Shown here: piece by piece, positions 1 through 64,000 of the stretch | How the letters are laid out: each line of letters starts with the position of its first letter | Position numbering within the stretch: position 1 is the first letter of the stretch | Source of the DNA: Desulfocapsa sp. | GTDB lineage: Bacteria > Desulfobacterota > Desulfobulbia > Desulfobulbales > Desulfocapsaceae | DNA length: 64,000 bases | Assembly (NCBI GenBank): GCA_022712895.1 | Contig: JAFLJS010000045.1 | Span: forward strand, 26,747 to 90,746 | Direction: 5' to 3' | The notes under the pieces: model-generated | Told to the model about the DNA's origin: nothing | The model's database searches: none | What the model saw: the letters and a program-made list of their open reading frames with translations, nothing else | Made by a program: the position numbers and the translations under genes

Positions 1-2
1 CA

Positions 3-1250
3 AAAGAGCTGGAAACATTTTATCCGACTTCTGTGCTTATCACCTCCTTCGATATCCTCTTTTTCTGGGTTGCCAGAATGATGATGTTCGGTCTCCATTT
101 TATGGAGGATGAAGTACCCTTTAAAGATGTGTATTTGCATGCCCTCGTTCGTGATAAACATGGCAAGAAAATGTCTAAGTCCACAGGTAATGTACTCGAT
201 CCGCTGGTTGTTATGGATCAGTATGGTACCGACGCCATGCGCTTTACTTTGACTGCCTTTGCAGCTCAGGGACGAGAAATTAAGCTTGATGAAGACCGTA
301 TAGAAGGCTATCGCTTTTTTATTAATAAACTCTGGAATGCATCCCGTTTTGCCATGATGCATGTGGAAGAGTGTGATGCCAGTATCACAGATGTTGTAAA
401 GAGTCCGAAAGAACTACCTCTTATTCACCAGTGGATTTTAAGTCGCACCGCCAAGGCCATAAAAGATGTACGTCGAGCTCTTGATGAATATCGGTTCAAC
501 GATGCTGCATCAGTTCTCTATCAGTTTGTGTGGCATGAATTCTGTGACTGGTATCTGGAGTGGATTAAATCGGATCTCTTTTCAAAAGACGAAATTTTAC
601 AAAATCAGGCCAGGGGCGTATTGCTGCATGTGCTGGAAACCATACTGAAACTGATCCATCCCATCACTCCATTTGTCACAGAAGAGATCTGGAGTGTATT
701 ACCGGGTGAAAGACCATTGCTGGTGACCAGCGAATATCCACAGGTGCAGGATTGGCAGAATGAAGACGTTGAGGCCAAAGTTGGACTGCTTATGGGTATC
801 ATCACCGGAATTCGAAATATCCGTTCTGAGGCAGACGTGCATCCATCCACCAAAATTGATGCCTTCGTCCTGTGTGCAGACCCTGCAAAAGCTGAACTGA
901 TTGAAAAATTCACCAAGGCAATTGCAGATATGACCCGTCTTGAATCACTCACCGTAGCAGCGGAAGGTGATAAGCCAGACGATGCCGCTACTTATATTTA
1001 TCAGGACATTGAGATGTATGTGCCCCTAAAGGGTCTCATAGATATTGAGAAGGAGAAGGAGAAGCTGGGACGTGAACGAAAGAAGATTGAAAAATCTCTA
1101 CAGCAGATTAACGGCAAGTTAAATAATAAAAAATTCCTGGCCAATGCTCCTGCTGCAATCGTCGAAAAAGAGAAAGGGAAACAGGCAGAGCTTGAAGCCA
1201 AAATGGCTAAAGTTGAAGATGCAGAAAAGAGGCTCGCTGACATTGGATAA
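3..1250 (+). CDS. valS: Valyl-tRNA synthetase, C-terminal part (5' truncated by window)
   Basis: Frame open from base 3; DKHGKKMSKSTGNVLDP (KMSKS motif), anticodon-binding domain and C-terminal coiled coil typical of ValS. Confidence 0.95.
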   Translation, partial: KELETFYPTSVLITSFDILFFWVARMMMFGLHFMEDEVPFKDVYLHALVRDKHGKKMSKSTGNVLDPLVVMDQYGTDAMRFTLTAFAAQGREIKLDEDRIEGYRFFINKLWNASRFAMMHVEECDASITDVVKSPKELPLIHQWILSRTAKAIKDVRRALDEYRFNDAASVLYQFVWHEFCDWYLEWIKSDLFSKDEILQNQARGVLLHVLETILKLIHPITPFVTEEIWSVLPGERPLLVTSEYPQVQDWQNEDVEAKVGLLMGIITGIRNIRSEADVHPSTKIDAFVLCADPAKAELIEKFTKAIADMTRLESLTVAAEGDKPDDAATYIYQDIEMYVPLKGLIDIEKEKEKLGRERKKIEKSLQQINGKLNNKKFLANAPAAIVEKEKGKQAELEAKMAKVEDAEKRLADIG

Positions 1251-2079
1251 ATATTGTCTGCACAGCTTGCTGCGTTCTTTCCTACAGGAAGATATCGGTC
1301 ATGGTGATCTGAGCTCCGAGTCACTATTTACAGAAGATGTGCTGGGGCGGGCAGATCTGATTGCACGGGAGTCGTTTGTGGTCGCTGGTGTTAGCAACGT
1401 GGCCGCAGAGGTTTTCACACTGCAAAATCCACTCGTTCAATGTACGGATGCTGTTGAGGATGGTTGTGAGGTTGTTGCGGGTGATTGTCTGCTCAGTGTA
1501 AGCGGGCCAGTTGTCGATCTGTTGAAGGCTGAACGAGTGGCACTCAATCTTTTGCAGCGATTGTCGGGGATCGCAACACTTACCTCACAGTTTGTGGAAA
1601 AAACCAGCCTCTATCCTGTGCGTATTACCGATACCAGAAAAACAACACCTGGTTTACGGATGCTTGAAAAATATGCTGTTCGCGTAGGGGGCGGTTATAA
1701 CCATCGTTTTAATCTGAGTGATGGGGTGTTGATTAAGGACAATCATATCGCTGCCTGTGGATCGCTGACAAAAGCTGTCGAGGTTCTGCGTGAAAAAATC
1801 CCGCATACCATAAAAATAGAAGTGGAAACCGATACCTTGGCACAGGTAAAGGAATGCCTGGAGGTTGGAGTCGATATCATCATGCTCGACAATATGGACC
1901 TGGCCACCACCAGAGAAGCTGTCAATCTGATCGCTGGTGCTGCTCTGGTTGAGGCGTCTGGAGGTGTAAACCTTGAAACCGTGGCAGAAATAGCGGCAAC
2001 GGGAGTTGATGTCATTTCAGTGGGGGCGCTCACTCATTCTGTATTTTCTTGTGATATTGGAATGGATTGGAAGGTATAA
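1243..2079 (+). CDS. nadC: Nicotinate-nucleotide pyrophosphorylase (carboxylating)
   Basis: QEDIGHGDLSSESLF, NLLQRLSGIATLT, RITDTRKTTPGLRMLEKYAVRVGGGYNHRFNLSDGVLIKDNH; likely TTG start overlapping valS end (ORF track starts at 1144). Confidence 0.93.
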   Translation: MDKYCLHSLLRSFLQEDIGHGDLSSESLFTEDVLGRADLIARESFVVAGVSNVAAEVFTLQNPLVQCTDAVEDGCEVVAGDCLLSVSGPVVDLLKAERVALNLLQRLSGIATLTSQFVEKTSLYPVRITDTRKTTPGLRMLEKYAVRVGGGYNHRFNLSDGVLIKDNHIAACGSLTKAVEVLREKIPHTIKIEVETDTLAQVKECLEVGVDIIMLDNMDLATTREAVNLIAGAALVEASGGVNLETVAEIAATGVDVISVGALTHSVFSCDIGMDWKV

Positions 2080-2179
2080 TGGCGAAAATATCTTGATTCT
2101 TAACTGAAATGTGTGCAATACTGTTTGTCGAGGCAAATTGTGAGTAGTTTTTTCCGATTCAGCGAAAGGTGTTAAAAGT

Positions 2180-2980
2180 ATGCGTTGCCCTAAATGTGGT
2201 TACATATCATTTGATCATGTGGAAACTTGTCTGAAATGCAACAAAGATATTTCAGGAAAAGTTGAGGTGGAAGGAACCACTTACCAAGCGGCAGCTCCAT
2301 CATTTTTTAAGGTTCCAGGCGCTGATAGCCAGGCCGATGGCAACGACTTTATCCATAGCGACTCGGGCTCAGATGATGAGGAATATGATTTTACTGATCC
2401 CGATCTAGATGTTCTGGTAGGTGATGACGAAGAATTTGGATTTGATGACGACGACGAGGCTACAATTTCTTTTGATGATGCAAGCCTGGATGCGGTGGAA
2501 GACGATTTTCAACTAGAAGTTGATGACACGGATGGAGATGATGCTTTTGGTTTTGATCTAGGTGACGATGAAGAGCTTGGTGGTGAACAGACTGCTCCGG
2601 AATTGAACGTACCGGATGAATTATCTGATATCTCAGATTTGGCACCTCCTGAACCTGCCCTGGCGGCAACCGCTACAGAAAAGAATGATATAAGTCTCTC
2701 ACTTGATGATGAGATGGCTCTGGATGAAGATCTGGACCTTGATGGTCTTGATTTGAACCTTGGGCTGGGAGAGGATGCTGATGACGTGGAAGGAGGGCTG
2801 TCGCTGTCCCTTGACGACATAGATATCTCAATGGACGAGGATACACCTTCTTCTGAAGACAGTGACCTTGACGGCTTGAATATGGATCTTGATTTGGGAG
2901 ATTTTGACATCGAGGAGCCAAAAGAGAAAAAGTTCAAGTCTCTGGAGGGGCTGGATGATATATCATTATCCCTAGATTAA
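2180..2980 (+). CDS. Zinc-ribbon protein with long Asp/Glu-rich low-complexity region
   Basis: MRCPKCGYISFDHVETCLKCNKDI zinc ribbon followed by acidic repeats. Confidence 0.7.
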   Translation: MRCPKCGYISFDHVETCLKCNKDISGKVEVEGTTYQAAAPSFFKVPGADSQADGNDFIHSDSGSDDEEYDFTDPDLDVLVGDDEEFGFDDDDEATISFDDASLDAVEDDFQLEVDDTDGDDAFGFDLGDDEELGGEQTAPELNVPDELSDISDLAPPEPALAATATEKNDISLSLDDEMALDEDLDLDGLDLNLGLGEDADDVEGGLSLSLDDIDISMDEDTPSSEDSDLDGLNMDLDLGDFDIEEPKEKKFKSLEGLDDISLSLD

Positions 2981-3045
2981 GCCAAGAAGAAGAAAACTTG
3001 TTGACACACAAGAGAATATTCAGTAAATAGCACTGCACAATAGGT

Positions 3046-3121
<76 letters not shown>

Positions 3122-3129
3122 CTTGTAAT

Positions 3130-3170
3130 TTCAATGGGTTAAGTCATTAATTTGGCTTGACCCATTTTTT
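3130..3170 (+). terminator. Rho-independent-like terminator after tRNA-Phe
   Basis: GGGTTAAGTC...GGCTTGACCC hairpin (with G-T pairs) followed by ATTTTTTG. Confidence 0.6.
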
Positions 3171-3477
3171 GTTTCATCCCCGTTTTGCCCAAATCGGTTC
3201 TAGTCATGCTTCCTCATGGTTACTTATTACACCAGAATAGATCTCATTTAAGGCATATCCGTCATTAGTGTTCACAGCATTTTTGAGATACTTTGTGTAA
3301 ACTTTAATGATCATGTCGGTAAGAATTGATCCCAATAGTTTGAACAAGCCTATAAGTGGATAATCTACTACCTTTACCAGTCCCCCAGGGACTAATTTAT
3401 GGAGTAGCAAATGGCAAAAAGAATGAGACGAACGCATTCACCGTTGGTCAACTGACGCTTGAGAATGATTTTTTTGA

Positions 3478-4182
3478 AGGGGCGCTCGCCAAGCCCAACT
3501 AGTCGGTATCGGTCGGGGCAGTGTTTATTATCAACCGAAACCAGTCAACACCGTTGACCTGAAGCTAATGCGTCACATTGATGAACTGCACCTGGAACAT
3601 CCGTTTATGGGTGCCCGTATGTTGCGTGACCAGCTTAATCGGCAAGGATTTGTTGTCGGTCGCAAACATGTCAGTACATTGATGAAACGTATGGGGGGTG
3701 AGGCACTGGACACAACTTACATTGCAATGGCTAAAGGATTCGCCTACCTCACTACTGTTGTGGGTTGGGCTAGTCGTAAGGTATTGGCATCAAAGGTGGC
3801 GATTACTCTAGAATCCTGTCATGCTGTAGATGTACTACAAGAGGCTTTTACACACCATAGACGACCAGAGATTGTTACTATTGATCAAGGTAGTCAGTTC
3901 ACAGCAGATGAGTTTGTACAGACTGTGAAAAACAACGGTTGTAAAGTCAGTATGGATGGACGTGGAGCTTGGCGGGACAATGTTATCGTTGAGCGTCTGT
4001 GGAAGTCAGTGAAATATGAACGGGTATATTTATATGCCTACGATTCAGTTACCGAAGCAAGGCAATCCATTCTGGAATATATGGATTGGTCTAATAAATC
4101 TAGGCCGCATTCAAGTCTGGGTAGAAAAACCCCTGAAGAGGCTTATGTCGAAATGCTGCCAATGATTGAAATGGCAGTATAA
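3478..4182 (+). pseudogene. IS3-family transposase OrfB, truncated and internally deleted
   Basis: LEHPFMGARMLRDQL, DTTYIAMAKGFAYL, TIDQGSQFTADEF, NVIVERLWKSVKYE, YMDWSNKSRPHSSLGRKTPEE; MKRMG joined directly to GEALDTTY indicates an internal deletion. Confidence 0.85.
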
Positions 4183-4685
4183 AAAACAGCAGAAAATCCA
4201 CTTTAAAAACCAAATATACTGTTCAAACAAAGGGAACCACTTCTCTTTCGCATAGGCTAATCGTATCGTTTTCTATGCGAATAGGCAGGGCAATCGCATC
4301 ATTGCCGGTTTACTCATCTGTGATTTTGCATACTATAACTATGACTATTGCTGTTGGTGTAAACTGTGATGTCTTTTAAGCTCAGGAACACTATGCTGAG
4401 GCTAATTATAGAGTCTATGGTTCGTTGTGTTTGTTTAAGGGACTGTTTTCGCGTGATTGTTGTCTATGTTTTGTCCAGAATGCTATTGGTAGGGTTCTTA
4501 GGATATCTGGTGATTATTTGTTTTTGATGATATGGTGTATTATCCCATTCATTATATGTATATGAAAAAATGAAAATTTACTTGAATAACTGCTGCACCA
4601 ACAGGTCAGTTAGATGATTAGTCGCAGTCCTCAAGATTAGGCTTGGGGCAAAGGAAATAGCAAAAGAAACATAGGGAATTATCGT

Positions 4686-4874
4686 ATGTCTGAAAGTGGC
4701 AATATACATACTCAAAAGCATCAGGATGAAGAAGAACATTTGTTTCAATTGATAAAACAAGCTGGAGAGGCAGCTCGTGCGCGTAAAAAAAAAGCTATGG
4801 CACAGCATGTAGAGAAACTTAAGCTTGTAATTTCAGAAGCGATTTCTCGTAAGAATAATATCGCTCCGATATGA
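4686..4874 (+). CDS. Small protein preceding zeta-like kinase fragment (putative antitoxin)
   Basis: 62 aa ORF; stop overlaps ATG of next ORF (ATGA). Confidence 0.45.
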   Translation: MSESGNIHTQKHQDEEEHLFQLIKQAGEAARARKKKAMAQHVEKLKLVISEAISRKNNIAPI

Positions 4875-5047
4875 AAGATATCCATAAACCGAGGCTCATA
4901 GTTGTTGCTGGTCCAAATGGTTCAGGAAAAACAACAATCACTGAGAAACTTTTGCGACATGAGTGGATGGATGATTGTGTGTATGTCAATCCAGACCTTA
5001 TTGAGAAAGCGTTTACTGCTGGAGAACTTGCCCAAGTTTTGCCGTAA
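4871..5047 (+). pseudogene. Zeta-toxin-like P-loop protein, N-terminal fragment only
   Basis: MKDIHKPRLIVVAGPNGSGKTTITEKLLRHEWMDDCVYVNPDLIEKAF: Walker A and VNPD motif, then stops after 58 aa. Confidence 0.6.
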
Positions 5048-5256
5048 TTTTGCCGAAAATGATGAAACCATGAGTAAAGCAGAGTAACGATAGAAAAATA
5101 GTAACAGTGGAGGTTGTAGGTTAACGTGCTGATTTTGGCTTGACCCATTTTTCGTTTTATCCCCATTCTTTGAGGGAGAGCCAAGAAAATCCACAATGGT
5201 TGAGCATATAGTTACGAAAATACATAAATAGGTAACAAAAAATTGTTATTTAGGAG

Positions 5257-5532
5257 TTACCTTTCCTCCCTTGTATGCCAAAGCCGCAACACATAAATAG
5301 TTGATTCCTGGATTTCATAACGCATTTCATATTGGCTGACGATGATCCGCCTTACTTCACGTGGTTCAAATTCAAAAAGTTGCTCACCAATTCGTGGATT
5401 GCTCAATAAGATGTTTGGTGCAGCGGTCAATGCTTGCACAACATGTGCTGCCGCCTGTTTATTCTCTTCAGCTAAAAACTCATACAGTCTTGCTAGGTCA
5501 GAGAGTGCTTTGCTTGTCCATTTCAGCTTCAT
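5257..5532 (-). CDS. ParE/RelE-superfamily toxin
   Basis: MKLKWTSKALSDLARLYEFL...PRIGEQLFEFEPREVRRIIVSQYEMRYEI...YVLRLWHTREER. Confidence 0.85.
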   Translation of the reverse strand: MKLKWTSKALSDLARLYEFLAEENKQAAAHVVQALTAAPNILLSNPRIGEQLFEFEPREVRRIIVSQYEMRYEIQESTIYVLRLWHTREER

Positions 5533-5801
5533 CAGCGCGGTATTGGTAACGGTTTACCAGTGCTGAGGCTTTCTGCCCACGCCAATACTGCCTGATGTTC
5601 AACGACTTCCCCAGCGTCTACATCAGCAAGTGCTTCTTGCGTCAGGCGGTTGCGTTCTTCTTCTTGCTCGACCCAGGCAGATAGTGCCTGTTTCATGATC
5701 CATCCACGGGAACGTTCAAGACGGGCCGCCACTTTGTCGACTTTCTCTGCGAGTGGTAATGGAACGTGTGCTGTAAGTACCCTTGTTTTGACTTGTGTCA
5801 T
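5532..5801 (-). CDS. Ribbon-helix-helix antitoxin
   Basis: MTQVKTRVLTAHVPLPLAEKVDKVAARLERSRGWIMKQALSAWVEQEEER; immediately upstream of and overlapping the ParE gene. Confidence 0.83.
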   Translation of the reverse strand: MTQVKTRVLTAHVPLPLAEKVDKVAARLERSRGWIMKQALSAWVEQEEERNRLTQEALADVDAGEVVEHQAVLAWAESLSTGKPLPIPR

Positions 5802-6034
5802 GTTTGAACTCCTTCTCAATGATTGTTTTTTAATCATAACGATTAAAAACAAATAATACCACGTCAGTTTTATCCTCAATTGCAAAATACTGGTACGTGT
5901 TATGAATAATTAAGAGAAACGATACCATCGTTCCGTGATATGGAACTGTTGTGCTGTCTATCTGATATGTCGAGGTCGAATTCTATGTTTTACACCAGAA
6001 ATAAGAATCAAAACCCCTATTAAAGGAGGTGAGT

Positions 6035-6540
6035 ATGTCGGTTGAAGCTATGGCTGAAAAAGCATGTATGACAGGGGAAAAGATTAGCAATGTCAAAATT
6101 ATTGGTGTGGGGGATTTGGGGTAAATGCCATTAATCATATGGTGAAAATGGGTTTGTCAGATTTATCACTGGTTGAATTCCTCGCCGTTGATACAGACAA
6201 AGATGGACTCCAAGGATCAATCGCTGATACGTGTTGGTTAAAAGGCCCCTACCTCACCACCAAATCAGGGGGGAACGTCAAGCCAATGAAGGATGAACTT
6301 AAAAATATTTTGACTGGAAGTGATATGGTTTTTATTGTTGCAGGGCTGGGTGGTGTTACCGGTACTGGAGTAACGCCTGGAATTGTGAAATTGAGTGAAG
6401 AAATCGGTGCTATTACCATAGCTGTTGTGACGCTTCTTTTTCAGTTTGAATCCAAGTCACGTACAGGGAGTGCAATGTCTGGGGTAGATCAATTGCAAGA
6501 GTATGGAGATAACACTCTTGCTATTCAAAATGCACCATGA
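6035..6540 (+). pseudogene. FtsZ-like degenerate gene fragment
   Basis: KIIGVGDLG(stop/frameshift)..INHMVKMG, EFLAVDTD, DMVFIVAGLGGVTGTGVTPGIVKLSEEIGAITIAVVT resembles FtsZ GTPase domain with a degraded GGGTGTG loop. Confidence 0.65.
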
Positions 6541-6633
6541 AGTGGTCAAGAAAGATACACTAATTTTATTGGTTCAGCGTGAATTGGAATTGATCCCATA
6601 TGGGTTAGTATACTCAAAAGGAGGATTTTCCCA

Positions 6634-7420
6634 TGACAAAAAATAAAAAGCGCTACACCGCAGAACAGACAAGCGCAGACTCCGAAAAGGCATCATTCTC
6701 AAACGGCATCTTGTAGATCGAATTGCTGTTTCTGATCTTTGTGACGAATATCATATATCGCCAACTATTTTTTATCGTTGGAAGAAGAAATTTTTTAAAA
6801 AAGGAGCCATGGCCCTAGAAACCAAGCACAAAAGCAAAGAGGCCAAGAAAGACTGTCATATAAAAGAGCTAACCCAAAAGCTTCAAAATAAACATGAGGT
6901 GGTTTCCGAGTTGATGGAGGCTCACCTGCGTTTTAAAAAAAGTCTTGGGGAGATCTGAGAGGCACCTGGGTGCCTCACGATACGCGCGATACGGTAATAG
7001 ATTTCATAAAATACTGGATAAGCAAAGCGAAAATCCCGTCAAAATATTTCGTTTCCTCGCTTGGGATCGGTGCAAGCAAGAACTATAATTGGCAAAACCG
7101 ATATGGTAAGCGTAATGAGCATAACAGGCTGGTTCCTTGTGACCATTGGCTTCTTGAACGGGTCAGAAATCAGGTTTTTATCGGTGGTACTGGAAGTGGG
7201 AAGACTCACTTCTCCATCGCCGTAGCTTTCTGTTATATTGGGTGAACTGGGATATCTACCATTTGCCCAGACGGGATGAACATTACTGTTTCAGTTAATC
7301 AGTACTTTCTACGAGCGTACATCAATTATTATAACAACCAATTTAAGCTTCGGAGAATGGTATCAGGTATTTTCTGATGCCAAGATGACTACAGCTTTAT
7401 TGAATCGCATGACACATCAT
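6634..7420 (+). mobile_element. Composite IS remnant (OrfA/OrfB-type fragments plus IstB-like ATPase fragment)
   Basis: MTKNKKRYTAEQ..., VSDLCDEYHISPTIFYRWKKKFF (HTH OrfA-type), MPHDTRDTVIDFIKYW.. (transposase OrfB-type), VFIGGTGSGKTHFSIAVAF (IstB Walker A); no intact ORF. Confidence 0.7.
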
Positions 7421-7470
7421 ATATGATATTATTGAAACAGGTAACGAAAGATGGCGGTACAAGAACAGAG

Positions 7471-7562
7471 AATGAGCATGTTGCTGGAATTCCGCATACA
7501 CTTTTTCTTCTGCTCCACCGAGCTACGCTTTGGCCCATCCTCACTCCAGAAAAACCATGGGT
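7471..7562 (+). repeat. IS-derived fragment, inverted copy of 9812-9905
   Basis: GAGCATGTTGCTGGAATTCCGCATACACTTTTTCTTCTGCTCC... closely matches the reverse complement of about 9812-9905. Confidence 0.8.
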
Positions 7563-7722
7563 TACCTTGGCTGTAGATTGTGGAAATAAGATGTGAAGTA
7601 GGGATGTTTTTTTGTTTTAGGCGGGTCATTTTTGAATGCTGATTGACAGAAGTCCAGCGGTTGAAGGAAGAGGTGGTACTGCTAAAAGACTCAGATTAGT
7701 GGGGAACCTGTACACTTGCTAA

Positions 7723-8283
7723 TCAGGAGGGAGCGGTTTCTCCAAAAAGTGTTTTATAGTCTTTTTTGTACGACTTTGGAGTGTCGTTTTGATATATCCA
7801 ATATGAGGCAATTGTCCGAACGGTTTCCATGTCGATGGCAGAGCAATTCAGTAAAAGCCTCAACAGTTCCAAAGAAGTATACGTTTGCAGTTCATATTCA
7901 TTTGCCAAAGCCAACATGTCTGCATCGTCGCTTACTACTGGAATGTTAAGTACATGGCAATACGCTAGGGCTGTTATGTCAACAGGCGAAGCCCCTAACT
8001 CAAGTTCTCGTCCTGTTTCTCTGATAAAATAACAGGCTGTTTTGATGTCTGATTTTTGTTCCGTGCTAAGAGAAAAGCATCGTTTACGATTCTCACGGTA
8101 TTCTGATTTATTCACCCAGAAAAACTTATGCTGCAAAGTTGGGCTGCGGTCATGTTCCTGGTTAAGCTCTTTGATTACTCCAAGGGTATGTTCCTCATCG
8201 CAAAAAGGGGTTTTCAATAAAGGGTCAATGCTTTGAGCAAGGCGAAAATAAGAACAGGAATCCATTAGGATTGAACAGGGCAT
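7723..8283 (-). CDS. PIN-like domain protein paired with XRE/ImmA protein
   Basis: ILMDSCSYFRLAQ.., SPVDITALAYCHVLNIPVVSDDADMLALANE: PIN-like acidic residues. Confidence 0.65.
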   Translation of the reverse strand: MPCSILMDSCSYFRLAQSIDPLLKTPFCDEEHTLGVIKELNQEHDRSPTLQHKFFWVNKSEYRENRKRCFSLSTEQKSDIKTACYFIRETGRELELGASPVDITALAYCHVLNIPVVSDDADMLALANEYELQTYTSLELLRLLLNCSAIDMETVRTIASYWIYQNDTPKSYKKDYKTLFGETAPS

Positions 8284-9428
8284 TAGGATATCTCATCGTA
8301 GAGAAGATGAGCATCTGCCGGAGAGAGGTCAAGAATTGCCTGTAGAAAACCAACTGATTTCTTCTGGTCAATTAGCAGGGTACTTAGCGCATCAAAAAAA
8401 GAACTGTTAAAGCTGTCTTTAGTACAAGAGATATAATCTTTGGGTGCTGGAGGTGTTTCGTCAAATAATGTTTCTGCTACTGAATGGTACTGGCTACAGA
8501 AATGATTGTTTACCCGATAAATGGCCTTATCTTTTTCAAGATCAATGAGTGGATTTCCATGGTTCGCCGCTGCCTTGTTGATCTCAATGTATATCGTTAA
8601 GGGGGAAACGATAAGTTCTTCGGCAAGTTCTTTTATTCTGGAAATCTGTTGATGTGTAGATTTTAGTCTTCTCAGGTGAATATATTCTTTTTCCGCGATC
8701 TCTTGAGGGACAAGTAGCGCACCAGCAAAAGCCTCGGCAAAGTCCTCCGCTTCATCACCTCTTAACTCAGGTGTTTTCACATGACCTAGTTCATGTGCCA
8801 TCCAAAATTTAAAATCATGAGTCTTGCTGTCCAGGTTTAAATAAATCCAGGTTGTCATTGAGGAGGGTAAAAAAACATGGAGTGCGTTTTCATGGTTTTT
8901 TTTGTTTCCCCACAAGACAGGGATAATAACTGCATGATGCCGGTTGAAAAAACTAATCAGATCGCCAAACTCGATAACTGAGGGGGCGTTACCGTTGATT
9001 TCGTTGCGAACCCGCTCAGCGGCAAGCTGGACGTATTCATAGTCATCTTTAGGGTTGATAAGTGAAGGAGGTCGGGATTGACAATCGTAAGGGAGGTAGG
9101 AAACCAGTTGTTGAAGTAAAAAACCTTTATCTCTTGCAGCTTCAAGGTAATCTTCTGATATTTTATGCCCGCCTTTTTTTCTGAAGGCCACAACCGGTTC
9201 TTCGGAAACGTCTAGTTTCAGGACAAGTTCATCAAAAGAAAGTGAAAGTATCTTTGCAAGTTTTAAAAGCTTAGCAGGGCGAGGGAACTTTTTGTTTTTA
9301 AACCATTTAGAAACGGTTTCTCGGGAAACGCCAATCTCAGTGGCAAGTTGACTCTGTGACCAACCAATTGCAGCTAATCTGATCTTGATCTCTGGTAGCT
9401 TGAGATTTTTTTTTGCTTTTTTATTCAT
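8283..9428 (-). CDS. XRE-family HTH regulator with ImmA/IrrE-type metallopeptidase domain
   Basis: N-terminal HTH (IGWSQSQLATEIGVSRETVSKWFKNKKFPRP) and FWMAHELGHVKTP (HExxH-type) with DFAEAFAGALLVP. Confidence 0.88.
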   Translation of the reverse strand: MNKKAKKNLKLPEIKIRLAAIGWSQSQLATEIGVSRETVSKWFKNKKFPRPAKLLKLAKILSLSFDELVLKLDVSEEPVVAFRKKGGHKISEDYLEAARDKGFLLQQLVSYLPYDCQSRPPSLINPKDDYEYVQLAAERVRNEINGNAPSVIEFGDLISFFNRHHAVIIPVLWGNKKNHENALHVFLPSSMTTWIYLNLDSKTHDFKFWMAHELGHVKTPELRGDEAEDFAEAFAGALLVPQEIAEKEYIHLRRLKSTHQQISRIKELAEELIVSPLTIYIEINKAAANHGNPLIDLEKDKAIYRVNNHFCSQYHSVAETLFDETPPAPKDYISCTKDSFNSSFFDALSTLLIDQKKSVGFLQAILDLSPADAHLLYDEIS

Positions 9429-9811
9429 AGTCTAAATATATCCTTTTTGTCATCTTTTGTCAACCGACAGGTGGTGTTTTCGACGACCTGTTCCTTAAGG
9501 GAAACTTTCTAGAATATTATTATTTTGTTGATATATGAACTGTTGTCCACTCATTTTAAGCATCGAATTCACAATTGCTTAGCTTTAAAAGAGCCTTGGC
9601 TATCTTGTCGATATCCGAGTGTGTTGTTTGTTGGGGTGCCGTTGTCAAACTGTGGATAATTTCCCCTTGCCGCTGGTATGCTATTCTACCATAGCTCGTG
9701 AAGGTTGTTAAAACCTGCTCATGCTGTCAATCAGCGTCCAAAATTGATCCCCTAAAATAATAAAATATCTCCAATTCACACATGAATTCTACAATCAGTA
9801 GGCTAAGGTAG

Positions 9812-9905
9812 CTCACGCTTTTTCTGGAGCGAGAATGGGCCAAAGTGCAGCTCGTCGGAGCAGAAGAAAAAGTGTATGCGGAATTTCAGCAACATGCTCC
9901 TTCTC
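9812..9905 (-). repeat. IS-derived fragment, inverted copy of 7471-7562
   Basis: Reverse complement matches 7471-7562 with scattered mismatches. Confidence 0.8.
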
Positions 9906-10240
9906 TTGTTTCACCCTTTTGGTTAATGCCTCCTGGAAGGCATCAGTCATACCGTAAAGTTTTAGCTCTTTAAGTAAGAGTAACAGTTCAGTGCCTGTCT
10001 GCAGGCACGTTCCGTTATATCTACCTCATGTATCCTGGCTGCATTCAGGGTATTAACAAATTCCTTGTCGCCTCTTGGCCGAGAGAGTAATCACTTCTGT
10101 CTCTTCAGTAGAGATGCAGGAAGTTTCCAGTCTTTGAATGGAGCGCCATCTTTTACAACCTGTATGCGAGTGGCTGATGCCCTGACTGTTGCGGTCTTGC
10201 CGGAGAGCTTGCAATCTACGCTGTCGTGGTTGCGGTCATA

Positions 10241-10497
10241 TCACACAAGGCCAGTTTGCGACACTCTACATTTTTTATCTGCCCTTTCTCCTAGCCTGCG
10301 CCAGGAGAACAAGCCGACCGGCTCGACAAAATAATGACGGCATAGCTGGACAAATCTATGATTAAATATCCGCTCTTTACCATGCAGTACCTTGGTAACT
10401 GCTGTGGACACATTGTCATAGATTCCGCGTTTGAGTGTGCCACCAACGAAAGTAAAAGCACGGTTATGGGCATCAAAAACCATCTCACTACTGTCAC
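10241..10497 (-). pseudogene. IS21-family IstA-like transposase remnant
   Basis: MVFDAHNRAFTFVGGTLKRGIYDNVSTAVTKVLHGKERIFNHRFVQLCRHYFVEP resembles the IstA catalytic region; continues in broken frames. Confidence 0.7.
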
Positions 10498-10761
10498 TCT
10501 CTGAGATACACCGTTTAAAAGAACATCCTCATGGTTCCAATCAAACTGCTACGCTTCACCAGCTTCAAATTGTAAGCTTGCAATTTTGAAGGTTTTCCAA
10601 AATAAATCCACAAAGGGACTTCATGAAGTGTCCAAGCTAAAAACTGGCTAGTCAAACATACTGAAGTTTGGAGTTTCGAAAACCACCTCTTTCGGGGGTT
10701 TTGGCTGGTGGTTTCTTTTTGAAGAGCCGTTTTCGATTGACATCTTTCTTGTTTTATGGAA

Positions 10762-10797
10762 TTAGTTGCCTCGTTAATAATTAATGAGGCAACTAAT
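10762..10797. promoter_or_regulatory. Inverted-repeat operator overlapping marR start codon
   Basis: TTAGTTGCCTC-GTTAATAATTAAT-GAGGCAACTAA. Confidence 0.65.
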
Positions 10798-11245
10798 GAA
10801 GTCATGTAAGGATGAATCCATAGGTAGGCTGCTCTATCTGACGACCCAGGCAATGAATTTCCATGCGGAAAAGGCACTCAAACCTTATGGCTTGACAGTG
10901 GAACAGCTGATTTTGCTGAAAAATATGCCTGAAGATAACGCATTATCTCAGAATCAACTCTGTGAGATTGTGGAAAAAAGTGCTGCCAATGTAACAAGAA
11001 TTCTGGATCGTCTTGAAAGAAAAGGTTTTGTGGTGAGGAAACAGAATCCTGCCGATCGTCGTTCCACTCTTCTATTCTTGACTGATCAGGGAAAGGAAAT
11101 GGTTGAAAAGGTACATAATTTGTTTGAATCTTTTTCCGAGCATCTGACCAATGGAATCTCTGCCCAAGAGCAGGATCTGTTTGTGCAGCTTCTTTCTAAA
11201 ATTCGAGATAATCTCGACACACTTACGAACAGTTCTTCCAGTTAA
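10796..11245 (+). CDS. MarR-family transcriptional regulator
   Basis: LTVEQLILLKNMPEDNALSQNQLCEIVEKSAANVTRILDRLERKGFVVRKQNPADRRSTLLFLTDQG winged HTH. Confidence 0.9.
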   Translation: MKSCKDESIGRLLYLTTQAMNFHAEKALKPYGLTVEQLILLKNMPEDNALSQNQLCEIVEKSAANVTRILDRLERKGFVVRKQNPADRRSTLLFLTDQGKEMVEKVHNLFESFSEHLTNGISAQEQDLFVQLLSKIRDNLDTLTNSSSS

Positions 11246-11269
11246 CATATTTTTTCAAAGAGGTATTTC

Positions 11270-12319
11270 ATGCGATCTTTATTTGTGCTTTTCGTTCTTT
11301 TTTTTATTGTCACTCCGCTTTCTGCTCAGGAGCCGCCTCCGGCCTCAGTAATTATAACCAAAGTGCAAAGTGAGAAAGTGTCACAGACTCAGTCTGTTAT
11401 AGGTATTCTCTACTATGATCGTATCAGTGAAGTCTCAACTGAAGTGACCGGGCTGGTACAAACAGTACTTGCCCGAAAAGGTACTCATGTGAAAAAGGGT
11501 GATATCCTTGTTAACCTAGATACAGAGATGCTCGATAATGAAATTTCTTTAAAGAAAACACATATTGCTCAGAACGAATTACTTCTGCAAAATACTGAGA
11601 AAAATTTCAAACGGCTTGAGACCCTCTACAAAGAATCTGGGGTGAGTGAAAAAGATTACGATGATGCACTCTTTACATTCCAGAACGCCAGGCTTGAAAA
11701 ACAGGCTCGGCAGGAAGAGCTTGCCAATCTGTTTATCAAAAAGAAACGCAGTGTTATCCGTGCGCCCTTTGATGGCATAATCCTCACAAAAGACGTGGAC
11801 ACCGGTGCCTGGGTACAACAGGGGAAACAATTGGTATCTATCGGTTCCAGCAATGATCTCTTTGTCCGGGCCCCTATTGGAGAAGGACTGCTGCGTTATC
11901 TGAAAAAAGAACAGCAGGTATCAGTTATCCTAAATGCATTTGAAAGAGAAGTTGAGGGAGTGGTGGAAGATATTGATCCTGTTGCTGATGTTAAAACCAA
12001 AAATATTTTTGTGAAAATTCGAATCCCCTCCCAAGAGATAATTGCTGCTAATATGTCTGCCACAGTCCACCTTCCGGCAAGTACTGAAAAAGAGCTTTGT
12101 ATTATTCCTCGTGCTGCTCTAATTAAATTTCAGGGTAAAGATTTTGTCTACACAATAAAAGACGACAAAGCAGCCATTCTGCCTGTACATATCGCCGCCT
12201 TTATGGGTGAAAAGATAGGGGTTCGCGTTGGACCGCTTATGCCTGGAATGGTTGTTGTCATAGAAGGGAATGAACGACTTCGTCCGGATCAATCCGTACG
12301 GGTGACTGGAGAAAAATAA
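11270..12319 (+). CDS. RND efflux periplasmic adaptor (membrane fusion protein)
   Basis: Signal peptide, VLARKGTHVKKGDILVNLD, RAPFDGIILTKDVDTGAWVQQGKQLVSI. Confidence 0.92.
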   Translation: MRSLFVLFVLFFIVTPLSAQEPPPASVIITKVQSEKVSQTQSVIGILYYDRISEVSTEVTGLVQTVLARKGTHVKKGDILVNLDTEMLDNEISLKKTHIAQNELLLQNTEKNFKRLETLYKESGVSEKDYDDALFTFQNARLEKQARQEELANLFIKKKRSVIRAPFDGIILTKDVDTGAWVQQGKQLVSIGSSNDLFVRAPIGEGLLRYLKKEQQVSVILNAFEREVEGVVEDIDPVADVKTKNIFVKIRIPSQEIIAANMSATVHLPASTEKELCIIPRAALIKFQGKDFVYTIKDDKAAILPVHIAAFMGEKIGVRVGPLMPGMVVVIEGNERLRPDQSVRVTGEK

Positions 12320-15300
12320 TGGATCTTATAAAATATTCCCTCGAAAAGCCGGTATCAGTCTCCGTTGGAGTGATCATGATACTGGTTTTTGGTTTTATCG
12401 GTCTCAATAAATTACCGGTGCAACTCACCCCGGATGTAGAGACACCGCAGATTACCGTAAAAACCACATGGGGTGGTGCAACACCTTACGAAATTGAGAA
12501 AGAGATCGTTGAACAGCAGGAAGAGGTACTGAAAGGCTTGCAGGGACTCACCAAAATGGAGAGTGCCAGTTATAATGGATATGGTGAGATTACGCTTTCT
12601 TTTGGCTTGAAAACCTCCCTTGACGACGCTCTGCTCAGAGTTTCCAACAAGATTAACGAGGTCGGCAATTATCCGGAAAATGTGAATCGTCCAACCATTG
12701 AATCTGCTGGTGCCAACTCCTCGCCAGTCATTTGGATGATGCTAAAACCTCTGGAGGATAACGAAGAATCCATCGATCATTATCTAAGCTATTTTGAAGA
12801 CAATGTACGTCAGCACCTTGAGCGGGTAAAAGGTGTTGGATCACTCTTTATTTTTGGCGGAGCCTTGTCCGAACTCCATATCACACTGGATATGGGGAAA
12901 ATGGCCAGTCATAACATCTCCATCAACCAGGTTATCAGTGCAATTCGCAGTGCCAACAGCACCAACTCTGCCGGCGTGTTGGGGATAGGTCGTAAAAACT
13001 ATCGTATCCGCACCATGGGGCAGTTTCAATCTCCGGCAGATGCCATGGAGGTGGTTGTTTTTGATGACGGTATCAAACGAGTCTACCTCAGGGAAATTGC
13101 CGAAGTTGATAAAGGATATGCCAAACAAAATATCGCAGTTATGCACAGTGGTGACCCGGTTATCGTTATAGGTGTACGCAAAGAGCCGGGAACCAATGTC
13201 CTGGCAATGACTGATAGGCTTGAAGAAGAAGTGGAACGTCTCAATCAGGGGCTTCTGGCAGAAAAGAAGTTGTATATCGATTGGGTCTATGATCAGCGCC
13301 CCTATATCACCACCGCCATCAATCTGGTAAAAAAGAACGTTGCCATCGGTAGTGCGCTGGCAGTTTGTGTCCTCCTTATCTTCCTCCGCAGTGTGCGTTC
13401 CACCCTGACCATAGCAGTGGCTATTCCCATCTCTGCCATCGGTTCTTTTATCTTTTTATGGATCACCGGTCGAAATCTGAATGTTGTTTCCCTGGCCGGT
13501 ATCTCTTTTGCTGTTGGTATGTTGGTTGATAACTCCATTGTTGTTATGGAAAACATTGATCGCCACCGAAAGATGGGGAAATCTTCCTACAAAGCCTCCT
13601 GGGAAGGAACTAGGGAGGTCTTGGGAGCGGTTTTTGCCTCTACTGCCACCACAATAGCGGTTTTTCTACCGATTATTTTTATGCAGGAAGAGGCCGGGCA
13701 GCTTTTTCGTGATATAGCCATTGCCATTACCTTTTCCATCCTCATCAGTCTTTTTGTTTCTGTCTCTGTCATTCCGACACTTACCTATCAGCTTTTTAAG
13801 GGCAGGAAGCAAAAGAAACCAAACAAGCTGCAAAAAAGTGTTGTTGGCCCATTTATTGTCCGAATTATCATGCGCTTTTCAAATTTCTGTCTGAAAACTA
13901 TTTTTACCAGGGCAGTCACTGTAATCTCTTTTACTTCTTTCTCCATAGGACTTATTTTTCTGCTGTTGCCAAGTGCAGAGTATCTGCCACAGGGGAATCA
14001 AAATCTCATCCTCAATATACTTATCCCACCACCGGGATACTCACAGGAGAAAATGCAGGAATTGGGTTCCTATATATATAAAGAATCTGAACCCTATTTT
14101 AAAGAAGACGGGAAAGATGGAATCCCTCAGATTAAAGATATGTTTTTTGTCGGCGCTGACCGTTTTACCCTTTTTGGCGGGATATCCACCCATGAAACCA
14201 GAGCTGCGGAGATGATGCCTCTCTTTACCCGTATTATACGCTCAATTCCTGGTGTCTTCGGAGTTAGTATTCAGGCGGGTATTTTTGAAAGCGGGATTGG
14301 TGAAGGACGTACCGTGAACGTCAATATCGCAGGGGAAGATATTGATCAGATCGTGGCCACAAGCAGGGCACTGTTTGGAGTCATTAGTGCCAAAATCCCT
14401 GCTGCCCAAGTTCGTCCAGTGCCTTCTCTTGAAACCAGTTATCCTGAGATCCAGATGATTCCCAACAAGGAAAAACTGGCAGCTAGTGGAATGACCGGTA
14501 AAGACCTTGGAATCTATATTGATGTCCTTATGGATGGACGGAAAATTGATGAATACCGTCCCGAGGGAAGTAAACAGGAAGATCTGATACTGACAGGAAA
14601 TGAGTCGATTTTTGACTCTCCCGAAAAAATCCTCAAGAGCAGTATTGTTAATGGACTGGGAAGTCTCATTCGAGTGGGTGATGTGGCTGATCTGGTTTAC
14701 AGCCAGGGTATGCCTCAGATCAACCACCTGGAACGCAAACGAACCATTACTCTACAGGTAACCCCACCCAAAGATCTGCCTCTGCAATCCGCCATGGATA
14801 TCATCGAACATGAAGCAGTTGCCCCTCTAAGGGCGGCCGGCCAGTTAGAAGGAGTCGAGGTTACCATTGGCGGGAATGCAGATAAACTCATTGAGGCTCG
14901 GAATGCTCTGCAATGGAACCTGCTGTTAGCTCTATTGATTACGTATCTTCTTATGGCAGCGCTTTTTGAAAATTTTCTCTACCCTCTTATCATCATGTGT
15001 TCAATCCCTCTGGCAGCGGCGGGAGGATTCCTTGGTCTGCAATCGGTAAATACGTTTGTAGCACCCCAGGGTTTTGATATTCTGGCCATGCTTGGATTTA
15101 TTATCCTCATTGGAACCGTGGTTAATAATGCCATTCTTATCGTTCATCAGTCCCTGAATAATGTTCGATATAATGGCTTACAGGGAACCGAGGCAATTTC
15201 TGAGGCGGTTCGAACAAGAATACGACCCATCTTTATGAGTGCAACAAGTTCCGTGTTAGCTATGTTGCCCATGGTCCTTTCCACAGGCTCCGGCTCTGAA

Positions 15301-15432
15301 CTTTATCGTGGCCTTGGTTCTATCTTATTGGGAGGATTAGCACTTTCTACCCTCTTAACCCTTTTTGTTATCCCGGCACTGCTGGCTTTTGTTATCCGTT
15401 TTGAAAGGAGTCGTATCAATGAAAAAATATAG
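12319..15432 (+). CDS. RND-family efflux transporter permease (AcrB/MexB-like)
   Basis: 1037 aa; SLEKPVSVSVGVIMILVFGFIGLNKLPVQLTPDVETPQITV; GISFAVGMLVDNSIVVMENI. Confidence 0.95.
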   Translation: MDLIKYSLEKPVSVSVGVIMILVFGFIGLNKLPVQLTPDVETPQITVKTTWGGATPYEIEKEIVEQQEEVLKGLQGLTKMESASYNGYGEITLSFGLKTSLDDALLRVSNKINEVGNYPENVNRPTIESAGANSSPVIWMMLKPLEDNEESIDHYLSYFEDNVRQHLERVKGVGSLFIFGGALSELHITLDMGKMASHNISINQVISAIRSANSTNSAGVLGIGRKNYRIRTMGQFQSPADAMEVVVFDDGIKRVYLREIAEVDKGYAKQNIAVMHSGDPVIVIGVRKEPGTNVLAMTDRLEEEVERLNQGLLAEKKLYIDWVYDQRPYITTAINLVKKNVAIGSALAVCVLLIFLRSVRSTLTIAVAIPISAIGSFIFLWITGRNLNVVSLAGISFAVGMLVDNSIVVMENIDRHRKMGKSSYKASWEGTREVLGAVFASTATTIAVFLPIIFMQEEAGQLFRDIAIAITFSILISLFVSVSVIPTLTYQLFKGRKQKKPNKLQKSVVGPFIVRIIMRFSNFCLKTIFTRAVTVISFTSFSIGLIFLLLPSAEYLPQGNQNLILNILIPPPGYSQEKMQELGSYIYKESEPYFKEDGKDGIPQIKDMFFVGADRFTLFGGISTHETRAAEMMPLFTRIIRSIPGVFGVSIQAGIFESGIGEGRTVNVNIAGEDIDQIVATSRALFGVISAKIPAAQVRPVPSLETSYPEIQMIPNKEKLAASGMTGKDLGIYIDVLMDGRKIDEYRPEGSKQEDLILTGNESIFDSPEKILKSSIVNGLGSLIRVGDVADLVYSQGMPQINHLERKRTITLQVTPPKDLPLQSAMDIIEHEAVAPLRAAGQLEGVEVTIGGNADKLIEARNALQWNLLLALLITYLLMAALFENFLYPLIIMCSIPLAAAGGFLGLQSVNTFVAPQGFDILAMLGFIILIGTVVNNAILIVHQSLNNVRYNGLQGTEAISEAVRTRIRPIFMSATSSVLAMLPMVLSTGSGSELYRGLGSILLGGLALSTLLTLFVIPALLAFVIRFERSRINEKI

Positions 15433-16696
15433 TTTTCTTTTTCTCCTTCTGTTGCTGTTCCCCAGCACTTCTGTTTTTGCCCTTAATCTTGCCGAGATGC
15501 AGGAGACGGCCATACAGAGCAGAGAAATTGTCAAGCGCTACCAAACCAGCCTTGAGAAAAGCGGCCAGGAGGTGGAACGTGTCAAAAGTGGGTACTATCC
15601 ATCGCTGAATATAGGCTATCAGGCCAATAATCTAGATGAGGCGGCCAGGTTTGAACACCGTCAAAACAGCTCCATCTATGCCACTGCGGGGATGAATATA
15701 TTTGCAGGATTTAAAGACCGTTATTCCATCAAATCTGCAAAGATTCTTCAAAAAGTTAATGGTTATCGACTTAAAGGAATCGAGCAGGATATCCAGCTCA
15801 ATGTGGCCTTACGTTATCTCAGTGTCTATGAGCGTCGGGCAAATCTAACAGTGGCTCAGGATGGATTAATAACCCTGAAACGACTCTATCAGGATGGTGG
15901 GAGACGCTTGCAGGTTGGGCTTATCGGACAGAACGAGCTGTTAAAAATAAAGGTCGATCTGGATAATTCTGATATTACCAGGAAAAAAGGGCAGGCTGAT
16001 CTGGAAAAAAGTATCCAGTTATTGGGGCGGGAGATTAACCGCTCCCTTACCATTGAGGAGCTAAGTTTTGAGGAGTTTGCCATTCTGCCAAAGCTGGGAG
16101 AACAGGAGCTGTATAAAGAAAGAATGCTCAAAAATCGTTCCGAACTCTTGACGTTAACCGGCCTTGCCGAATCTGCATCCATGCTGGTAAAGGTGGAACA
16201 GGGCAGCTATTACCCACGTATCGATTTGGTCGGCAGTTACTCACGTTACGATGACGATTTTATAAATGGAAATGGTGAAAACAGTGACGATGAGCTGCGG
16301 GCCCAGATGGTACTCTCGTATACTATTTTCGACGGTTTTGCCAGGGAGTCTTCCGTATCAAAGGCTAAACTCACTCTTCGCGAGCTTCAGTATGATATTG
16401 ATGAGCTGAAAAACAGTCTTATCACAGATCTTGCAAATATTTTCATCGATTACCGCGTAAGCATGGAAAATGTGGACGTGGCAAAGGAAGATATCCGCCA
16501 TGCTGAAGAAAATCTTCGCATTACACAGCTCAAGTATAAACAGGGTCTGCAACGTGAATCTGATTTGCTGGATGCTGTGACCAATCTCTCACGGTCTCGT
16601 TATAATCAGGTGGCCGTGATCAGAACTGTTTTTGAGAATGCCTTTCGGGTGAACAGAATGGTGGAAGAGTTCCGTTATCACAGTGCTGTTCTATGA
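15419..16696 (+). CDS. TolC-family outer membrane protein
   Basis: Signal peptide and OEP repeats; follows and overlaps the RND pump gene. Confidence 0.9.
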   Translation: MKKYSFLFLLLLLFPSTSVFALNLAEMQETAIQSREIVKRYQTSLEKSGQEVERVKSGYYPSLNIGYQANNLDEAARFEHRQNSSIYATAGMNIFAGFKDRYSIKSAKILQKVNGYRLKGIEQDIQLNVALRYLSVYERRANLTVAQDGLITLKRLYQDGGRRLQVGLIGQNELLKIKVDLDNSDITRKKGQADLEKSIQLLGREINRSLTIEELSFEEFAILPKLGEQELYKERMLKNRSELLTLTGLAESASMLVKVEQGSYYPRIDLVGSYSRYDDDFINGNGENSDDELRAQMVLSYTIFDGFARESSVSKAKLTLRELQYDIDELKNSLITDLANIFIDYRVSMENVDVAKEDIRHAEENLRITQLKYKQGLQRESDLLDAVTNLSRSRYNQVAVIRTVFENAFRVNRMVEEFRYHSAVL

Positions 16697-16766
16697 TTCA
16701 ATAAGCATCCGTCACCCTTCTAAACGGAAAATCTATCTGCGCTGTTTCTTGTCAGGAGAGCTATCT

Positions 16767-18809
16767 CTACGCCATGCCAGATCGCTGGATGGTAACCAAC
16801 GACTCATGAAAAGTTGCCCCGCCACCCATGTCGGTCAGTTTTTGTGACGTGAGATCGTTGATACCATTTTCAACCCGTCCACAGTTTTGCTCTGGGAACA
16901 GGGGCCAATAGAGTCCTTCTGCCACCAAAATTCCTTGCTGTGTGTCTGTTGTTACTTGAGCTATTCGCCTGACTTTCCCCCGGTTGTTAACTAGAGTTAT
17001 CTTGTCTCCATCTTCTACTCCCCATTGCTGAGCATCACTAGGATGAATCAGCACCTTTCCAATGGTTTCCGGATGTAGCTCACCGAAAGTACTGTTGAGC
17101 AGATCTGGGTGCGGCGGTGTGATCAACTGGAAGGGAAACCGGGATCGCAGGTCAGGATCATTGAACTCATCCGCCGAAGTGAGGCAAGCAATGCTTGGCA
17201 TATCTGACTGGTCGTCTGCAACAAACTTATATTTACCGTTCATTTTTACAAGGGCGTCACCATTTTGATAACTTTTGGTGGAATGAACCAGCACGCCTGT
17301 CATGATACTTTCAACATTCATAGTTTCAGGTATGCCTTCCATATCACGCAGGTAGGCACGAATCCGCTGTCCACAAGTTTGCTTGAATGGAGGATCGGTA
17401 TATCCCATTCGGGTTGCCAATTGCTGAAAAAAATCAAAATTAGATCTGGCCTCCCCTATAGGCTCAATCGTAGGCTTTATTACTTGAAGATAAAAATGGC
17501 CGTAAGCTGTATGCACATCGTGGTTTTCAAGGAATGTGGTGGCTGGTAGTAAAATATCTGCATAGTAGGCTGTTGGCGTCATGACCTGTTCATGCACTAT
17601 GGTGAACAGATCTTCCCTGGCAAATCCCTGACGGACGATACTACCGTCCGGGTTAACCGTTAATGGGTTGGAATTGTATACCACCAAGGCTTTCACCGGA
17701 GGTTTCAAGCTTGTGAGAGCATGGCCCAGATGAATCATGTTGATATTACGTGTATCTTGTTTGGCGAGTTCTGGGTGAAGCAGCGCAGCCATGTTGCCTT
17801 TAAAGGCTCCAGTTGTTAGCAACACACCACATCCCTCACCACCTCTGAATACCCCCATTGCCGCAGCCAGTGAAGTGATAGCACGAACCGCCATGCCTCC
17901 TCTGCTGTTTCTGGTTAGTCCAATGCCAATCCTGATAAAGGTTTTTTTTCTGCTGGAAAACAGTGTCCCAATAGCAGTCATTTGCTCTTTGGATATACCG
18001 CTCTGGTGTTCGAGTTCATTAAAGTTACATTGGGCCAGATAGGAATGGAGTTGGTCGAATCCTTGGGTATGCTGGTTTATGAATTCGTTATCGAGTTGCT
18101 TACGTTCCGTCAGGCTTTTTAAAATTCCCAAAGCCAGGGCAACATCACCGCCTGGTTTCACCGGGATATACAGATCTGATGATTTTGCGGTCTCATTGCG
18201 GTAGGGATCGATAACCAACAGTTGGGCACCATTTTTCCGGGCCTTGCTGATATATTGCCAGAAATGAACATTTGAAACCTTAACATTAATGCCCCAGACA
18301 ATTATCAGCTCTGCTTTGGCTGCGTTCTCAGGAGGGCTGCCGGGTAAGTTCCCGCATTGTTTTACCCAACCAGCACTTGCAGTTGCCGAGCAAATGGTAT
18401 GCTCCAGCCGGGAGGTTCCCATCTTATGAAACAAGGGATAACCGGCAAAGCGATTCACTGCTCCCATATTGCCCGCATAAGAGTAGGGGAGAACAGCTTC
18501 GCCACCGTGTTCACTGATAACCTTGCTAAGACGTTCAGCACAAATATCCAGAGCTTCATTCCATCCAATACGTTTGAACTCACCGCTTCCCTTGGGGCCG
18601 GTCCTGAGTTGTGGATAAAGCACACGGTGCTTCGAATAGAGGCGTTGGGGGTATCGTCGCATCTTTCTACAAATAAAGCCGTTGGTATACGGATGTTCTT
18701 TATCTCCCAGAAGGGCGATGACCTTGCCATCGGTAACAGTTGCAAGCAGGCCACAGCTGTCTGGACAGTCAAGTGGACACACTGTTTTGCTATATTTTTG
18801 AACCTTCAT
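16767..18809 (-). CDS. Molybdopterin-dependent oxidoreductase (BisC/FdhA superfamily)
   Basis: VCPLDCPDSCGLLATVTDGKVIALLGDKEHPYTNGFIC Fe-S motif; LEHTICSATASAGW; C-terminal molydopterin dinucleotide-binding domain. Confidence 0.9.
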   Translation of the reverse strand: MKVQKYSKTVCPLDCPDSCGLLATVTDGKVIALLGDKEHPYTNGFICRKMRRYPQRLYSKHRVLYPQLRTGPKGSGEFKRIGWNEALDICAERLSKVISEHGGEAVLPYSYAGNMGAVNRFAGYPLFHKMGTSRLEHTICSATASAGWVKQCGNLPGSPPENAAKAELIIVWGINVKVSNVHFWQYISKARKNGAQLLVIDPYRNETAKSSDLYIPVKPGGDVALALGILKSLTERKQLDNEFINQHTQGFDQLHSYLAQCNFNELEHQSGISKEQMTAIGTLFSSRKKTFIRIGIGLTRNSRGGMAVRAITSLAAAMGVFRGGEGCGVLLTTGAFKGNMAALLHPELAKQDTRNINMIHLGHALTSLKPPVKALVVYNSNPLTVNPDGSIVRQGFAREDLFTIVHEQVMTPTAYYADILLPATTFLENHDVHTAYGHFYLQVIKPTIEPIGEARSNFDFFQQLATRMGYTDPPFKQTCGQRIRAYLRDMEGIPETMNVESIMTGVLVHSTKSYQNGDALVKMNGKYKFVADDQSDMPSIACLTSADEFNDPDLRSRFPFQLITPPHPDLLNSTFGELHPETIGKVLIHPSDAQQWGVEDGDKITLVNNRGKVRRIAQVTTDTQQGILVAEGLYWPLFPEQNCGRVENGINDLTSQKLTDMGGGATFHESLVTIQRSGMA

Positions 18810-19049
18810 TTTCCTCTTTTAACATGATGGTTATCAACAAAATGTATAGGTAATTGGGTGGATTCAGATACCAACTGCACCACCGGTAAGTGAGTTGGGT
18901 TGTGATCTTCAGCAAGCTCGATTCGAACAGCTGCTTAACTTTTTTATACCTCGAAAAGAGGTTTCTCCCTATTCGCCGACTAAAGTAGAGATAACATTTT
19001 TTGTTGACCATATAAAGTTACATGTTGTGTTTTATGTAACCTTAGAGGA

Positions 19050-19259
19050 ATGATGCCAAGAACCGGACTTGCATCTAATCAATTGTTGCAAAAAATAATC
19101 CTGTTGGCTGAACAAAAGATAAGAGACTTGGGTTACAAACGTGTGACCCAAATCCTATTGGGTAGGGATTTCGGGGTGTCTCATGTGGCATTGTACAAAC
19201 ATATTTCTAACAAAGAAGCCTTGCTTGACCTTGTCTCAGAGAAATGGGTGAAATCTTGA
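19050..19259 (+). CDS. Truncated TetR-type HTH protein
   Basis: VTQILLGRDFGVSHVALYKHISNKEALLDLVSEKW; only 69 aa, no ligand-binding domain. Confidence 0.55.
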   Translation: MMPRTGLASNQLLQKIILLAEQKIRDLGYKRVTQILLGRDFGVSHVALYKHISNKEALLDLVSEKWVKS

Positions 19260-19495
19260 TATCATCATACTTGACAACGATATGAATAATTATTAGAAAA
19301 AAGATACGATTCAATGAGACGAACGAGAGTGGTTCCCTTGTGGGAACCGATGCTATGCTTTTCCGTTTGGTGTATTATTTGCTGTAGACAGGTTCGAGTT
19401 AAAACTAACACCGGTGATGAACGGTAAGCCGGCATAAGTATCTTAGGGAGTGTTTTTTTTAAAAGCACAAGAAAATATTCTGTAAGGTACTAAAC

Positions 19496-19625
19496 AGCTA
19501 CCCTGTAAAGGGACTGCTTGCTATGGGCTAATTCGTACTGCCATCATAGACAAGCTGCAATGACAACGCAGCTTGTATCTTTATATAACCGAGCTGCCGG
19601 GAAAAGGCAGGTCGGTTTTTTGTTT
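19496..19625 (+). ncRNA. Candidate structured leader (riboswitch/attenuator), copy A, upstream of PTPS operon
   Basis: AGCTACCCTGTAAAGGGACTGCTTGCTATGGG core; hairpins CCCT/AGGG, CTATG..CATAG, ACAAGCTGC/GCAGCTTGT; terminator ACCGAGCTGCC-GGGAAAA-GGCAGGTCGGTTTTTT. Confidence 0.7.
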
Positions 19626-19823
19626 TCAGCTCTTAGGTAGTAATACAAAATACGATCCTGCCTTTTGAGTGTAAGTATGTTGCATCTCGTATGATTACGC
19701 AAAAGAATCCAAGCTTGTTTATTTGTCAAACGACTGCAAATGCTTTTATGGTAAAATGCAACGTGATGATAAAATCGAATGCAGGCTGGTATTCTTTCAA
19801 AACTTTTACAGTGGAGGTATGAT

Positions 19824-20192
19824 ATGTTCGAATTGAAGGTAAAGACCTGGTTTGCAGCGGCACACAGGTTAACTATGGTTGGTAAAAAATGTGAAAATCT
19901 TCATGGCCATAACTGGAAGATAGAAGCGTGCATTATTGGTGAAAAGCTCAATGAAGGTGGTGTATTAATGGATTTTGGAGAAATTAAAAAGTATATTTCC
20001 GAAATAATGAACCAACTGGATCACAAATATTTAAACGAGATGGATACTTTTACAAAATCGGCTCCTTCTTCTGAAAATATTGCTCTGCATATTGCCCAGG
20101 AACTCCAGAAAAGAATAACAGATCCGTTAATCCGTGTATCCCGGGTATCTGCGTGGGAATCGGATAATTCTTGTGCAACGTATATTGCTTAA
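19824..20192 (+). CDS. 6-pyruvoyl-tetrahydropterin synthase/QueD family (COG0720)
   Basis: AAAHRLTMVGKKCENLHGHNWKIEA; MDFGEIK; LDHKYLNE; ENIA motifs. Confidence 0.9.
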   Translation: MFELKVKTWFAAAHRLTMVGKKCENLHGHNWKIEACIIGEKLNEGGVLMDFGEIKKYISEIMNQLDHKYLNEMDTFTKSAPSSENIALHIAQELQKRITDPLIRVSRVSAWESDNSCATYIA

Positions 20193-20310
20193 TCAGAAAT
20201 ACAAATAGAGATCAGGAACATGAAAGCTTTCTCCTGAAGAGTGTTCCCTGTAAACAATTGATGTCCTGCATTAAAGAGGAGAGGGCATCATTTAACCCAA
20301 CCGACACGAA

Positions 20311-21765
20311 GTGAAAATGTTAGAAAAAAAGAATTTTAACATGACCACAGATGAATTTCGTCATCACGGTAGAGCAGTTATTGATTGGATTGCCGACTAC
20401 TACGATACAATAGAATCTTTTCCTGTTTTATCTCAGGTGCAGCCAAATGAGATTCGATCGTCACTTCCTGCGGAGCCACCTCACCAGGGTGAAAAGTTTG
20501 AAAATATTCTGAAGGATGTTGATAGCCTTCTTCCCGGAATAACTCACTGGCAATCTCCTAATTTTTTTGCTTATTTCCCCGCCAATACTTCGGGACCATC
20601 AATATTGGCTGAACTTCTTTCCGCAGGTCTTGGAGTGCAGGGAATGCTGTGGTCTACAAGTCCTGCCTGTACCGAGCTGGAAACCCATGTTCTTGACTGG
20701 CTAGTGAATATGCTGGGGCTGCCGGAGAAATTCAAATCAACGGGGAAGGGAGGGGGAGTAATTCAGGATTCTGCCTCAAGTGCGGTTCTCTGTGCTCTTC
20801 TAGCTGCTCGCGAGCAAAGCACAAATTATGAGAGTAATGAAAAAGGATGCGATCAGCATCTTGTTGTCTATGCTTCTACCCAAACCCATTCCTCCATTGA
20901 AAAAGCTGTTAAAATTGTCGGTCTGGGGAAGCAGAATCTACGCTTAATCCAGGTGGATGAGGATTTCGCATTACGCCCTGATAAACTTCTTTTGCAAATC
21001 AAGAAAGATCGCCAGGACGGGTTAATCCCTTGTTTTGTTGTTGCGACAGTGGGAACAACATCATCCAATGCGATTGATCCATTGTCAGAAATTGGCAATA
21101 TCTGCAGAGAGGAGAATCTTTGGCTTCATGTTGACAGCGCTATGTCAGGTACGGCTGCCCTGTGTCCAGAGTATCGGTATCTCAATGCAGGTTTGGATTT
21201 GGCTGATAGTTATTGTTTTAATCCGCATAAGTGGATGTTAACCAATTTCGATTGTGATTGCTTCTATGTGGCTAATCGAGCGATACTGAATAAAACCCTG
21301 AAGGTCTTGCCGGAATATTTACGCAATAAGGCAACAGAATCCGGCGATGTCATTGACTATAGTGATTGGGAGATTCCCCTGGGTAGACGTTTTCGTTCCC
21401 TGAAACTGTGGTTCGTAATCCGTTATTACGGCATAGAAGGCTTACAGCAACATATCAGACACCATATCAAAATGGCCCAGGATTTTGCTGGGTGGATTGA
21501 TGACTCAGAACATTTTGAACTTGCAAACCTGGCTCCGTTGAATCTGGTTTGTTTTAAACATTTGGGAGGAGACTCATTTAATCAACATTTACTGGAACGT
21601 CTCAATCAGAGCGGCCATTTGTTTTTAACGCACACTATTCTCAATGGTCAATATGTTCTGCGTTTCTGTGTTGGACAAACCCACACTGAAGAACGCCATG
21701 TCAAACAGGCCTGGTTGCATATTCAGGAAACAGCAGCAAAACTTGAAAACATATTACAAGAGTAA
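20311..21765 (+). CDS. PLP-dependent group II amino acid decarboxylase (aromatic/tyrosine decarboxylase-like)
   Basis: GITHWQSPNFFAYFPANTSGPSILAELLSAGL...; LADSYCFNPHKWMLTNFDCDCFYV (PLP lysine). Confidence 0.88.
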   Translation: MKMLEKKNFNMTTDEFRHHGRAVIDWIADYYDTIESFPVLSQVQPNEIRSSLPAEPPHQGEKFENILKDVDSLLPGITHWQSPNFFAYFPANTSGPSILAELLSAGLGVQGMLWSTSPACTELETHVLDWLVNMLGLPEKFKSTGKGGGVIQDSASSAVLCALLAAREQSTNYESNEKGCDQHLVVYASTQTHSSIEKAVKIVGLGKQNLRLIQVDEDFALRPDKLLLQIKKDRQDGLIPCFVVATVGTTSSNAIDPLSEIGNICREENLWLHVDSAMSGTAALCPEYRYLNAGLDLADSYCFNPHKWMLTNFDCDCFYVANRAILNKTLKVLPEYLRNKATESGDVIDYSDWEIPLGRRFRSLKLWFVIRYYGIEGLQQHIRHHIKMAQDFAGWIDDSEHFELANLAPLNLVCFKHLGGDSFNQHLLERLNQSGHLFLTHTILNGQYVLRFCVGQTHTEERHVKQAWLHIQETAAKLENILQE

Positions 21766-21776
21766 GTAATAAATTT

Positions 21777-23690
21777 ATGAAACGATTGCCAGAACACGAA
21801 ATACGATCTTTAACCAACGCCTTAGCCGATACGGATGAGTTTGTTTTTCTTGAGAGCAGCAGGGTAACCGGAGAAGAGAATCGTTCGCTGCTCTTTACCA
21901 AACCATTGACCTGGTTGGAATGTACAGCCATGGATCAGGTGGAAGACTTTTTGGCGGAGGCCGAAAAATGGCGAGCCAAAGGGAAATACCTTGCCGGATG
22001 GATTGCTTATGAGTTCGGCTATCTGTTAGAACCCTCACTGCGTCATCTATACGGATGCAAAAAACGTTCTTCTCAATTTAGTGGCAACCTTGCAGTTTTT
22101 GGTGTTTTTGACGAGCCAGTCATTTTCGATCATTCCACGAATACTTTCCTCAATAATGGCAATTGGCCTACGACAACAGTGGAGAGTGAACAAGACTACC
22201 AGATTGATAATATGCAGACCAATATTGGTCATGAAGAGTATTTATCAGCCATCAATCGTATTAAAGAATATATTTCTGCGGGACACACCTACCAAGTCAA
22301 TTACACGATGAAGCTGAACTTTTCTTTCGGCGGATCATTTGCAGCGTTATATCGCGCCCTACGACGTAATCAGTCGGTTTCCTATGGCGCCTGGATAAGA
22401 TATAACAACCGGGATATCATGAGCTTTTCACCGGAGCTTTTTTATCGGGCAGATAAAAAAAATATCACGGTTCGACCTATGAAAGGGACAATGGTTCGGG
22501 GCCGAACCACCGAGGAAGATGATAGCAATCGGCTACTGTTGCAGAAAGATCCCAAGAATCGCAGTGAAAATATAATGATTGTCGATCTGCTTCGCAACGA
22601 TCTTGGCAAGTTGCTTTATCAGATCAATAACGGCAGGGTGGAGCCAAGATCTCTTTTTGATATTGAGACCTACGAAACACTCTTGCAAATGACCTCTACA
22701 ATTGATGGGGAACTGGATACAGATCGCCAGCTGGGACTGCAAGAAGTCATCAAATCAATATTCCCCTGTGGCTCTATCACCGGTGCTCCGAAGATTCGCA
22801 CAATGGAGATTATCCATGAGTTGGAAAAAGAGGAGCGTGGAGTGTATTGTGGTGCCATTGGTTACAGTGGGCCTTCCGGTACGATTTTTAATGTACCTAT
22901 TCGTACTTTGGTTCTGCAAAATGGCCATGGTGAAATGGGCATTGGTGCAGGTATTATCCATGATTCAGATCCTGAAGGGGAATGGCAGGAGAGTCTGCTG
23001 AAAGGCAACTTTTTGACTCAACCCATACCAGAATTTCAGCTTATTGAAACTATCCTCTGGAGACCTGAATCTGGCTACTGGCTCTTGAAAGAACATCTGC
23101 AACGACTTGCAGATTCGGCCAGTTATTTTCTGTTTTCCTGCGAGCTGGATGCAATTGAGCACCTTCTTAAACAGAAGGTGGATTCCTGTACAATAACGCA
23201 GCGAGTGCGGATTCTGTTGCACCGTGATGGCAAGCTGGAGATTAGCATGACAGAATTGCCAGACTGTAAACCGTTTGATCCTCTCCAGCCTATTGTATCA
23301 ACACCACTGCCTGTGGTTTCTTTTGCCGAACAACAGATAGATTCAGATTCTCGCTATCTATTTCATAAAACCACCATGCGCCAGATCTATAATGATGCAC
23401 GAGAGAAAGCTGGAGAGCAAAAACTGTTTGAAGTCCTTTTTACCAATAAGAAAGGCGAGGTGAGTGAAGGATGTATAAGCACTATTTTTATTAAAAAAGA
23501 TGGGGAATTGTTAACTCCGCCAATTCAATGTGGGTTGTTGAATGGAACTCTTCGACGGTTTTTACTGGAACAGGGGACTATTCGGGAACAGGTTCTGAGT
23601 AGAATGGATGTAGACAGTGCAGATGCCGTATATATTGGAAACTCAGTAATGGGAATGGTACAGGTAACAGTACGAGACGAAAATTTTTAA
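21777..23690 (+). CDS. pabB: Aminodeoxychorismate synthase component I fused to aminodeoxychorismate lyase-like domain (PabB-PabC)
   Basis: Chorismate-binding motifs (SFSPELFYR, RPMKGTMVRG, SIFPCGSITGAPKIRTMEII) plus C-terminal class IV aminotransferase-like region (FEVLFTNKKGEVSEGCISTIFI). Confidence 0.9.
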   Translation: MKRLPEHEIRSLTNALADTDEFVFLESSRVTGEENRSLLFTKPLTWLECTAMDQVEDFLAEAEKWRAKGKYLAGWIAYEFGYLLEPSLRHLYGCKKRSSQFSGNLAVFGVFDEPVIFDHSTNTFLNNGNWPTTTVESEQDYQIDNMQTNIGHEEYLSAINRIKEYISAGHTYQVNYTMKLNFSFGGSFAALYRALRRNQSVSYGAWIRYNNRDIMSFSPELFYRADKKNITVRPMKGTMVRGRTTEEDDSNRLLLQKDPKNRSENIMIVDLLRNDLGKLLYQINNGRVEPRSLFDIETYETLLQMTSTIDGELDTDRQLGLQEVIKSIFPCGSITGAPKIRTMEIIHELEKEERGVYCGAIGYSGPSGTIFNVPIRTLVLQNGHGEMGIGAGIIHDSDPEGEWQESLLKGNFLTQPIPEFQLIETILWRPESGYWLLKEHLQRLADSASYFLFSCELDAIEHLLKQKVDSCTITQRVRILLHRDGKLEISMTELPDCKPFDPLQPIVSTPLPVVSFAEQQIDSDSRYLFHKTTMRQIYNDAREKAGEQKLFEVLFTNKKGEVSEGCISTIFIKKDGELLTPPIQCGLLNGTLRRFLLEQGTIREQVLSRMDVDSADAVYIGNSVMGMVQVTVRDENF

Positions 23691-23715
23691 TATAATAACA
23701 TAAGAGTATAAGATT

Positions 23716-24558
23716 ATGACACAACTACAGCATTTATTGAAAAATGATCGCCCAATAATTATGGGCATACTCAATTTGACGCCAGACAGTTTTTCTGATG
23801 GCGGCAGTTATACCGATATAGGCAAAGCCGTATGTTTTGCTTTGGAAATGGTAAATGAAGGAGCGGATATAATAGATGTGGGCGGCGAATCAACCCGGCC
23901 GGATTCCAAGAGAGTGACTCCAGCAGAGCAGCTTCGGAGGGTTATTGAAGTCATTACAACTCTCAGGCAAACCTTACCCAGAGATATTCCCATAAGTATT
24001 GATACCACTTGGGCGGAAGTTGCTAGAGCTGCAATTTTGGCGGGTGCCTCTATTATAAATGATACCCGTAGCGGGCGTGATGACGATGGGATTTTTGAAT
24101 TGGCAGCAGAAAAGAAAGTGCCCATTGTTATGATGCATATGCAGGGAATCCCCCAAACAATGCAGAACGATCCCTCTTATAAAGATGTTGTTGGGGAGGT
24201 AAAAGCATTTTTACTGGAACGATGTGAAATAGCAAAAGAGAAAGGTGTTCTTCAGGAGAACCTTATTATTGATCCAGGTATTGGTTTTGGGAAAACTCAG
24301 GAGCATAATCTGCAACTCATGGCACAGCTTGAGGAATTTACAGCAACTGGATACTCTGTTTTGCTTGGCACGAGCCGTAAAAGATTTATGGGGACAGTCT
24401 GTGCCGGAGCAAAGCCAAATGATCTGATTGGTGCCACATGTGCAACGACCGTTATTGGCGTCAATGCCGGTGTCAGAATCTTTCGCGTTCATGATGTGAA
24501 ACCAAACCGCCAGGCTGCGGATATCGCATGGACTATTAATTCCTGCAACCATACATGA
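23716..24558 (+). CDS. folP: Dihydropteroate synthase
   Basis: IMGILNLTPDSFSDGGSY; DVGGESTRPDSKRV; IDPGIGFGKTQEHNLQLM; GTSRKRFM. Confidence 0.95.
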   Translation: MTQLQHLLKNDRPIIMGILNLTPDSFSDGGSYTDIGKAVCFALEMVNEGADIIDVGGESTRPDSKRVTPAEQLRRVIEVITTLRQTLPRDIPISIDTTWAEVARAAILAGASIINDTRSGRDDDGIFELAAEKKVPIVMMHMQGIPQTMQNDPSYKDVVGEVKAFLLERCEIAKEKGVLQENLIIDPGIGFGKTQEHNLQLMAQLEEFTATGYSVLLGTSRKRFMGTVCAGAKPNDLIGATCATTVIGVNAGVRIFRVHDVKPNRQAADIAWTINSCNHT

Positions 24559-24580
24559 TGGACTTTTTACGAGTCCATCA
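24556..24580. repeat. Palindromic hairpin with TCGTAAAAA loop (REP-like)
   Basis: TGATGGACTTTTTACGAGTCCATCA; loop shared with ends of the 160 bp repeats. Confidence 0.5.
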
Positions 24581-24601
24581 TACATAGGCGACATACCTTT
24601 C

Positions 24602-26029
24602 ATGAAAGAACATATCCTGTTTTTAACCGGAAAACTTGCCAGAAAAAGTCTTGAGCGAGTCATGAAATCTATTCAAGCTGAAGAGTTCAGTTATGAAATT
24701 CATACTCTTCCGATCACGGTTGCCGCTTTGGTGACCACGGACATGATCTTGCGTCAGTTAGATGATGCAAGGAACGCCGATCGTATCATTATTCCCGGGC
24801 TGTGTATTGGGGATTTGAATAAGGCCAGCGAAACCCTGGGAGTCCCTGTAGAGAGAGGCCCCAAAGATCTCAAGGAGTTACCCGTTTTTTTTGGAAGAGG
24901 AGCTCAAGAGCCTGATCTTAGTAGCTATAATGTCAGAATTTTTGCTGAAATTGTTGATGCGCCAGACATTACAATTAAAGCGATTCTGGAGCAGGCTGCC
25001 AACTACCTGGCAGATGGTGCTGATGTTATTGATATTGGCTGTTTACCTGGCAAAGATTTTCCTCATCTTGAGGATACTGTTAAAGCACTGGTTGCGGAAG
25101 AGTATACTGTCAGCATAGATTCGGTAGATCCAGAACAACTCATATGTGGTGCTCAAGCAGGTGCTCGGTATCTTTTAAGTCTTAAGGAAAGTTCGCTTTG
25201 GGTTGTTGACGAAGTGGATGCGCTCCCCATTTTAATTCCAGAACAACCGGAGGATATCGAGTCTTTGTACCGGAGCATTGATATTCTCCAAGATCAGGGA
25301 AAGCCCTTTATTGCAGACAGTATCGTTGATCCGATCCACTTTGGCCTTGTTCAGTCCATCGTTCGCTACCATAAACTCAGGTTAGATTATCCGGAGATTG
25401 AACTCATGATGGGTACAGGTAACCTGTCGGAGCTTACTGAGGCCGATACCGGTGGTATCAATAGTCTACTGCTGGGTATGATGTCTGAATTAAGAATCAA
25501 TAATCTCTTGACCACTCAAGTTAGTCCCCATGCAAGACGGAGTGTGGCAGAGATTGATTTAGCCCGTCGAATCATGTTTCGAGCAAAAGAGGATCATTCT
25601 TTACCTAAAGGATATAATAGCGGTCTCATGAGCTTACATGACAGAAAGCCGTTCCCATACGATGCTGAGGAAGTCAGAGAAATATCACAGCAGGTCAAAG
25701 ATTTGAATTTTCGTATTCAAGTGACCAAAACCGGGATTCACATTTATAATCGTGATGGCCTGTTCACTGCCACCGATCCGTATGAACTTTTTAACAATCT
25801 TCCTCTGCTTAAGGACAATGCACCACATGCCTATTATATAGGAGTTGAACTTGCACGCGCCCAAATTGCCTGGCAGCTGGGGAAGCATTATGTTCAGGAT
25901 GAAGAGTTAGACTGGGGGAGTGCTTACAAAGCGTACAGTAATAGCGGAATTGATTTACAAATGAGCTATAAAGCAGAGTCTTCAACCGTGAAGGCCAGAA
26001 AAAAACGGCGCCGAAAGAAGAACGACTAA
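24602..26029 (+). CDS. Dihydropteroate synthase-like protein (DUF6513/DHPS-related, H4MPT-associated)
   Basis: ILFLTGKLARKSLERVMKSI, DRIIIPGLCIGDL, LADGADVIDIGCLPGKDFPHLEDTV, ELMMGTGNLSELTEADTGGINSLLLGM. Confidence 0.82.
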   Translation: MKEHILFLTGKLARKSLERVMKSIQAEEFSYEIHTLPITVAALVTTDMILRQLDDARNADRIIIPGLCIGDLNKASETLGVPVERGPKDLKELPVFFGRGAQEPDLSSYNVRIFAEIVDAPDITIKAILEQAANYLADGADVIDIGCLPGKDFPHLEDTVKALVAEEYTVSIDSVDPEQLICGAQAGARYLLSLKESSLWVVDEVDALPILIPEQPEDIESLYRSIDILQDQGKPFIADSIVDPIHFGLVQSIVRYHKLRLDYPEIELMMGTGNLSELTEADTGGINSLLLGMMSELRINNLLTTQVSPHARRSVAEIDLARRIMFRAKEDHSLPKGYNSGLMSLHDRKPFPYDAEEVREISQQVKDLNFRIQVTKTGIHIYNRDGLFTATDPYELFNNLPLLKDNAPHAYYIGVELARAQIAWQLGKHYVQDEELDWGSAYKAYSNSGIDLQMSYKAESSTVKARKKRRRKKND

Positions 26030-26069
26030 ATAGCAGGTTGTGGTAATGCAAATAAATCATGAGGTACTT

Positions 26070-26903
26070 ATGTCATCCAGCTCTTCTCTTATTGATTATC
26101 ATCTTCATACCTGTTGCTCCAGGGATGGTAGTGGTGAAGTGATTGATCACTGTAAAGAAGCTGTCAAAAGAGGCTTTAGGGAAATTTGTTTCACAAATCA
26201 CCAGGAGTGGATATCGGTAGTGGGAGGTTTTTACGATTATGCTATGCGTAATGAAGGATGGGAACAACACCTGCATGACATTGAGGCGGCCAGAAAAGAA
26301 TTCCCGATGCTTTCTATAAAGCTGGGCTGTGAAACTGGGTATTATCCAGAATATCTAGATGATATTATACGATTTACTAAGCGGTTTCCTTTTGATTATA
26401 TTATCGGCAGTGTTCACTCTCTAGAAGGCATAATGCTGGATGATAAAACAATTTCAGGCAATACAAGCAGCACTGTTCAGATACAATGGATGAGGAAGTA
26501 TTTCTCAGCAATTAAAGATATGGTGAAGCACTCTTATTTTGACTGTATTGGACATCTTGATCTTGTAAAAAAACATATCCCGCGGCATGGAGATGATGAG
26601 TATCAAGATCTCATTCAGGATATTGCTGAAACAATGAATGATAATGATATTGGCTTTGAGTTGAATACCAGTGGCTGGCATCAATCGCCACAAGATTGTT
26701 ATCCGGCTGTGAGTCTTTTGAAGATCTTAAAAGACGCTGGCATAAGAAAAGTCGCTATTGGCTCAGACTCTCATTCGCCGGAAACTCTTGGTCAAGATAT
26801 CCAAAAAGGTCTGGATCTTCTCAAACGGGTTGGTTTTGATTCAGTTTGCACTTTTTCAAACCGAGTTCCAACTTACCATCCGCTGCCAATACAAACACAC
26901 TAA
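26070..26903 (+). CDS. PHP-domain phosphoesterase (histidinol-phosphatase-like)
   Basis: LIDYHLHTCCSRDGSGEV; FDYIIGSVHSLEG; FDCIGHLDLVKK; AIGSDSHSPETLGQ. Confidence 0.85.
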   Translation: MSSSSSLIDYHLHTCCSRDGSGEVIDHCKEAVKRGFREICFTNHQEWISVVGGFYDYAMRNEGWEQHLHDIEAARKEFPMLSIKLGCETGYYPEYLDDIIRFTKRFPFDYIIGSVHSLEGIMLDDKTISGNTSSTVQIQWMRKYFSAIKDMVKHSYFDCIGHLDLVKKHIPRHGDDEYQDLIQDIAETMNDNDIGFELNTSGWHQSPQDCYPAVSLLKILKDAGIRKVAIGSDSHSPETLGQDIQKGLDLLKRVGFDSVCTFSNRVPTYHPLPIQTH

Positions 26904-26931
26904 TTGGGAGCCAGGTTTTTTGAATGAATCG

Positions 26932-27513
26932 TTAGCGTAAGCAGTCAATGAGTAGTGAATGCATCAACGTTTCATATTTGGAACCCGGTGCCACTTTTTT
27001 AATAACGCGGTGGTTTTCTTTCAAAAGGCTTTCCAGTTTTTTCTTTGGCAGCAGATTTTTTCTGGTGGATACAATTAGACTTTCGAGCATAAGGCTTTTG
27101 GCACGATTAGTGAACTCACCGTCATTACGGATGGTGATGTGAACAACTTTCGCCTCAAGCAGAAAACGATTTTTCTTTTCCACTATGTTTTTTAATTTTA
27201 CTTCAACGCTTGATGAAGAATGCATTAGTACAGGGGCATTAATCATTTCTGCTGAATGGAAATGTATATTTTCTTTAGAGTAGAGCGCATTGTAGATAAT
27301 GGCTGGATCGTCAACTGCATTAAGGGCGAATTCCTTAGCAGCCAGGATGTTTTTGAGAGTGTTTGAACCCTTGAATATTTCAAGAGTAATTGTTTCAAAA
27401 TCTTCGACTCTCATCCCAAAAGGAGCAGCATGAGGCACTTGATGGTCATAGCTGGAAATAATAACTTCATACAGCCATTTTTTCTTCAATCCCAAGGACT
27501 CTAATGTATTCAT
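26932..27513 (-). CDS. DUF447-family protein (flavin-reductase-like fold)
   Basis: YEVIISSYDHQVPHAAPFGMRVEDFETITLEIFKGSNTLKNILAAKEFALNAVDDPAIIYNAL. Confidence 0.75.
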   Translation of the reverse strand: MNTLESLGLKKKWLYEVIISSYDHQVPHAAPFGMRVEDFETITLEIFKGSNTLKNILAAKEFALNAVDDPAIIYNALYSKENIHFHSAEMINAPVLMHSSSSVEVKLKNIVEKKNRFLLEAKVVHITIRNDGEFTNRAKSLMLESLIVSTRKNLLPKKKLESLLKENHRVIKKVAPGSKYETLMHSLLIDCLR

Positions 27514-27629
27514 TTTATTCCTTATATAGACAGTGTTGTGATTTGAAATGTATTGTTATTGTACGCTGCTAATGATAAAATACAGTTGTTGTTAAACACT
27601 ATGAATTCCATTTTAAACAGGTATATATT

Positions 27630-28343
27630 ATGCAATTACTAATCAGTGTAACAAATACTGAGGAGGCACAATCAGCGGCTGTTGGAGGTGCTGATATCGT
27701 CGATATTAAAAACCCTTCAGAAGGAGCACTTGGTGCCAATTTTCCCCATATTATTCGAGCCATCCGTCAGGAAATAGCTACAGAAATCCCTGTAAGTGTT
27801 GCCATTGGTGATGCACCAAATAAGCCGGGAGCCACCGCCTTGGCTGCCTTAGGGGCGGCTAGTTGTGATGTCGAATTTGTCAAAGTAGGACTCTATGGAA
27901 CCAGTACCACCCGGCAAGCTGTTTTCCTGCTTAAAGAAGTATGTCGGGCAGTCAGGGACTATGATAGTGATATAAAAATTATTGCTGTAGCCTATGCTGA
28001 TGCTCATAAAATAGGGGCCTTTCCAGTTATGGAGTCTCCAGCAGTTGCAGTTGAGGCTGGAGCGGATGGCTGTTTGTTGGATACAGCTGGCAAAACCGGA
28101 GATTCACTTTTTTCATACCTTGACGATAATGCATTGCGGCAATTTGTCCAGGATTGTCAGAGTGGAGGACTTATCAGTGCACTTGCTGGTTCTCTTGGTG
28201 AAGCGGATATCCCTCGTTTATTAAAGATTGGTCCAGATATATTGGGATTTCGAACCGCTGCCTGCAAAGGTGATCGAGTTACAGGCGTCATACAACGGAA
28301 ACAGGTTGAACGCTTAAAAAATCTGATTAACGGTGTAGATTAG
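27630..28343 (+). CDS. mfnB: (5-formylfuran-3-yl)methyl phosphate synthase (MfnB/DUF556)
   Basis: LLISVTNTEEAQSAAVGGADIVDIKNPSEGALGANFPHIIRAI; SVAIGDAPNKPGATALAALGAA. Confidence 0.9.
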   Translation: MQLLISVTNTEEAQSAAVGGADIVDIKNPSEGALGANFPHIIRAIRQEIATEIPVSVAIGDAPNKPGATALAALGAASCDVEFVKVGLYGTSTTRQAVFLLKEVCRAVRDYDSDIKIIAVAYADAHKIGAFPVMESPAVAVEAGADGCLLDTAGKTGDSLFSYLDDNALRQFVQDCQSGGLISALAGSLGEADIPRLLKIGPDILGFRTAACKGDRVTGVIQRKQVERLKNLINGVD

Positions 28344-28989
28344 TCCCTTTGGCAGTGCCTGTCTCAAGTAATTGCTCTAGCCGCTCAGGATAGTTTCCGT
28401 TGATCAGCCATATATCCAGGCTTGTTGTTTTGGCAATCGAGCAAAAATAATTATCCACTAACTCTTCAGAACAAGTTACTTGTGACAGGCTGGCCGTTTC
28501 CATCAAATTAGCCGGACTGGTAGCGCTTTTACTATCAGTAAATAATCCGTCTACGCTTTTTAACAAAATCAGTTGTCTGGCTCCGGCAAGATCTGCGAGC
28601 CAGGCTGCAATGGAATCTGAAGTTACATCCCAGCTTTTAGGTAGTACGTCAGTTTGCGCAAGGAAATGATACGGCAGCAAAATTGGTATCTTTCCAGAGG
28701 ATATTGCCATGCGAGCAGCATCTAAGTCCTGTACCAATTTGCTGTTTTCTATCATTGAGGCCAGAAGATGCCCGTACTGATCCATAGCCAATATGGACAT
28801 CCAGTGTCCAGCATCTTGTGCAAGACCGAAACGTTGCTCATAGTTCCTGACCGTATTGGCAAAAATCCCTCCACCAGGGATAAGTAATATCTCATATCGA
28901 GTGGCAAAGTTCGATATGGTTTGCAGGAGGTTTTGCAAATTGCTGCTTTCCCCGAGGCTTCCTCCCACTTTTATAACTGTTTCAATCAT
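28327..28989 (-). CDS. mfnE: Amino acid kinase family protein, MfnE-like
   Basis: ETVIKVGGSL, ILLIPGGGIFANTVR, HWMSILAMDQYGHLLA, SWDVTSDSIAAWLADLAGARQLILLKSVDGLF. Confidence 0.82.
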   Translation of the reverse strand: MIETVIKVGGSLGESSNLQNLLQTISNFATRYEILLIPGGGIFANTVRNYEQRFGLAQDAGHWMSILAMDQYGHLLASMIENSKLVQDLDAARMAISSGKIPILLPYHFLAQTDVLPKSWDVTSDSIAAWLADLAGARQLILLKSVDGLFTDSKSATSPANLMETASLSQVTCSEELVDNYFCSIAKTTSLDIWLINGNYPERLEQLLETGTAKGTNLHR

Positions 28990-28990
28990 G

Positions 28991-29155
28991 ATAAACTCGT
29001 AAAAACCCAGAATTTAGATGGTTAAGTATTTATGCCCTTTGTTCGGGTGAAAACTTCATATCCGAGGCGCAAATATTTTATATCATTTCAGCGTACTAAG
29101 GTACGTCGTAATGATATAAAATGTGCAGTAACGAAGGAGATGGAGAGTTTTACGA
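28991..29155 (+). repeat. Dispersed 160 bp repeat, copy R1
   Basis: ACTCGTAAAAACCCAGAATTTAGATG...CGAAGGAGATGGAGAGTTTTACGA; nearly identical to reverse complement of 51068-51230. Confidence 0.85.
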
Positions 29156-29160
29156 CGCCA

Positions 29161-30222
29161 TCAATCATCAAAATCAGTGTTTTTGCTTTGAACCAATAAA
29201 TACGCCACAGCATATGCCGGAAGCGCGGTCAACGGCCACGGGCAGTCATTGTGGTTACGATCAATTGTTGAGAGCCCTAAACGTCTGACCACTTCTTGGG
29301 TTAAAAAGTGCCCTGAACCTATTAAGGTAACTGAAAAATCAAAGCTATCCTGTAAAGCGGATAACACCAGAAGAACAGACTCTGTGATTTGTTGAAGTTG
29401 TTTTTCGAAAATATAGCAGGCCATCTTTTCCAGTTCTTTTCCGCTCAAAATTTCGCAATCAGCACAGATCAGTCTGGCAAGTCGCTCCTGAGCAGCAAGA
29501 ACAGTCTTGGCCCTGCCATCCGGTGTCGGGCAACTATATGACTCTGGACTGATTTTGCCTAGAATAAGGTACACGTCGGCCATACAGGTAAAATATTCAG
29601 CTGCAACACCACAGGATCTCCCATTAATTGGAATATGGCTAACGATCGTATTGGGATTTGTTCGTAGTATCCCACTGTAAACCAATTCTCCGCTGATTAG
29701 GCGCTGAGGATCTGTTCGACCTTGACTTATTACTTTTCCATGTTGTATCGGGATGATATCTGTAGTTGTACTGCCAATGTCGATTAAAAGACAGTTGGGA
29801 TAAAAAGACGCCAGAAACTGAGCACTGGCCAGCCAATTTGATGCAGCACATAAAAGTGGTGTTTGGTAAGCATTGTCCAGCGGCAAAAAAGAACCATCAA
29901 GACCAAAAGGATAAATGGAAGATTTTTTGAAAGCTTGTTTGACTGCATCAAGGATACAGATAACCCCTTCGCGTTTAGTGCGAAAAGCATCGGAGAGTTC
30001 GGCGGTCATTGTGACGGCTATTTTTGAGACATCTCCTCCCCCAAGCTCTCTATTTAATTCTTGAAGTAACATGCTCAACTTCTCGGGATGCTGCCATATT
30101 TCAAAAGGTTTGGCCGCGACAGAATATGTCATTACTTTCTGTCCCTGGCATTGAAGCAGTGCTGCTTTGATATTTGCCCCTCCAATATCCAAACCCAGAA
30201 TAGAAAAGCTTTTTAATTTCAT
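29161..30222 (-). CDS. mfnF: Hydantoinase/oxoprolinase-fold protein, MfnF-like
   Basis: ILGLDIGGANIKAALL, LIDIGSTTTDIIPIQHGKV; overlaps adjacent ATP-grasp gene. Confidence 0.82.
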   Translation of the reverse strand: MKLKSFSILGLDIGGANIKAALLQCQGQKVMTYSVAAKPFEIWQHPEKLSMLLQELNRELGGGDVSKIAVTMTAELSDAFRTKREGVICILDAVKQAFKKSSIYPFGLDGSFLPLDNAYQTPLLCAASNWLASAQFLASFYPNCLLIDIGSTTTDIIPIQHGKVISQGRTDPQRLISGELVYSGILRTNPNTIVSHIPINGRSCGVAAEYFTCMADVYLILGKISPESYSCPTPDGRAKTVLAAQERLARLICADCEILSGKELEKMACYIFEKQLQQITESVLLVLSALQDSFDFSVTLIGSGHFLTQEVVRRLGLSTIDRNHNDCPWPLTALPAYAVAYLLVQSKNTDFDD

Positions 30223-31241
30223 TCTGACCCCTCGTTCTTTAATAGAGCTTTTCCAGACAGACATATCTTTTGTGGAAGAATCCCTTCGATAGAAGCATCC
30301 CAGATTGCCCCTGCTAGATTGACATTGACAACTTTCCGAAGTCCAGTGTAGCTTGTTGTGAGGCGTGGATTGATCTCAATCAAGTAACATCCTTTGTCAG
30401 TTATAAGCATGTCCACTCCAACATAGCCTTTAAGCCCAGGGAGTAGAGATGCAGCACGTTTTGCCAGATCAAAAGCCTCTTGTTGTCTGCTGCAGATAAA
30501 AGGAATCTCTCCACCCTGGTAAGTGAAGGATGAGCCAATGTGTATGGATTGTTTGTTCAGGCTCAGACAGGTGATTGCATTTTTGGAAATAAGTAGTGAG
30601 ACACTCACATGGTGACCTTTGATGTAACGCTGCAATAACAAGTGGTCTTTGTAACAGCTGTATTTTTCTAAGGCCAAGAGCAGTGATGTGGTATCGTTGA
30701 TTAAACCGACACCTTCACAACCCACCCCATCAATTGGCTTGAGAACCAGAGGATAACCAATTTGCTCGGCTCTTTTTATTGCACTCTTGGTGCTGACGCA
30801 CCAGGTATCAGGTGTTGCGAGTCCGGCTTGGTGGAAAATCCGGTAACAGTCCCATTTATTAGCTGCTTTGGCAATACTTCCAGGACTACTGCCAAGGAGT
30901 TGGACTTTTTGCTGCTCCATTAACAGGCTTAGGCGTTCCAAGATACCATCACTTTCAGGCGCAATAATCAAGGCTGCTGTGCATTCTTTGCTAAGGTGTT
31001 TCAGGGTCTCATAATGGTTAGAGGAATCCAGGTCGACTACACGGTCAGCAGGTAAAGAGAAAGCAGTTAAGCGCTGATCACGAGTGGTGGTGACTGTTGT
31101 TTTTCCCCAATCTCTGAAATCAGCCAAGATTGTCCGTAGCATGGACAGGCCTTCGGCCATTAATTTTTCTGGTAGTTTATGATCAGGCCATCCACCACCA
31201 GAAATATATTCGTGGATTAAAATATTAGGAGTCGGTGTCAC
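30219..31241 (-). CDS. mfnD: ATP-grasp ligase, MfnD-like (tyramine-glutamate ligase family)
   Basis: ILIHEYISGGGW N-terminus; YPLVLKPIDGVGCEGVGLI; YLIEINPRLTTSYTGL; GTG start. Confidence 0.83.
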   Translation of the reverse strand: MTPTPNILIHEYISGGGWPDHKLPEKLMAEGLSMLRTILADFRDWGKTTVTTTRDQRLTAFSLPADRVVDLDSSNHYETLKHLSKECTAALIIAPESDGILERLSLLMEQQKVQLLGSSPGSIAKAANKWDCYRIFHQAGLATPDTWCVSTKSAIKRAEQIGYPLVLKPIDGVGCEGVGLINDTTSLLLALEKYSCYKDHLLLQRYIKGHHVSVSLLISKNAITCLSLNKQSIHIGSSFTYQGGEIPFICSRQQEAFDLAKRAASLLPGLKGYVGVDMLITDKGCYLIEINPRLTTSYTGLRKVVNVNLAGAIWDASIEGILPQKICLSGKALLKNEGSE

Positions 31242-31242
31242 T

Positions 31243-31977
31243 ATGCAAATTATTCCTGTTTTGGATCTGATGAAGGGTCTTGTTGTACATGGTGTTAAAG
31301 GAGAACGCGAGCAGTATCAACCGGTAAAAAGCCTTTTGACTGCCAGTGCGAATCCCCTTGAAATAGCCAATGCTCTCCACATGGAAACAGAGTGCCATTC
31401 TCTATATATCGCAGATTTGGATGCCATTCAAGGGACTGGAACCAACAAAACTGTAATCAAAGAGATAGCATCTCAATTGGATATTAAACTATGGGTGGAT
31501 GCAGGCACTGCTGACCTGGAATCCGTAATTCAATTATTTGAAACAGGTGCAGATGTTGTAATCATCGGTTCAGAGACATTGACATCATTACAGCAGCTTA
31601 GGTCCATATATGATTTAATCCCAAGAGAAAAGATACTATTTAGTCTTGATATAAGCAAAGACCTTGTTCTTTCCCGTTCGACAACCCTGCAAGGTATTAC
31701 TCCACTGAAGGCATTGAGAATTTTAACAAGAGAGACAGGAGGGAATCGCTTTATCCTTTTAACTCTGGATGCCGTTGGTACGGCAAATGGGCCTGATGTT
31801 TCCCTGCTCGAGAATGCAAAGTGTGAATTCCCCTCAGCTACATTTATAGCTGGAGGAGGAGTAAAAACAGCTGCTGATCTCAACGCATTATCTGGAGTTG
31901 GTGCAAACGGTGTCTTAGTAGCAACCTCACTTCATAATGGTTGGATTACAGGCCAAGACCTCTCGTCTTTTCGTTAA
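31243..31977 (+). CDS. HisA-related (beta/alpha)8 barrel protein of H4MPT clusters
   Basis: IIPVLDLMKGLVVHGVKGEREQYQPVKSLL; LYIADLDAIQG; FIAGGGVKTAADL. Confidence 0.85.
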   Translation: MQIIPVLDLMKGLVVHGVKGEREQYQPVKSLLTASANPLEIANALHMETECHSLYIADLDAIQGTGTNKTVIKEIASQLDIKLWVDAGTADLESVIQLFETGADVVIIGSETLTSLQQLRSIYDLIPREKILFSLDISKDLVLSRSTTLQGITPLKALRILTRETGGNRFILLTLDAVGTANGPDVSLLENAKCEFPSATFIAGGGVKTAADLNALSGVGANGVLVATSLHNGWITGQDLSSFR

Positions 31978-32821
31978 TGGGGGAGACGTCCTCTTCAACA
32001 AAATAGGCAAACAAGACTGCGGCTATCAGATCTGCGGTGGTGCCAGGGTTCAAGCTATGTTTTTCGTCCCGCAGGTCAAAATCAAATTTTTGAATTTCTC
32101 CCTTATCGCCAAAGATCCCGCCTTTTTTTATTATACGTTTGGCTCTATTGGAGATCTGTTGAGCGACCTCCTTCCCATTTTTCCGGGCAATCAGAGTATC
32201 CGGCACTTCAGCAAGGATTGAGAGAAATGTCTGAACAATTGCCTCTGGCAAAGGAACCCCTTGTGCGAGGGTCTTTTTCAGAGCAACAAGGCCGATTGCA
32301 AAGGTTATGTTGTAAGTGGTTACATACTCTCTGGATATTGTGTCTCTGTCACGTGCCACTTCCATAGCCTGCAATAGAGTTATATCCGTTGTCGTTTGGT
32401 TCAGATCGTAGCGCTGTGATGTCCCCATTCCAGCAGGTTTTGCCAGACGTATAGCTTGATATGCCAGTTGTGTATCATCAACTGTTAAGTTTTGCAAAAC
32501 CGATCCGACAGCAGACTGGAGACTCACAGAGGGACTCAATTCTGCAGCCTTAGCCAAGGGGGCCAGAAGCAGAACAATCCCTAGATTGGTATTTACTCTG
32601 ACAAGATTTCTTGTCGCTCGAATTGCATGGAGTATGATCTCACCGACAGAAGCATTTGCTGTTGCTCTAAAGGCCGGACCTATTGCAGCAGCACTGATCA
32701 AAAAATCTTCGAAACTGGTGTCGATGAAATCCTCGTACCGGGTTACATTGCCTGGTTTATCAGCGCTGACTTCAAACAAACAAGCCCTTTCTACTGCTAA
32801 ACCGATTTTCTCAGAGTCCAT
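31946..32821 (-). CDS. CitG-like triphosphoribosyl-dephospho-CoA synthase family protein
   Basis: ACLFEVSADKPGNVTRYEDF; VNTNLGIVLLLAPLAKAAE. Confidence 0.82.
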   Translation of the reverse strand: MDSEKIGLAVERACLFEVSADKPGNVTRYEDFIDTSFEDFLISAAAIGPAFRATANASVGEIILHAIRATRNLVRVNTNLGIVLLLAPLAKAAELSPSVSLQSAVGSVLQNLTVDDTQLAYQAIRLAKPAGMGTSQRYDLNQTTTDITLLQAMEVARDRDTISREYVTTYNITFAIGLVALKKTLAQGVPLPEAIVQTFLSILAEVPDTLIARKNGKEVAQQISNRAKRIIKKGGIFGDKGEIQKFDFDLRDEKHSLNPGTTADLIAAVLFAYFVEEDVSPINEKTRGLGL

Positions 32822-32827
32822 AAAATT

Positions 32828-33700
32828 TTAACAGGTTGTCTTGAGGATATAGTTGGCCAGATAAGCAGCAGCATCAAATCCGGTCGCTTTCTGAAGCCCT
32901 TTCCAGCCCGGAATAGTATTGACTTCAATTAAAAGATACCCGCCACTTTCCAGAGGAAGGAAATCAACACCACCATAGTCGGCTCCCAAAGCTTTAACAG
33001 CCTTGATACTCATGTCTTCAAGAGTTTTATTAAGTGCTAAGCTTTTCCCTTTAGCGCCATTACAAATATTGCATTTCCAGGAAGTTCCCTGTCGTGTCAT
33101 GGCTGCTACAGCCTTTCCGTCTACAACAAAAACACGAATATCTTGGGAACCATGTGGGATATATTCCTGTAGATAAAATATATTACGATTTTGTTCGAGG
33201 GCACGGAAAACCCGATAAGCAATGTCACGATCCGTAACTCTAACCATTCCTCTTCCTTCCGAACCGAAAAGAGGCTTTACTATCACATCTCCACCCAGCT
33301 CGCCAAAGGCATCCATGGCATCATCAAAACGCTCTGTAACAATAGTGCGAGGGATTGGGATGCCTTCAGCTTTCAGCAGTGCCAACGTATAGTACTTGTC
33401 CACCCCACGCTCAATAGCATACGGCGTGTTAATTACTCTGACACCCGATTGCTCCAGACAATGCAAGGCGTCCATCCGATAAATGACTTGCTCAAGAGAG
33501 CCATTAGGGACGGCGCGGACTATCACCGCCTGATAAGACTCAAGAGGCTCACCGGCAACAACCCACTTCGTATGAGACCCCAAAGAACTGGTCAGAGCAG
33601 TTATGGGAAAACATGGGACGTCAACACCAAGGGGCTTAAACGCCGATTGTAGACTTTTAGTGTACCACGCCTCAGGTTTTCCAAGAATTGCGACTTTCAT
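32828..33700 (-). CDS. RimK-type ATP-grasp ligase (MptN-like)
   Basis: VIVKPLFGSEGRGMVRVTD; QEYIPHGSQDIRVFVVDGKAVAAM; YLLIEVNTIPGWKGLQKATG. Confidence 0.85.
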   Translation of the reverse strand: MKVAILGKPEAWYTKSLQSAFKPLGVDVPCFPITALTSSLGSHTKWVVAGEPLESYQAVIVRAVPNGSLEQVIYRMDALHCLEQSGVRVINTPYAIERGVDKYYTLALLKAEGIPIPRTIVTERFDDAMDAFGELGGDVIVKPLFGSEGRGMVRVTDRDIAYRVFRALEQNRNIFYLQEYIPHGSQDIRVFVVDGKAVAAMTRQGTSWKCNICNGAKGKSLALNKTLEDMSIKAVKALGADYGGVDFLPLESGGYLLIEVNTIPGWKGLQKATGFDAAAYLANYILKTTC

Positions 33701-34659
33701 GCCAGAAACGTTTTTTTCAAAATTTCAGGATTCACTTTGCCAGCATGAAAAACTCGACCGCTGGTTAGTTCGTTAATAAAAATTTCTGCCGGACTGAACA
33801 ATAATGGATCAATTTTGTAAAAATCGTTGTCATAGCGTTGGAAGATATCAAAAAACGAAGTGCCATAATCCTTCGAAGCTGAAGACGGGAGTTGGTTAAT
33901 AACTTCTTCTACTTTCTCCGCTTCGGTTTTTGCGATATACCAAGCCTGCCCGCCATATAAAACAGCATCATTTGTCCACCCAATTGCCCGTAGATTGTCT
34001 TTAGCAATAGGAGCAATAGGACAAGCCCCAAAGCCGGACACAATGGTAGTTATATCGAAACCAACTTCATGCATTTTATGTAAACCTGTTTCAACTACTC
34101 TGCTCGCTATTTGAATTGATCCCACCAAACTGGCTGTTGGTGCTACAAGGATAGTGACTCGTTCAGGAGCGACGTTACATTTGTCCGCTACCCAGAGTGC
34201 GACATGATCTCCTGGAAGCTTATGGCTTTCCAAAACCAGGACTGCCATATCAGCATCCTCTGCTATCGCAAGTTCTTGCAGAAGTGGTTCCTTGCCATAA
34301 AGACTTCGAGCAGGGCCTGATCCCATGGCCTGGTACGTTTTTTGATTTTCTGATTTGACTTGTACAAACCATCCGGCATATTGAGAGGCCATACAAGATT
34401 TGACAGGGTGGTCGACTGTTACGTTAACTGCAGGTAGTGAAAAGCCGTCATAATCCAGTGAACAAAAAGTGACTTTCCCCAATCCTCCCATACAGACTTC
34501 ACTAAAAAGTTTTCCAGCTTCGTATGAGCCAACCACATTGACTCCTGAGTCAATTATTGTTGCTCCACAGGGTGTTTTCTCCACGGCAATATTTAACTGT
34601 TCCGCGTTTGCTTCCATCTGTTGCGCAATCTCATTGGACCTTTGGTTAAGACTTAACAT
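33697..34659 (-). CDS. mch: Methenyltetrahydromethanopterin cyclohydrolase
   Basis: LSLNQRSNEIAQQMEANAEQLNIAVEKTPCGATIIDSGVNVVGSYEAGKLFSEVCMGGLGKVTF. Confidence 0.95.
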   Translation of the reverse strand: MLSLNQRSNEIAQQMEANAEQLNIAVEKTPCGATIIDSGVNVVGSYEAGKLFSEVCMGGLGKVTFCSLDYDGFSLPAVNVTVDHPVKSCMASQYAGWFVQVKSENQKTYQAMGSGPARSLYGKEPLLQELAIAEDADMAVLVLESHKLPGDHVALWVADKCNVAPERVTILVAPTASLVGSIQIASRVVETGLHKMHEVGFDITTIVSGFGACPIAPIAKDNLRAIGWTNDAVLYGGQAWYIAKTEAEKVEEVINQLPSSASKDYGTSFFDIFQRYDNDFYKIDPLLFSPAEIFINELTSGRVFHAGKVNPEILKKTFLA

Positions 34660-35512
34660 GAATAAAAATCTCCCCTTTTCCTAATGCGTTTATGTCGCCG
34701 GAATAGCGTTCGTATGATTTTCCAGTCATGTCCGATTCAAACACTATTCCTAATTCCTTCAGGTACTTTAATAGAATCCCTATAAATACTGGTTGTACTA
34801 TTGCTTCATAACGATATGTGGGTAACAGTGGTTCACTGCTGCCAAATGAAATAATAGAACCTCGTTTCATTCCCGCACCAGCTCTTTTGGCCAAATGGCC
34901 AAATACCAGGATCGATCCGGCAATCATCCTTGCTCCTGCAAAATCTCCCACATCTCCCAAAACAGCTATTATCCCACGGCGCATACATGCCCCCAGCTCT
35001 AAGCCAGCATTTCCCTCGACAATTATAACACCATGATTAACGCCCTTATTTTCTCCGGGAAGGGCCGATCCGGTCTGATGCCCGGCATTCCCTTTAATCC
35101 AGAGAAGACCGCCTTGCATATTTATTCCGGCTTTATCTGCAGCGTTGCCTCTGATGACAATTTCACCGCCAGCCATAGATGCACCCACATGCCTTCCCAC
35201 ATCGCCATGGACGACTATCTTCCCGGAAGTCATTTTCGAGCCTATCTTTTTTACATTGCTGACATCATCTTCAATGGTAATAAAGTCAGATTTCTCACCA
35301 TCTATGCTAAACAGTTCTCCAAGCCGCATCTTTCGCCGGCCATAATAAACAGGTAAGTCGTAGATTTCTCTATAACTACGTTTAACAAACAGGTCAGGAC
35401 AGATGCTTTCTGCTTCAATTGGAATCGTCGTCGGTTCCTTCAGGCGCAAAACTATATCATCTTTTATTCCTGCAATTTCTTGATTGAATCCAACGCAAGA
35501 TACACAGCCCAA
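34646..35512 (-). CDS. fmdC: Formylmethanofuran dehydrogenase subunit C
   Basis: Repeated GxxGxxxGxxMxGGxIxIxGNA beta-helix motifs (GDVGRHVGASMAGGEIVIRGNAADKAGINMQGG). Confidence 0.92.
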   Translation of the reverse strand: MGCVSCVGFNQEIAGIKDDIVLRLKEPTTIPIEAESICPDLFVKRSYREIYDLPVYYGRRKMRLGELFSIDGEKSDFITIEDDVSNVKKIGSKMTSGKIVVHGDVGRHVGASMAGGEIVIRGNAADKAGINMQGGLLWIKGNAGHQTGSALPGENKGVNHGVIIVEGNAGLELGACMRRGIIAVLGDVGDFAGARMIAGSILVFGHLAKRAGAGMKRGSIISFGSSEPLLPTYRYEAIVQPVFIGILLKYLKELGIVFESDMTGKSYERYSGDINALGKGEIFIHVKS

Positions 35513-35632
35513 AATGTAACCTCCTATTATTTCGTGTTCTGCTCGACTCTAAAGAGGTGGCGACCAGAATGTTTTACTCTCTATCAATCATCACCAAGAC
35601 GAATCATAGACTACCAACGAAGCAATCCCTAT

Positions 35633-36520
35633 TTAAGCACTCAAGATTTTATGTAAGTGAAAGTGGTACTGACCAAGTTTCCCTCCATAATTTCCTGCGG
35701 TGATTTTTAAGATCCCTGGTAAACATGCTGCCCTGATACCTTCGCACATGGATTGACGCACAGCTTCTTCATCCACTCCATCTATTACGATTTCCAAAAC
35801 TGAATTAACACCAGCGGGCAGGTCAGCACCAACTTGACGTTGAATAGACGGGCAGTAACTAGTGTTCACAGAGACATGCTGACCTTTATATTTTGAACCG
35901 ATTTTACTACCACTGCGTACGATCCCTCCGGGAAATGGCATTATAATACCGGGCAGCTTTTTCATCACTTTTACTGCTTTTTCTGCTGCAGCCAGACACA
36001 CCTTTTGATTCTCTGCCAAGATGAAAAAGTTACCTCCTCCAACGGCACTGCAAACATTGAACTTCTCCTCAATAACAAATTCACCGTCCATCATGGGAAT
36101 TCGCCAGAAGCGACGGTTATTAATCAACTTACTACTTTGAAAACCATCGCCAAAATAGCGCAGTTTACCCCCGATTGTTACAGGCTTTCCACCTTCCATT
36201 CCATTATAACAAGCAGAAGTTGGTGAGGTCATAACACACTGACCCAGACGGTTAAGTAACTGCTTTTCCATTTCTTTGCGCGATGTCGTAAAAAACAAAG
36301 CCAACACTCCTGGCCGTCCATCCGGGGTCTGGTCGGGGGATAAAGTGGAAACAACACCCGCTTCACATCCGCATGCAATTATGGATGTTCCAAATCCGGT
36401 AGCTAATTGCGCGGCAGTTTTAGCCCATTTTTCATTAATGGCTGTTATGATTACCGTTGCCACTTTCATCCCAAAAGCTTCTGCAAAGGTATCCTCAATC
36501 TCGACTTCATTAATATGCAT
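35633..36520 (-). CDS. ftr: Formylmethanofuran:tetrahydromethanopterin formyltransferase
   Basis: INEVEIEDTFAEAFGMKVATVIITA; CMTSPTSACYNG; PFPGGIVRSGSKIGSKYK. Confidence 0.95.
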   Translation of the reverse strand: MHINEVEIEDTFAEAFGMKVATVIITAINEKWAKTAAQLATGFGTSIIACGCEAGVVSTLSPDQTPDGRPGVLALFFTTSRKEMEKQLLNRLGQCVMTSPTSACYNGMEGGKPVTIGGKLRYFGDGFQSSKLINNRRFWRIPMMDGEFVIEEKFNVCSAVGGGNFFILAENQKVCLAAAEKAVKVMKKLPGIIMPFPGGIVRSGSKIGSKYKGQHVSVNTSYCPSIQRQVGADLPAGVNSVLEIVIDGVDEEAVRQSMCEGIRAACLPGILKITAGNYGGKLGQYHFHLHKILSA

Positions 36521-36620
36521 TTTCTAAAAACTCCTTTTGAGTAACCACTCGGCTATAGAATTATGACAATGCGTAAAGGATCGTGAGCACCAAAATGAAT
36601 CATCTTTTACAGTTGATGGG

Positions 36621-36760
36621 TTCGTAAAAACCCATTTATCAGATGGCATCGTCAAAACTTCATATGCGACGAGCGTAGATTGTCTATTATTTCGGTGTAC
36701 TAGCACCCGTAATAATGACAGAAAATCTACAGCAACGAAGCAGATGAAGAGTTTTTACGG
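36621..36760 (+). repeat. Dispersed 160 bp repeat, divergent copy R2
   Basis: TTCGTAAAAACCC...AAAACTTCATATGCGACG...CAGCAACGAAGCAGATGAAGAGTTTTTACGG. Confidence 0.7.
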
Positions 36761-36771
36761 TTCCATCACAG

Positions 36772-38196
36772 TTAGCTATTATCAGCTTCGTCACAAAGAA
36801 AGGTTCTATCCTTTTTCAGATCTTTGCCGTTTAAAAAACATTCAATAGATTCTGCGGCAACTTTACCTTGATAAAGAGCCTTGGCAACGGTCTGTGGCCC
36901 AAGAACATTATCTCCACCTGCAAAAATCCATTCCACTGAAGTTTGCAGTGTCTGAGGATCGGTCTCGTATGTTCCCCAGGAAGTCAGCTTAAATTCCTGG
37001 CCGACATCAGAACCATGATCAACATTTTGACTGATGGCAGGAATAATGGAATCAGCTTCAATCATGAAATTTGATCCCTCCTGAACCACTGGGCGTCTTC
37101 TTCCTGATTGATCAGGCTCACCAAGTTCCATACGGATACATTCAACTTTTGTAAGTTTACCGTTTTCTGAATGGATCTTTACAGGAGCTGCAAGCATTTC
37201 GATGCGAACACCTTCTTCTTCCAGATGATGAATTTCAGCAATCGATGCCGGCATCTCATTTTTAGTTCGACGATAGAGTATAAATACGTCGGATGATCCG
37301 TGTCGAATGGCTGTGCGGGCAACGTCTATGGCCACATTTCCTCCACCAACCACAACAACTTTCTTGCCAAGGTCAATCGCTTCACCAAGATTGATACGAC
37401 GGAGATAATCAACTCCATGCATTACGCCTTCCGTACTTTCTTCATTCTCCAATCCGAGCTTACGACTTGCCTGGGCCCCGACTCCTAAAAAAACAGCACC
37501 AAAGCCCTCTTCTTTTAGTTCTTCGAGAGTCTTGTCTTTTCCAATAGTTATATTGGTGTGTAGGGTGACACCACAGCTTTTTAGAGCATCGATTTCAGCA
37601 TTAATGATGGTTCGTGGCAACCTAAAGGCAGGAATGCCAATGGTGAGCATCCCTCCATATTCTGCGAGAGATTCATAGATGGTACAGGGGATACCTTTAT
37701 GTGAAAGGTAATAAGCGGTGGACATACCTGCTGGACCAGAGCCAACAACTGCCACTTTAAAATCTCCAGGTATGGCACATGCCACATTCATATTTTTTTC
37801 GTTCGCAACCATCCAATCAACAAGGTATCGTTCCAGCATCCCAATGGATACCGACTGACCTTTTCCTTTACCTCGTACGCAAGACCCCTCACACTGGAAT
37901 TCATGGGGACAGACCCTGGAACAGACAGCAGGCATGGAAGATGTCTCACGAATTTTCCAATAGGCTTCTTCAAATTGGCCTTCACGTAAGAGGGCTATAA
38001 ATGCAGGGATATCGTTGTGAACTGGACAGCCATCACGACATGTGGGTTTTTTACACTGGAGACAGCGATTTGCCTCCAGAATAGCAGTGCTTTCATTATA
38101 GCCAGAGATGATTTCATCAAAACTTTTCAGTCGCTCGACAACGGTTAATTCAACTGGCATCTGCCTGGCGATAGCCATACGCTCTTTTGCCTTCAT
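36772..38196 (-). CDS. GltD-like FAD/NAD(P)-dependent oxidoreductase with N-terminal Fe-S cysteines
   Basis: CLQCKKPTCRDGCPVHNDIPAF...CSRVCPHEFQCEGSCVRG; VAVVGSGPAGMSTAYYLSHKG; VVVVGGGNVAIDVARTA. Confidence 0.93.
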   Translation of the reverse strand: MKAKERMAIARQMPVELTVVERLKSFDEIISGYNESTAILEANRCLQCKKPTCRDGCPVHNDIPAFIALLREGQFEEAYWKIRETSSMPAVCSRVCPHEFQCEGSCVRGKGKGQSVSIGMLERYLVDWMVANEKNMNVACAIPGDFKVAVVGSGPAGMSTAYYLSHKGIPCTIYESLAEYGGMLTIGIPAFRLPRTIINAEIDALKSCGVTLHTNITIGKDKTLEELKEEGFGAVFLGVGAQASRKLGLENEESTEGVMHGVDYLRRINLGEAIDLGKKVVVVGGGNVAIDVARTAIRHGSSDVFILYRRTKNEMPASIAEIHHLEEEGVRIEMLAAPVKIHSENGKLTKVECIRMELGEPDQSGRRRPVVQEGSNFMIEADSIIPAISQNVDHGSDVGQEFKLTSWGTYETDPQTLQTSVEWIFAGGDNVLGPQTVAKALYQGKVAAESIECFLNGKDLKKDRTFLCDEADNS

Positions 38197-38248
38197 GGGA
38201 AATCCTTTTAAAAATGATTTAACAATTAAATACTATCCATAAGAAAAT

Positions 38249-39724
38249 CTAACTATGTGCCTGTTGATAATCACCTCTTAACCAATCATGGAGAGAAATA
38301 TGTTTGGAAAAACTATTCTTTTGATCTAGCTCATCCCGGATATTCCCTAACAAAGCGTTTCGTTCAGCATATGCGTCATGTTTATGAATACCTTCATAAT
38401 TCACTTGTTTGGCAAGTATGAAAGCATCATCCGGTAAAAAGTGTAAGACTTCGACAACGTTCAAAAGCATCTCTCGAACCACATCTTCCACAAACATTGG
38501 ATTATGGTGAGCTTTGTTGACCACCATGAACTCGTCGGGTCGTTTAAGCAGCTCATACGTTTCAGAGCTCATTGAAGCCTCAACAATATGAACAAGGTTT
38601 TCTGCGGCTACTCTTTGACTTGATCCAATAATCAATGTTCCACGTCCTCTCTGATTATGAGATGGCGCGGGCAGAATGTTGAGTATCTTTTTCGCCTCTT
38701 CCTGAGAGAAGCCTTCATCTTTTAGAATGTTTTCAGAATGACTTCGCATCAGCCCCTGGGCACATGGACAGGCTGTTACTCCTTCTGTTTCTATGCCAAC
38801 CAGTCGACGAACATGGTTTTTGGTAGCAGCTGCTATGCCGATAAGGGTATAGATTTCATGGGTCTCTTTTCCAGATACCGGGGTGGTTTTCTGCAAAGCT
38901 GATTTGCCACGTATATGAACCTCTGCGTACTCTGCTTCCTGGCTCTTCAATACCTGTTGTGCTAAGGTTTCCGCCAGGCATTCAATATCCAGAGAAGGTT
39001 CTTTGGTGAATTCTATAACGACATCCTCAAGGACATCATTAAAACGAGACATATGAACTCCGGCCTGATTGGATTTTAGGTCGGCATAAAAGTCTAACTC
39101 AGCATGAAAAGGAATCGCTTTCCCGTTTTTGGAGATCATAATAATCCGGGAAAGGCTTGCCACACCAACTCGGCTGAGAGCCAATGGTATTGTTGGCCTT
39201 GCCTGCTGGGCGTCATCAGCAAGATTGAGAGTATTGGCGTAATCCAACTTTTTCAGGCTCCCCTTTGATTCCAAGGAGAGCAGCATATCTTCAACCGTCA
39301 CGCCTGATTCTGGGTGAATAGCCAGTTTGGGGGCGATTTCCAAGAGAGGTTGCAGAATTGAAATTGTAGTATACAAAAGAGGATGAGGGAGCATAAGCTC
39401 CGGCGTATCCATTACCACGTCATCAAAAAGAAGAATCTCAAGTTTAATGATTCCAACACCATTCCTGATCGATTTTCGAGTGCGAACTCGCTTTTCAATC
39501 CATTGTAGATGATGAATGAGTTCCTGTGGCAGCAGTTCAGTTTGCAACAAACAGACTCTATTGAGTTGTCTGTTCTTGGTATCTGTCTCATCATCTTCAT
39601 AAAAAGACGATATTTTGCGAATAAAAGTCCTGGTTTGTACTAATTGGACCGCCTCTAAAATATTGACAAGACGGTCACCGGTATAGGAACTTATATTTAA
39701 AAACGCTTGATGTAGTGCAGGCAT
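38249..39724 (-). CDS. mptA: Fusion: HPPK(FolK)-like N-terminal domain with MptA/FolE2-type GTP cyclohydrolase
   Basis: N-terminus EILLFDDVVMDTPELMLPHPLLYTTISILQPLLEIAPKLAIHP resembles HPPK; C-terminus GVTACPCAQG...YELLKRPDEFMVVNKAHHNPMFVEDVVREM resembles MptA/COG1469. Confidence 0.85.
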   Translation of the reverse strand: MPALHQAFLNISSYTGDRLVNILEAVQLVQTRTFIRKISSFYEDDETDTKNRQLNRVCLLQTELLPQELIHHLQWIEKRVRTRKSIRNGVGIIKLEILLFDDVVMDTPELMLPHPLLYTTISILQPLLEIAPKLAIHPESGVTVEDMLLSLESKGSLKKLDYANTLNLADDAQQARPTIPLALSRVGVASLSRIIMISKNGKAIPFHAELDFYADLKSNQAGVHMSRFNDVLEDVVIEFTKEPSLDIECLAETLAQQVLKSQEAEYAEVHIRGKSALQKTTPVSGKETHEIYTLIGIAAATKNHVRRLVGIETEGVTACPCAQGLMRSHSENILKDEGFSQEEAKKILNILPAPSHNQRGRGTLIIGSSQRVAAENLVHIVEASMSSETYELLKRPDEFMVVNKAHHNPMFVEDVVREMLLNVVEVLHFLPDDAFILAKQVNYEGIHKHDAYAERNALLGNIRDELDQKNSFSKHISLHDWLRGDYQQAHS

Positions 39725-39733
39725 TTTATTCCT

Positions 39734-41365
39734 TTAATCACAGGATATTTTTTCATTAGGTCCCATGTGCTCGGATCTAATAGAATAGTTCTCAAAAGAG
39801 ATGGTATATGATTCCTTAAAGTGTGCTTTTATATCCTCCTCAATCTGTGGATCATAGTTTGGACTTACATACATAGTTCGTCCAGGTTGCTCACGAACCA
39901 GATGCCCGTCTTTAACCACGATCTCACCATCTTTTACTACCCATGCGGGATGGGAAAACATTTCTTCTTTATCATCATCTGGTAAATATACTGTCAGGTC
40001 AGCATCAGCTCCAATGCCGAGATGCCCTTTGTTCTTTAAACCCAGTCGTCGGGCAGGCCCTCCTCGGGTTATGATTGCGATTTCATAGAGGGTATATTCT
40101 CGTTTTAACTCAGGGAGCAGGGCATTTTTTTTGGCTTTAGTGTGTAGTCTTTCAAATTCACGGGTTCTATAGTCTCGATCCATCAACAAGCGGATCACTT
40201 GAGGATATCCCAAAAAAGGTCCAGCATTAGGGTGGTCGGTAGTCAAAAAGACTTTCCATGGATCATCAACAAGTAAAAAGATTTCCAGCCCGGTCAGCCA
40301 CATCGTACCGTGTAGCGGATTATTGCGTTTGAAGGTTAATGGTGCCAATCCACCACCTGATTCACTTTCCAAGTCATCGTTAATCCATTTTCCGCCGATT
40401 CGCTGATGAAGGCTAAACTGAGCCGGTCCATCTGAAGTCATGGTAGTAGCAGGGCCAAAAACGATCTGACCGACATCAACACTCACTCCAGATTTTTCAT
40501 TAATCGCCTGGGCTATCTTTTTGGAAGCGGATTGGGGTAGACTTCCTCGCTCGCCACCGTAACTCATAAACTGCACATGACAAAAATGGCCATTGAATTC
40601 GTTCATTAACTCCATAGTTTCAATGGTTATATCTACATTTCCTGCCTGACCAAGACGCAAGCCATGGATGTGAAGAGGGTGGGGCAACTTCAGATCTTTG
40701 TTTATTTGGCCCAGAGTGGTCAGGATTTGGCGGGGAGTTACACCGAATCCGATAACTTCATCGTCAAGGTTCTGAACATTTTTTCCATACTTCCAGTTTT
40801 CAACACCACCAGGGTTGACTATTTTAATTGCAAAACCTTTAGCAGCACCAACAAGCCATGCTACATAATCCTTGGCTTTACCCAGTTCACCGTCGCGGAT
40901 GCATTTCATAATGAAATGGTTGTTGCCCATGGTTATAAAGACACCTTTGTCAATATTAGGTATATCCTCAAGTTCTTCATGGGTGTGTCGAGCAACAAGT
41001 GGCGCGGCTGCAGCTTCCATGACCGTTGTATACCCCATCTCCGAATAGAGATATCCGGTCAGGTGAGTTGATGGTACCGTAAGACCAGAACCCGATCGTG
41101 TAATTTGACTCCTTGGCCGTAACAATCTTAAGCTGTCCTCAGGACACATTTTACGACCGGAATTGACTTTCGCTCCGGCAATATGACTGTGGATGTCGAC
41201 GCCACCGGGCATAACAACTTTGCCGGATGCATCGATGATCTGTGCCTCACTCTTGTCAATCATTTCTTCAGGAACTACTTTTCCATCTTTTATCCAAATA
41301 TCCATAAGACGGCCATCAATCCCATTGATAGGATCAAATACTTTACCACCTGTTATTCCTAGCAT
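39734..41365 (-). CDS. fmdA: Formylmethanofuran dehydrogenase subunit A (amidohydrolase)
   Basis: MPGGVDIHSHIAGAKVNSGRKMCPED; LPHPLHIHGLRLGQAGN; TTDHPNAGPFLGYPQVIRLLMDRDYR. Confidence 0.96.
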   Translation of the reverse strand: MLGITGGKVFDPINGIDGRLMDIWIKDGKVVPEEMIDKSEAQIIDASGKVVMPGGVDIHSHIAGAKVNSGRKMCPEDSLRLLRPRSQITRSGSGLTVPSTHLTGYLYSEMGYTTVMEAAAAPLVARHTHEELEDIPNIDKGVFITMGNNHFIMKCIRDGELGKAKDYVAWLVGAAKGFAIKIVNPGGVENWKYGKNVQNLDDEVIGFGVTPRQILTTLGQINKDLKLPHPLHIHGLRLGQAGNVDITIETMELMNEFNGHFCHVQFMSYGGERGSLPQSASKKIAQAINEKSGVSVDVGQIVFGPATTMTSDGPAQFSLHQRIGGKWINDDLESESGGGLAPLTFKRNNPLHGTMWLTGLEIFLLVDDPWKVFLTTDHPNAGPFLGYPQVIRLLMDRDYRTREFERLHTKAKKNALLPELKREYTLYEIAIITRGGPARRLGLKNKGHLGIGADADLTVYLPDDDKEEMFSHPAWVVKDGEIVVKDGHLVREQPGRTMYVSPNYDPQIEEDIKAHFKESYTISFENYSIRSEHMGPNEKISCD

Positions 41366-42630
41366 TTCTTCACCGCCTTAATAATCTGAATGAGAACCTC
41401 TTCATCAGTAGGTCTTTTCTTCTTCAGAACAGACCGGAGCCTGAGAGGCACATTATCCATCCTGTAAGAGGTGCCAGGTGCATCAATGCCATAACATGCC
41501 GTTGGCAGAATAACATCGGCATCTCCGGTAAACCCATTGCTTACCGGGGCCATATGAATTGTCGGGATCTTTTTTAAGTGGCTGGCAGCAGCATGAGGAA
41601 AGTGGACAGCTGGATTAGAAGCGATGATAAAAGCTGCATCTATTTCCTTCCCAGCCAGCATATCGACACTGGTAAACTCACCTGGGCCAATTTGCGGGAT
41701 TCCACAAGCAAAGCTTACGGCAGTTGGATATCCGCTTAACCAGGTAAGCACTTGATCCGCTCCTGCCACATTCCCATGCCCTCGCATTGGCATGGCGGAA
41801 AAACGATTAAATTTATTAAGTTCGGCAACTAATGTGAAGAGCTCGGTTACATTGTAACTGCGCCCTGTACTCATGGTCAGGCCCATGCCAAAAAATATCA
41901 CACCGTATCGGCAATTTTTCAACATGGCAGCCAATTGCTCAAGCTGTTCGATGTTGACCCCATCTATACAATATTCGGGTTTCTTTCCGTGAACCAGTGC
42001 TCGCAGGGAACTCAGGATTTCATAGTCGGTTTCAGGCTTAATCTGTAAAAAGATATCGGCTACTTTTGAAGTAGCTGTGGGCCGGACATCAACAACGACC
42101 ACGGTTCTATCTTTGCGGCCATTAGGCAAAAGCATCCCTTTAGCATTAGCAGAGTAACGGCTGAAATGACGGATATGGGAGACCAGAGGATTACAGCCCC
42201 AGTATATAAGCAGATCCGCACGATTTTTGACCTCACCTAATGTGCAGGTAGCTTCTCCCACAGCCTGTAAAGCCTGAGAAGTTGGGAAATGACATACTGA
42301 AGACGTTGAATCAATGACAGCTCCCAAGTGGTCAGCCAATTCTACAGCTTTTCTTTGGGATTCAGAGCTGGTGGAGCTCAGGCCATATATGAGAGGGCTA
42401 TCGGCTTTGTCAAGAATATCTGCTGCGGCTGTTATCGCCTCGTCCCACTCAACTTCGCGTCCATTGACCAATGGCTTGCTGAAGCTTGAATCATAATCGA
42501 GAAACATGCTCCGACCATTAGGACAAGCTCGCTTGATTTTGACAATATGGTCATCTTCAGTTTCCACTGCAATATCGTCACACAGGCAGCCACAAAATTT
42601 GCAAATAACATCTTCAATTATCCTGCTCAT
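41359..42630 (-). CDS. fmdB: Formylmethanofuran dehydrogenase subunit B, Fe-S and Mo/W-type cysteines retained
   Basis: VICKFCGCLCDDIAVE...KRACPNG Fe-S motif; IDSTSSVCHFPTSQALQ; LIYWGCNPLVSHIRHFSRY; ASNPAVHFPHAA. Confidence 0.94.
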   Translation of the reverse strand: MSRIIEDVICKFCGCLCDDIAVETEDDHIVKIKRACPNGRSMFLDYDSSFSKPLVNGREVEWDEAITAAADILDKADSPLIYGLSSTSSESQRKAVELADHLGAVIDSTSSVCHFPTSQALQAVGEATCTLGEVKNRADLLIYWGCNPLVSHIRHFSRYSANAKGMLLPNGRKDRTVVVVDVRPTATSKVADIFLQIKPETDYEILSSLRALVHGKKPEYCIDGVNIEQLEQLAAMLKNCRYGVIFFGMGLTMSTGRSYNVTELFTLVAELNKFNRFSAMPMRGHGNVAGADQVLTWLSGYPTAVSFACGIPQIGPGEFTSVDMLAGKEIDAAFIIASNPAVHFPHAAASHLKKIPTIHMAPVSNGFTGDADVILPTACYGIDAPGTSYRMDNVPLRLRSVLKKKRPTDEEVLIQIIKAVKKC

Positions 42631-42959
42631 AAGGGGCTCACCTTTATTTGCATACCTTTGAAAGACGGCATTCCAGTGCCAAATGTTTCAGGTCCCACAA
42701 GTTGGTTTGCTGCGGGTCCCATTGGAATAAAAAGGAGACCGATAGGGATATCGGCGGAATGAACTGCTAGCTCCACACTCCCAGCTTCAGAAAGAAGCTT
42801 GACCTTTTGCCCTTCTATTATACCCAGGCTGGCTATATCGTCTGGACAAATTTCTACATATGATGTCGCAGCTATATAATCAGGTGAGCCAATTCCCTTG
42901 TGCAAGCCATGGGCTTGTTTTTTTGTACGTCCGGTTATTAAAGTAAAGAATTTTTTCAT
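42627..42959 (-). CDS. fmdD: Formylmethanofuran dehydrogenase subunit D (molybdopterin dinucleotide-binding domain)
   Basis: Small molydop-binding domain: CPDDIASLGIIEGQKVKLLSEAGSVELAVHSADIPIGLLFIPMGPAANQLV; overlaps fmdB start. Confidence 0.88.
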   Translation of the reverse strand: MKKFFTLITGRTKKQAHGLHKGIGSPDYIAATSYVEICPDDIASLGIIEGQKVKLLSEAGSVELAVHSADIPIGLLFIPMGPAANQLVGPETFGTGMPSFKGMQIKVSPL

Positions 42960-44116
42960 TCACCTCTCCCCACATCGCCGATTTCTTTTCTGATATTATC
43001 GGCATTGATAAACAAATTTTTCAAACAAGCATCATGGGTATCAGCCGTAGAAAATAATGTACATATCGGCTGTCCCGGTTTGATTTCATCTCCAGGGAAA
43101 GGAATGTCTTTCCTTCCCATTGCTGACCAGTCTTTGGTGCTTTTTATTGTGAGCTCATTTCGAGCAAAAACAATACCCTTTCCATAATAATTGCCATTTA
43201 TATGTTCTGATAGGTTGAAGGCAGGCAATCGGCCATCACAAGCGTCAAGGTGCATGGTATAGAGATTGAGTCCGTAGGCCCGTTCAATCAATTCCATTGA
43301 GCCTGTATAACGTGGGTTTATCTCGATTAGAAATGGACGCATTTTTCCATTCTTTCCTTTGGATAATATGAAATCCATACCTCCAACACCTTGTAACCCA
43401 AAACGTTCAATTAACTTGTTCAATATGTTTCCGACTTCTGTAAGTAAAGGAGAATGATTGCCGGCCTTCAAAGGCAGTGGCAATATATTGCCACACCAGG
43501 CATGTCCACTCACTCCAAACTCAGACAGCCCAATAAGCTGGCGAGTCAATCCGAGAACCACTCCCTTTTTACCGTCGGCTACAAAAGCTGCGGAGGCTGG
43601 TATTCCTTCCATATACATTTGAAGGATCGAACGTTCATCAAGTGCATTTCCATCCCAGAATTGAACGTTACTGCCTCCGCCACCATCGACGGGTTTACAA
43701 AGCCATTTATCTATAGCGCTTACTTGTCCCTCTTCGCCTGGCAACAGTGTCGCTGGACATGGGATGGAGCTTTCACGACAAAATTCCCTCAACACTGACC
43801 AGTCACGAATGGAGCGAATAGTTTCCGCTCCATTGCCAGCCAGAGTTGCTCGCTCGGCCAAGGCTGCTACCACTTCTGGGTGGTTTTCTAAATTAGAAGT
43901 ATAACTCACCGTATCAAACAGAAGACCATTGCTCGCTTTCAGTAGGTTTTCTGCACTGAATGGTAGCTGGAATTCTCTGGCCAAAGAAAAATTGGAGGTT
44001 AAATTTTTCTGATCCTGATCGCCAAAAAAATCGAGAGTTAATACATCGGGGTTGCTTTTCACAGCTGACTCTGCCATGGCCCGAGTGCTTAATCCAATTA
44101 GTAGATGTGGCTTCAC
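42956..44116 (-). CDS. ATP-grasp domain protein of H4MPT clusters (COG2232-like)
   Basis: WLCKPVDGGGGSNVQFW; GGMDFILSKG; FLIEINPRYTGSMELIERAYG. Confidence 0.8.
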   Translation of the reverse strand: MKPHLLIGLSTRAMAESAVKSNPDVLTLDFFGDQDQKNLTSNFSLAREFQLPFSAENLLKASNGLLFDTVSYTSNLENHPEVVAALAERATLAGNGAETIRSIRDWSVLREFCRESSIPCPATLLPGEEGQVSAIDKWLCKPVDGGGGSNVQFWDGNALDERSILQMYMEGIPASAAFVADGKKGVVLGLTRQLIGLSEFGVSGHAWCGNILPLPLKAGNHSPLLTEVGNILNKLIERFGLQGVGGMDFILSKGKNGKMRPFLIEINPRYTGSMELIERAYGLNLYTMHLDACDGRLPAFNLSEHINGNYYGKGIVFARNELTIKSTKDWSAMGRKDIPFPGDEIKPGQPICTLFSTADTHDACLKNLFINADNIRKEIGDVGRGE

Positions 44117-44976
44117 TAGTCTTTGATTTCCTTAGCGATATCGTTGATCTCCTCAGCATCAAGGATAAGATCGTTTTGGGTAAACAGTTTTGCCACACAT
44201 TTCCGGTGAATTTTCATTTTTAATCCACCAATACCAATGGCGCCAAAAACGATCTTTCCATCCAATTCTTTTCCAGCCCAGTGAGTTTTTGTGTTTTCAA
44301 TGCCAAGAGGCGGAACTGCATTTGCATCTGCCAAAACGCGTAATGTCGGGTGCCCTGACCAGATAGATTCAGGTAGCAAAGTAATACCGGCAGCACCTGC
44401 GCAGAGAACAGCGTAAGCATCTTTCAAGATATCTTCGGTCTCTTCAATTGAACTGACTTTTGCGGCGGAAATGTTTGTTTTGAAACGCTTCTCAACGGTG
44501 GCTCTGGCTATTTCTGATTTTTCAAGGCCTCGAGAAGTAAGTAAAACATCTGCACCTTCAAGGGCTAACAATCCGGCAGCTCGCATACCAACCGGTCCGG
44601 TACCAGCAAGAATCACAATTTTTTTACCTTTGACTGATCCAACAGACAGGATTTTCCTTACGGCTGCGACTGCTGTAGTATTACAACCGTTAGAGTCAAG
44701 CATTACTGAAACACTCACAGGACCAAAAAAAGATTCTGTTACGGCTTTTAATATTGTCTCTCCGGTGGTGACATTCGATCCCCCTATAAAAACGGCAGAG
44801 TTTTTCAGATCATCTTCACCACGGGTAAACATAGCGCCAAAGACAAGGTCACGAACGTGATCCGGAATTATATTCCCGTACTGAAGAATATGATCCACCC
44901 CCGCATCGTAGGCAGTAATTGCATCAAAAACACTAGAGGACTCATCACTATCCAGTTGAATCAAAATCTTTTTCAT
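44116..44976 (-). CDS. mtdB: Methylene-tetrahydromethanopterin dehydrogenase (MtdB-like)
   Basis: ILIQLDSDESSSVFDAITAYDAGVDHILQYGNI; KIVILAGTGPVGMRAAGLLALEGADVLLTSR. Confidence 0.93.
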   Translation of the reverse strand: MKKILIQLDSDESSSVFDAITAYDAGVDHILQYGNIIPDHVRDLVFGAMFTRGEDDLKNSAVFIGGSNVTTGETILKAVTESFFGPVSVSVMLDSNGCNTTAVAAVRKILSVGSVKGKKIVILAGTGPVGMRAAGLLALEGADVLLTSRGLEKSEIARATVEKRFKTNISAAKVSSIEETEDILKDAYAVLCAGAAGITLLPESIWSGHPTLRVLADANAVPPLGIENTKTHWAGKELDGKIVFGAIGIGGLKMKIHRKCVAKLFTQNDLILDAEEINDIAKEIKD

Positions 44977-45010
44977 TGAGTTGTTTCTCCTTTAACTCAT
45001 AATTGTAATG

Positions 45011-46096
45011 TCAAATTTGATTGATCTCTGCTTGTGGTCTAACTTCCTGCTCAAATAAATTTTGCTGAAAGAAAGTCCCGCTGCTGCGACCCGTCTTCAA
45101 TTTGTTTGGGTTTACATCTTTAATATTCTTTATTTCTGCACCTCGATTACTGGCAGAGGCAACAATAACAGTCCCTTTTATTTTGTTTTTCTTTAAAAAA
45201 TGTCTCATTTCGTCTGCAAGCATGTCAGCTTCTTTGCTTAAGGCCAGCCCGTATATAGCTGGTCCCCAAGAGCTTTGTCCGGCACCGAATGCACCCGAAG
45301 AGAGGAGATGGTTAATCAATTTATAGGATGTCTTTTCACAATAAATGCCACCCTGTACTGGTTTAAAAAAGAGACCTGTCTGACGATCAAGTTCTGTCAG
45401 CGCTTTGCCAAATATCTCAATGTCACGTGATATAAAAGAAGGCAGTAACTGCATCATGACTAAGCGACATATCTTTTCTGAGATGTCTTTTGAGGGTTTC
45501 AACTTACCCATGGCTTTCTTTTCCTGATCCCCTGACAGACCCTGTTTTTGGTGGGGGATTGTGACAACAAATTTCCATTCATCAGGGAAATCAAATCTAA
45601 AAAGAGTTTCTGGGGGAGTTGCAATGGGATTGGCGTTGTGATCCAGCTTTTTCCCCGAATCGATTATCAGGCCACCACGTTCAAAGCTTTGGATACCGAT
45701 GCTTGATCTTTTACCCCGGCCCATTATTCTTGAAATCTCGCTGATAGGGTCTTTAATGCCATAGATTTTGGACAGGCCTACGGATATTGCCAGAGCCAGT
45801 TGGCTGCCAGAACCGAGCCCTTTGTGTTCTGGAATATTCTTATGTACTTGAATCAATACATTGGGATCTGTTTTGTAATGATCCGAAAATGTTTTAATGC
45901 AGGATACAATTCGCTGGGATAAAACACGGTTTGCATTTTTTATAGTGAGAGTACGATTTTTTGTAATAGTGATTTCTGTATAGGGATTTGACAGGGAAAC
46001 ACCGATACTGCCATAGCGCCTTCCCAGATTTCCATTCAAATCCATAAAGCCGAGATGCAAGCGACTTAAGGTTTTTATGCGTACGGACATTGACAT
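45011..46096 (-). CDS. Beta-ribofuranosylaminobenzene 5'-phosphate synthase
   Basis: SRLHLGFMDLNGNLGRRYGSIGVSLSNP; IPEHKGLGSGSQLALAISVGLSK; GRGKRSSIGIQSFERGGLIIDSG. Confidence 0.93.
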   Translation of the reverse strand: MSMSVRIKTLSRLHLGFMDLNGNLGRRYGSIGVSLSNPYTEITITKNRTLTIKNANRVLSQRIVSCIKTFSDHYKTDPNVLIQVHKNIPEHKGLGSGSQLALAISVGLSKIYGIKDPISEISRIMGRGKRSSIGIQSFERGGLIIDSGKKLDHNANPIATPPETLFRFDFPDEWKFVVTIPHQKQGLSGDQEKKAMGKLKPSKDISEKICRLVMMQLLPSFISRDIEIFGKALTELDRQTGLFFKPVQGGIYCEKTSYKLINHLLSSGAFGAGQSSWGPAIYGLALSKEADMLADEMRHFLKKNKIKGTVIVASASNRGAEIKNIKDVNPNKLKTGRSSGTFFQQNLFEQEVRPQAEINQI

Positions 46097-46204
46097 ACCT
46101 CTTAGACATTTTTTAGGTCAAATGGTGCAATTTTGTAATTACAGGAAAATCTGTACACATAAATAATTGCTTGTATACATTAAGACTGTCTTAAGGGAAC
46201 ATTG

Positions 46205-46789
46205 TTACTCTTTCACATTATGTTTCATGAGCATTGGAATATCCTCAGGAGTATCCAATACTGTAATACCTGGCATGTTCTGGAGTTTCGTAGTGTTCTC
46301 AGCGTCCAGATCTCGGGTCAATAATTCAAGAATACTTCCGTCTGGAAGCGTTGTTTTGACTTCCTGTCCTTCTCTTTCCACAGGAAGTAGGAATACATGT
46401 GTTTTAGTTCTGTTTGTCATCGATACCATATTGGTTATCAACGAATCGGATACCCCGTGGACTATTTTAGCCACAGAGTTGCCTGTTGTCGGAGCAACCA
46501 GAAGAGCATCGAACCTGCCAGTCTGTAATGAACCAACTATAAAAGGTGTATTAGCGTCTTTTTCGAGTAAAATTTTATCAGCAATATCTGGTAATGTCTC
46601 CCAGAGCCGATATATCTTAATGACTCTGATTGCGGCTTGGGACAGAACGGCAGTTATCTCTATTTGACCTTGTTTTTTCCAGTCTTCCATTACCTTGAAA
46701 GTCTCCGGCAGCTGATCGCCAGCGCCAGTTATTCCCCAAGCCAATTTGAATTTTCCGGAACCAGTCTTCTTTGATTTGTTTTCTGTCAT
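46205..46789 (-). CDS. Flavoprotein, archaeoflavoprotein/dihydromethanopterin reductase-like
   Basis: LAWGITGAGDQLPETFKVMEDWKKQGQIEITAVLSQAA; DALLVAPTTGNSVAKIVHGVSDSLITNM. Confidence 0.8.
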   Translation of the reverse strand: MTENKSKKTGSGKFKLAWGITGAGDQLPETFKVMEDWKKQGQIEITAVLSQAAIRVIKIYRLWETLPDIADKILLEKDANTPFIVGSLQTGRFDALLVAPTTGNSVAKIVHGVSDSLITNMVSMTNRTKTHVFLLPVEREGQEVKTTLPDGSILELLTRDLDAENTTKLQNMPGITVLDTPEDIPMLMKHNVKE

Positions 46790-47004
46790 GTTCTCACTCT
46801 ATAGTTGTTAAATCATTATCCAAAGTTGACCAGCTCACAAGGTCGCATAATTGGTTGAACATTTTGGATGGAATAGGGGCTCTCTTGCACATTTTCTTTA
46901 TCACTCCAAAGCTAGAACTCAGCTTAACAGTGGTTAGTACAAAATAAGCCCCTCCCATCCAGTTCCAATGTAACAATTCCTGTCAAACACATCTCAGGAA
47001 GAAC

Positions 47005-47211
47005 CTATTTGATAATAGCCTCTGAACATTCGGGGCATAGAACTCTGGGAAGTTTCTTTTTTAACTTCTGGGGAGGTAACGGATACCCTCCTTCCCACAT
47101 ATCAACATCTTCTCTGATCACGTGTTCCTTACACAGGGCCATACCGCATACTATACAAATAGCGATAGCCTCTGTCTCATCCCCAAGCTGTGAACAAACA
47201 TAACATTTCAT
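47005..47211 (-). CDS. DUF2180-like small zinc-ribbon protein
   Basis: MKCYVCSQLGDETEAIAICIVCGMALCKEHVIRE...VLCPECSEAI; internal ATG preceded by GAGGAG. Confidence 0.75.
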   Translation of the reverse strand: MKCYVCSQLGDETEAIAICIVCGMALCKEHVIREDVDMWEGGYPLPPQKLKKKLPRVLCPECSEAIIK

Positions 47212-47406
47212 AACAATTACTCCTCTTTGTTGAGTAGTCTCTCTGCTGAGATATTCATTGGTTGACAAATATACAGCCAAAATAGTGTTGGCGGCATATT
47301 GGAAACAATTCATTCTCCCAAGGCCTACGATAAGAACCACAAATAAAAATTGAGATATTCATAGCGTCTGACTCGATCTTTGAGTCGTGGTTCTTATGGT
47401 AATAAT

Positions 47407-47429
47407 ATACGCTATACTGTATAACGTAT
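47407..47429. promoter_or_regulatory. Palindromic operator-like site
   Basis: ATACGCTATAC-T-GTATAACGTAT, one mismatch. Confidence 0.45.
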
Positions 47430-47473
47430 CTTTAGGTCACTCTAGCCATGCCATATTTTATACAAATAAGGCA

Positions 47474-48220
47474 TTAGGAGTCGAGTTGTTTGGAGGGACT
47501 GGTGCCAGCAATAAAATCATAAACAAACACTGCTGTTACCGCTCCTAAAATGGGTGCAAGAGAATAAACCAGAACAAATTGATCCCATGGATTTGGGCCA
47601 CCAAATATAAGGTTACCAATATATGGTCCAAGAGTTCGAATTGGATTTATCGATGATCCTGTTAAGGGGCCAAGAGTAATAATAATACCAACTACGGCCA
47701 TACCGATCATCCAACCAGCCCAGCCAGCAGGAGCTCTGTCATCAACAGCAACTCCCATAATTGTCAGCATGAGGAAAAAAGTACCAATAAATTCACCAAG
47801 CATTCCCATGGGAATAGTTACACCAGCACCACTGTTTATAGTGGTAGCTCCTAAACCGTGAACAGTTGATGCTTCAGTTCCGATGCAAGCGACAAGAAGT
47901 AATGCCGCAAGGATTGCACCAAAGCCCTGGAAAAGAATGTAAGGGAAAACATCCTTCCATGGGAAACGACCTCGTGAGGCCAGGGCAATAGTCACTGCAG
48001 GGTTGATATGACACCCGGAAATCTTTCCAACAATATGTATGGCAAGAGCAACAGCGATACCAAAAGCCATTGCAATGGCAAGTACGTCAGATAATCCGTT
48101 CACACCAACTATTCCGGCTACGATACCAGCACCTGGCCCAATCCAAACCAACATGAATGTACCCAGCATTTCTGCAAAGTATTTTTGCATTGAAGAAGGT
48201 TCGTTATCCATAATCTCCAT
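47474..48220 (-). CDS. MIP/aquaporin-family channel
   Basis: CHINPAVTIALASRGRF (first NPA); TGSSINPIRTLGP (second box NPI). Confidence 0.93.
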   Translation of the reverse strand: MEIMDNEPSSMQKYFAEMLGTFMLVWIGPGAGIVAGIVGVNGLSDVLAIAMAFGIAVALAIHIVGKISGCHINPAVTIALASRGRFPWKDVFPYILFQGFGAILAALLLVACIGTEASTVHGLGATTINSGAGVTIPMGMLGEFIGTFFLMLTIMGVAVDDRAPAGWAGWMIGMAVVGIIITLGPLTGSSINPIRTLGPYIGNLIFGGPNPWDQFVLVYSLAPILGAVTAVFVYDFIAGTSPSKQLDS

Positions 48221-48451
48221 CTCCTTTTATTTTTATAAAGGGGCACCCTGGAAAAGCAGGTTTCTCATTCAAAATCAAAAGATCTTGAATGCTTTACCGT
48301 GGAGCACGCAAAGGATATTCCACGGATAAGGCATTCAAAATGCAGAAGATATTGCATTGAGATACAATTTCCCAAGGTAACTTGAAAAAAGTTTTTAAAT
48401 CAGGCAGAGATCCCTCTGCCTGATTGGAAATAGTACCAATTCGCAGATGTT

Positions 48452-49984
48452 CTAGATTGCAACATCAAACTGGCAATAACCTTTTTTGCCAGCGCCAATT
48501 CCTTTTACCATGGGAACGTTTCGTTTGTTCAACTTGGTAATTGCACAGTCTTTACATCCTCTGAGCGGAGAACCTGGCTTTGTAGGATCAAGTGCAATGA
48601 TGTTGGTCATCAAGGTTGCAGTGGTACATTCTGGTGTCAAATAACAAGGGAAATCTGACATGCTCATAAGAGCGGCAAAACGCTGTGTGATTGCGCATGC
48701 AGGATATGTGTAGCGTTGTGGATTCATGACAACTTCATGATTGTCAATAGGGCTGAGATCCACTTCTACACCACCAACTTTTCCGCCTTTACCGATAGGT
48801 TTAATATCAAGAATCCTCTCACCTCGGCTCAGAATATCAATAAAGTCAGCATTATGAAGTTCATCAGCTTCACCGCGCTTGGGATTCATAACGGCATAGT
48901 TGTGGAAACGTGTATTAAACAGATCGACGACCATAGGTGCCGTGAAGCTGTCCTGCCAAAGGATATAGGCAGTAGCACAGGCTGGGGCGCCCGTTGCAAC
49001 GGATAAAACATTGTATGGGTTTTTGTAAGCACCTTGCTCCAAGCCACGGCGCAGGGTATTTTCAAAAACACCCATTACGGACTCGTAGATACCGAAAACC
49101 ATGTCATCTTTGAACATATTGAAAGCAGATTGAGCAATGTGATGCCCAATATCACCTACGCAGTAGGCAGGAACAGTCACAATGTTTGCAGCGTGTACAC
49201 CAGCTTTCAAGGCAGCAAGTACGACTGGCTTCATTGTCTCTTTGTATGCCGCCATATATTTGCGGGTATCAAAGGAAGTGTGAGGTCCATGGCCACCCAA
49301 ATTATGAGTATCCATTAATTTAGCTTGTGCCTCAACTGGCTCGCTGTAGATATACTGAAATTGCTTAACTTCAGCTGCTTCAGCATCGCCAACGGTTTCT
49401 CCTGCTTCCAAAGCTGCGCGGAAGGCTGCTCCAATACCATACGAAGTATTCATACCCCAGGACTTGGAGGAGATGATTGTGTGCTTATGGTCAAGAGGAA
49501 TATCAAGGTCTTTGAGGATTTGGTTAACCATGTTAGGTACGGAACCGCAAGAGTATCCGAAATCTACCACACAGGTCAATCCATACATTCCACCATAACG
49601 TCTTACAGATTCACGTCCGACGAGCGCCTGATTGTCGGCGATGGCAGCGATAAATTTATCCATGGAGTCTTTGAATCCAGGATACTCATCGTAGAGTATT
49701 TCTAAAATTGGTGGGGTTTGATAATGTTCAACAAAAGGATCATCTTCAGGACGAATTGTATCAGTCAGACTTGTAAGGATATCGTAATGTGCATTTACAG
49801 ATTTAACATGAAGATCAATAACTTCCTGGGACTGTCCTTCAGCTGCTACCATTTTATTTACGGCATCAACATAAGGTTTACAGTCAGTGAGTTTGAACTC
49901 TCCACCTCTTTTTGCTTTTATAACGGAAAATACTGCTTTTGTTGCACCAACTGCCTCATTAATCATTTTTTCATAGATCGCCAT
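48452..49984 (-). CDS. DUF2193-family protein
   Basis: MAIYEKMINEAVGATKAVFSVIKAKRGGEF...; start MAIYEKM preceded by GGAGG; resembles DUF2193 proteins known mainly from methanogens. Confidence 0.75.
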   Translation of the reverse strand: MAIYEKMINEAVGATKAVFSVIKAKRGGEFKLTDCKPYVDAVNKMVAAEGQSQEVIDLHVKSVNAHYDILTSLTDTIRPEDDPFVEHYQTPPILEILYDEYPGFKDSMDKFIAAIADNQALVGRESVRRYGGMYGLTCVVDFGYSCGSVPNMVNQILKDLDIPLDHKHTIISSKSWGMNTSYGIGAAFRAALEAGETVGDAEAAEVKQFQYIYSEPVEAQAKLMDTHNLGGHGPHTSFDTRKYMAAYKETMKPVVLAALKAGVHAANIVTVPAYCVGDIGHHIAQSAFNMFKDDMVFGIYESVMGVFENTLRRGLEQGAYKNPYNVLSVATGAPACATAYILWQDSFTAPMVVDLFNTRFHNYAVMNPKRGEADELHNADFIDILSRGERILDIKPIGKGGKVGGVEVDLSPIDNHEVVMNPQRYTYPACAITQRFAALMSMSDFPCYLTPECTTATLMTNIIALDPTKPGSPLRGCKDCAITKLNKRNVPMVKGIGAGKKGYCQFDVAI

Positions 49985-50104
49985 ACTTTTGTGCCTCCGT
50001 CGTGTTTGTAGTCGTTTGAATTCGTTTTTTTTGTTCGTGTAGTTCAAAAAACAGTAACGTCCAGACATCACCTCCTTTGCGGTACAGGATTTAGGGCGGA
50101 ACCA

Positions 50105-50237
50105 AATAAAAAAAACCGACCTGCCATTGTTAGGCAACTCGGTTATGTCGGAATCCCAAGCTGCTTTATTATTGCAGCCTGGCTATGATTGGGTGTGAAC
50201 TATCCCATAGCAAGCAGTCCCTTTACAGGGTAGCTAT
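50105..50237 (-). ncRNA. Candidate structured leader (riboswitch/attenuator), copy B
   Basis: Minus strand AGCTACCCTGTAAAGGGACTGCTTGCTATGGG...CCAGGCTGC/GCAGCTTGG...ACCGAGTTGCC-TAACAAT-GGCAGGTCGGTTTTTTTT. Confidence 0.72.
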
Positions 50238-50452
50238 TTTTTTAAATATAACTTTTGACAATACACATACAGGGTGGAGAAGTTTTTGGATCGCTCGCCC
50301 AAAACTCTAACAGTTTAAAGGAGAGTGCGGTGCCACCATGTGATAACTATTGTTTGCTCAAACTTGTTACTGTTTTCGCGTAAAATCTGATCTGGCTTGC
50401 TTCGGCGATGCCCACTTACAGGGGTACTGTACAAAAAGCGCATCACTCAAAA

Positions 50453-50542
50453 CAAAAAAAGCCACGCTGCATTATTCACGCAGCCTGGCTAAAATGGAAT
50501 ATATGTTATTCCGTAGCAAGCAATCCCTAACAGGGTAGCTAT
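50453..50542 (-). ncRNA. Candidate structured leader, copy C (tandem upstream of copy B)
   Basis: Minus strand AGCTACCCTGTTAGGGATTGCTTGCTACGGAATA..TATTCC..GCCAGGCTGC/GCAGCGTGGCTTTTTTT. Confidence 0.7.
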
Positions 50543-51067
50543 ATATTTTATATACCATGATCGTTTAATAAATATCCGAACGAAGTGTTTAACAATCCAA
50601 TCCGTTTCTCTATAAATTTCTTCCTCTAAAGGAACAAGCGGTCATCGTTATTATGAGTATACAAAGATCACGGGGGCTGTCAATGGTTTTTTGATAATTT
50701 TGGTTTTTTGTTTACGATAATCTTCTCTGTAAGTTATCTGTTGCCAGGGTATTTGTGAGATAAAATGCTGATTTTTTCCTCAGATTTATGTCTTCTTCAT
50801 CTGATGGTATCGCTTACTAGTCATACGATTAGCGGCCATCGCATCCAGAATGACAGCACAGCATACTGGCTCTGCTTTTTGCCGAGCACGTCGCTAAGGC
50901 ACTGATGTGTGATTTGATAATGCATTGTACTATTCTGTTGCTAACGAAGTTTCCAGATAGCGAAAAATGGAAAAGAGATGTATTGATAAGAACAACTAAA
51001 GTCAGATTGTGTGGGGTAATAATATTCCATTTTGAAGGCGTCGTATTTATGCCAGTAGTTAAGAGAG

Positions 51068-51230
51068 AAAACTCTCCATCTCCTTCGTTGCTGCACATTT
51101 TCTATCATTACGACGTGCCTTAGTACGCTGAAATGAGAAGAAATGTTTGCGCCTCGGATATGAAGTTTTTCACCCGAACAAAGGGCATAAATACTTAATC
51201 ATCTAAATTCTGGGTTTTACGAGTTTATCA
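51068..51230 (-). repeat. Dispersed 160 bp repeat, copy R3
   Basis: Reverse complement closely matches 28991-29155. Confidence 0.85.
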
Positions 51231-51358
51231 TTTTAACAAAATGAAATATGGGTCGATGTTTGGAAATATTTTCATTTTACGTGCTTATGCGTTTAAGTTT
51301 TCCCGGGATGATGATTTGAATGAATAACAGAAGAGTATAAATGTAAGGAGTAAAAATA

Positions 51359-52420
51359 ATGAATAAAATAACATTAAGTTTAATTGTAGCGAGTGCACTT
51401 TCAGTATCAATTTTTTATGCCGCAGGGACAAGCAATGCTGCGATATCACACGCAACATCTACCAAGCAGGTGAAATCAATTCCTGTAACGGATGAGAACT
51501 ACGGACTTGCTGAAACGCAAGTGATTTTTGCTGACTATGTTAAAAAAATTGCTGCGGCAACAGGTACAAATGGTGTTGGGTTATTTATGCATAACAAGAA
51601 GGGTGCTGACCCTAAAGATCGAACCGTTATGCGTATTAACTTCGATACGATCTACTCTTTTGCTGTTGTTGATTTAAAAGAAGATCTCACCCTCATCATG
51701 CCGAAGACCAATGGACGTTATCAGAGTGCATGGATCATCTCTGAAGAGCATTATAATCCCTTTTCGTTCGAAAATCCAGGCAGGTACACATTAACTGAAA
51801 GGAATGTTGGCACACGTTATGCGATGATTATCATGCGTACCCAGGTCAACACTGCTGACCCTACAGATATTGCGAAAGTAAATGCACTACAGGATCAATT
51901 AGAATTAGATCAAACTGATAAAGGGTCTTATCTACCATCAAACTCTTGGAATATGAATGAGATTCTAAAAATGCGTGCCAAGTGGATGGAGATCGCTAAC
52001 AAAATGTCTCCTGATGTAATGTTTGGTAAAAAAGGTGAAGTAACCCTCAAAGAACATAATGCTGGAACTGCGTATGGATGGGGTGGTTTGACACCTAAAC
52101 AAGCTGTATATCCAGGATATTTTCCTACAAGTATCGCTCCTCAGACGTTGACAATGAAAGATGTTCCTGTCAAGGCTTTTTGGTCTGTGACTGTTTATGA
52201 TGAAGAGGGGTATCCTCAAACAGATACCTATAATATTAACTCTTCATTTGCGAAAAAGAGTAAAGACGGGTCGGTAGTCATTCATTTTGGTGGAAATAAA
52301 AATGCTGATAATTATATGGAGACATTCAAAGGTTGGAATTTCTCATTACGTTTGTATCAGCCAACGGAAGCATATTTTGATGGGACTTGGAAAAAACCTG
52401 AATTAAAGTTGGTGAAATAA
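51359..52420 (+). CDS. DUF1254/DUF1214-family exported protein
   Basis: Signal peptide; VMRINFDTIYSFAVVDLKEDLTLIMPKTNGRYQSAWIISEEHYN; FWSVTVYDEEGYPQTD. Confidence 0.85.
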   Translation: MNKITLSLIVASALSVSIFYAAGTSNAAISHATSTKQVKSIPVTDENYGLAETQVIFADYVKKIAAATGTNGVGLFMHNKKGADPKDRTVMRINFDTIYSFAVVDLKEDLTLIMPKTNGRYQSAWIISEEHYNPFSFENPGRYTLTERNVGTRYAMIIMRTQVNTADPTDIAKVNALQDQLELDQTDKGSYLPSNSWNMNEILKMRAKWMEIANKMSPDVMFGKKGEVTLKEHNAGTAYGWGGLTPKQAVYPGYFPTSIAPQTLTMKDVPVKAFWSVTVYDEEGYPQTDTYNINSSFAKKSKDGSVVIHFGGNKNADNYMETFKGWNFSLRLYQPTEAYFDGTWKKPELKLVK

Positions 52421-52726
52421 ATAAAAGTAGCATGGAAAACTTAATGACAGCTTAACTACTGCTCAATGGTTGCAGGAAGAGTTCTGCAACAGGTGCTGAT
52501 ACAGGAGCTTGTCCAGTGATGCGTACTAAATTATCAGTATGCCGAAGCCATCCGTAACGCTGAAAAATACGTTAAATTAGGCGGCAACATTGAACTGACG
52601 ATCCCGGAAGGAGATATTCTACAAACGATCCTGGTGCTCGATGAGCAAGCATGTTACAAGCATTTTCTCTAGAAATCCGGCAGTCATAAAATTGTTTCCA
52701 ACGCCCCCTATCAGGAGGACAAAGCT

Positions 52727-53569
52727 ATGGAACCGACCACCGCAGTTGAGATACAGCCTGCCGCTTCGGCACTCGAAGAGGCTTCTGCAATTGTTGAGCA
52801 GGTAAGCAATTACAGTGCGTTGATTACAGACAGTCTCTATGTGATCATTGGCGGTATGATCGTTGTTTTTCTTCTCTATAAGCTGACTTCAAAATTTCTT
52901 TTTCCCTATGTAAAGAACAGACGTCTTCTCAGGGTTGTTTTCGGGACAATATATGTTCTTATTCTGGTTGTTACCATGTTAATGGTGGTGAATAAGGTAG
53001 GCATAGATACCCACGCCATTGGCAAAGTTGTGATAATTGCTGTGTTGATTGGGGCCGTGGCTGTTTTTTTTCTGGTTCCTTTTTTACCGCGATTACCGTT
53101 TATGATCGGACAGATGATTGAAGTTGGTGGAATTGTGGGCATTGTGGACAACATTTCAACCCTGCATACGACTATTCGCACCTTTGATGGAGCGATGGTT
53201 TTCCTTCCCAACCCCATGGTATTGGCATCCAAGATTACAAATTTTAGCGATATCTCGGAGCGTCGTGTCGCGTTGAGCCTGACGGTGAGTGTTGATGCCG
53301 ACATTGAAGCAGTACGAGAGAGTATTGTTGCAGTAATGAGTGCAGATGAACGAGTCCTGAAGGAACCAGCCACACCACTTGCCCGTGTAGCGTCTGCAAA
53401 TGCCGCTGGTATCAACCTGATTGCTCTTTGTTGGACAAAAAATGAAGATTTTCTGAATACCCAGAGTGATCTTTGGATAGAAGTTGTAAATGTATTTAAA
53501 AATGATGATCGTGTGAGCATGGCTCTGCCACAGCAGGAAATTCATATTGTCCGCGAGGAAGCTGTCTAG
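52727..53569 (+). CDS. MscS-family mechanosensitive channel
   Basis: FMIGQMIEVGGIVGIVDNISTLHTTIRTFDGAMVFLPNPMVLASKITNFSD. Confidence 0.9.
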   Translation: MEPTTAVEIQPAASALEEASAIVEQVSNYSALITDSLYVIIGGMIVVFLLYKLTSKFLFPYVKNRRLLRVVFGTIYVLILVVTMLMVVNKVGIDTHAIGKVVIIAVLIGAVAVFFLVPFLPRLPFMIGQMIEVGGIVGIVDNISTLHTTIRTFDGAMVFLPNPMVLASKITNFSDISERRVALSLTVSVDADIEAVRESIVAVMSADERVLKEPATPLARVASANAAGINLIALCWTKNEDFLNTQSDLWIEVVNVFKNDDRVSMALPQQEIHIVREEAV

Positions 53570-53805
53570 CGAAAGGTAAAATCTTTGGCTGCTTTTTTTA
53601 GAGTGTTTATTTTACTTCTACCTGCCTCGATTTTCGCTTGCTGAGGCCTATGTCGAATTGCCTGTATTTCGTACAAAGGCCTTCTCCCTTGCCATGCCGG
53701 TGATCAATTAAAAACATGTTAAATCGGTGTGTTGGGAGCCTCTCTTGTGGCAGAGCGAACTGGTGGAAAGATCTGCTAAAAACCCAACGCCTGAGGACTA
53801 ATAGA

Positions 53806-54498
53806 ATGAAAGGTCAAAATAAAAACTTTTATACAAAGAGGCCTCATTTCAGGAACCTTCTCTTTTTCCTGCTTTTATATATCGTGGGGAGTCCTTTTCT
53901 GGAACCGTATCCTTCCTTGTCAGTTCTTGCCCATATATCTCTATCGATGGTTCTGTTTGCTGCCGTTTATGCTGTGAATAAACAAAACAATCAACGCTCT
54001 GTTGCCATTGCTTTGCTTCTGCCGCTTATGGCTCTTTACTGGCTTGGAATCTACGATATTGTAGCCTTTAGTCGTTTTGGTTCGCACCTGCTTTTTACCG
54101 TCTTTTATGGGCTGCTCGTCTATTTTTTTACCGTCCAAATCATGCACGCTAACAGGGTGAGCAGCCACGTACTCTTTGCAACATTCAGCCTCTATCTCAT
54201 TGTTGGACTTTTCTGGGGATCACTCTACACGTTGTTAAATTCCATTAGCCCAGGATCTTATAGCGGCGCTCTTCTTGAGGGCTCGCAAAGTGCATTTCAT
54301 ACTTTTAACTATTTTAGTTTTGTTACTCTCACCACTCTGGGATATGGTGACATAACTCCTCAGACTGCCGGAGCATCTTCTCTTTGTCAGATGGAGGCAA
54401 TTGTCGGGCAGTTTTACACTACAGTTGTTGTGGCCTGGCTGGTGGGGATGCATGTCTCTCATAAACATGATGAGGAATTGTCTGAGCTTGTTGAGTAA
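53806..54498 (+). CDS. Two-TM ion channel domain protein (K+ channel-like)
   Basis: FHTFNYFSFVTLTTLGYGDITPQT selectivity filter; likely start MKGQNKNF. Confidence 0.85.
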   Translation: MKGQNKNFYTKRPHFRNLLFFLLLYIVGSPFLEPYPSLSVLAHISLSMVLFAAVYAVNKQNNQRSVAIALLLPLMALYWLGIYDIVAFSRFGSHLLFTVFYGLLVYFFTVQIMHANRVSSHVLFATFSLYLIVGLFWGSLYTLLNSISPGSYSGALLEGSQSAFHTFNYFSFVTLTTLGYGDITPQTAGASSLCQMEAIVGQFYTTVVVAWLVGMHVSHKHDEELSELVE

Positions 54499-54677
54499 CT
54501 TTTTACGAAAAGGCTTGAGTGGTGTCTGCAAAAGAAAAAGGTCCTCACAGGGAAGTGTCTTCTGATATTCCCAAAACAGAAAGCAATGCTCCTTTTTGCC
54601 GGTTTGCTTCTTCTCCGCTATTTGTTGCGCCGGAGAGAAGAAAACGTCTTTCCTTTCAAAGAAACAGGTAATCAGCT

Positions 54678-57140
54678 ATGAAAAAAATTCTTCGCTGGCT
54701 TGGTATTGTTGTCCTGATCCCCAGTGGCTTGCTATTTGGCACTCTCACTACAGTATCTCTTTTAGGAATCACTGTGAATCTGGACACAGTACGTCCTCTC
54801 GTTGAAAAAGCTGCGACTGCAGCCCTCAAGCGCAAGGTTACAATAACTGGTTCTGTTGAATTACTCCCCACCTTGAGTCCAAGGATTGAAATACAGGGGC
54901 TGCGTATTGCTAATCCTCCAAATTGGGGGAGTCATGATTTTGTTACCGTGAAATTGCTGCGGTTGCAAATAGGGCTGGTGGATCTGCTCCAGCACAAGAT
55001 CCAAATTGATGAAATTACGGCGGAAGGGGTGAGTGTTTATCTGGAAAGTCGTAACGATGATATCAATAACTGGTCTTTCACCGCTTCAGATGAAAAGAAC
55101 GAAATTCCTGTAATAGAATTCCACGCGGAAGAAAAAAATACCGGGACAATGAAATTAAAGGCGGTGGATACGATCACCTTGAAAGGCATTACTCTGTTTT
55201 ACAGAGATACTGTTATCGGTAAAACAATTAGTTTTCAGCTTGATGAACTGACAGGAAAAGCACCAGCCGGAAAGTCGTTTATTTTCCAGGCTAAAGGAAA
55301 TTTACAGGAGCAGAGCTATAGCATTGAGTTAGATGCAGGAGCCCTGAATGCTTTTGAACCCAGGCAACAGGCGTGGCCACTTACTCTTTCCGGAAATATT
55401 GCAGGAACACCATTTTTAGCAAAAGGTGATGTTGGCTATAAGAATAATGAACAGCAACTTGCACTTAGTGTGTCTGTTGGGGCCGTTGATATTGGAAAAC
55501 TTCTCTCCTGGCTCAATATTGCGAAGAATGTCAAGGCATCAGCAGAAGATCTTTCCCTTGATCTTCATCTGAGAGGAGAGAGTCTCCACGAACTGCTCAG
55601 TCAGTCAGAATTTACTTTCAATCTGAAAGGTGGAATCTTGGATTTAAGTGATCCAAGAAATGGGGAAGGGTTACTTATCAGCAGCCTTGAAGGCAGTATC
55701 GCAGCAAAACCAGATTTACCCATTATGATTGGTTTGAGTGGTGTAGTTGGTGTAACTCCAGTTGTGATCAGTGTAGAGGGGATGCCCCTTGTGCGATATG
55801 TTACAGATCCTGGAAAATTGCCTGTTAAGGTGTCTTTGACGGCAGCAGGAGCAGAGCTTCATTTTAGCGGTGGTGTTGATCTACCAGTAAATAGTAAAAC
55901 CTTTACCCTGGAAATGACTCTGCAAGGAAATCAATTGGACAGCTTAAATGAGTTCCTGAATATTTCTCTTCCTCCTTTTGGTCCCTATATGGTGACGGCA
56001 CAATTTGCTGCCACTGACACCGGTTATAATTTGTCGGATTTAGGTATAACAATTGGGAACAGTAATTTAACAGGAAGCATGTATTATAATGATAGTGGGG
56101 AACGGCCTGAAGTTAGGGTACAACTTGTCAGTAAGGTCCTGCAACTTGATGACTTTGTCCTTGGTGAGTGGAACCCCGAAGGAAAGGACTCTTCCGTAAG
56201 GACGAAGGAGGTACCTGAGGACAAGGAAGCTAGGAAAAAAAATACTCAAACAGGGGAAATCCCTTCGCTGTTATCCCCTGAATCCTTGGCACGAGTCAAC
56301 GCCACACTGACTATCGAAATGGCAAAGGTTCTTTCCGGTAATGATCTGCTGGGTAGTGGCTTTTTGAAGTCGACGTTGCAGGATGGACGTTTTGCCATAA
56401 ATCTCTTACAGCTTGATCTTGTCAATGGAACAGCAGAGCTGGATTTTTCTTTTTATCCTACGGAAACGGAGGCGAAAATTCATTTAGGTGCCGTAATAGA
56501 TCGAATAGATCTTGGTATTATTGCACGGCGTATCAAACCCGAAGCAACCATGGGGGGCGTACTTTACCTGAACATAGAGCTGGATTCAACAGCATCAAGG
56601 TTCAGTGATTTCATGCGTCACGGTCAGGGACATTTTGATCTGGGTTTTGCTCCTGTAAATTTTGATGCAAGTCTTGTTGATCTTTGGGTGGTGAACCTGC
56701 TGTCAGCTCTTGCCTCGGAGGTCGATGAGGAGCCTTCATCCACTATAAACTGTCTGGTTGCAAGCTTTGGTATGAAAGATGGTTTAATGCTGGAACGAGT
56801 GCTCTTTCTTGATACGACCCATATGAGTATTGAAGGGGAGGCGAATATTAACTTCAAAACAAGAAAGTTCAAGTTAAAAGCCGTCCCTAAGGCGAAGAGA
56901 CCGGAATTCTTTAGCCTGGCTACTCCGGTGAACGTTGGTGGCAGTTTCGAAGATTTTAAGATCGGTATAAATAAGTTTCGCCTTACAACTTCACTGGCGT
57001 CTTTTATAACCAGTCCGTTCCATGTTCCTGTGCGGCGATTGTTTGTTGGAGAAAGACCCAAGGATGGACGAGAGGCCTGTATAATGGCCTGGGAAAACCG
57101 GAATGTTGAGAAGAAAAAAGAGGCAGGTATTGGTGATTAA
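54678..57140 (+). CDS. AsmA-family protein
   Basis: Single N-terminal TM, TVNLDTVRPLVEKAATAALKRKVTITGSVELLPTLSPRIEIQGLRIANPPNWG. Confidence 0.88.
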   Translation: MKKILRWLGIVVLIPSGLLFGTLTTVSLLGITVNLDTVRPLVEKAATAALKRKVTITGSVELLPTLSPRIEIQGLRIANPPNWGSHDFVTVKLLRLQIGLVDLLQHKIQIDEITAEGVSVYLESRNDDINNWSFTASDEKNEIPVIEFHAEEKNTGTMKLKAVDTITLKGITLFYRDTVIGKTISFQLDELTGKAPAGKSFIFQAKGNLQEQSYSIELDAGALNAFEPRQQAWPLTLSGNIAGTPFLAKGDVGYKNNEQQLALSVSVGAVDIGKLLSWLNIAKNVKASAEDLSLDLHLRGESLHELLSQSEFTFNLKGGILDLSDPRNGEGLLISSLEGSIAAKPDLPIMIGLSGVVGVTPVVISVEGMPLVRYVTDPGKLPVKVSLTAAGAELHFSGGVDLPVNSKTFTLEMTLQGNQLDSLNEFLNISLPPFGPYMVTAQFAATDTGYNLSDLGITIGNSNLTGSMYYNDSGERPEVRVQLVSKVLQLDDFVLGEWNPEGKDSSVRTKEVPEDKEARKKNTQTGEIPSLLSPESLARVNATLTIEMAKVLSGNDLLGSGFLKSTLQDGRFAINLLQLDLVNGTAELDFSFYPTETEAKIHLGAVIDRIDLGIIARRIKPEATMGGVLYLNIELDSTASRFSDFMRHGQGHFDLGFAPVNFDASLVDLWVVNLLSALASEVDEEPSSTINCLVASFGMKDGLMLERVLFLDTTHMSIEGEANINFKTRKFKLKAVPKAKRPEFFSLATPVNVGGSFEDFKIGINKFRLTTSLASFITSPFHVPVRRLFVGERPKDGREACIMAWENRNVEKKKEAGIGD

Positions 57141-57343
57141 GATAATTTAAAGGTATTGAGTACCATGCTTCTTCCACGATCCATAGTTGAAAACACTGGA
57201 ATCGGTATTATGGTTAATGCTTCTCAGTTGGTTGAACATATTGCATATGGTTTTCCGCCTTGAACTTGTGACAGATGATGGTGGTATTGAGCATATCTTC
57301 TGGCATGGGGTTGGTAAGAGAATTGAAAAACATGGTACACAGA

Positions 57344-57385
57344 TCCCCACACTTCTACTCTGTAAAGGTGTGGGGCTTCTTTATG
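57344..57385 (+). terminator. Stem-loop CCCCACA..TGTGGGG
   Basis: CCCCACACTTCTACTCTGTAAAGGTGTGGGGCTTCTTT. Confidence 0.45.
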
Positions 57386-57443
57386 GGGGAGCGATTGAAT
57401 CACAGCTCCGCTAAAAGATTACAGAAAACTGTAGCAGGAAGAA

Positions 57444-58340
57444 ATGTCAATTATTAAAAGTTTGAAATTCGCAGTGCTAGTTTTTATCTGCGGCCTGGTT
57501 TTGTTTGCTTGTGCTTCGGTGTCAAGGCATGAACAACTGCTCTCTGTAGCATTTTCCACCTCACCCCTGAAAAGTGACGGTACCTGCACCGACGCTATTT
57601 TTGTTGTTGAGAAATATCCTGTGGCAAGTGCTGGATTATCACCTGAGAGTATCGTCATCTTCGACTGGAATATCTATAAGGGATCCCTTGAAGGATGGGA
57701 TAGTGATCTTTTGCGTCTCAGTGATGGTAAAGATATTGTTCTTCTCCAAGAGGCTTCACTTGATGAGAGAATGGAGGCCGTGCTGCAGCAGCAGAATCTG
57801 CACTGGAGTTTAAATAATGCTTTTCTCTACCAGGGAAATGAGACGGGTGTGCTATTGGCATCTGCAGTTCCTCCAATTGCCAGTTGCGGCCAGCGAACCA
57901 GAGAACCGATTATAGGTATTCCGAAGACTATCCTGATTGCACGCTATGCAATCAAAAACTCGGAAAAAGAACTTCTGGTTGCAAATATTCATGGCATTAA
58001 TATCACCCTTGGAACAGGATCTTACCAAAAACAGTTTGATGAGTTAGAGACTATTTTACGAAAGCATGATGGCCCTCTGATTGTGGCTGGTGATTTTAAT
58101 AACTGGAGTGATGCCCGCACAACAATTATGATGAATCTGGCGAACAGGCTTTCTTTACAAAAAATAGCCTTTGCAGATGAACTTCGGACAACATTTTTGG
58201 GTGGCCCTGTGGATCAAATATTGTATCGAGGGCTCAATCCATTGAATTCACAAGTCCATCTTGTGGATAGCTCCGATCATCGTCCGATATCAGTCCGTTT
58301 TCGACTTGCAGGATATGAGACTGCCTTAAGCAATATATAA
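57444..58340 (+). CDS. Endonuclease/exonuclease/phosphatase-family lipoprotein
   Basis: Lipobox LVLFACAS; DIVLLQEASLDERM; LIVAGDFNNWSDART; DSSDHRPISVRFRL. Confidence 0.88.
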   Translation: MSIIKSLKFAVLVFICGLVLFACASVSRHEQLLSVAFSTSPLKSDGTCTDAIFVVEKYPVASAGLSPESIVIFDWNIYKGSLEGWDSDLLRLSDGKDIVLLQEASLDERMEAVLQQQNLHWSLNNAFLYQGNETGVLLASAVPPIASCGQRTREPIIGIPKTILIARYAIKNSEKELLVANIHGINITLGTGSYQKQFDELETILRKHDGPLIVAGDFNNWSDARTTIMMNLANRLSLQKIAFADELRTTFLGGPVDQILYRGLNPLNSQVHLVDSSDHRPISVRFRLAGYETALSNI

Positions 58341-58428
58341 AACATATGTTCCAGGCTGCACTGGCACTTGAAGTACGCCGCATGTTTTTTTTGAATATCT
58401 CGTTCGATTTTAACGTTAGTGAGCTCAT

Positions 58429-58555
58429 CTCCCGGCCGGGTGTATTGGTAGCCTCATGACGTTATGTTAATATCGTATGTGCAGCGCCATTTTGCTGTTG
58501 TTTTTTGTGTGACACACCTTGCATTTTTGCTCGAAGAGCCGTCTTCCTTTCCCCC
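58429..58555 (-). pseudogene. Internally deleted partial copy of cytochrome-like gene at 61826-62224
   Basis: CTCCCGGCCGGGTGTATTGGTAGCCTCATGACGTTATG...GTTGTTTTTTGTGTGACACACCTTGCATTTTTG matches two segments of 61799-62070 but lacks the middle. Confidence 0.75.
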
Positions 58556-58878
58556 CCCTAAAAAAGCCCGTGAAATAACTCATCGACTACGCCAGCATTC
58601 ACCGTAGCTGATGGCCACTTTTGTAGCCGTTGGATGTCTACAAAAGAAGACACTGTCCACTTTTGTGATCCTGGTTATCCGGCAATGGTAGTCGTTTGGA
58701 AAGGTGATATAGTAATGATTTAATATTCTTTGCTGATTTCTTTTGTTCCTTCCAGTAGTGGTATGATCTTTGCAATTGGGAGTGGGTTGTTTGGGATTGT
58801 ACTAAAAATAGAAAGAGATTTAACTTTCCCCCCGGAAGAATCTAGGGGACAACGTTCTATCAAGCAGAGGAAGGAAAT

Positions 58879-61302
58879 ATGCTCAAAGTGAGGCTAAGGG
58901 TCAAGTTGCTAGGGGCTTTCGCGCTGGTGTTGGCACTACTTGTTACCGTTATTGGCGTTTATCAGTATCTGTCCAGTCATACTACAAGCAGTTTCAAGGA
59001 TCTGTTGCAGGAAGAGATGGCAATCTCGCGTCATGCCGCTACAGGCAAGGCGTATGAGTTGCAATGTCGTCGAAATGAAAAAGATTTCTTGCTCCGTAAA
59101 GATAAAAAATACCTACAGAAACTCAGCGATAATGTTGCTTCTCTGAAGGCAGAAGCGCAGGCGATCATTGGATTAGCTGTCAATATAAATGAAAAGGAAT
59201 CTGCCGCCACAGCCTCTGCAATCATTGGCTACGCAGATAAATATGAAACTGCATTCAAAGATCTTGTTGCCGCCTGGGAGAAAAAAGGGCTAGACCATAA
59301 ATCAGGATTACAGGGCAAGTTTAGAGCTGTTGCCCATGAACTGTCTACGGACATAGTAGAACATCAAGCGGATAGCCTGCAAGTTGCTTTACTGATGATG
59401 CGTCGTTATGAAAAAGATTTTATTCGTACCGGGAGTGACAAATATCAACAAAAACTCACAACAGCAATTCTAACATATCAGGAGCTTGTACGGACAAGCA
59501 ATTGTGCCAAAAGCAGCCTTCTTAACCAGGAGCTGGCTTTGGCATCATATAACGATGCCTTCAGTAAATATCTTGATGCTGGGCCGTCTATTGAGTTACA
59601 GGAAAAACACTACCAGATAATGCGGCGTGCAGCTCATGACATGGAAGCAGCCATAGATGAGATACTCGTGCCCAATGCGGAAGCACTTCTTCTCAATATT
59701 CGCAAAAATGAAAAAGATTATATCCTGCGCCAGGATACAAAATATGTAAAAAAGACCCACGACTCCATCGAAAAATTGTTGGAAGCATTCAACAATGCAG
59801 GAGTGTCAAAAAAAGATATCGACAGAGTTACTACCGAGTTGGATAATTATAAGCGGACCTTTGATCTCATGGTGTCGGAAGATGAGAATATTGCAACGCT
59901 TATTGAGGCCATGCGGACAACCATCCATAAGGTTGAACCTGCAGTAGAAATGCTTCAGCAGCAATCCGATACCTTGACAACTGCGAGAATCGAGGAAATT
60001 TCTCAAAAAACCAGATCTCTGTCACGGATTGCAATTGGAACGGGAATTGTCGCCATTATTATCGGTATGTTTTTGGCAGTTTTTATTAGCAATCTTATAA
60101 TAAGACCGCTGCGTCGTATAACTGATAACTTGAAAAATATGTCAGATGGAGAGGGCGATTTGACCCAGCGCTTGAAAGTCGATTGTCTGGTTTGTTCTGA
60201 TATCAAAAAGTGCAATACGCCATCGTGTAAAAGCTACGGGAAAAAAGATCTTTGTTGGGAAGTCAGTGGTTCCATGGCAGAAAACCCGGATTGTATAAAT
60301 GTAGCTAATGGTAAAGTCACAGACTGTAGAGAGTGTGAGGTTTTTACCGCGTCCAACTATGATGAGTTGCAGGAGCTTTCCAATAATTTCAATCTCTTTA
60401 TCCTCAAATTGCAAAACATGTTTAAGAATGTGGTTCAAGGTGTGGTGACTATCTCATCAGCCACAACGGAACTTTCTGCCATTGCTGAGCAGATGTCGGG
60501 TGGAGCCAACAGTGTTTCTGATCAGTCAAACTCAGTTGCGACTGCAGCCGAAGAGATGAGCGTCAACATGGACTCAGTTGCCGCTGCTACTGAACAAACC
60601 ACAACCAATATGAATATTGTAGCTTCAGCTGCGGAGGAAATGACTGCCACCATAAGTGATGTCAATACTAACACAGAGCAGGCGAGTAAGGTGACTGCGG
60701 AAGCTGTGGAAGAGGCAAAAAGTGCCACTATCAAAGTCCAGCAACTTGGCCTTGCCGCCAGTGAAATCAGCAAGGTCACTGAGGTAATCACTGATATCTC
60801 TGGTCAAACGAATCTGTTGGCTCTCAATGCAACAATTGAGGCGGCTCGTGCTGGGGATGCGGGTAAAGGATTTGCTGTAGTGGCTAACGAGATTAAGGAT
60901 CTTGCCAAACAGACAGCAGATGCCACTGGTGAGATTAAATCCCAAATCGAAGCTATTCAGAGTTCAACCTCAGAGACAGTAACGCAGATTGAACGAATCA
61001 CCGCGGTTATTAATAACGTCAACGATACTGTGGGTACCATCTCTGGCGCCGTTCGTGAACAAGCAACGGCCACTGACGAGATCGCGTCGAATGTGGCACA
61101 GGCAGCCCATGGGCTTTCGGAAGTGAATGAAAATGTAGCTCAAAGTTCTGCTGTGGCTGGTCAGATTGCCCAGGACATCACCATGGTTAATCAGTCTGCA
61201 ACTGAAATGGCAACCTCAAGTGGTGAAGTGCAGAGTAGTGCCATTGAACTCTCTGAAACAGCAGAGAAACTCAAGGATATGGTAGGAGGCTTTAAATTGT
61301 AA
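58879..61302 (+). CDS. Methyl-accepting chemotaxis protein with two CxNEKDxxLR helical sensor repeats and Cys-rich post-HAMP insert
   Basis: [110 protein letters not shown]. Confidence 0.92.
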
Positions 61303-61394
61303 TATCTTCCCGTTTTTTCTTTATTACCTTCCGTACCACTCCTGTCTCGCAGAAGTGGTACGAAAAACACATCATTATTTTAAGGAACATTAGT

Positions 61395-61679
61395 ATGACT
61401 AGATCAGAACTTATAAAAGCACTTGCAAAGGAACTCAACATGTCACTCGACACCGTTTCTTCCATCATTAGCACCATACTTGATACCATGACGGAAGCAT
61501 TAGTCAGGGGAGAAAATGTTGAATTGCGTAATTTCGGAAGATTCAGCGTACGAGAATATGCGGCCTATACAGGTAGGCATCCCAAAACCGGTGAAAAGAC
61601 ACAAGTGAAGGCAAAGAAATTACCCTTCTTTAAGGTTGGCAAAGAGCTTCGTGACGCGGTGAATGCTCAAAAACAATAG
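61395..61679 (+). CDS. HU/IHF-family DNA-binding protein
   Basis: MTRSELIKALAKELNMSLDTVSSIISTILDTMTEAL..VELRNFGRFSVREYAAYTGRHPKTGE. Confidence 0.92.
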   Translation: MTRSELIKALAKELNMSLDTVSSIISTILDTMTEALVRGENVELRNFGRFSVREYAAYTGRHPKTGEKTQVKAKKLPFFKVGKELRDAVNAQKQ

Positions 61680-61825
61680 TTCTTGGTTATCTGAGAGATC
61701 TTCCCTGGGTGCCCCTGTTCAGTACAAGTCTTACATCTTCTTCCCAAAACTTTTTTGAGTATATCACACAAAATAACCAACGAACAAAACCAAGAGCAAT
61801 CTCCCGACCGGGAGTGTTAGTAGCC

Positions 61826-62224
61826 TCATGATGCTATGTTAGGGTCATATGTGTCAGCGCCGTTTCGGTATAGGTAATCATTGATAAGAAGTGCTTCATT
61901 AAGGGTTACCTTCCATGCACCTGTTCGTGCGCATTTGGGGTACTTAGTGAAAAAGACGCGGGTCCAAGCTTTGGGTGATTTAGATTCTGCATGTAAGAAG
62001 GTGGCGTTTTCGTTGTTGTTTTTTGTGTGACACACCTGGCATTTTTGATCGAAGAGCCTCCGTCCTTTTCCACCCCAAAAGCTATCAAAACCTAAAGTAC
62101 GGCAAGATTTATTGATTGGGTCATAACGCGTTAGGTCTTTTGCTACGGCATAAGATATACTGAACGAATAACCAAACAATAGGCATAGCAATGCTGCAAT
62201 CATTCTTTTATTCCATTGTATCAT
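61826..62224 (-). CDS. Small exported c-type cytochrome-like protein (single CxxCH)
   Basis: Signal peptide; RLFDQKCQVCHTKNN. Confidence 0.8.
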   Translation of the reverse strand: MIQWNKRMIAALLCLLFGYSFSISYAVAKDLTRYDPINKSCRTLGFDSFWGGKGRRLFDQKCQVCHTKNNNENATFLHAESKSPKAWTRVFFTKYPKCARTGAWKVTLNEALLINDYLYRNGADTYDPNIAS

Positions 62225-62582
62225 TTTTTCTCCATGGGCTTTTTTTGAATCGCCATTTTTACCTGACTATAAATAACTCACTACTTGAATCAGAAAGAGC
62301 GTCCTCTGCCTAATTCTTTAATACTGTAAATATATTTCGAATAGATTTATTCAGAACTTATTTGTAGTTATAGTAATTTTAAAACACTGAGATAACTAGC
62401 TCCCCTAGCGGCATAATTGAGTCGTATAACGCCAAACAGTTGAGGAGCCTCACTAACTTTAGCGGTCGTTTTTCCTTGCCAACTGTCTGTTATGGATTTA
62501 AAATGCATCTATCAACGTGAATAGCTGATATTTTTTTATTTTCCCGCCTCACCATTTTGGTTGAGCTGGCGGGGAGGAATAA

Positions 62583-63581
62583 GTGAGAAAAATGAAAAAA
62601 GTAACGATTTTGGCATTTGACAGCGCACCGTCAACTACAATTACTGGCCCTCTCGATGTGTTCTCGTTTGCCGGAAACTCTGCAAACTTGATTGCTGAAG
62701 AGTCACCTGAACCTAATTTTGCTGTACAAATAGCAAGCCCGGATGGCTCGCCTGTGCAATGTGCAAATGGGGTCTCTATCACGTCCCACCTGGCCATGCA
62801 TGATGTTAAAGATCCTGACTTAATAGTTATTGCTGGAGTGTGGGATGTTGAAAGTGTCTTATCTCAACAGAAGGAAGCGTTTGGCTGGATACGAGAACAA
62901 CATGATCGAGGTGCACATATTGCAAGTATGTGTACAGGTAGCTTTATATTGGCAGCAACCGGATTGCTCGACGGCAAGGATGCCACAACTCATTGGGGAG
63001 CCGCCGTTGTTTTTAGACAGCTTTTCCCTAAGGTGAATCTAAAACCAGAGCGACTTATTACCGATGCCGGAGGACTTTACTGCGCTGGAGCTTTTACCGC
63101 TTGCTATGATCTTTCCCTCTACCTGGTTGCAAAATATGTTGGATATAATGTCGCAGCCGAAAGTGCGAAAACACTGATTCACGACATTGGGCGTATTTCC
63201 CAGACGCCATATTCTTCATTTAATTTCCAAAGGAATCATACTGATGAGTCCATTCTGCAAACGCAGCGGAAACTTGAGAAAAAATATTCCGATGATTTTG
63301 ATATCGATAATCTTGCCCAAGAGGTTGGGATGAGTCGCAGGACATTGGAGCGGAGGTTTAAGACTGCTACTGGAGATACTTGTTCGCTATATTTGCAAAA
63401 AGTCAGGGTGGAAGTGGCTAAACAAATTTTAGAGGAAAAAAATAGTTCTTTTGACGAAATTAGTTACAAAGTAGGTTACGAAAACAGTAGTTTTTTCCGC
63501 AAAATATTTAACAAGCACACCGGATTGCGTCCCACAGAATATCGTAATAAGTTTCAAAGAAAATGGAATTTTCAGGCATGA
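62583..63581 (+). CDS. GlxA-family regulator (DJ-1/PfpI domain plus AraC HTH)
   Basis: VTILAFDSAPSTTITGPLDVF; IASMCTGSFILAATGLLDG; AraC C-terminus VGYENSSFFRKIFNKHTGLRPTEYR. Confidence 0.92.
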   Translation: MRKMKKVTILAFDSAPSTTITGPLDVFSFAGNSANLIAEESPEPNFAVQIASPDGSPVQCANGVSITSHLAMHDVKDPDLIVIAGVWDVESVLSQQKEAFGWIREQHDRGAHIASMCTGSFILAATGLLDGKDATTHWGAAVVFRQLFPKVNLKPERLITDAGGLYCAGAFTACYDLSLYLVAKYVGYNVAAESAKTLIHDIGRISQTPYSSFNFQRNHTDESILQTQRKLEKKYSDDFDIDNLAQEVGMSRRTLERRFKTATGDTCSLYLQKVRVEVAKQILEEKNSSFDEISYKVGYENSSFFRKIFNKHTGLRPTEYRNKFQRKWNFQA

Positions 63582-63878
63582 ATAAAGACCCCCACTGCAA
63601 GCAACGGGGTATTAACGCACTTGGTAAAAGCTTGGCAAAACACTCATACTTTTCTTTGTAACTTGTTTTATAGCAAAGAAGAAAGAAGTTGGCTGGTGGT
63701 TAGGTCTGTTCTCGGGGGGGCATGACCGTTGCAGCTTACTCCGCCCACTTTGCTCGCCCTAAAGCATCCCCCTCTCTTGCAGGAAAGATACTTTTGATCC
63801 CCCTTCTTCATAAATCGTCTTGTGTCTAAGGGGTAGGGCAATTTTCTTTATTGGGGATAAACTAGTACATAGTATAAT

Positions 63879-64000
63879 TTAAAGTTTCGGGTAAAGTCGC
63901 TTTAGCTTAATGCGAGCATCATCCGTCTTGAATTGCCAATCCACGTTGGTTTGGCGATTGTTTCTATCATTGTTCCAGTCAGCGACCTCAGCCCGCATTT
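63879..64000 (-). mobile_element. IS630-like transposase C-terminus (truncated by window)
   Basis: Minus strand MRAEVADWNNDRNNRQTNVDWQFKTDDARIKLKRLYPKL*. Confidence 0.75.

Follow-up and report, generated by a model that had tools for sequence, protein, structure and literature searches.

A divergent relative of the c-di-GMP-I riboswitch is predicted upstream of both H4MPT/methanofuran operons of a Desulfocapsa genome

The c-di-GMP-I riboswitch (GEMM-I, RF01051, clan CL00126) contacts its ligand through G20, A47, A48 and C92, and its conserved P2 positions include A23, A25, G42, C44 and G45, with C44 pairing to G83 (PMC3764141). The substitution G20A admits cGAMP (PMC7288161). Among tandem riboswitches, c-di-GMP-I leaders are the commonest, with 347 doublets reported (PMC9481103). 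A further clan member, c-di-GMP-I-GGC (RF03167), retains AAA in P2 as well as GACG. The genus studied here is rich in c-di-GMP-I riboswitches (E<=1, genomes G000-G009), with 4 in the host genome, 14 in G002 and 23 in G007, and a relative from the same family (G023) carries a tandem c-di-GMP-I-GGC-like pair (L009:1190-1264 and 1570-1644, minus strand; 58.5/58.3 bits, gathering threshold 59).

The window, a 64,000 nt stretch of a Desulfocapsa sp. contig, contains three copies of a structured leader (Table 1). In copy A, two hairpins and a terminator come after AGCTACCCTGTAAAGGGACTGCTTGCTATGGG, which lies at 19496 (+), and the terminator ends approximately 200 nt upstream of the PTPS start at 19824, an arrangement that the original prediction had described. 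Across the 64 kb, the joining sequence GGGAYTGCTTGCTA is matched perfectly at exactly three sites, namely in A, in B (50221-50208, minus strand) and in C (50527-50514, minus strand), and no intergenic copies other than A, B and C were detected in the 3.68 Mb genome; the claims that the joining region is conserved and that the architecture recurs only as B and C, before the opposing C1 operon, were thus borne out. A fourth genomic occurrence of TGCTTGCTAYGG (C29) lies within a multihaem cytochrome ORF and was taken as chance. A model made from A, B and C themselves recovered all three genome-wide at E-values of 7e-19 to 5e-20, a match by construction, but none in the other genomes of the genus and family that were searched; a weak match in G280 (L010) does not contain the core motif. 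No copy was found in a plasmid collection. The core bases are near-identical among A, B and C across 20-25 nt, while stem 3 and the loops have drifted. A strong promoter consensus precedes C; in front of A and B no such sequence stands out. Readings as ANTAR, CsrA or T-box elements were dismissed as no fitting motif was found on inspection by eye.

Table 1. Positions in the window of the three leader copies, their parts and the operons that they precede.
Feature	Position	Strand	Remarks
Copy A, overall span	19494-19621	+	
Copy A aptamer-like domain	19494..19559	+	P2 and P3 hairpins
Copy A P2 hairpin	19497-19517	+	GC-UA-CCCUGUAAAGGG-ACU-GC
Copy A P3 hairpin	19520-19549	+	
Copy A stem 3	19550..19576	+	ACAAGCTGC/GCAGCTTGT; 3' arm can pair with terminator 5' arm instead
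Copy A intrinsic terminator	stem 19589-19615, T-run 19616-19621	+	CCGAGCTGCC/GGCAGGTCGG and T6
Copy B aptamer-like domain	50173..50237	-	in tandem with C, running downwards from 50237
Copy B stem 3	50156..50182	-	CCAGGCTGC/GCAGCTTGG; alternative antiterminator pairing possible
Copy B intrinsic terminator	50108..50142	-	CCGAGTTGCC/GGCAGGTCGG and T-run
Copy C aptamer-like domain	50479..50542	-	about 305 nt upstream of B, running downwards from 50542
Copy C stem 3	50454..50489	-	GCCAGGCTGC/GCAGCGTGGC and T7; is the terminator itself
Sigma-70-like promoter upstream of C	50656..50683	-	TTGACA-16-TATACT, 11/12, consensus match only
Operon under A	19824..28343	+	PTPS/QueD-like, PLP decarboxylase (MfnA-like), PabB-PabC fusion, dihydropteroate synthase, DHPS-like protein, PHP, MfnB
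Operon under C and B	28327..49984	-	DUF2193, MIP, AfpA flavoprotein, beta-RFAP synthase, MtdC-like, ATP-grasp, FwdD-like, FhcB, FhcA, MptA-HPPK fusion, GltD-like, Ftr, FhcC-like, Mch, RimK-like, CitG-like, MfnD-like, hydantoinase-like, MfnE-like

The leaders share with GEMM-I the order GC-loop-CC[hairpin]GG-GAC-GC, P3, AGCC-RGGCUGC, the variant reading GGC-UA-CCC..GGG-ACY-GCAAAGCU..ACAGCCGAGCUGCCG against GGC-AAA-CC..GG-GAC-GCAAAGCC..ACAGCCGGGCUGCC in GEMM-I. Helix names follow GEMM-I numbering, and GEMM-I position numbers on the variant copies were inferred from our own alignment. As in GEMM-I, the 3' end of the aptamer also serves as a terminator arm (UAGCCAGGCUGC, the 3' end of the aptamer-like domain, doubles as the 5' arm of the downstream stem) and tandem doublets are frequent. 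The host genome contains four RF01051 matches above threshold, so that a c-di-GMP signal is very likely present; these ordinary leaders are laid out in the same way (e.g. L070, with GCUACGGGUCUUUAGAGAUAGCCGAG followed by a terminator), and like them the variant copies have an A-rich 5' flank and no evident P1.

The operons under the leaders converge near 28.3 kb and together form an H4MPT/methanofuran island. The plus-strand operon is broken between PHP and MfnB by a minus-strand DUF447 gene (26932-27513), and one plus-strand gene (31243-31977) sits within the minus-strand operon. The latter includes a fusion of an MptA-type GTP cyclohydrolase with HPPK (pterin pyrophosphokinase; 38249-39724, minus strand), and the same fusion occurs in Synergistota (L066:5240-6703). 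The island is rare: a single one of the 395 phylum genomes sampled has DUF2193, and FhcB scored above cut-off in 2 of 291 relatives. DUF2193, whose gene (48452-49984, minus strand) heads the H4MPT operon, is mostly known from methanogens. It is a protein of unknown function conserved in these organisms (PMC9431491). Identity among the Desulfobacterota, Chloroflexi and Synergistota loci is 71-85%, which, together with its lead position in the H4MPT operon, suggests horizontal transfer and a C1 role.

Relatives of the leader were sought through a DUF2193 protein scan, giving nine loci in other genomes, followed by a whole-genome pattern search of those nine. In a Deltaproteobacteria MAG (L020), DUF2193 and MIP are preceded by two tandem copies that both have a terminator-like stem of their own, and the core is confined to those two sites in that genome. 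A Chloroflexi MAG (L030, genome G645) has the core upstream of a glutaredoxin gene that is followed by DUF2193, and in the Synergistota genome among the nine it occurs solely at the DUF2193 leader. A search around the genome of L020 gave L061, a tandem with a degenerate second copy, which lies before a Tll0287-like sensor gene with chemoreceptor genes beyond it. The proposed tie to C1/H4MPT operons therefore holds for most copies, which accompany H4MPT/methanofuran and DUF2193 genes in more than one phylum, but not for all. DUF2193 was present in 20 of 188 Synergistota genomes, among whose leaders L042, L046 and L047 have the core hairpin, the stem having A-U in L026/L046 versus C-G in L042; only the P2 hairpin is convincingly shared by the Synergistota leaders. 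In G667 the operon follows the gene order of the window (DUF2193, MtdC-like, ATP-grasp, FhcB, FhcA, MptA-HPPK). Other DUF2193 leaders (L021-L025, L027 and most from Synergistota) are without the core. Pattern matches in G638, G879, G938, G961 and L029 were rejected as lying within open frames; L059 and L060 were rejected because they do not have the P3/AGCC end. The motif GCUACCC..GGGAYYGC is invariant across distant hosts.

Two other elements were seen among these leaders. The Desulfovibrio-type leaders L022 (4040-4120) and L024 (3515-3600) have another conserved element in common (AATCACCACCGTCAAGAGG...GTCGCGGG / GCACCACCGTCAAGAGG...GTTGCGGG), which has no Rfam match at gathering threshold and may represent a further uncharacterised leader RNA. 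A second long hairpin, CGUCUUUACGGCGAG..CUUGCUGUGGAGCG, is common to the Synergistota leaders L042, L043 and L046 (approximately 1160-1240, minus strand), of which L043 has no GCUACCC core.

No Rfam 15 family, RF01051 and RF03167 included, matched around A, B or C even at E<10. The same holds for THF-I/II, Moco, ZTP, SAM and cobalamin riboswitches, which the original prediction had set aside and whose likeness to these leaders is limited to a position near pterin or cofactor genes. Its exclusion of c-di-GMP riboswitches was not supported. RF01051, an aptamer-only model with a gathering threshold of 35 bits, matches L030 in register at 25.8 bits, which is under threshold and corresponds to E=0.21 over 4227 families or approximately 5e-5 for a single family; RF01051 had been named as the candidate ahead of this result. 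In the reverse direction, a model from seven variant copies with the terminator stem included matched approximately 17 RF01051 loci of the order at the right place, and at E<=0.001, in sets of 125 and 126 genomes, every match besides the variant copies was a GEMM-I leader. Two of its matches (G023) were antisense and terminator-driven at 33-34 bits; since a terminator stem alone reaches such scores, this model was kept as support only and a further model was built from the aptamer part alone. This aptamer-only model, made without any window sequence and run on 156 kb, placed window copies B (E=1.5e-4) and A (E=1.7e-3) at the top, followed by three ordinary GEMM-I RNAs (0.06-0.11) and a Synergistota copy (0.23), with copy C absent from the matches.

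A profile of 29 GEMM-I aptamers was also scored against dinucleotide shuffles (2000 each). Shuffles scored as well as the true sequence in 4 cases for B, 1 for C, 4 and 1 for the two L020 copies, 11 for L061 and 0 for L030 (p from 0.006 to <0.0005). Copy A alone was indistinguishable from shuffles (231/2000, p 0.12), and the Synergistota copies were separated weakly (0.03, 0.10). On these sequence comparisons the aptamer domain is homologous to GEMM-I beyond chance, A taken alone excepted. Across the seven copies, 17 pairs were aligned with 96.6% of cells paired, against 94.2% in shuffled alignments, none of which was as high, and 18-45% in a slid-partner control; an alternative aptamer alignment (A7) was left out of the modelling because P3 was misplaced. 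Two pairs, one in P3 and one in stem 3, change on both sides from A-U to G-C. The number of double-change pairs is not above shuffles, and the P2 pairs are invariant across the seven copies. As the shuffle control also ignores relatedness, support from covariation is modest.

An independent orphan class whose ligand is a pterin, methanofuran or a C1 metabolite, with the likeness to GEMM-I due to convergence of a short hairpin and a terminator, would agree with the strong tie to H4MPT/methanofuran and DUF2193 operons, with the absence of an Rfam match for A, B and C and with the loss of A47/A48 in the window copies. We regard it as improbable, because the aptamer-only tests connect this RNA to GEMM-I in both directions and the 5' and 3' core segments, their order and spacing and the expression platform agree with the GEMM-I leaders of the host genome. 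Moreover, L061 has no C1 genes behind it, and a pterin or C1 ligand is favoured by gene context alone. The prediction of a new class is therefore upheld as regards a conserved, structured, attenuator-type leader that is absent from Rfam and has compensatory changes, but not as regards an unrelated one: it is a previously unrecorded, strongly changed relative of c-di-GMP-I rather than a wholly new class.

A P2 hairpin with the GC pair, internal loop, CC/GG stem and the 3' strand corresponding to GAC-GC is present in 7 of 7 main copies and in those from Synergistota, with the internal loop altered from AAA/GAC to UA/ACY. In contrast to GEMM-I, every copy has A23 replaced by U and A25 by C (the latter pairing with G42), every member has an extra pyrimidine between C44 and G45, and P3 is short with a 3' bulge; scores are below gathering or undetected. 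Copy C also has U at position 44. A, B, C and L061 carry adenine at position 20, as does the 3',3'-cGAMP riboswitch (GEMM-Ib), but L020, L030 and Synergistota have G, unlike GEMM-Ib. The GEMM-Ib end ACAGCCGRGCUGCCG of Geobacter sequences presumably also resembles the 3' end of the variant; to our knowledge, the remaining core changes are not a GEMM-Ib feature. The J2/3 adenines A47/A48 are present in L020, L061 and L030, and the window copies have one U in their place. C92 is retained after P3; the sequence around it is UAGCC/CAGCC in B, C, L020 and L030, UAGAC in A and AGGCC in L061. The binding pocket is thus probably altered in A, B and C, and with A at position 20 and the stacking adenines lost from the window copies, specificity may have shifted. 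A sub-case of GEMM-I descent in which specificity is unchanged, i.e. an ordinary c-di-GMP-I riboswitch with the same ligand and mere sequence drift, is possible but somewhat unlikely: it fits the retention of G20, A47, A48 and C92 in L020/L030 and the c-di-GMP signal expected in the host, but does not account for A23U, A25C and the extra pyrimidine in every member, nor for A47/A48 loss in the window beside an A20 of the kind that admits cGAMP (PMC7288161).

Stem 3 varies among A, B and C with pairing kept, as had been claimed, apart from a single G-G mismatch in C. Its proposed identity with the terminator applies to C, where the T-run stands directly on it, but not to A and B, in which stem 3 is distinct and a second hairpin with a T-run comes downstream. 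The antiterminator suggested at the outset, CTGCTTG with CAAGC, comprises 5 bp and is weak (-6.0 to -6.7 kcal/mol), but a stronger alternative exists in A/B, where the 3' arm of stem 3 can pair over 8-9 bp with the 5' arm of the terminator (-13.5/-13.9 kcal/mol), equalled by 11/5000 and 9/5000 shuffles. Since this pairing competes with stem 3 itself (-13.7 kcal/mol in A, -15.0 in B), stem 3 would act as an anti-antiterminator. In plain MFE folding, stem 3 together with the terminator is preferred. When the 5' arm of stem 3 is held open, B folds into the antiterminator and A does not, making the call on mechanism weaker for A. Mutually exclusive aptamer, antiterminator and terminator pairings are thus predicted on thermodynamic grounds.

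Taken together, these data point, with a probability of roughly 0.78, to A, B and C being a divergent riboswitch of the GEMM-I clan that would control both H4MPT/methanofuran operons by transcription attenuation. Against this stand the lack of an RF01051 match for A, B and C, the shuffle-like score of A, the mispair in stem 3 of C and the absence from the window copies of A23, A25, A47 and A48, all of them strongly conserved among c-di-GMP-I riboswitches. Without ligand, stem 3 would close and transcription stop. Ligand binding would hold the 3' end of the aptamer, so that stem 3 stays open and the operon is read. As this end is the 5' arm of stem 3, whose closed form would be the OFF state in all three copies, and as the terminator arm overlaps it and an antiterminator is possible in A/B, an ON switch appears most likely. 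Having C and B one after the other would make the response sharper, an effect that has been proposed for other tandem c-di-GMP-I leaders. The ligand would be a cyclic dinucleotide or a similar purine compound.

It is improbable that a GEMM-I-derived leader no longer senses a ligand and now works as a simple terminator/attenuator, or else responds to a protein or to ribosomes. The loss of A47/A48 and the changed position 20 in A, B and C would suit such decay, as would the UAGAC end of A in place of UAGCC, but the near-identity of the A/B/C core while stem 3 and the loops drift, and the invariance of GCUACCC..GGGAYYGC in distant hosts, point to continued selection. Reading by ribosomes is further opposed by the short ATG frames, which are found in A and B (ATG-GGC-TAA, ATG-GGA-TAG) and missing in C; a leader peptide was rejected, as no reading frame is common to A, B and C.

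Altered-pocket variants of known riboswitches have been a route to several new ligand specificities, with precedents in guanine to 2'-dG, c-di-GMP to cGAMP and guanidine to ppGpp/PRPP (PMC9295807). The present variant stands out by its specific common core changes and its tight gene context. It is unlikely, though conceivable, that the GEMM-I scaffold was re-tooled, with the P2 loop reshaped and the intercalating adenines dropped, into a distinct class whose ligand, neither c-di-GMP nor cGAMP, is tied to H4MPT/methanofuran C1 metabolism and which is horizontally shared with DUF2193 operons among Desulfobacterota, Chloroflexota and Synergistota. No paper in the literature searched links such an RNA sensor, the H4MPT/methanofuran pathway and DUF2193. 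On the reading as a divergent GEMM-I riboswitch, a cyclic-dinucleotide-type RNA sensor would be linked to the archaeal-type H4MPT/methanofuran pathway of bacteria and to DUF2193.
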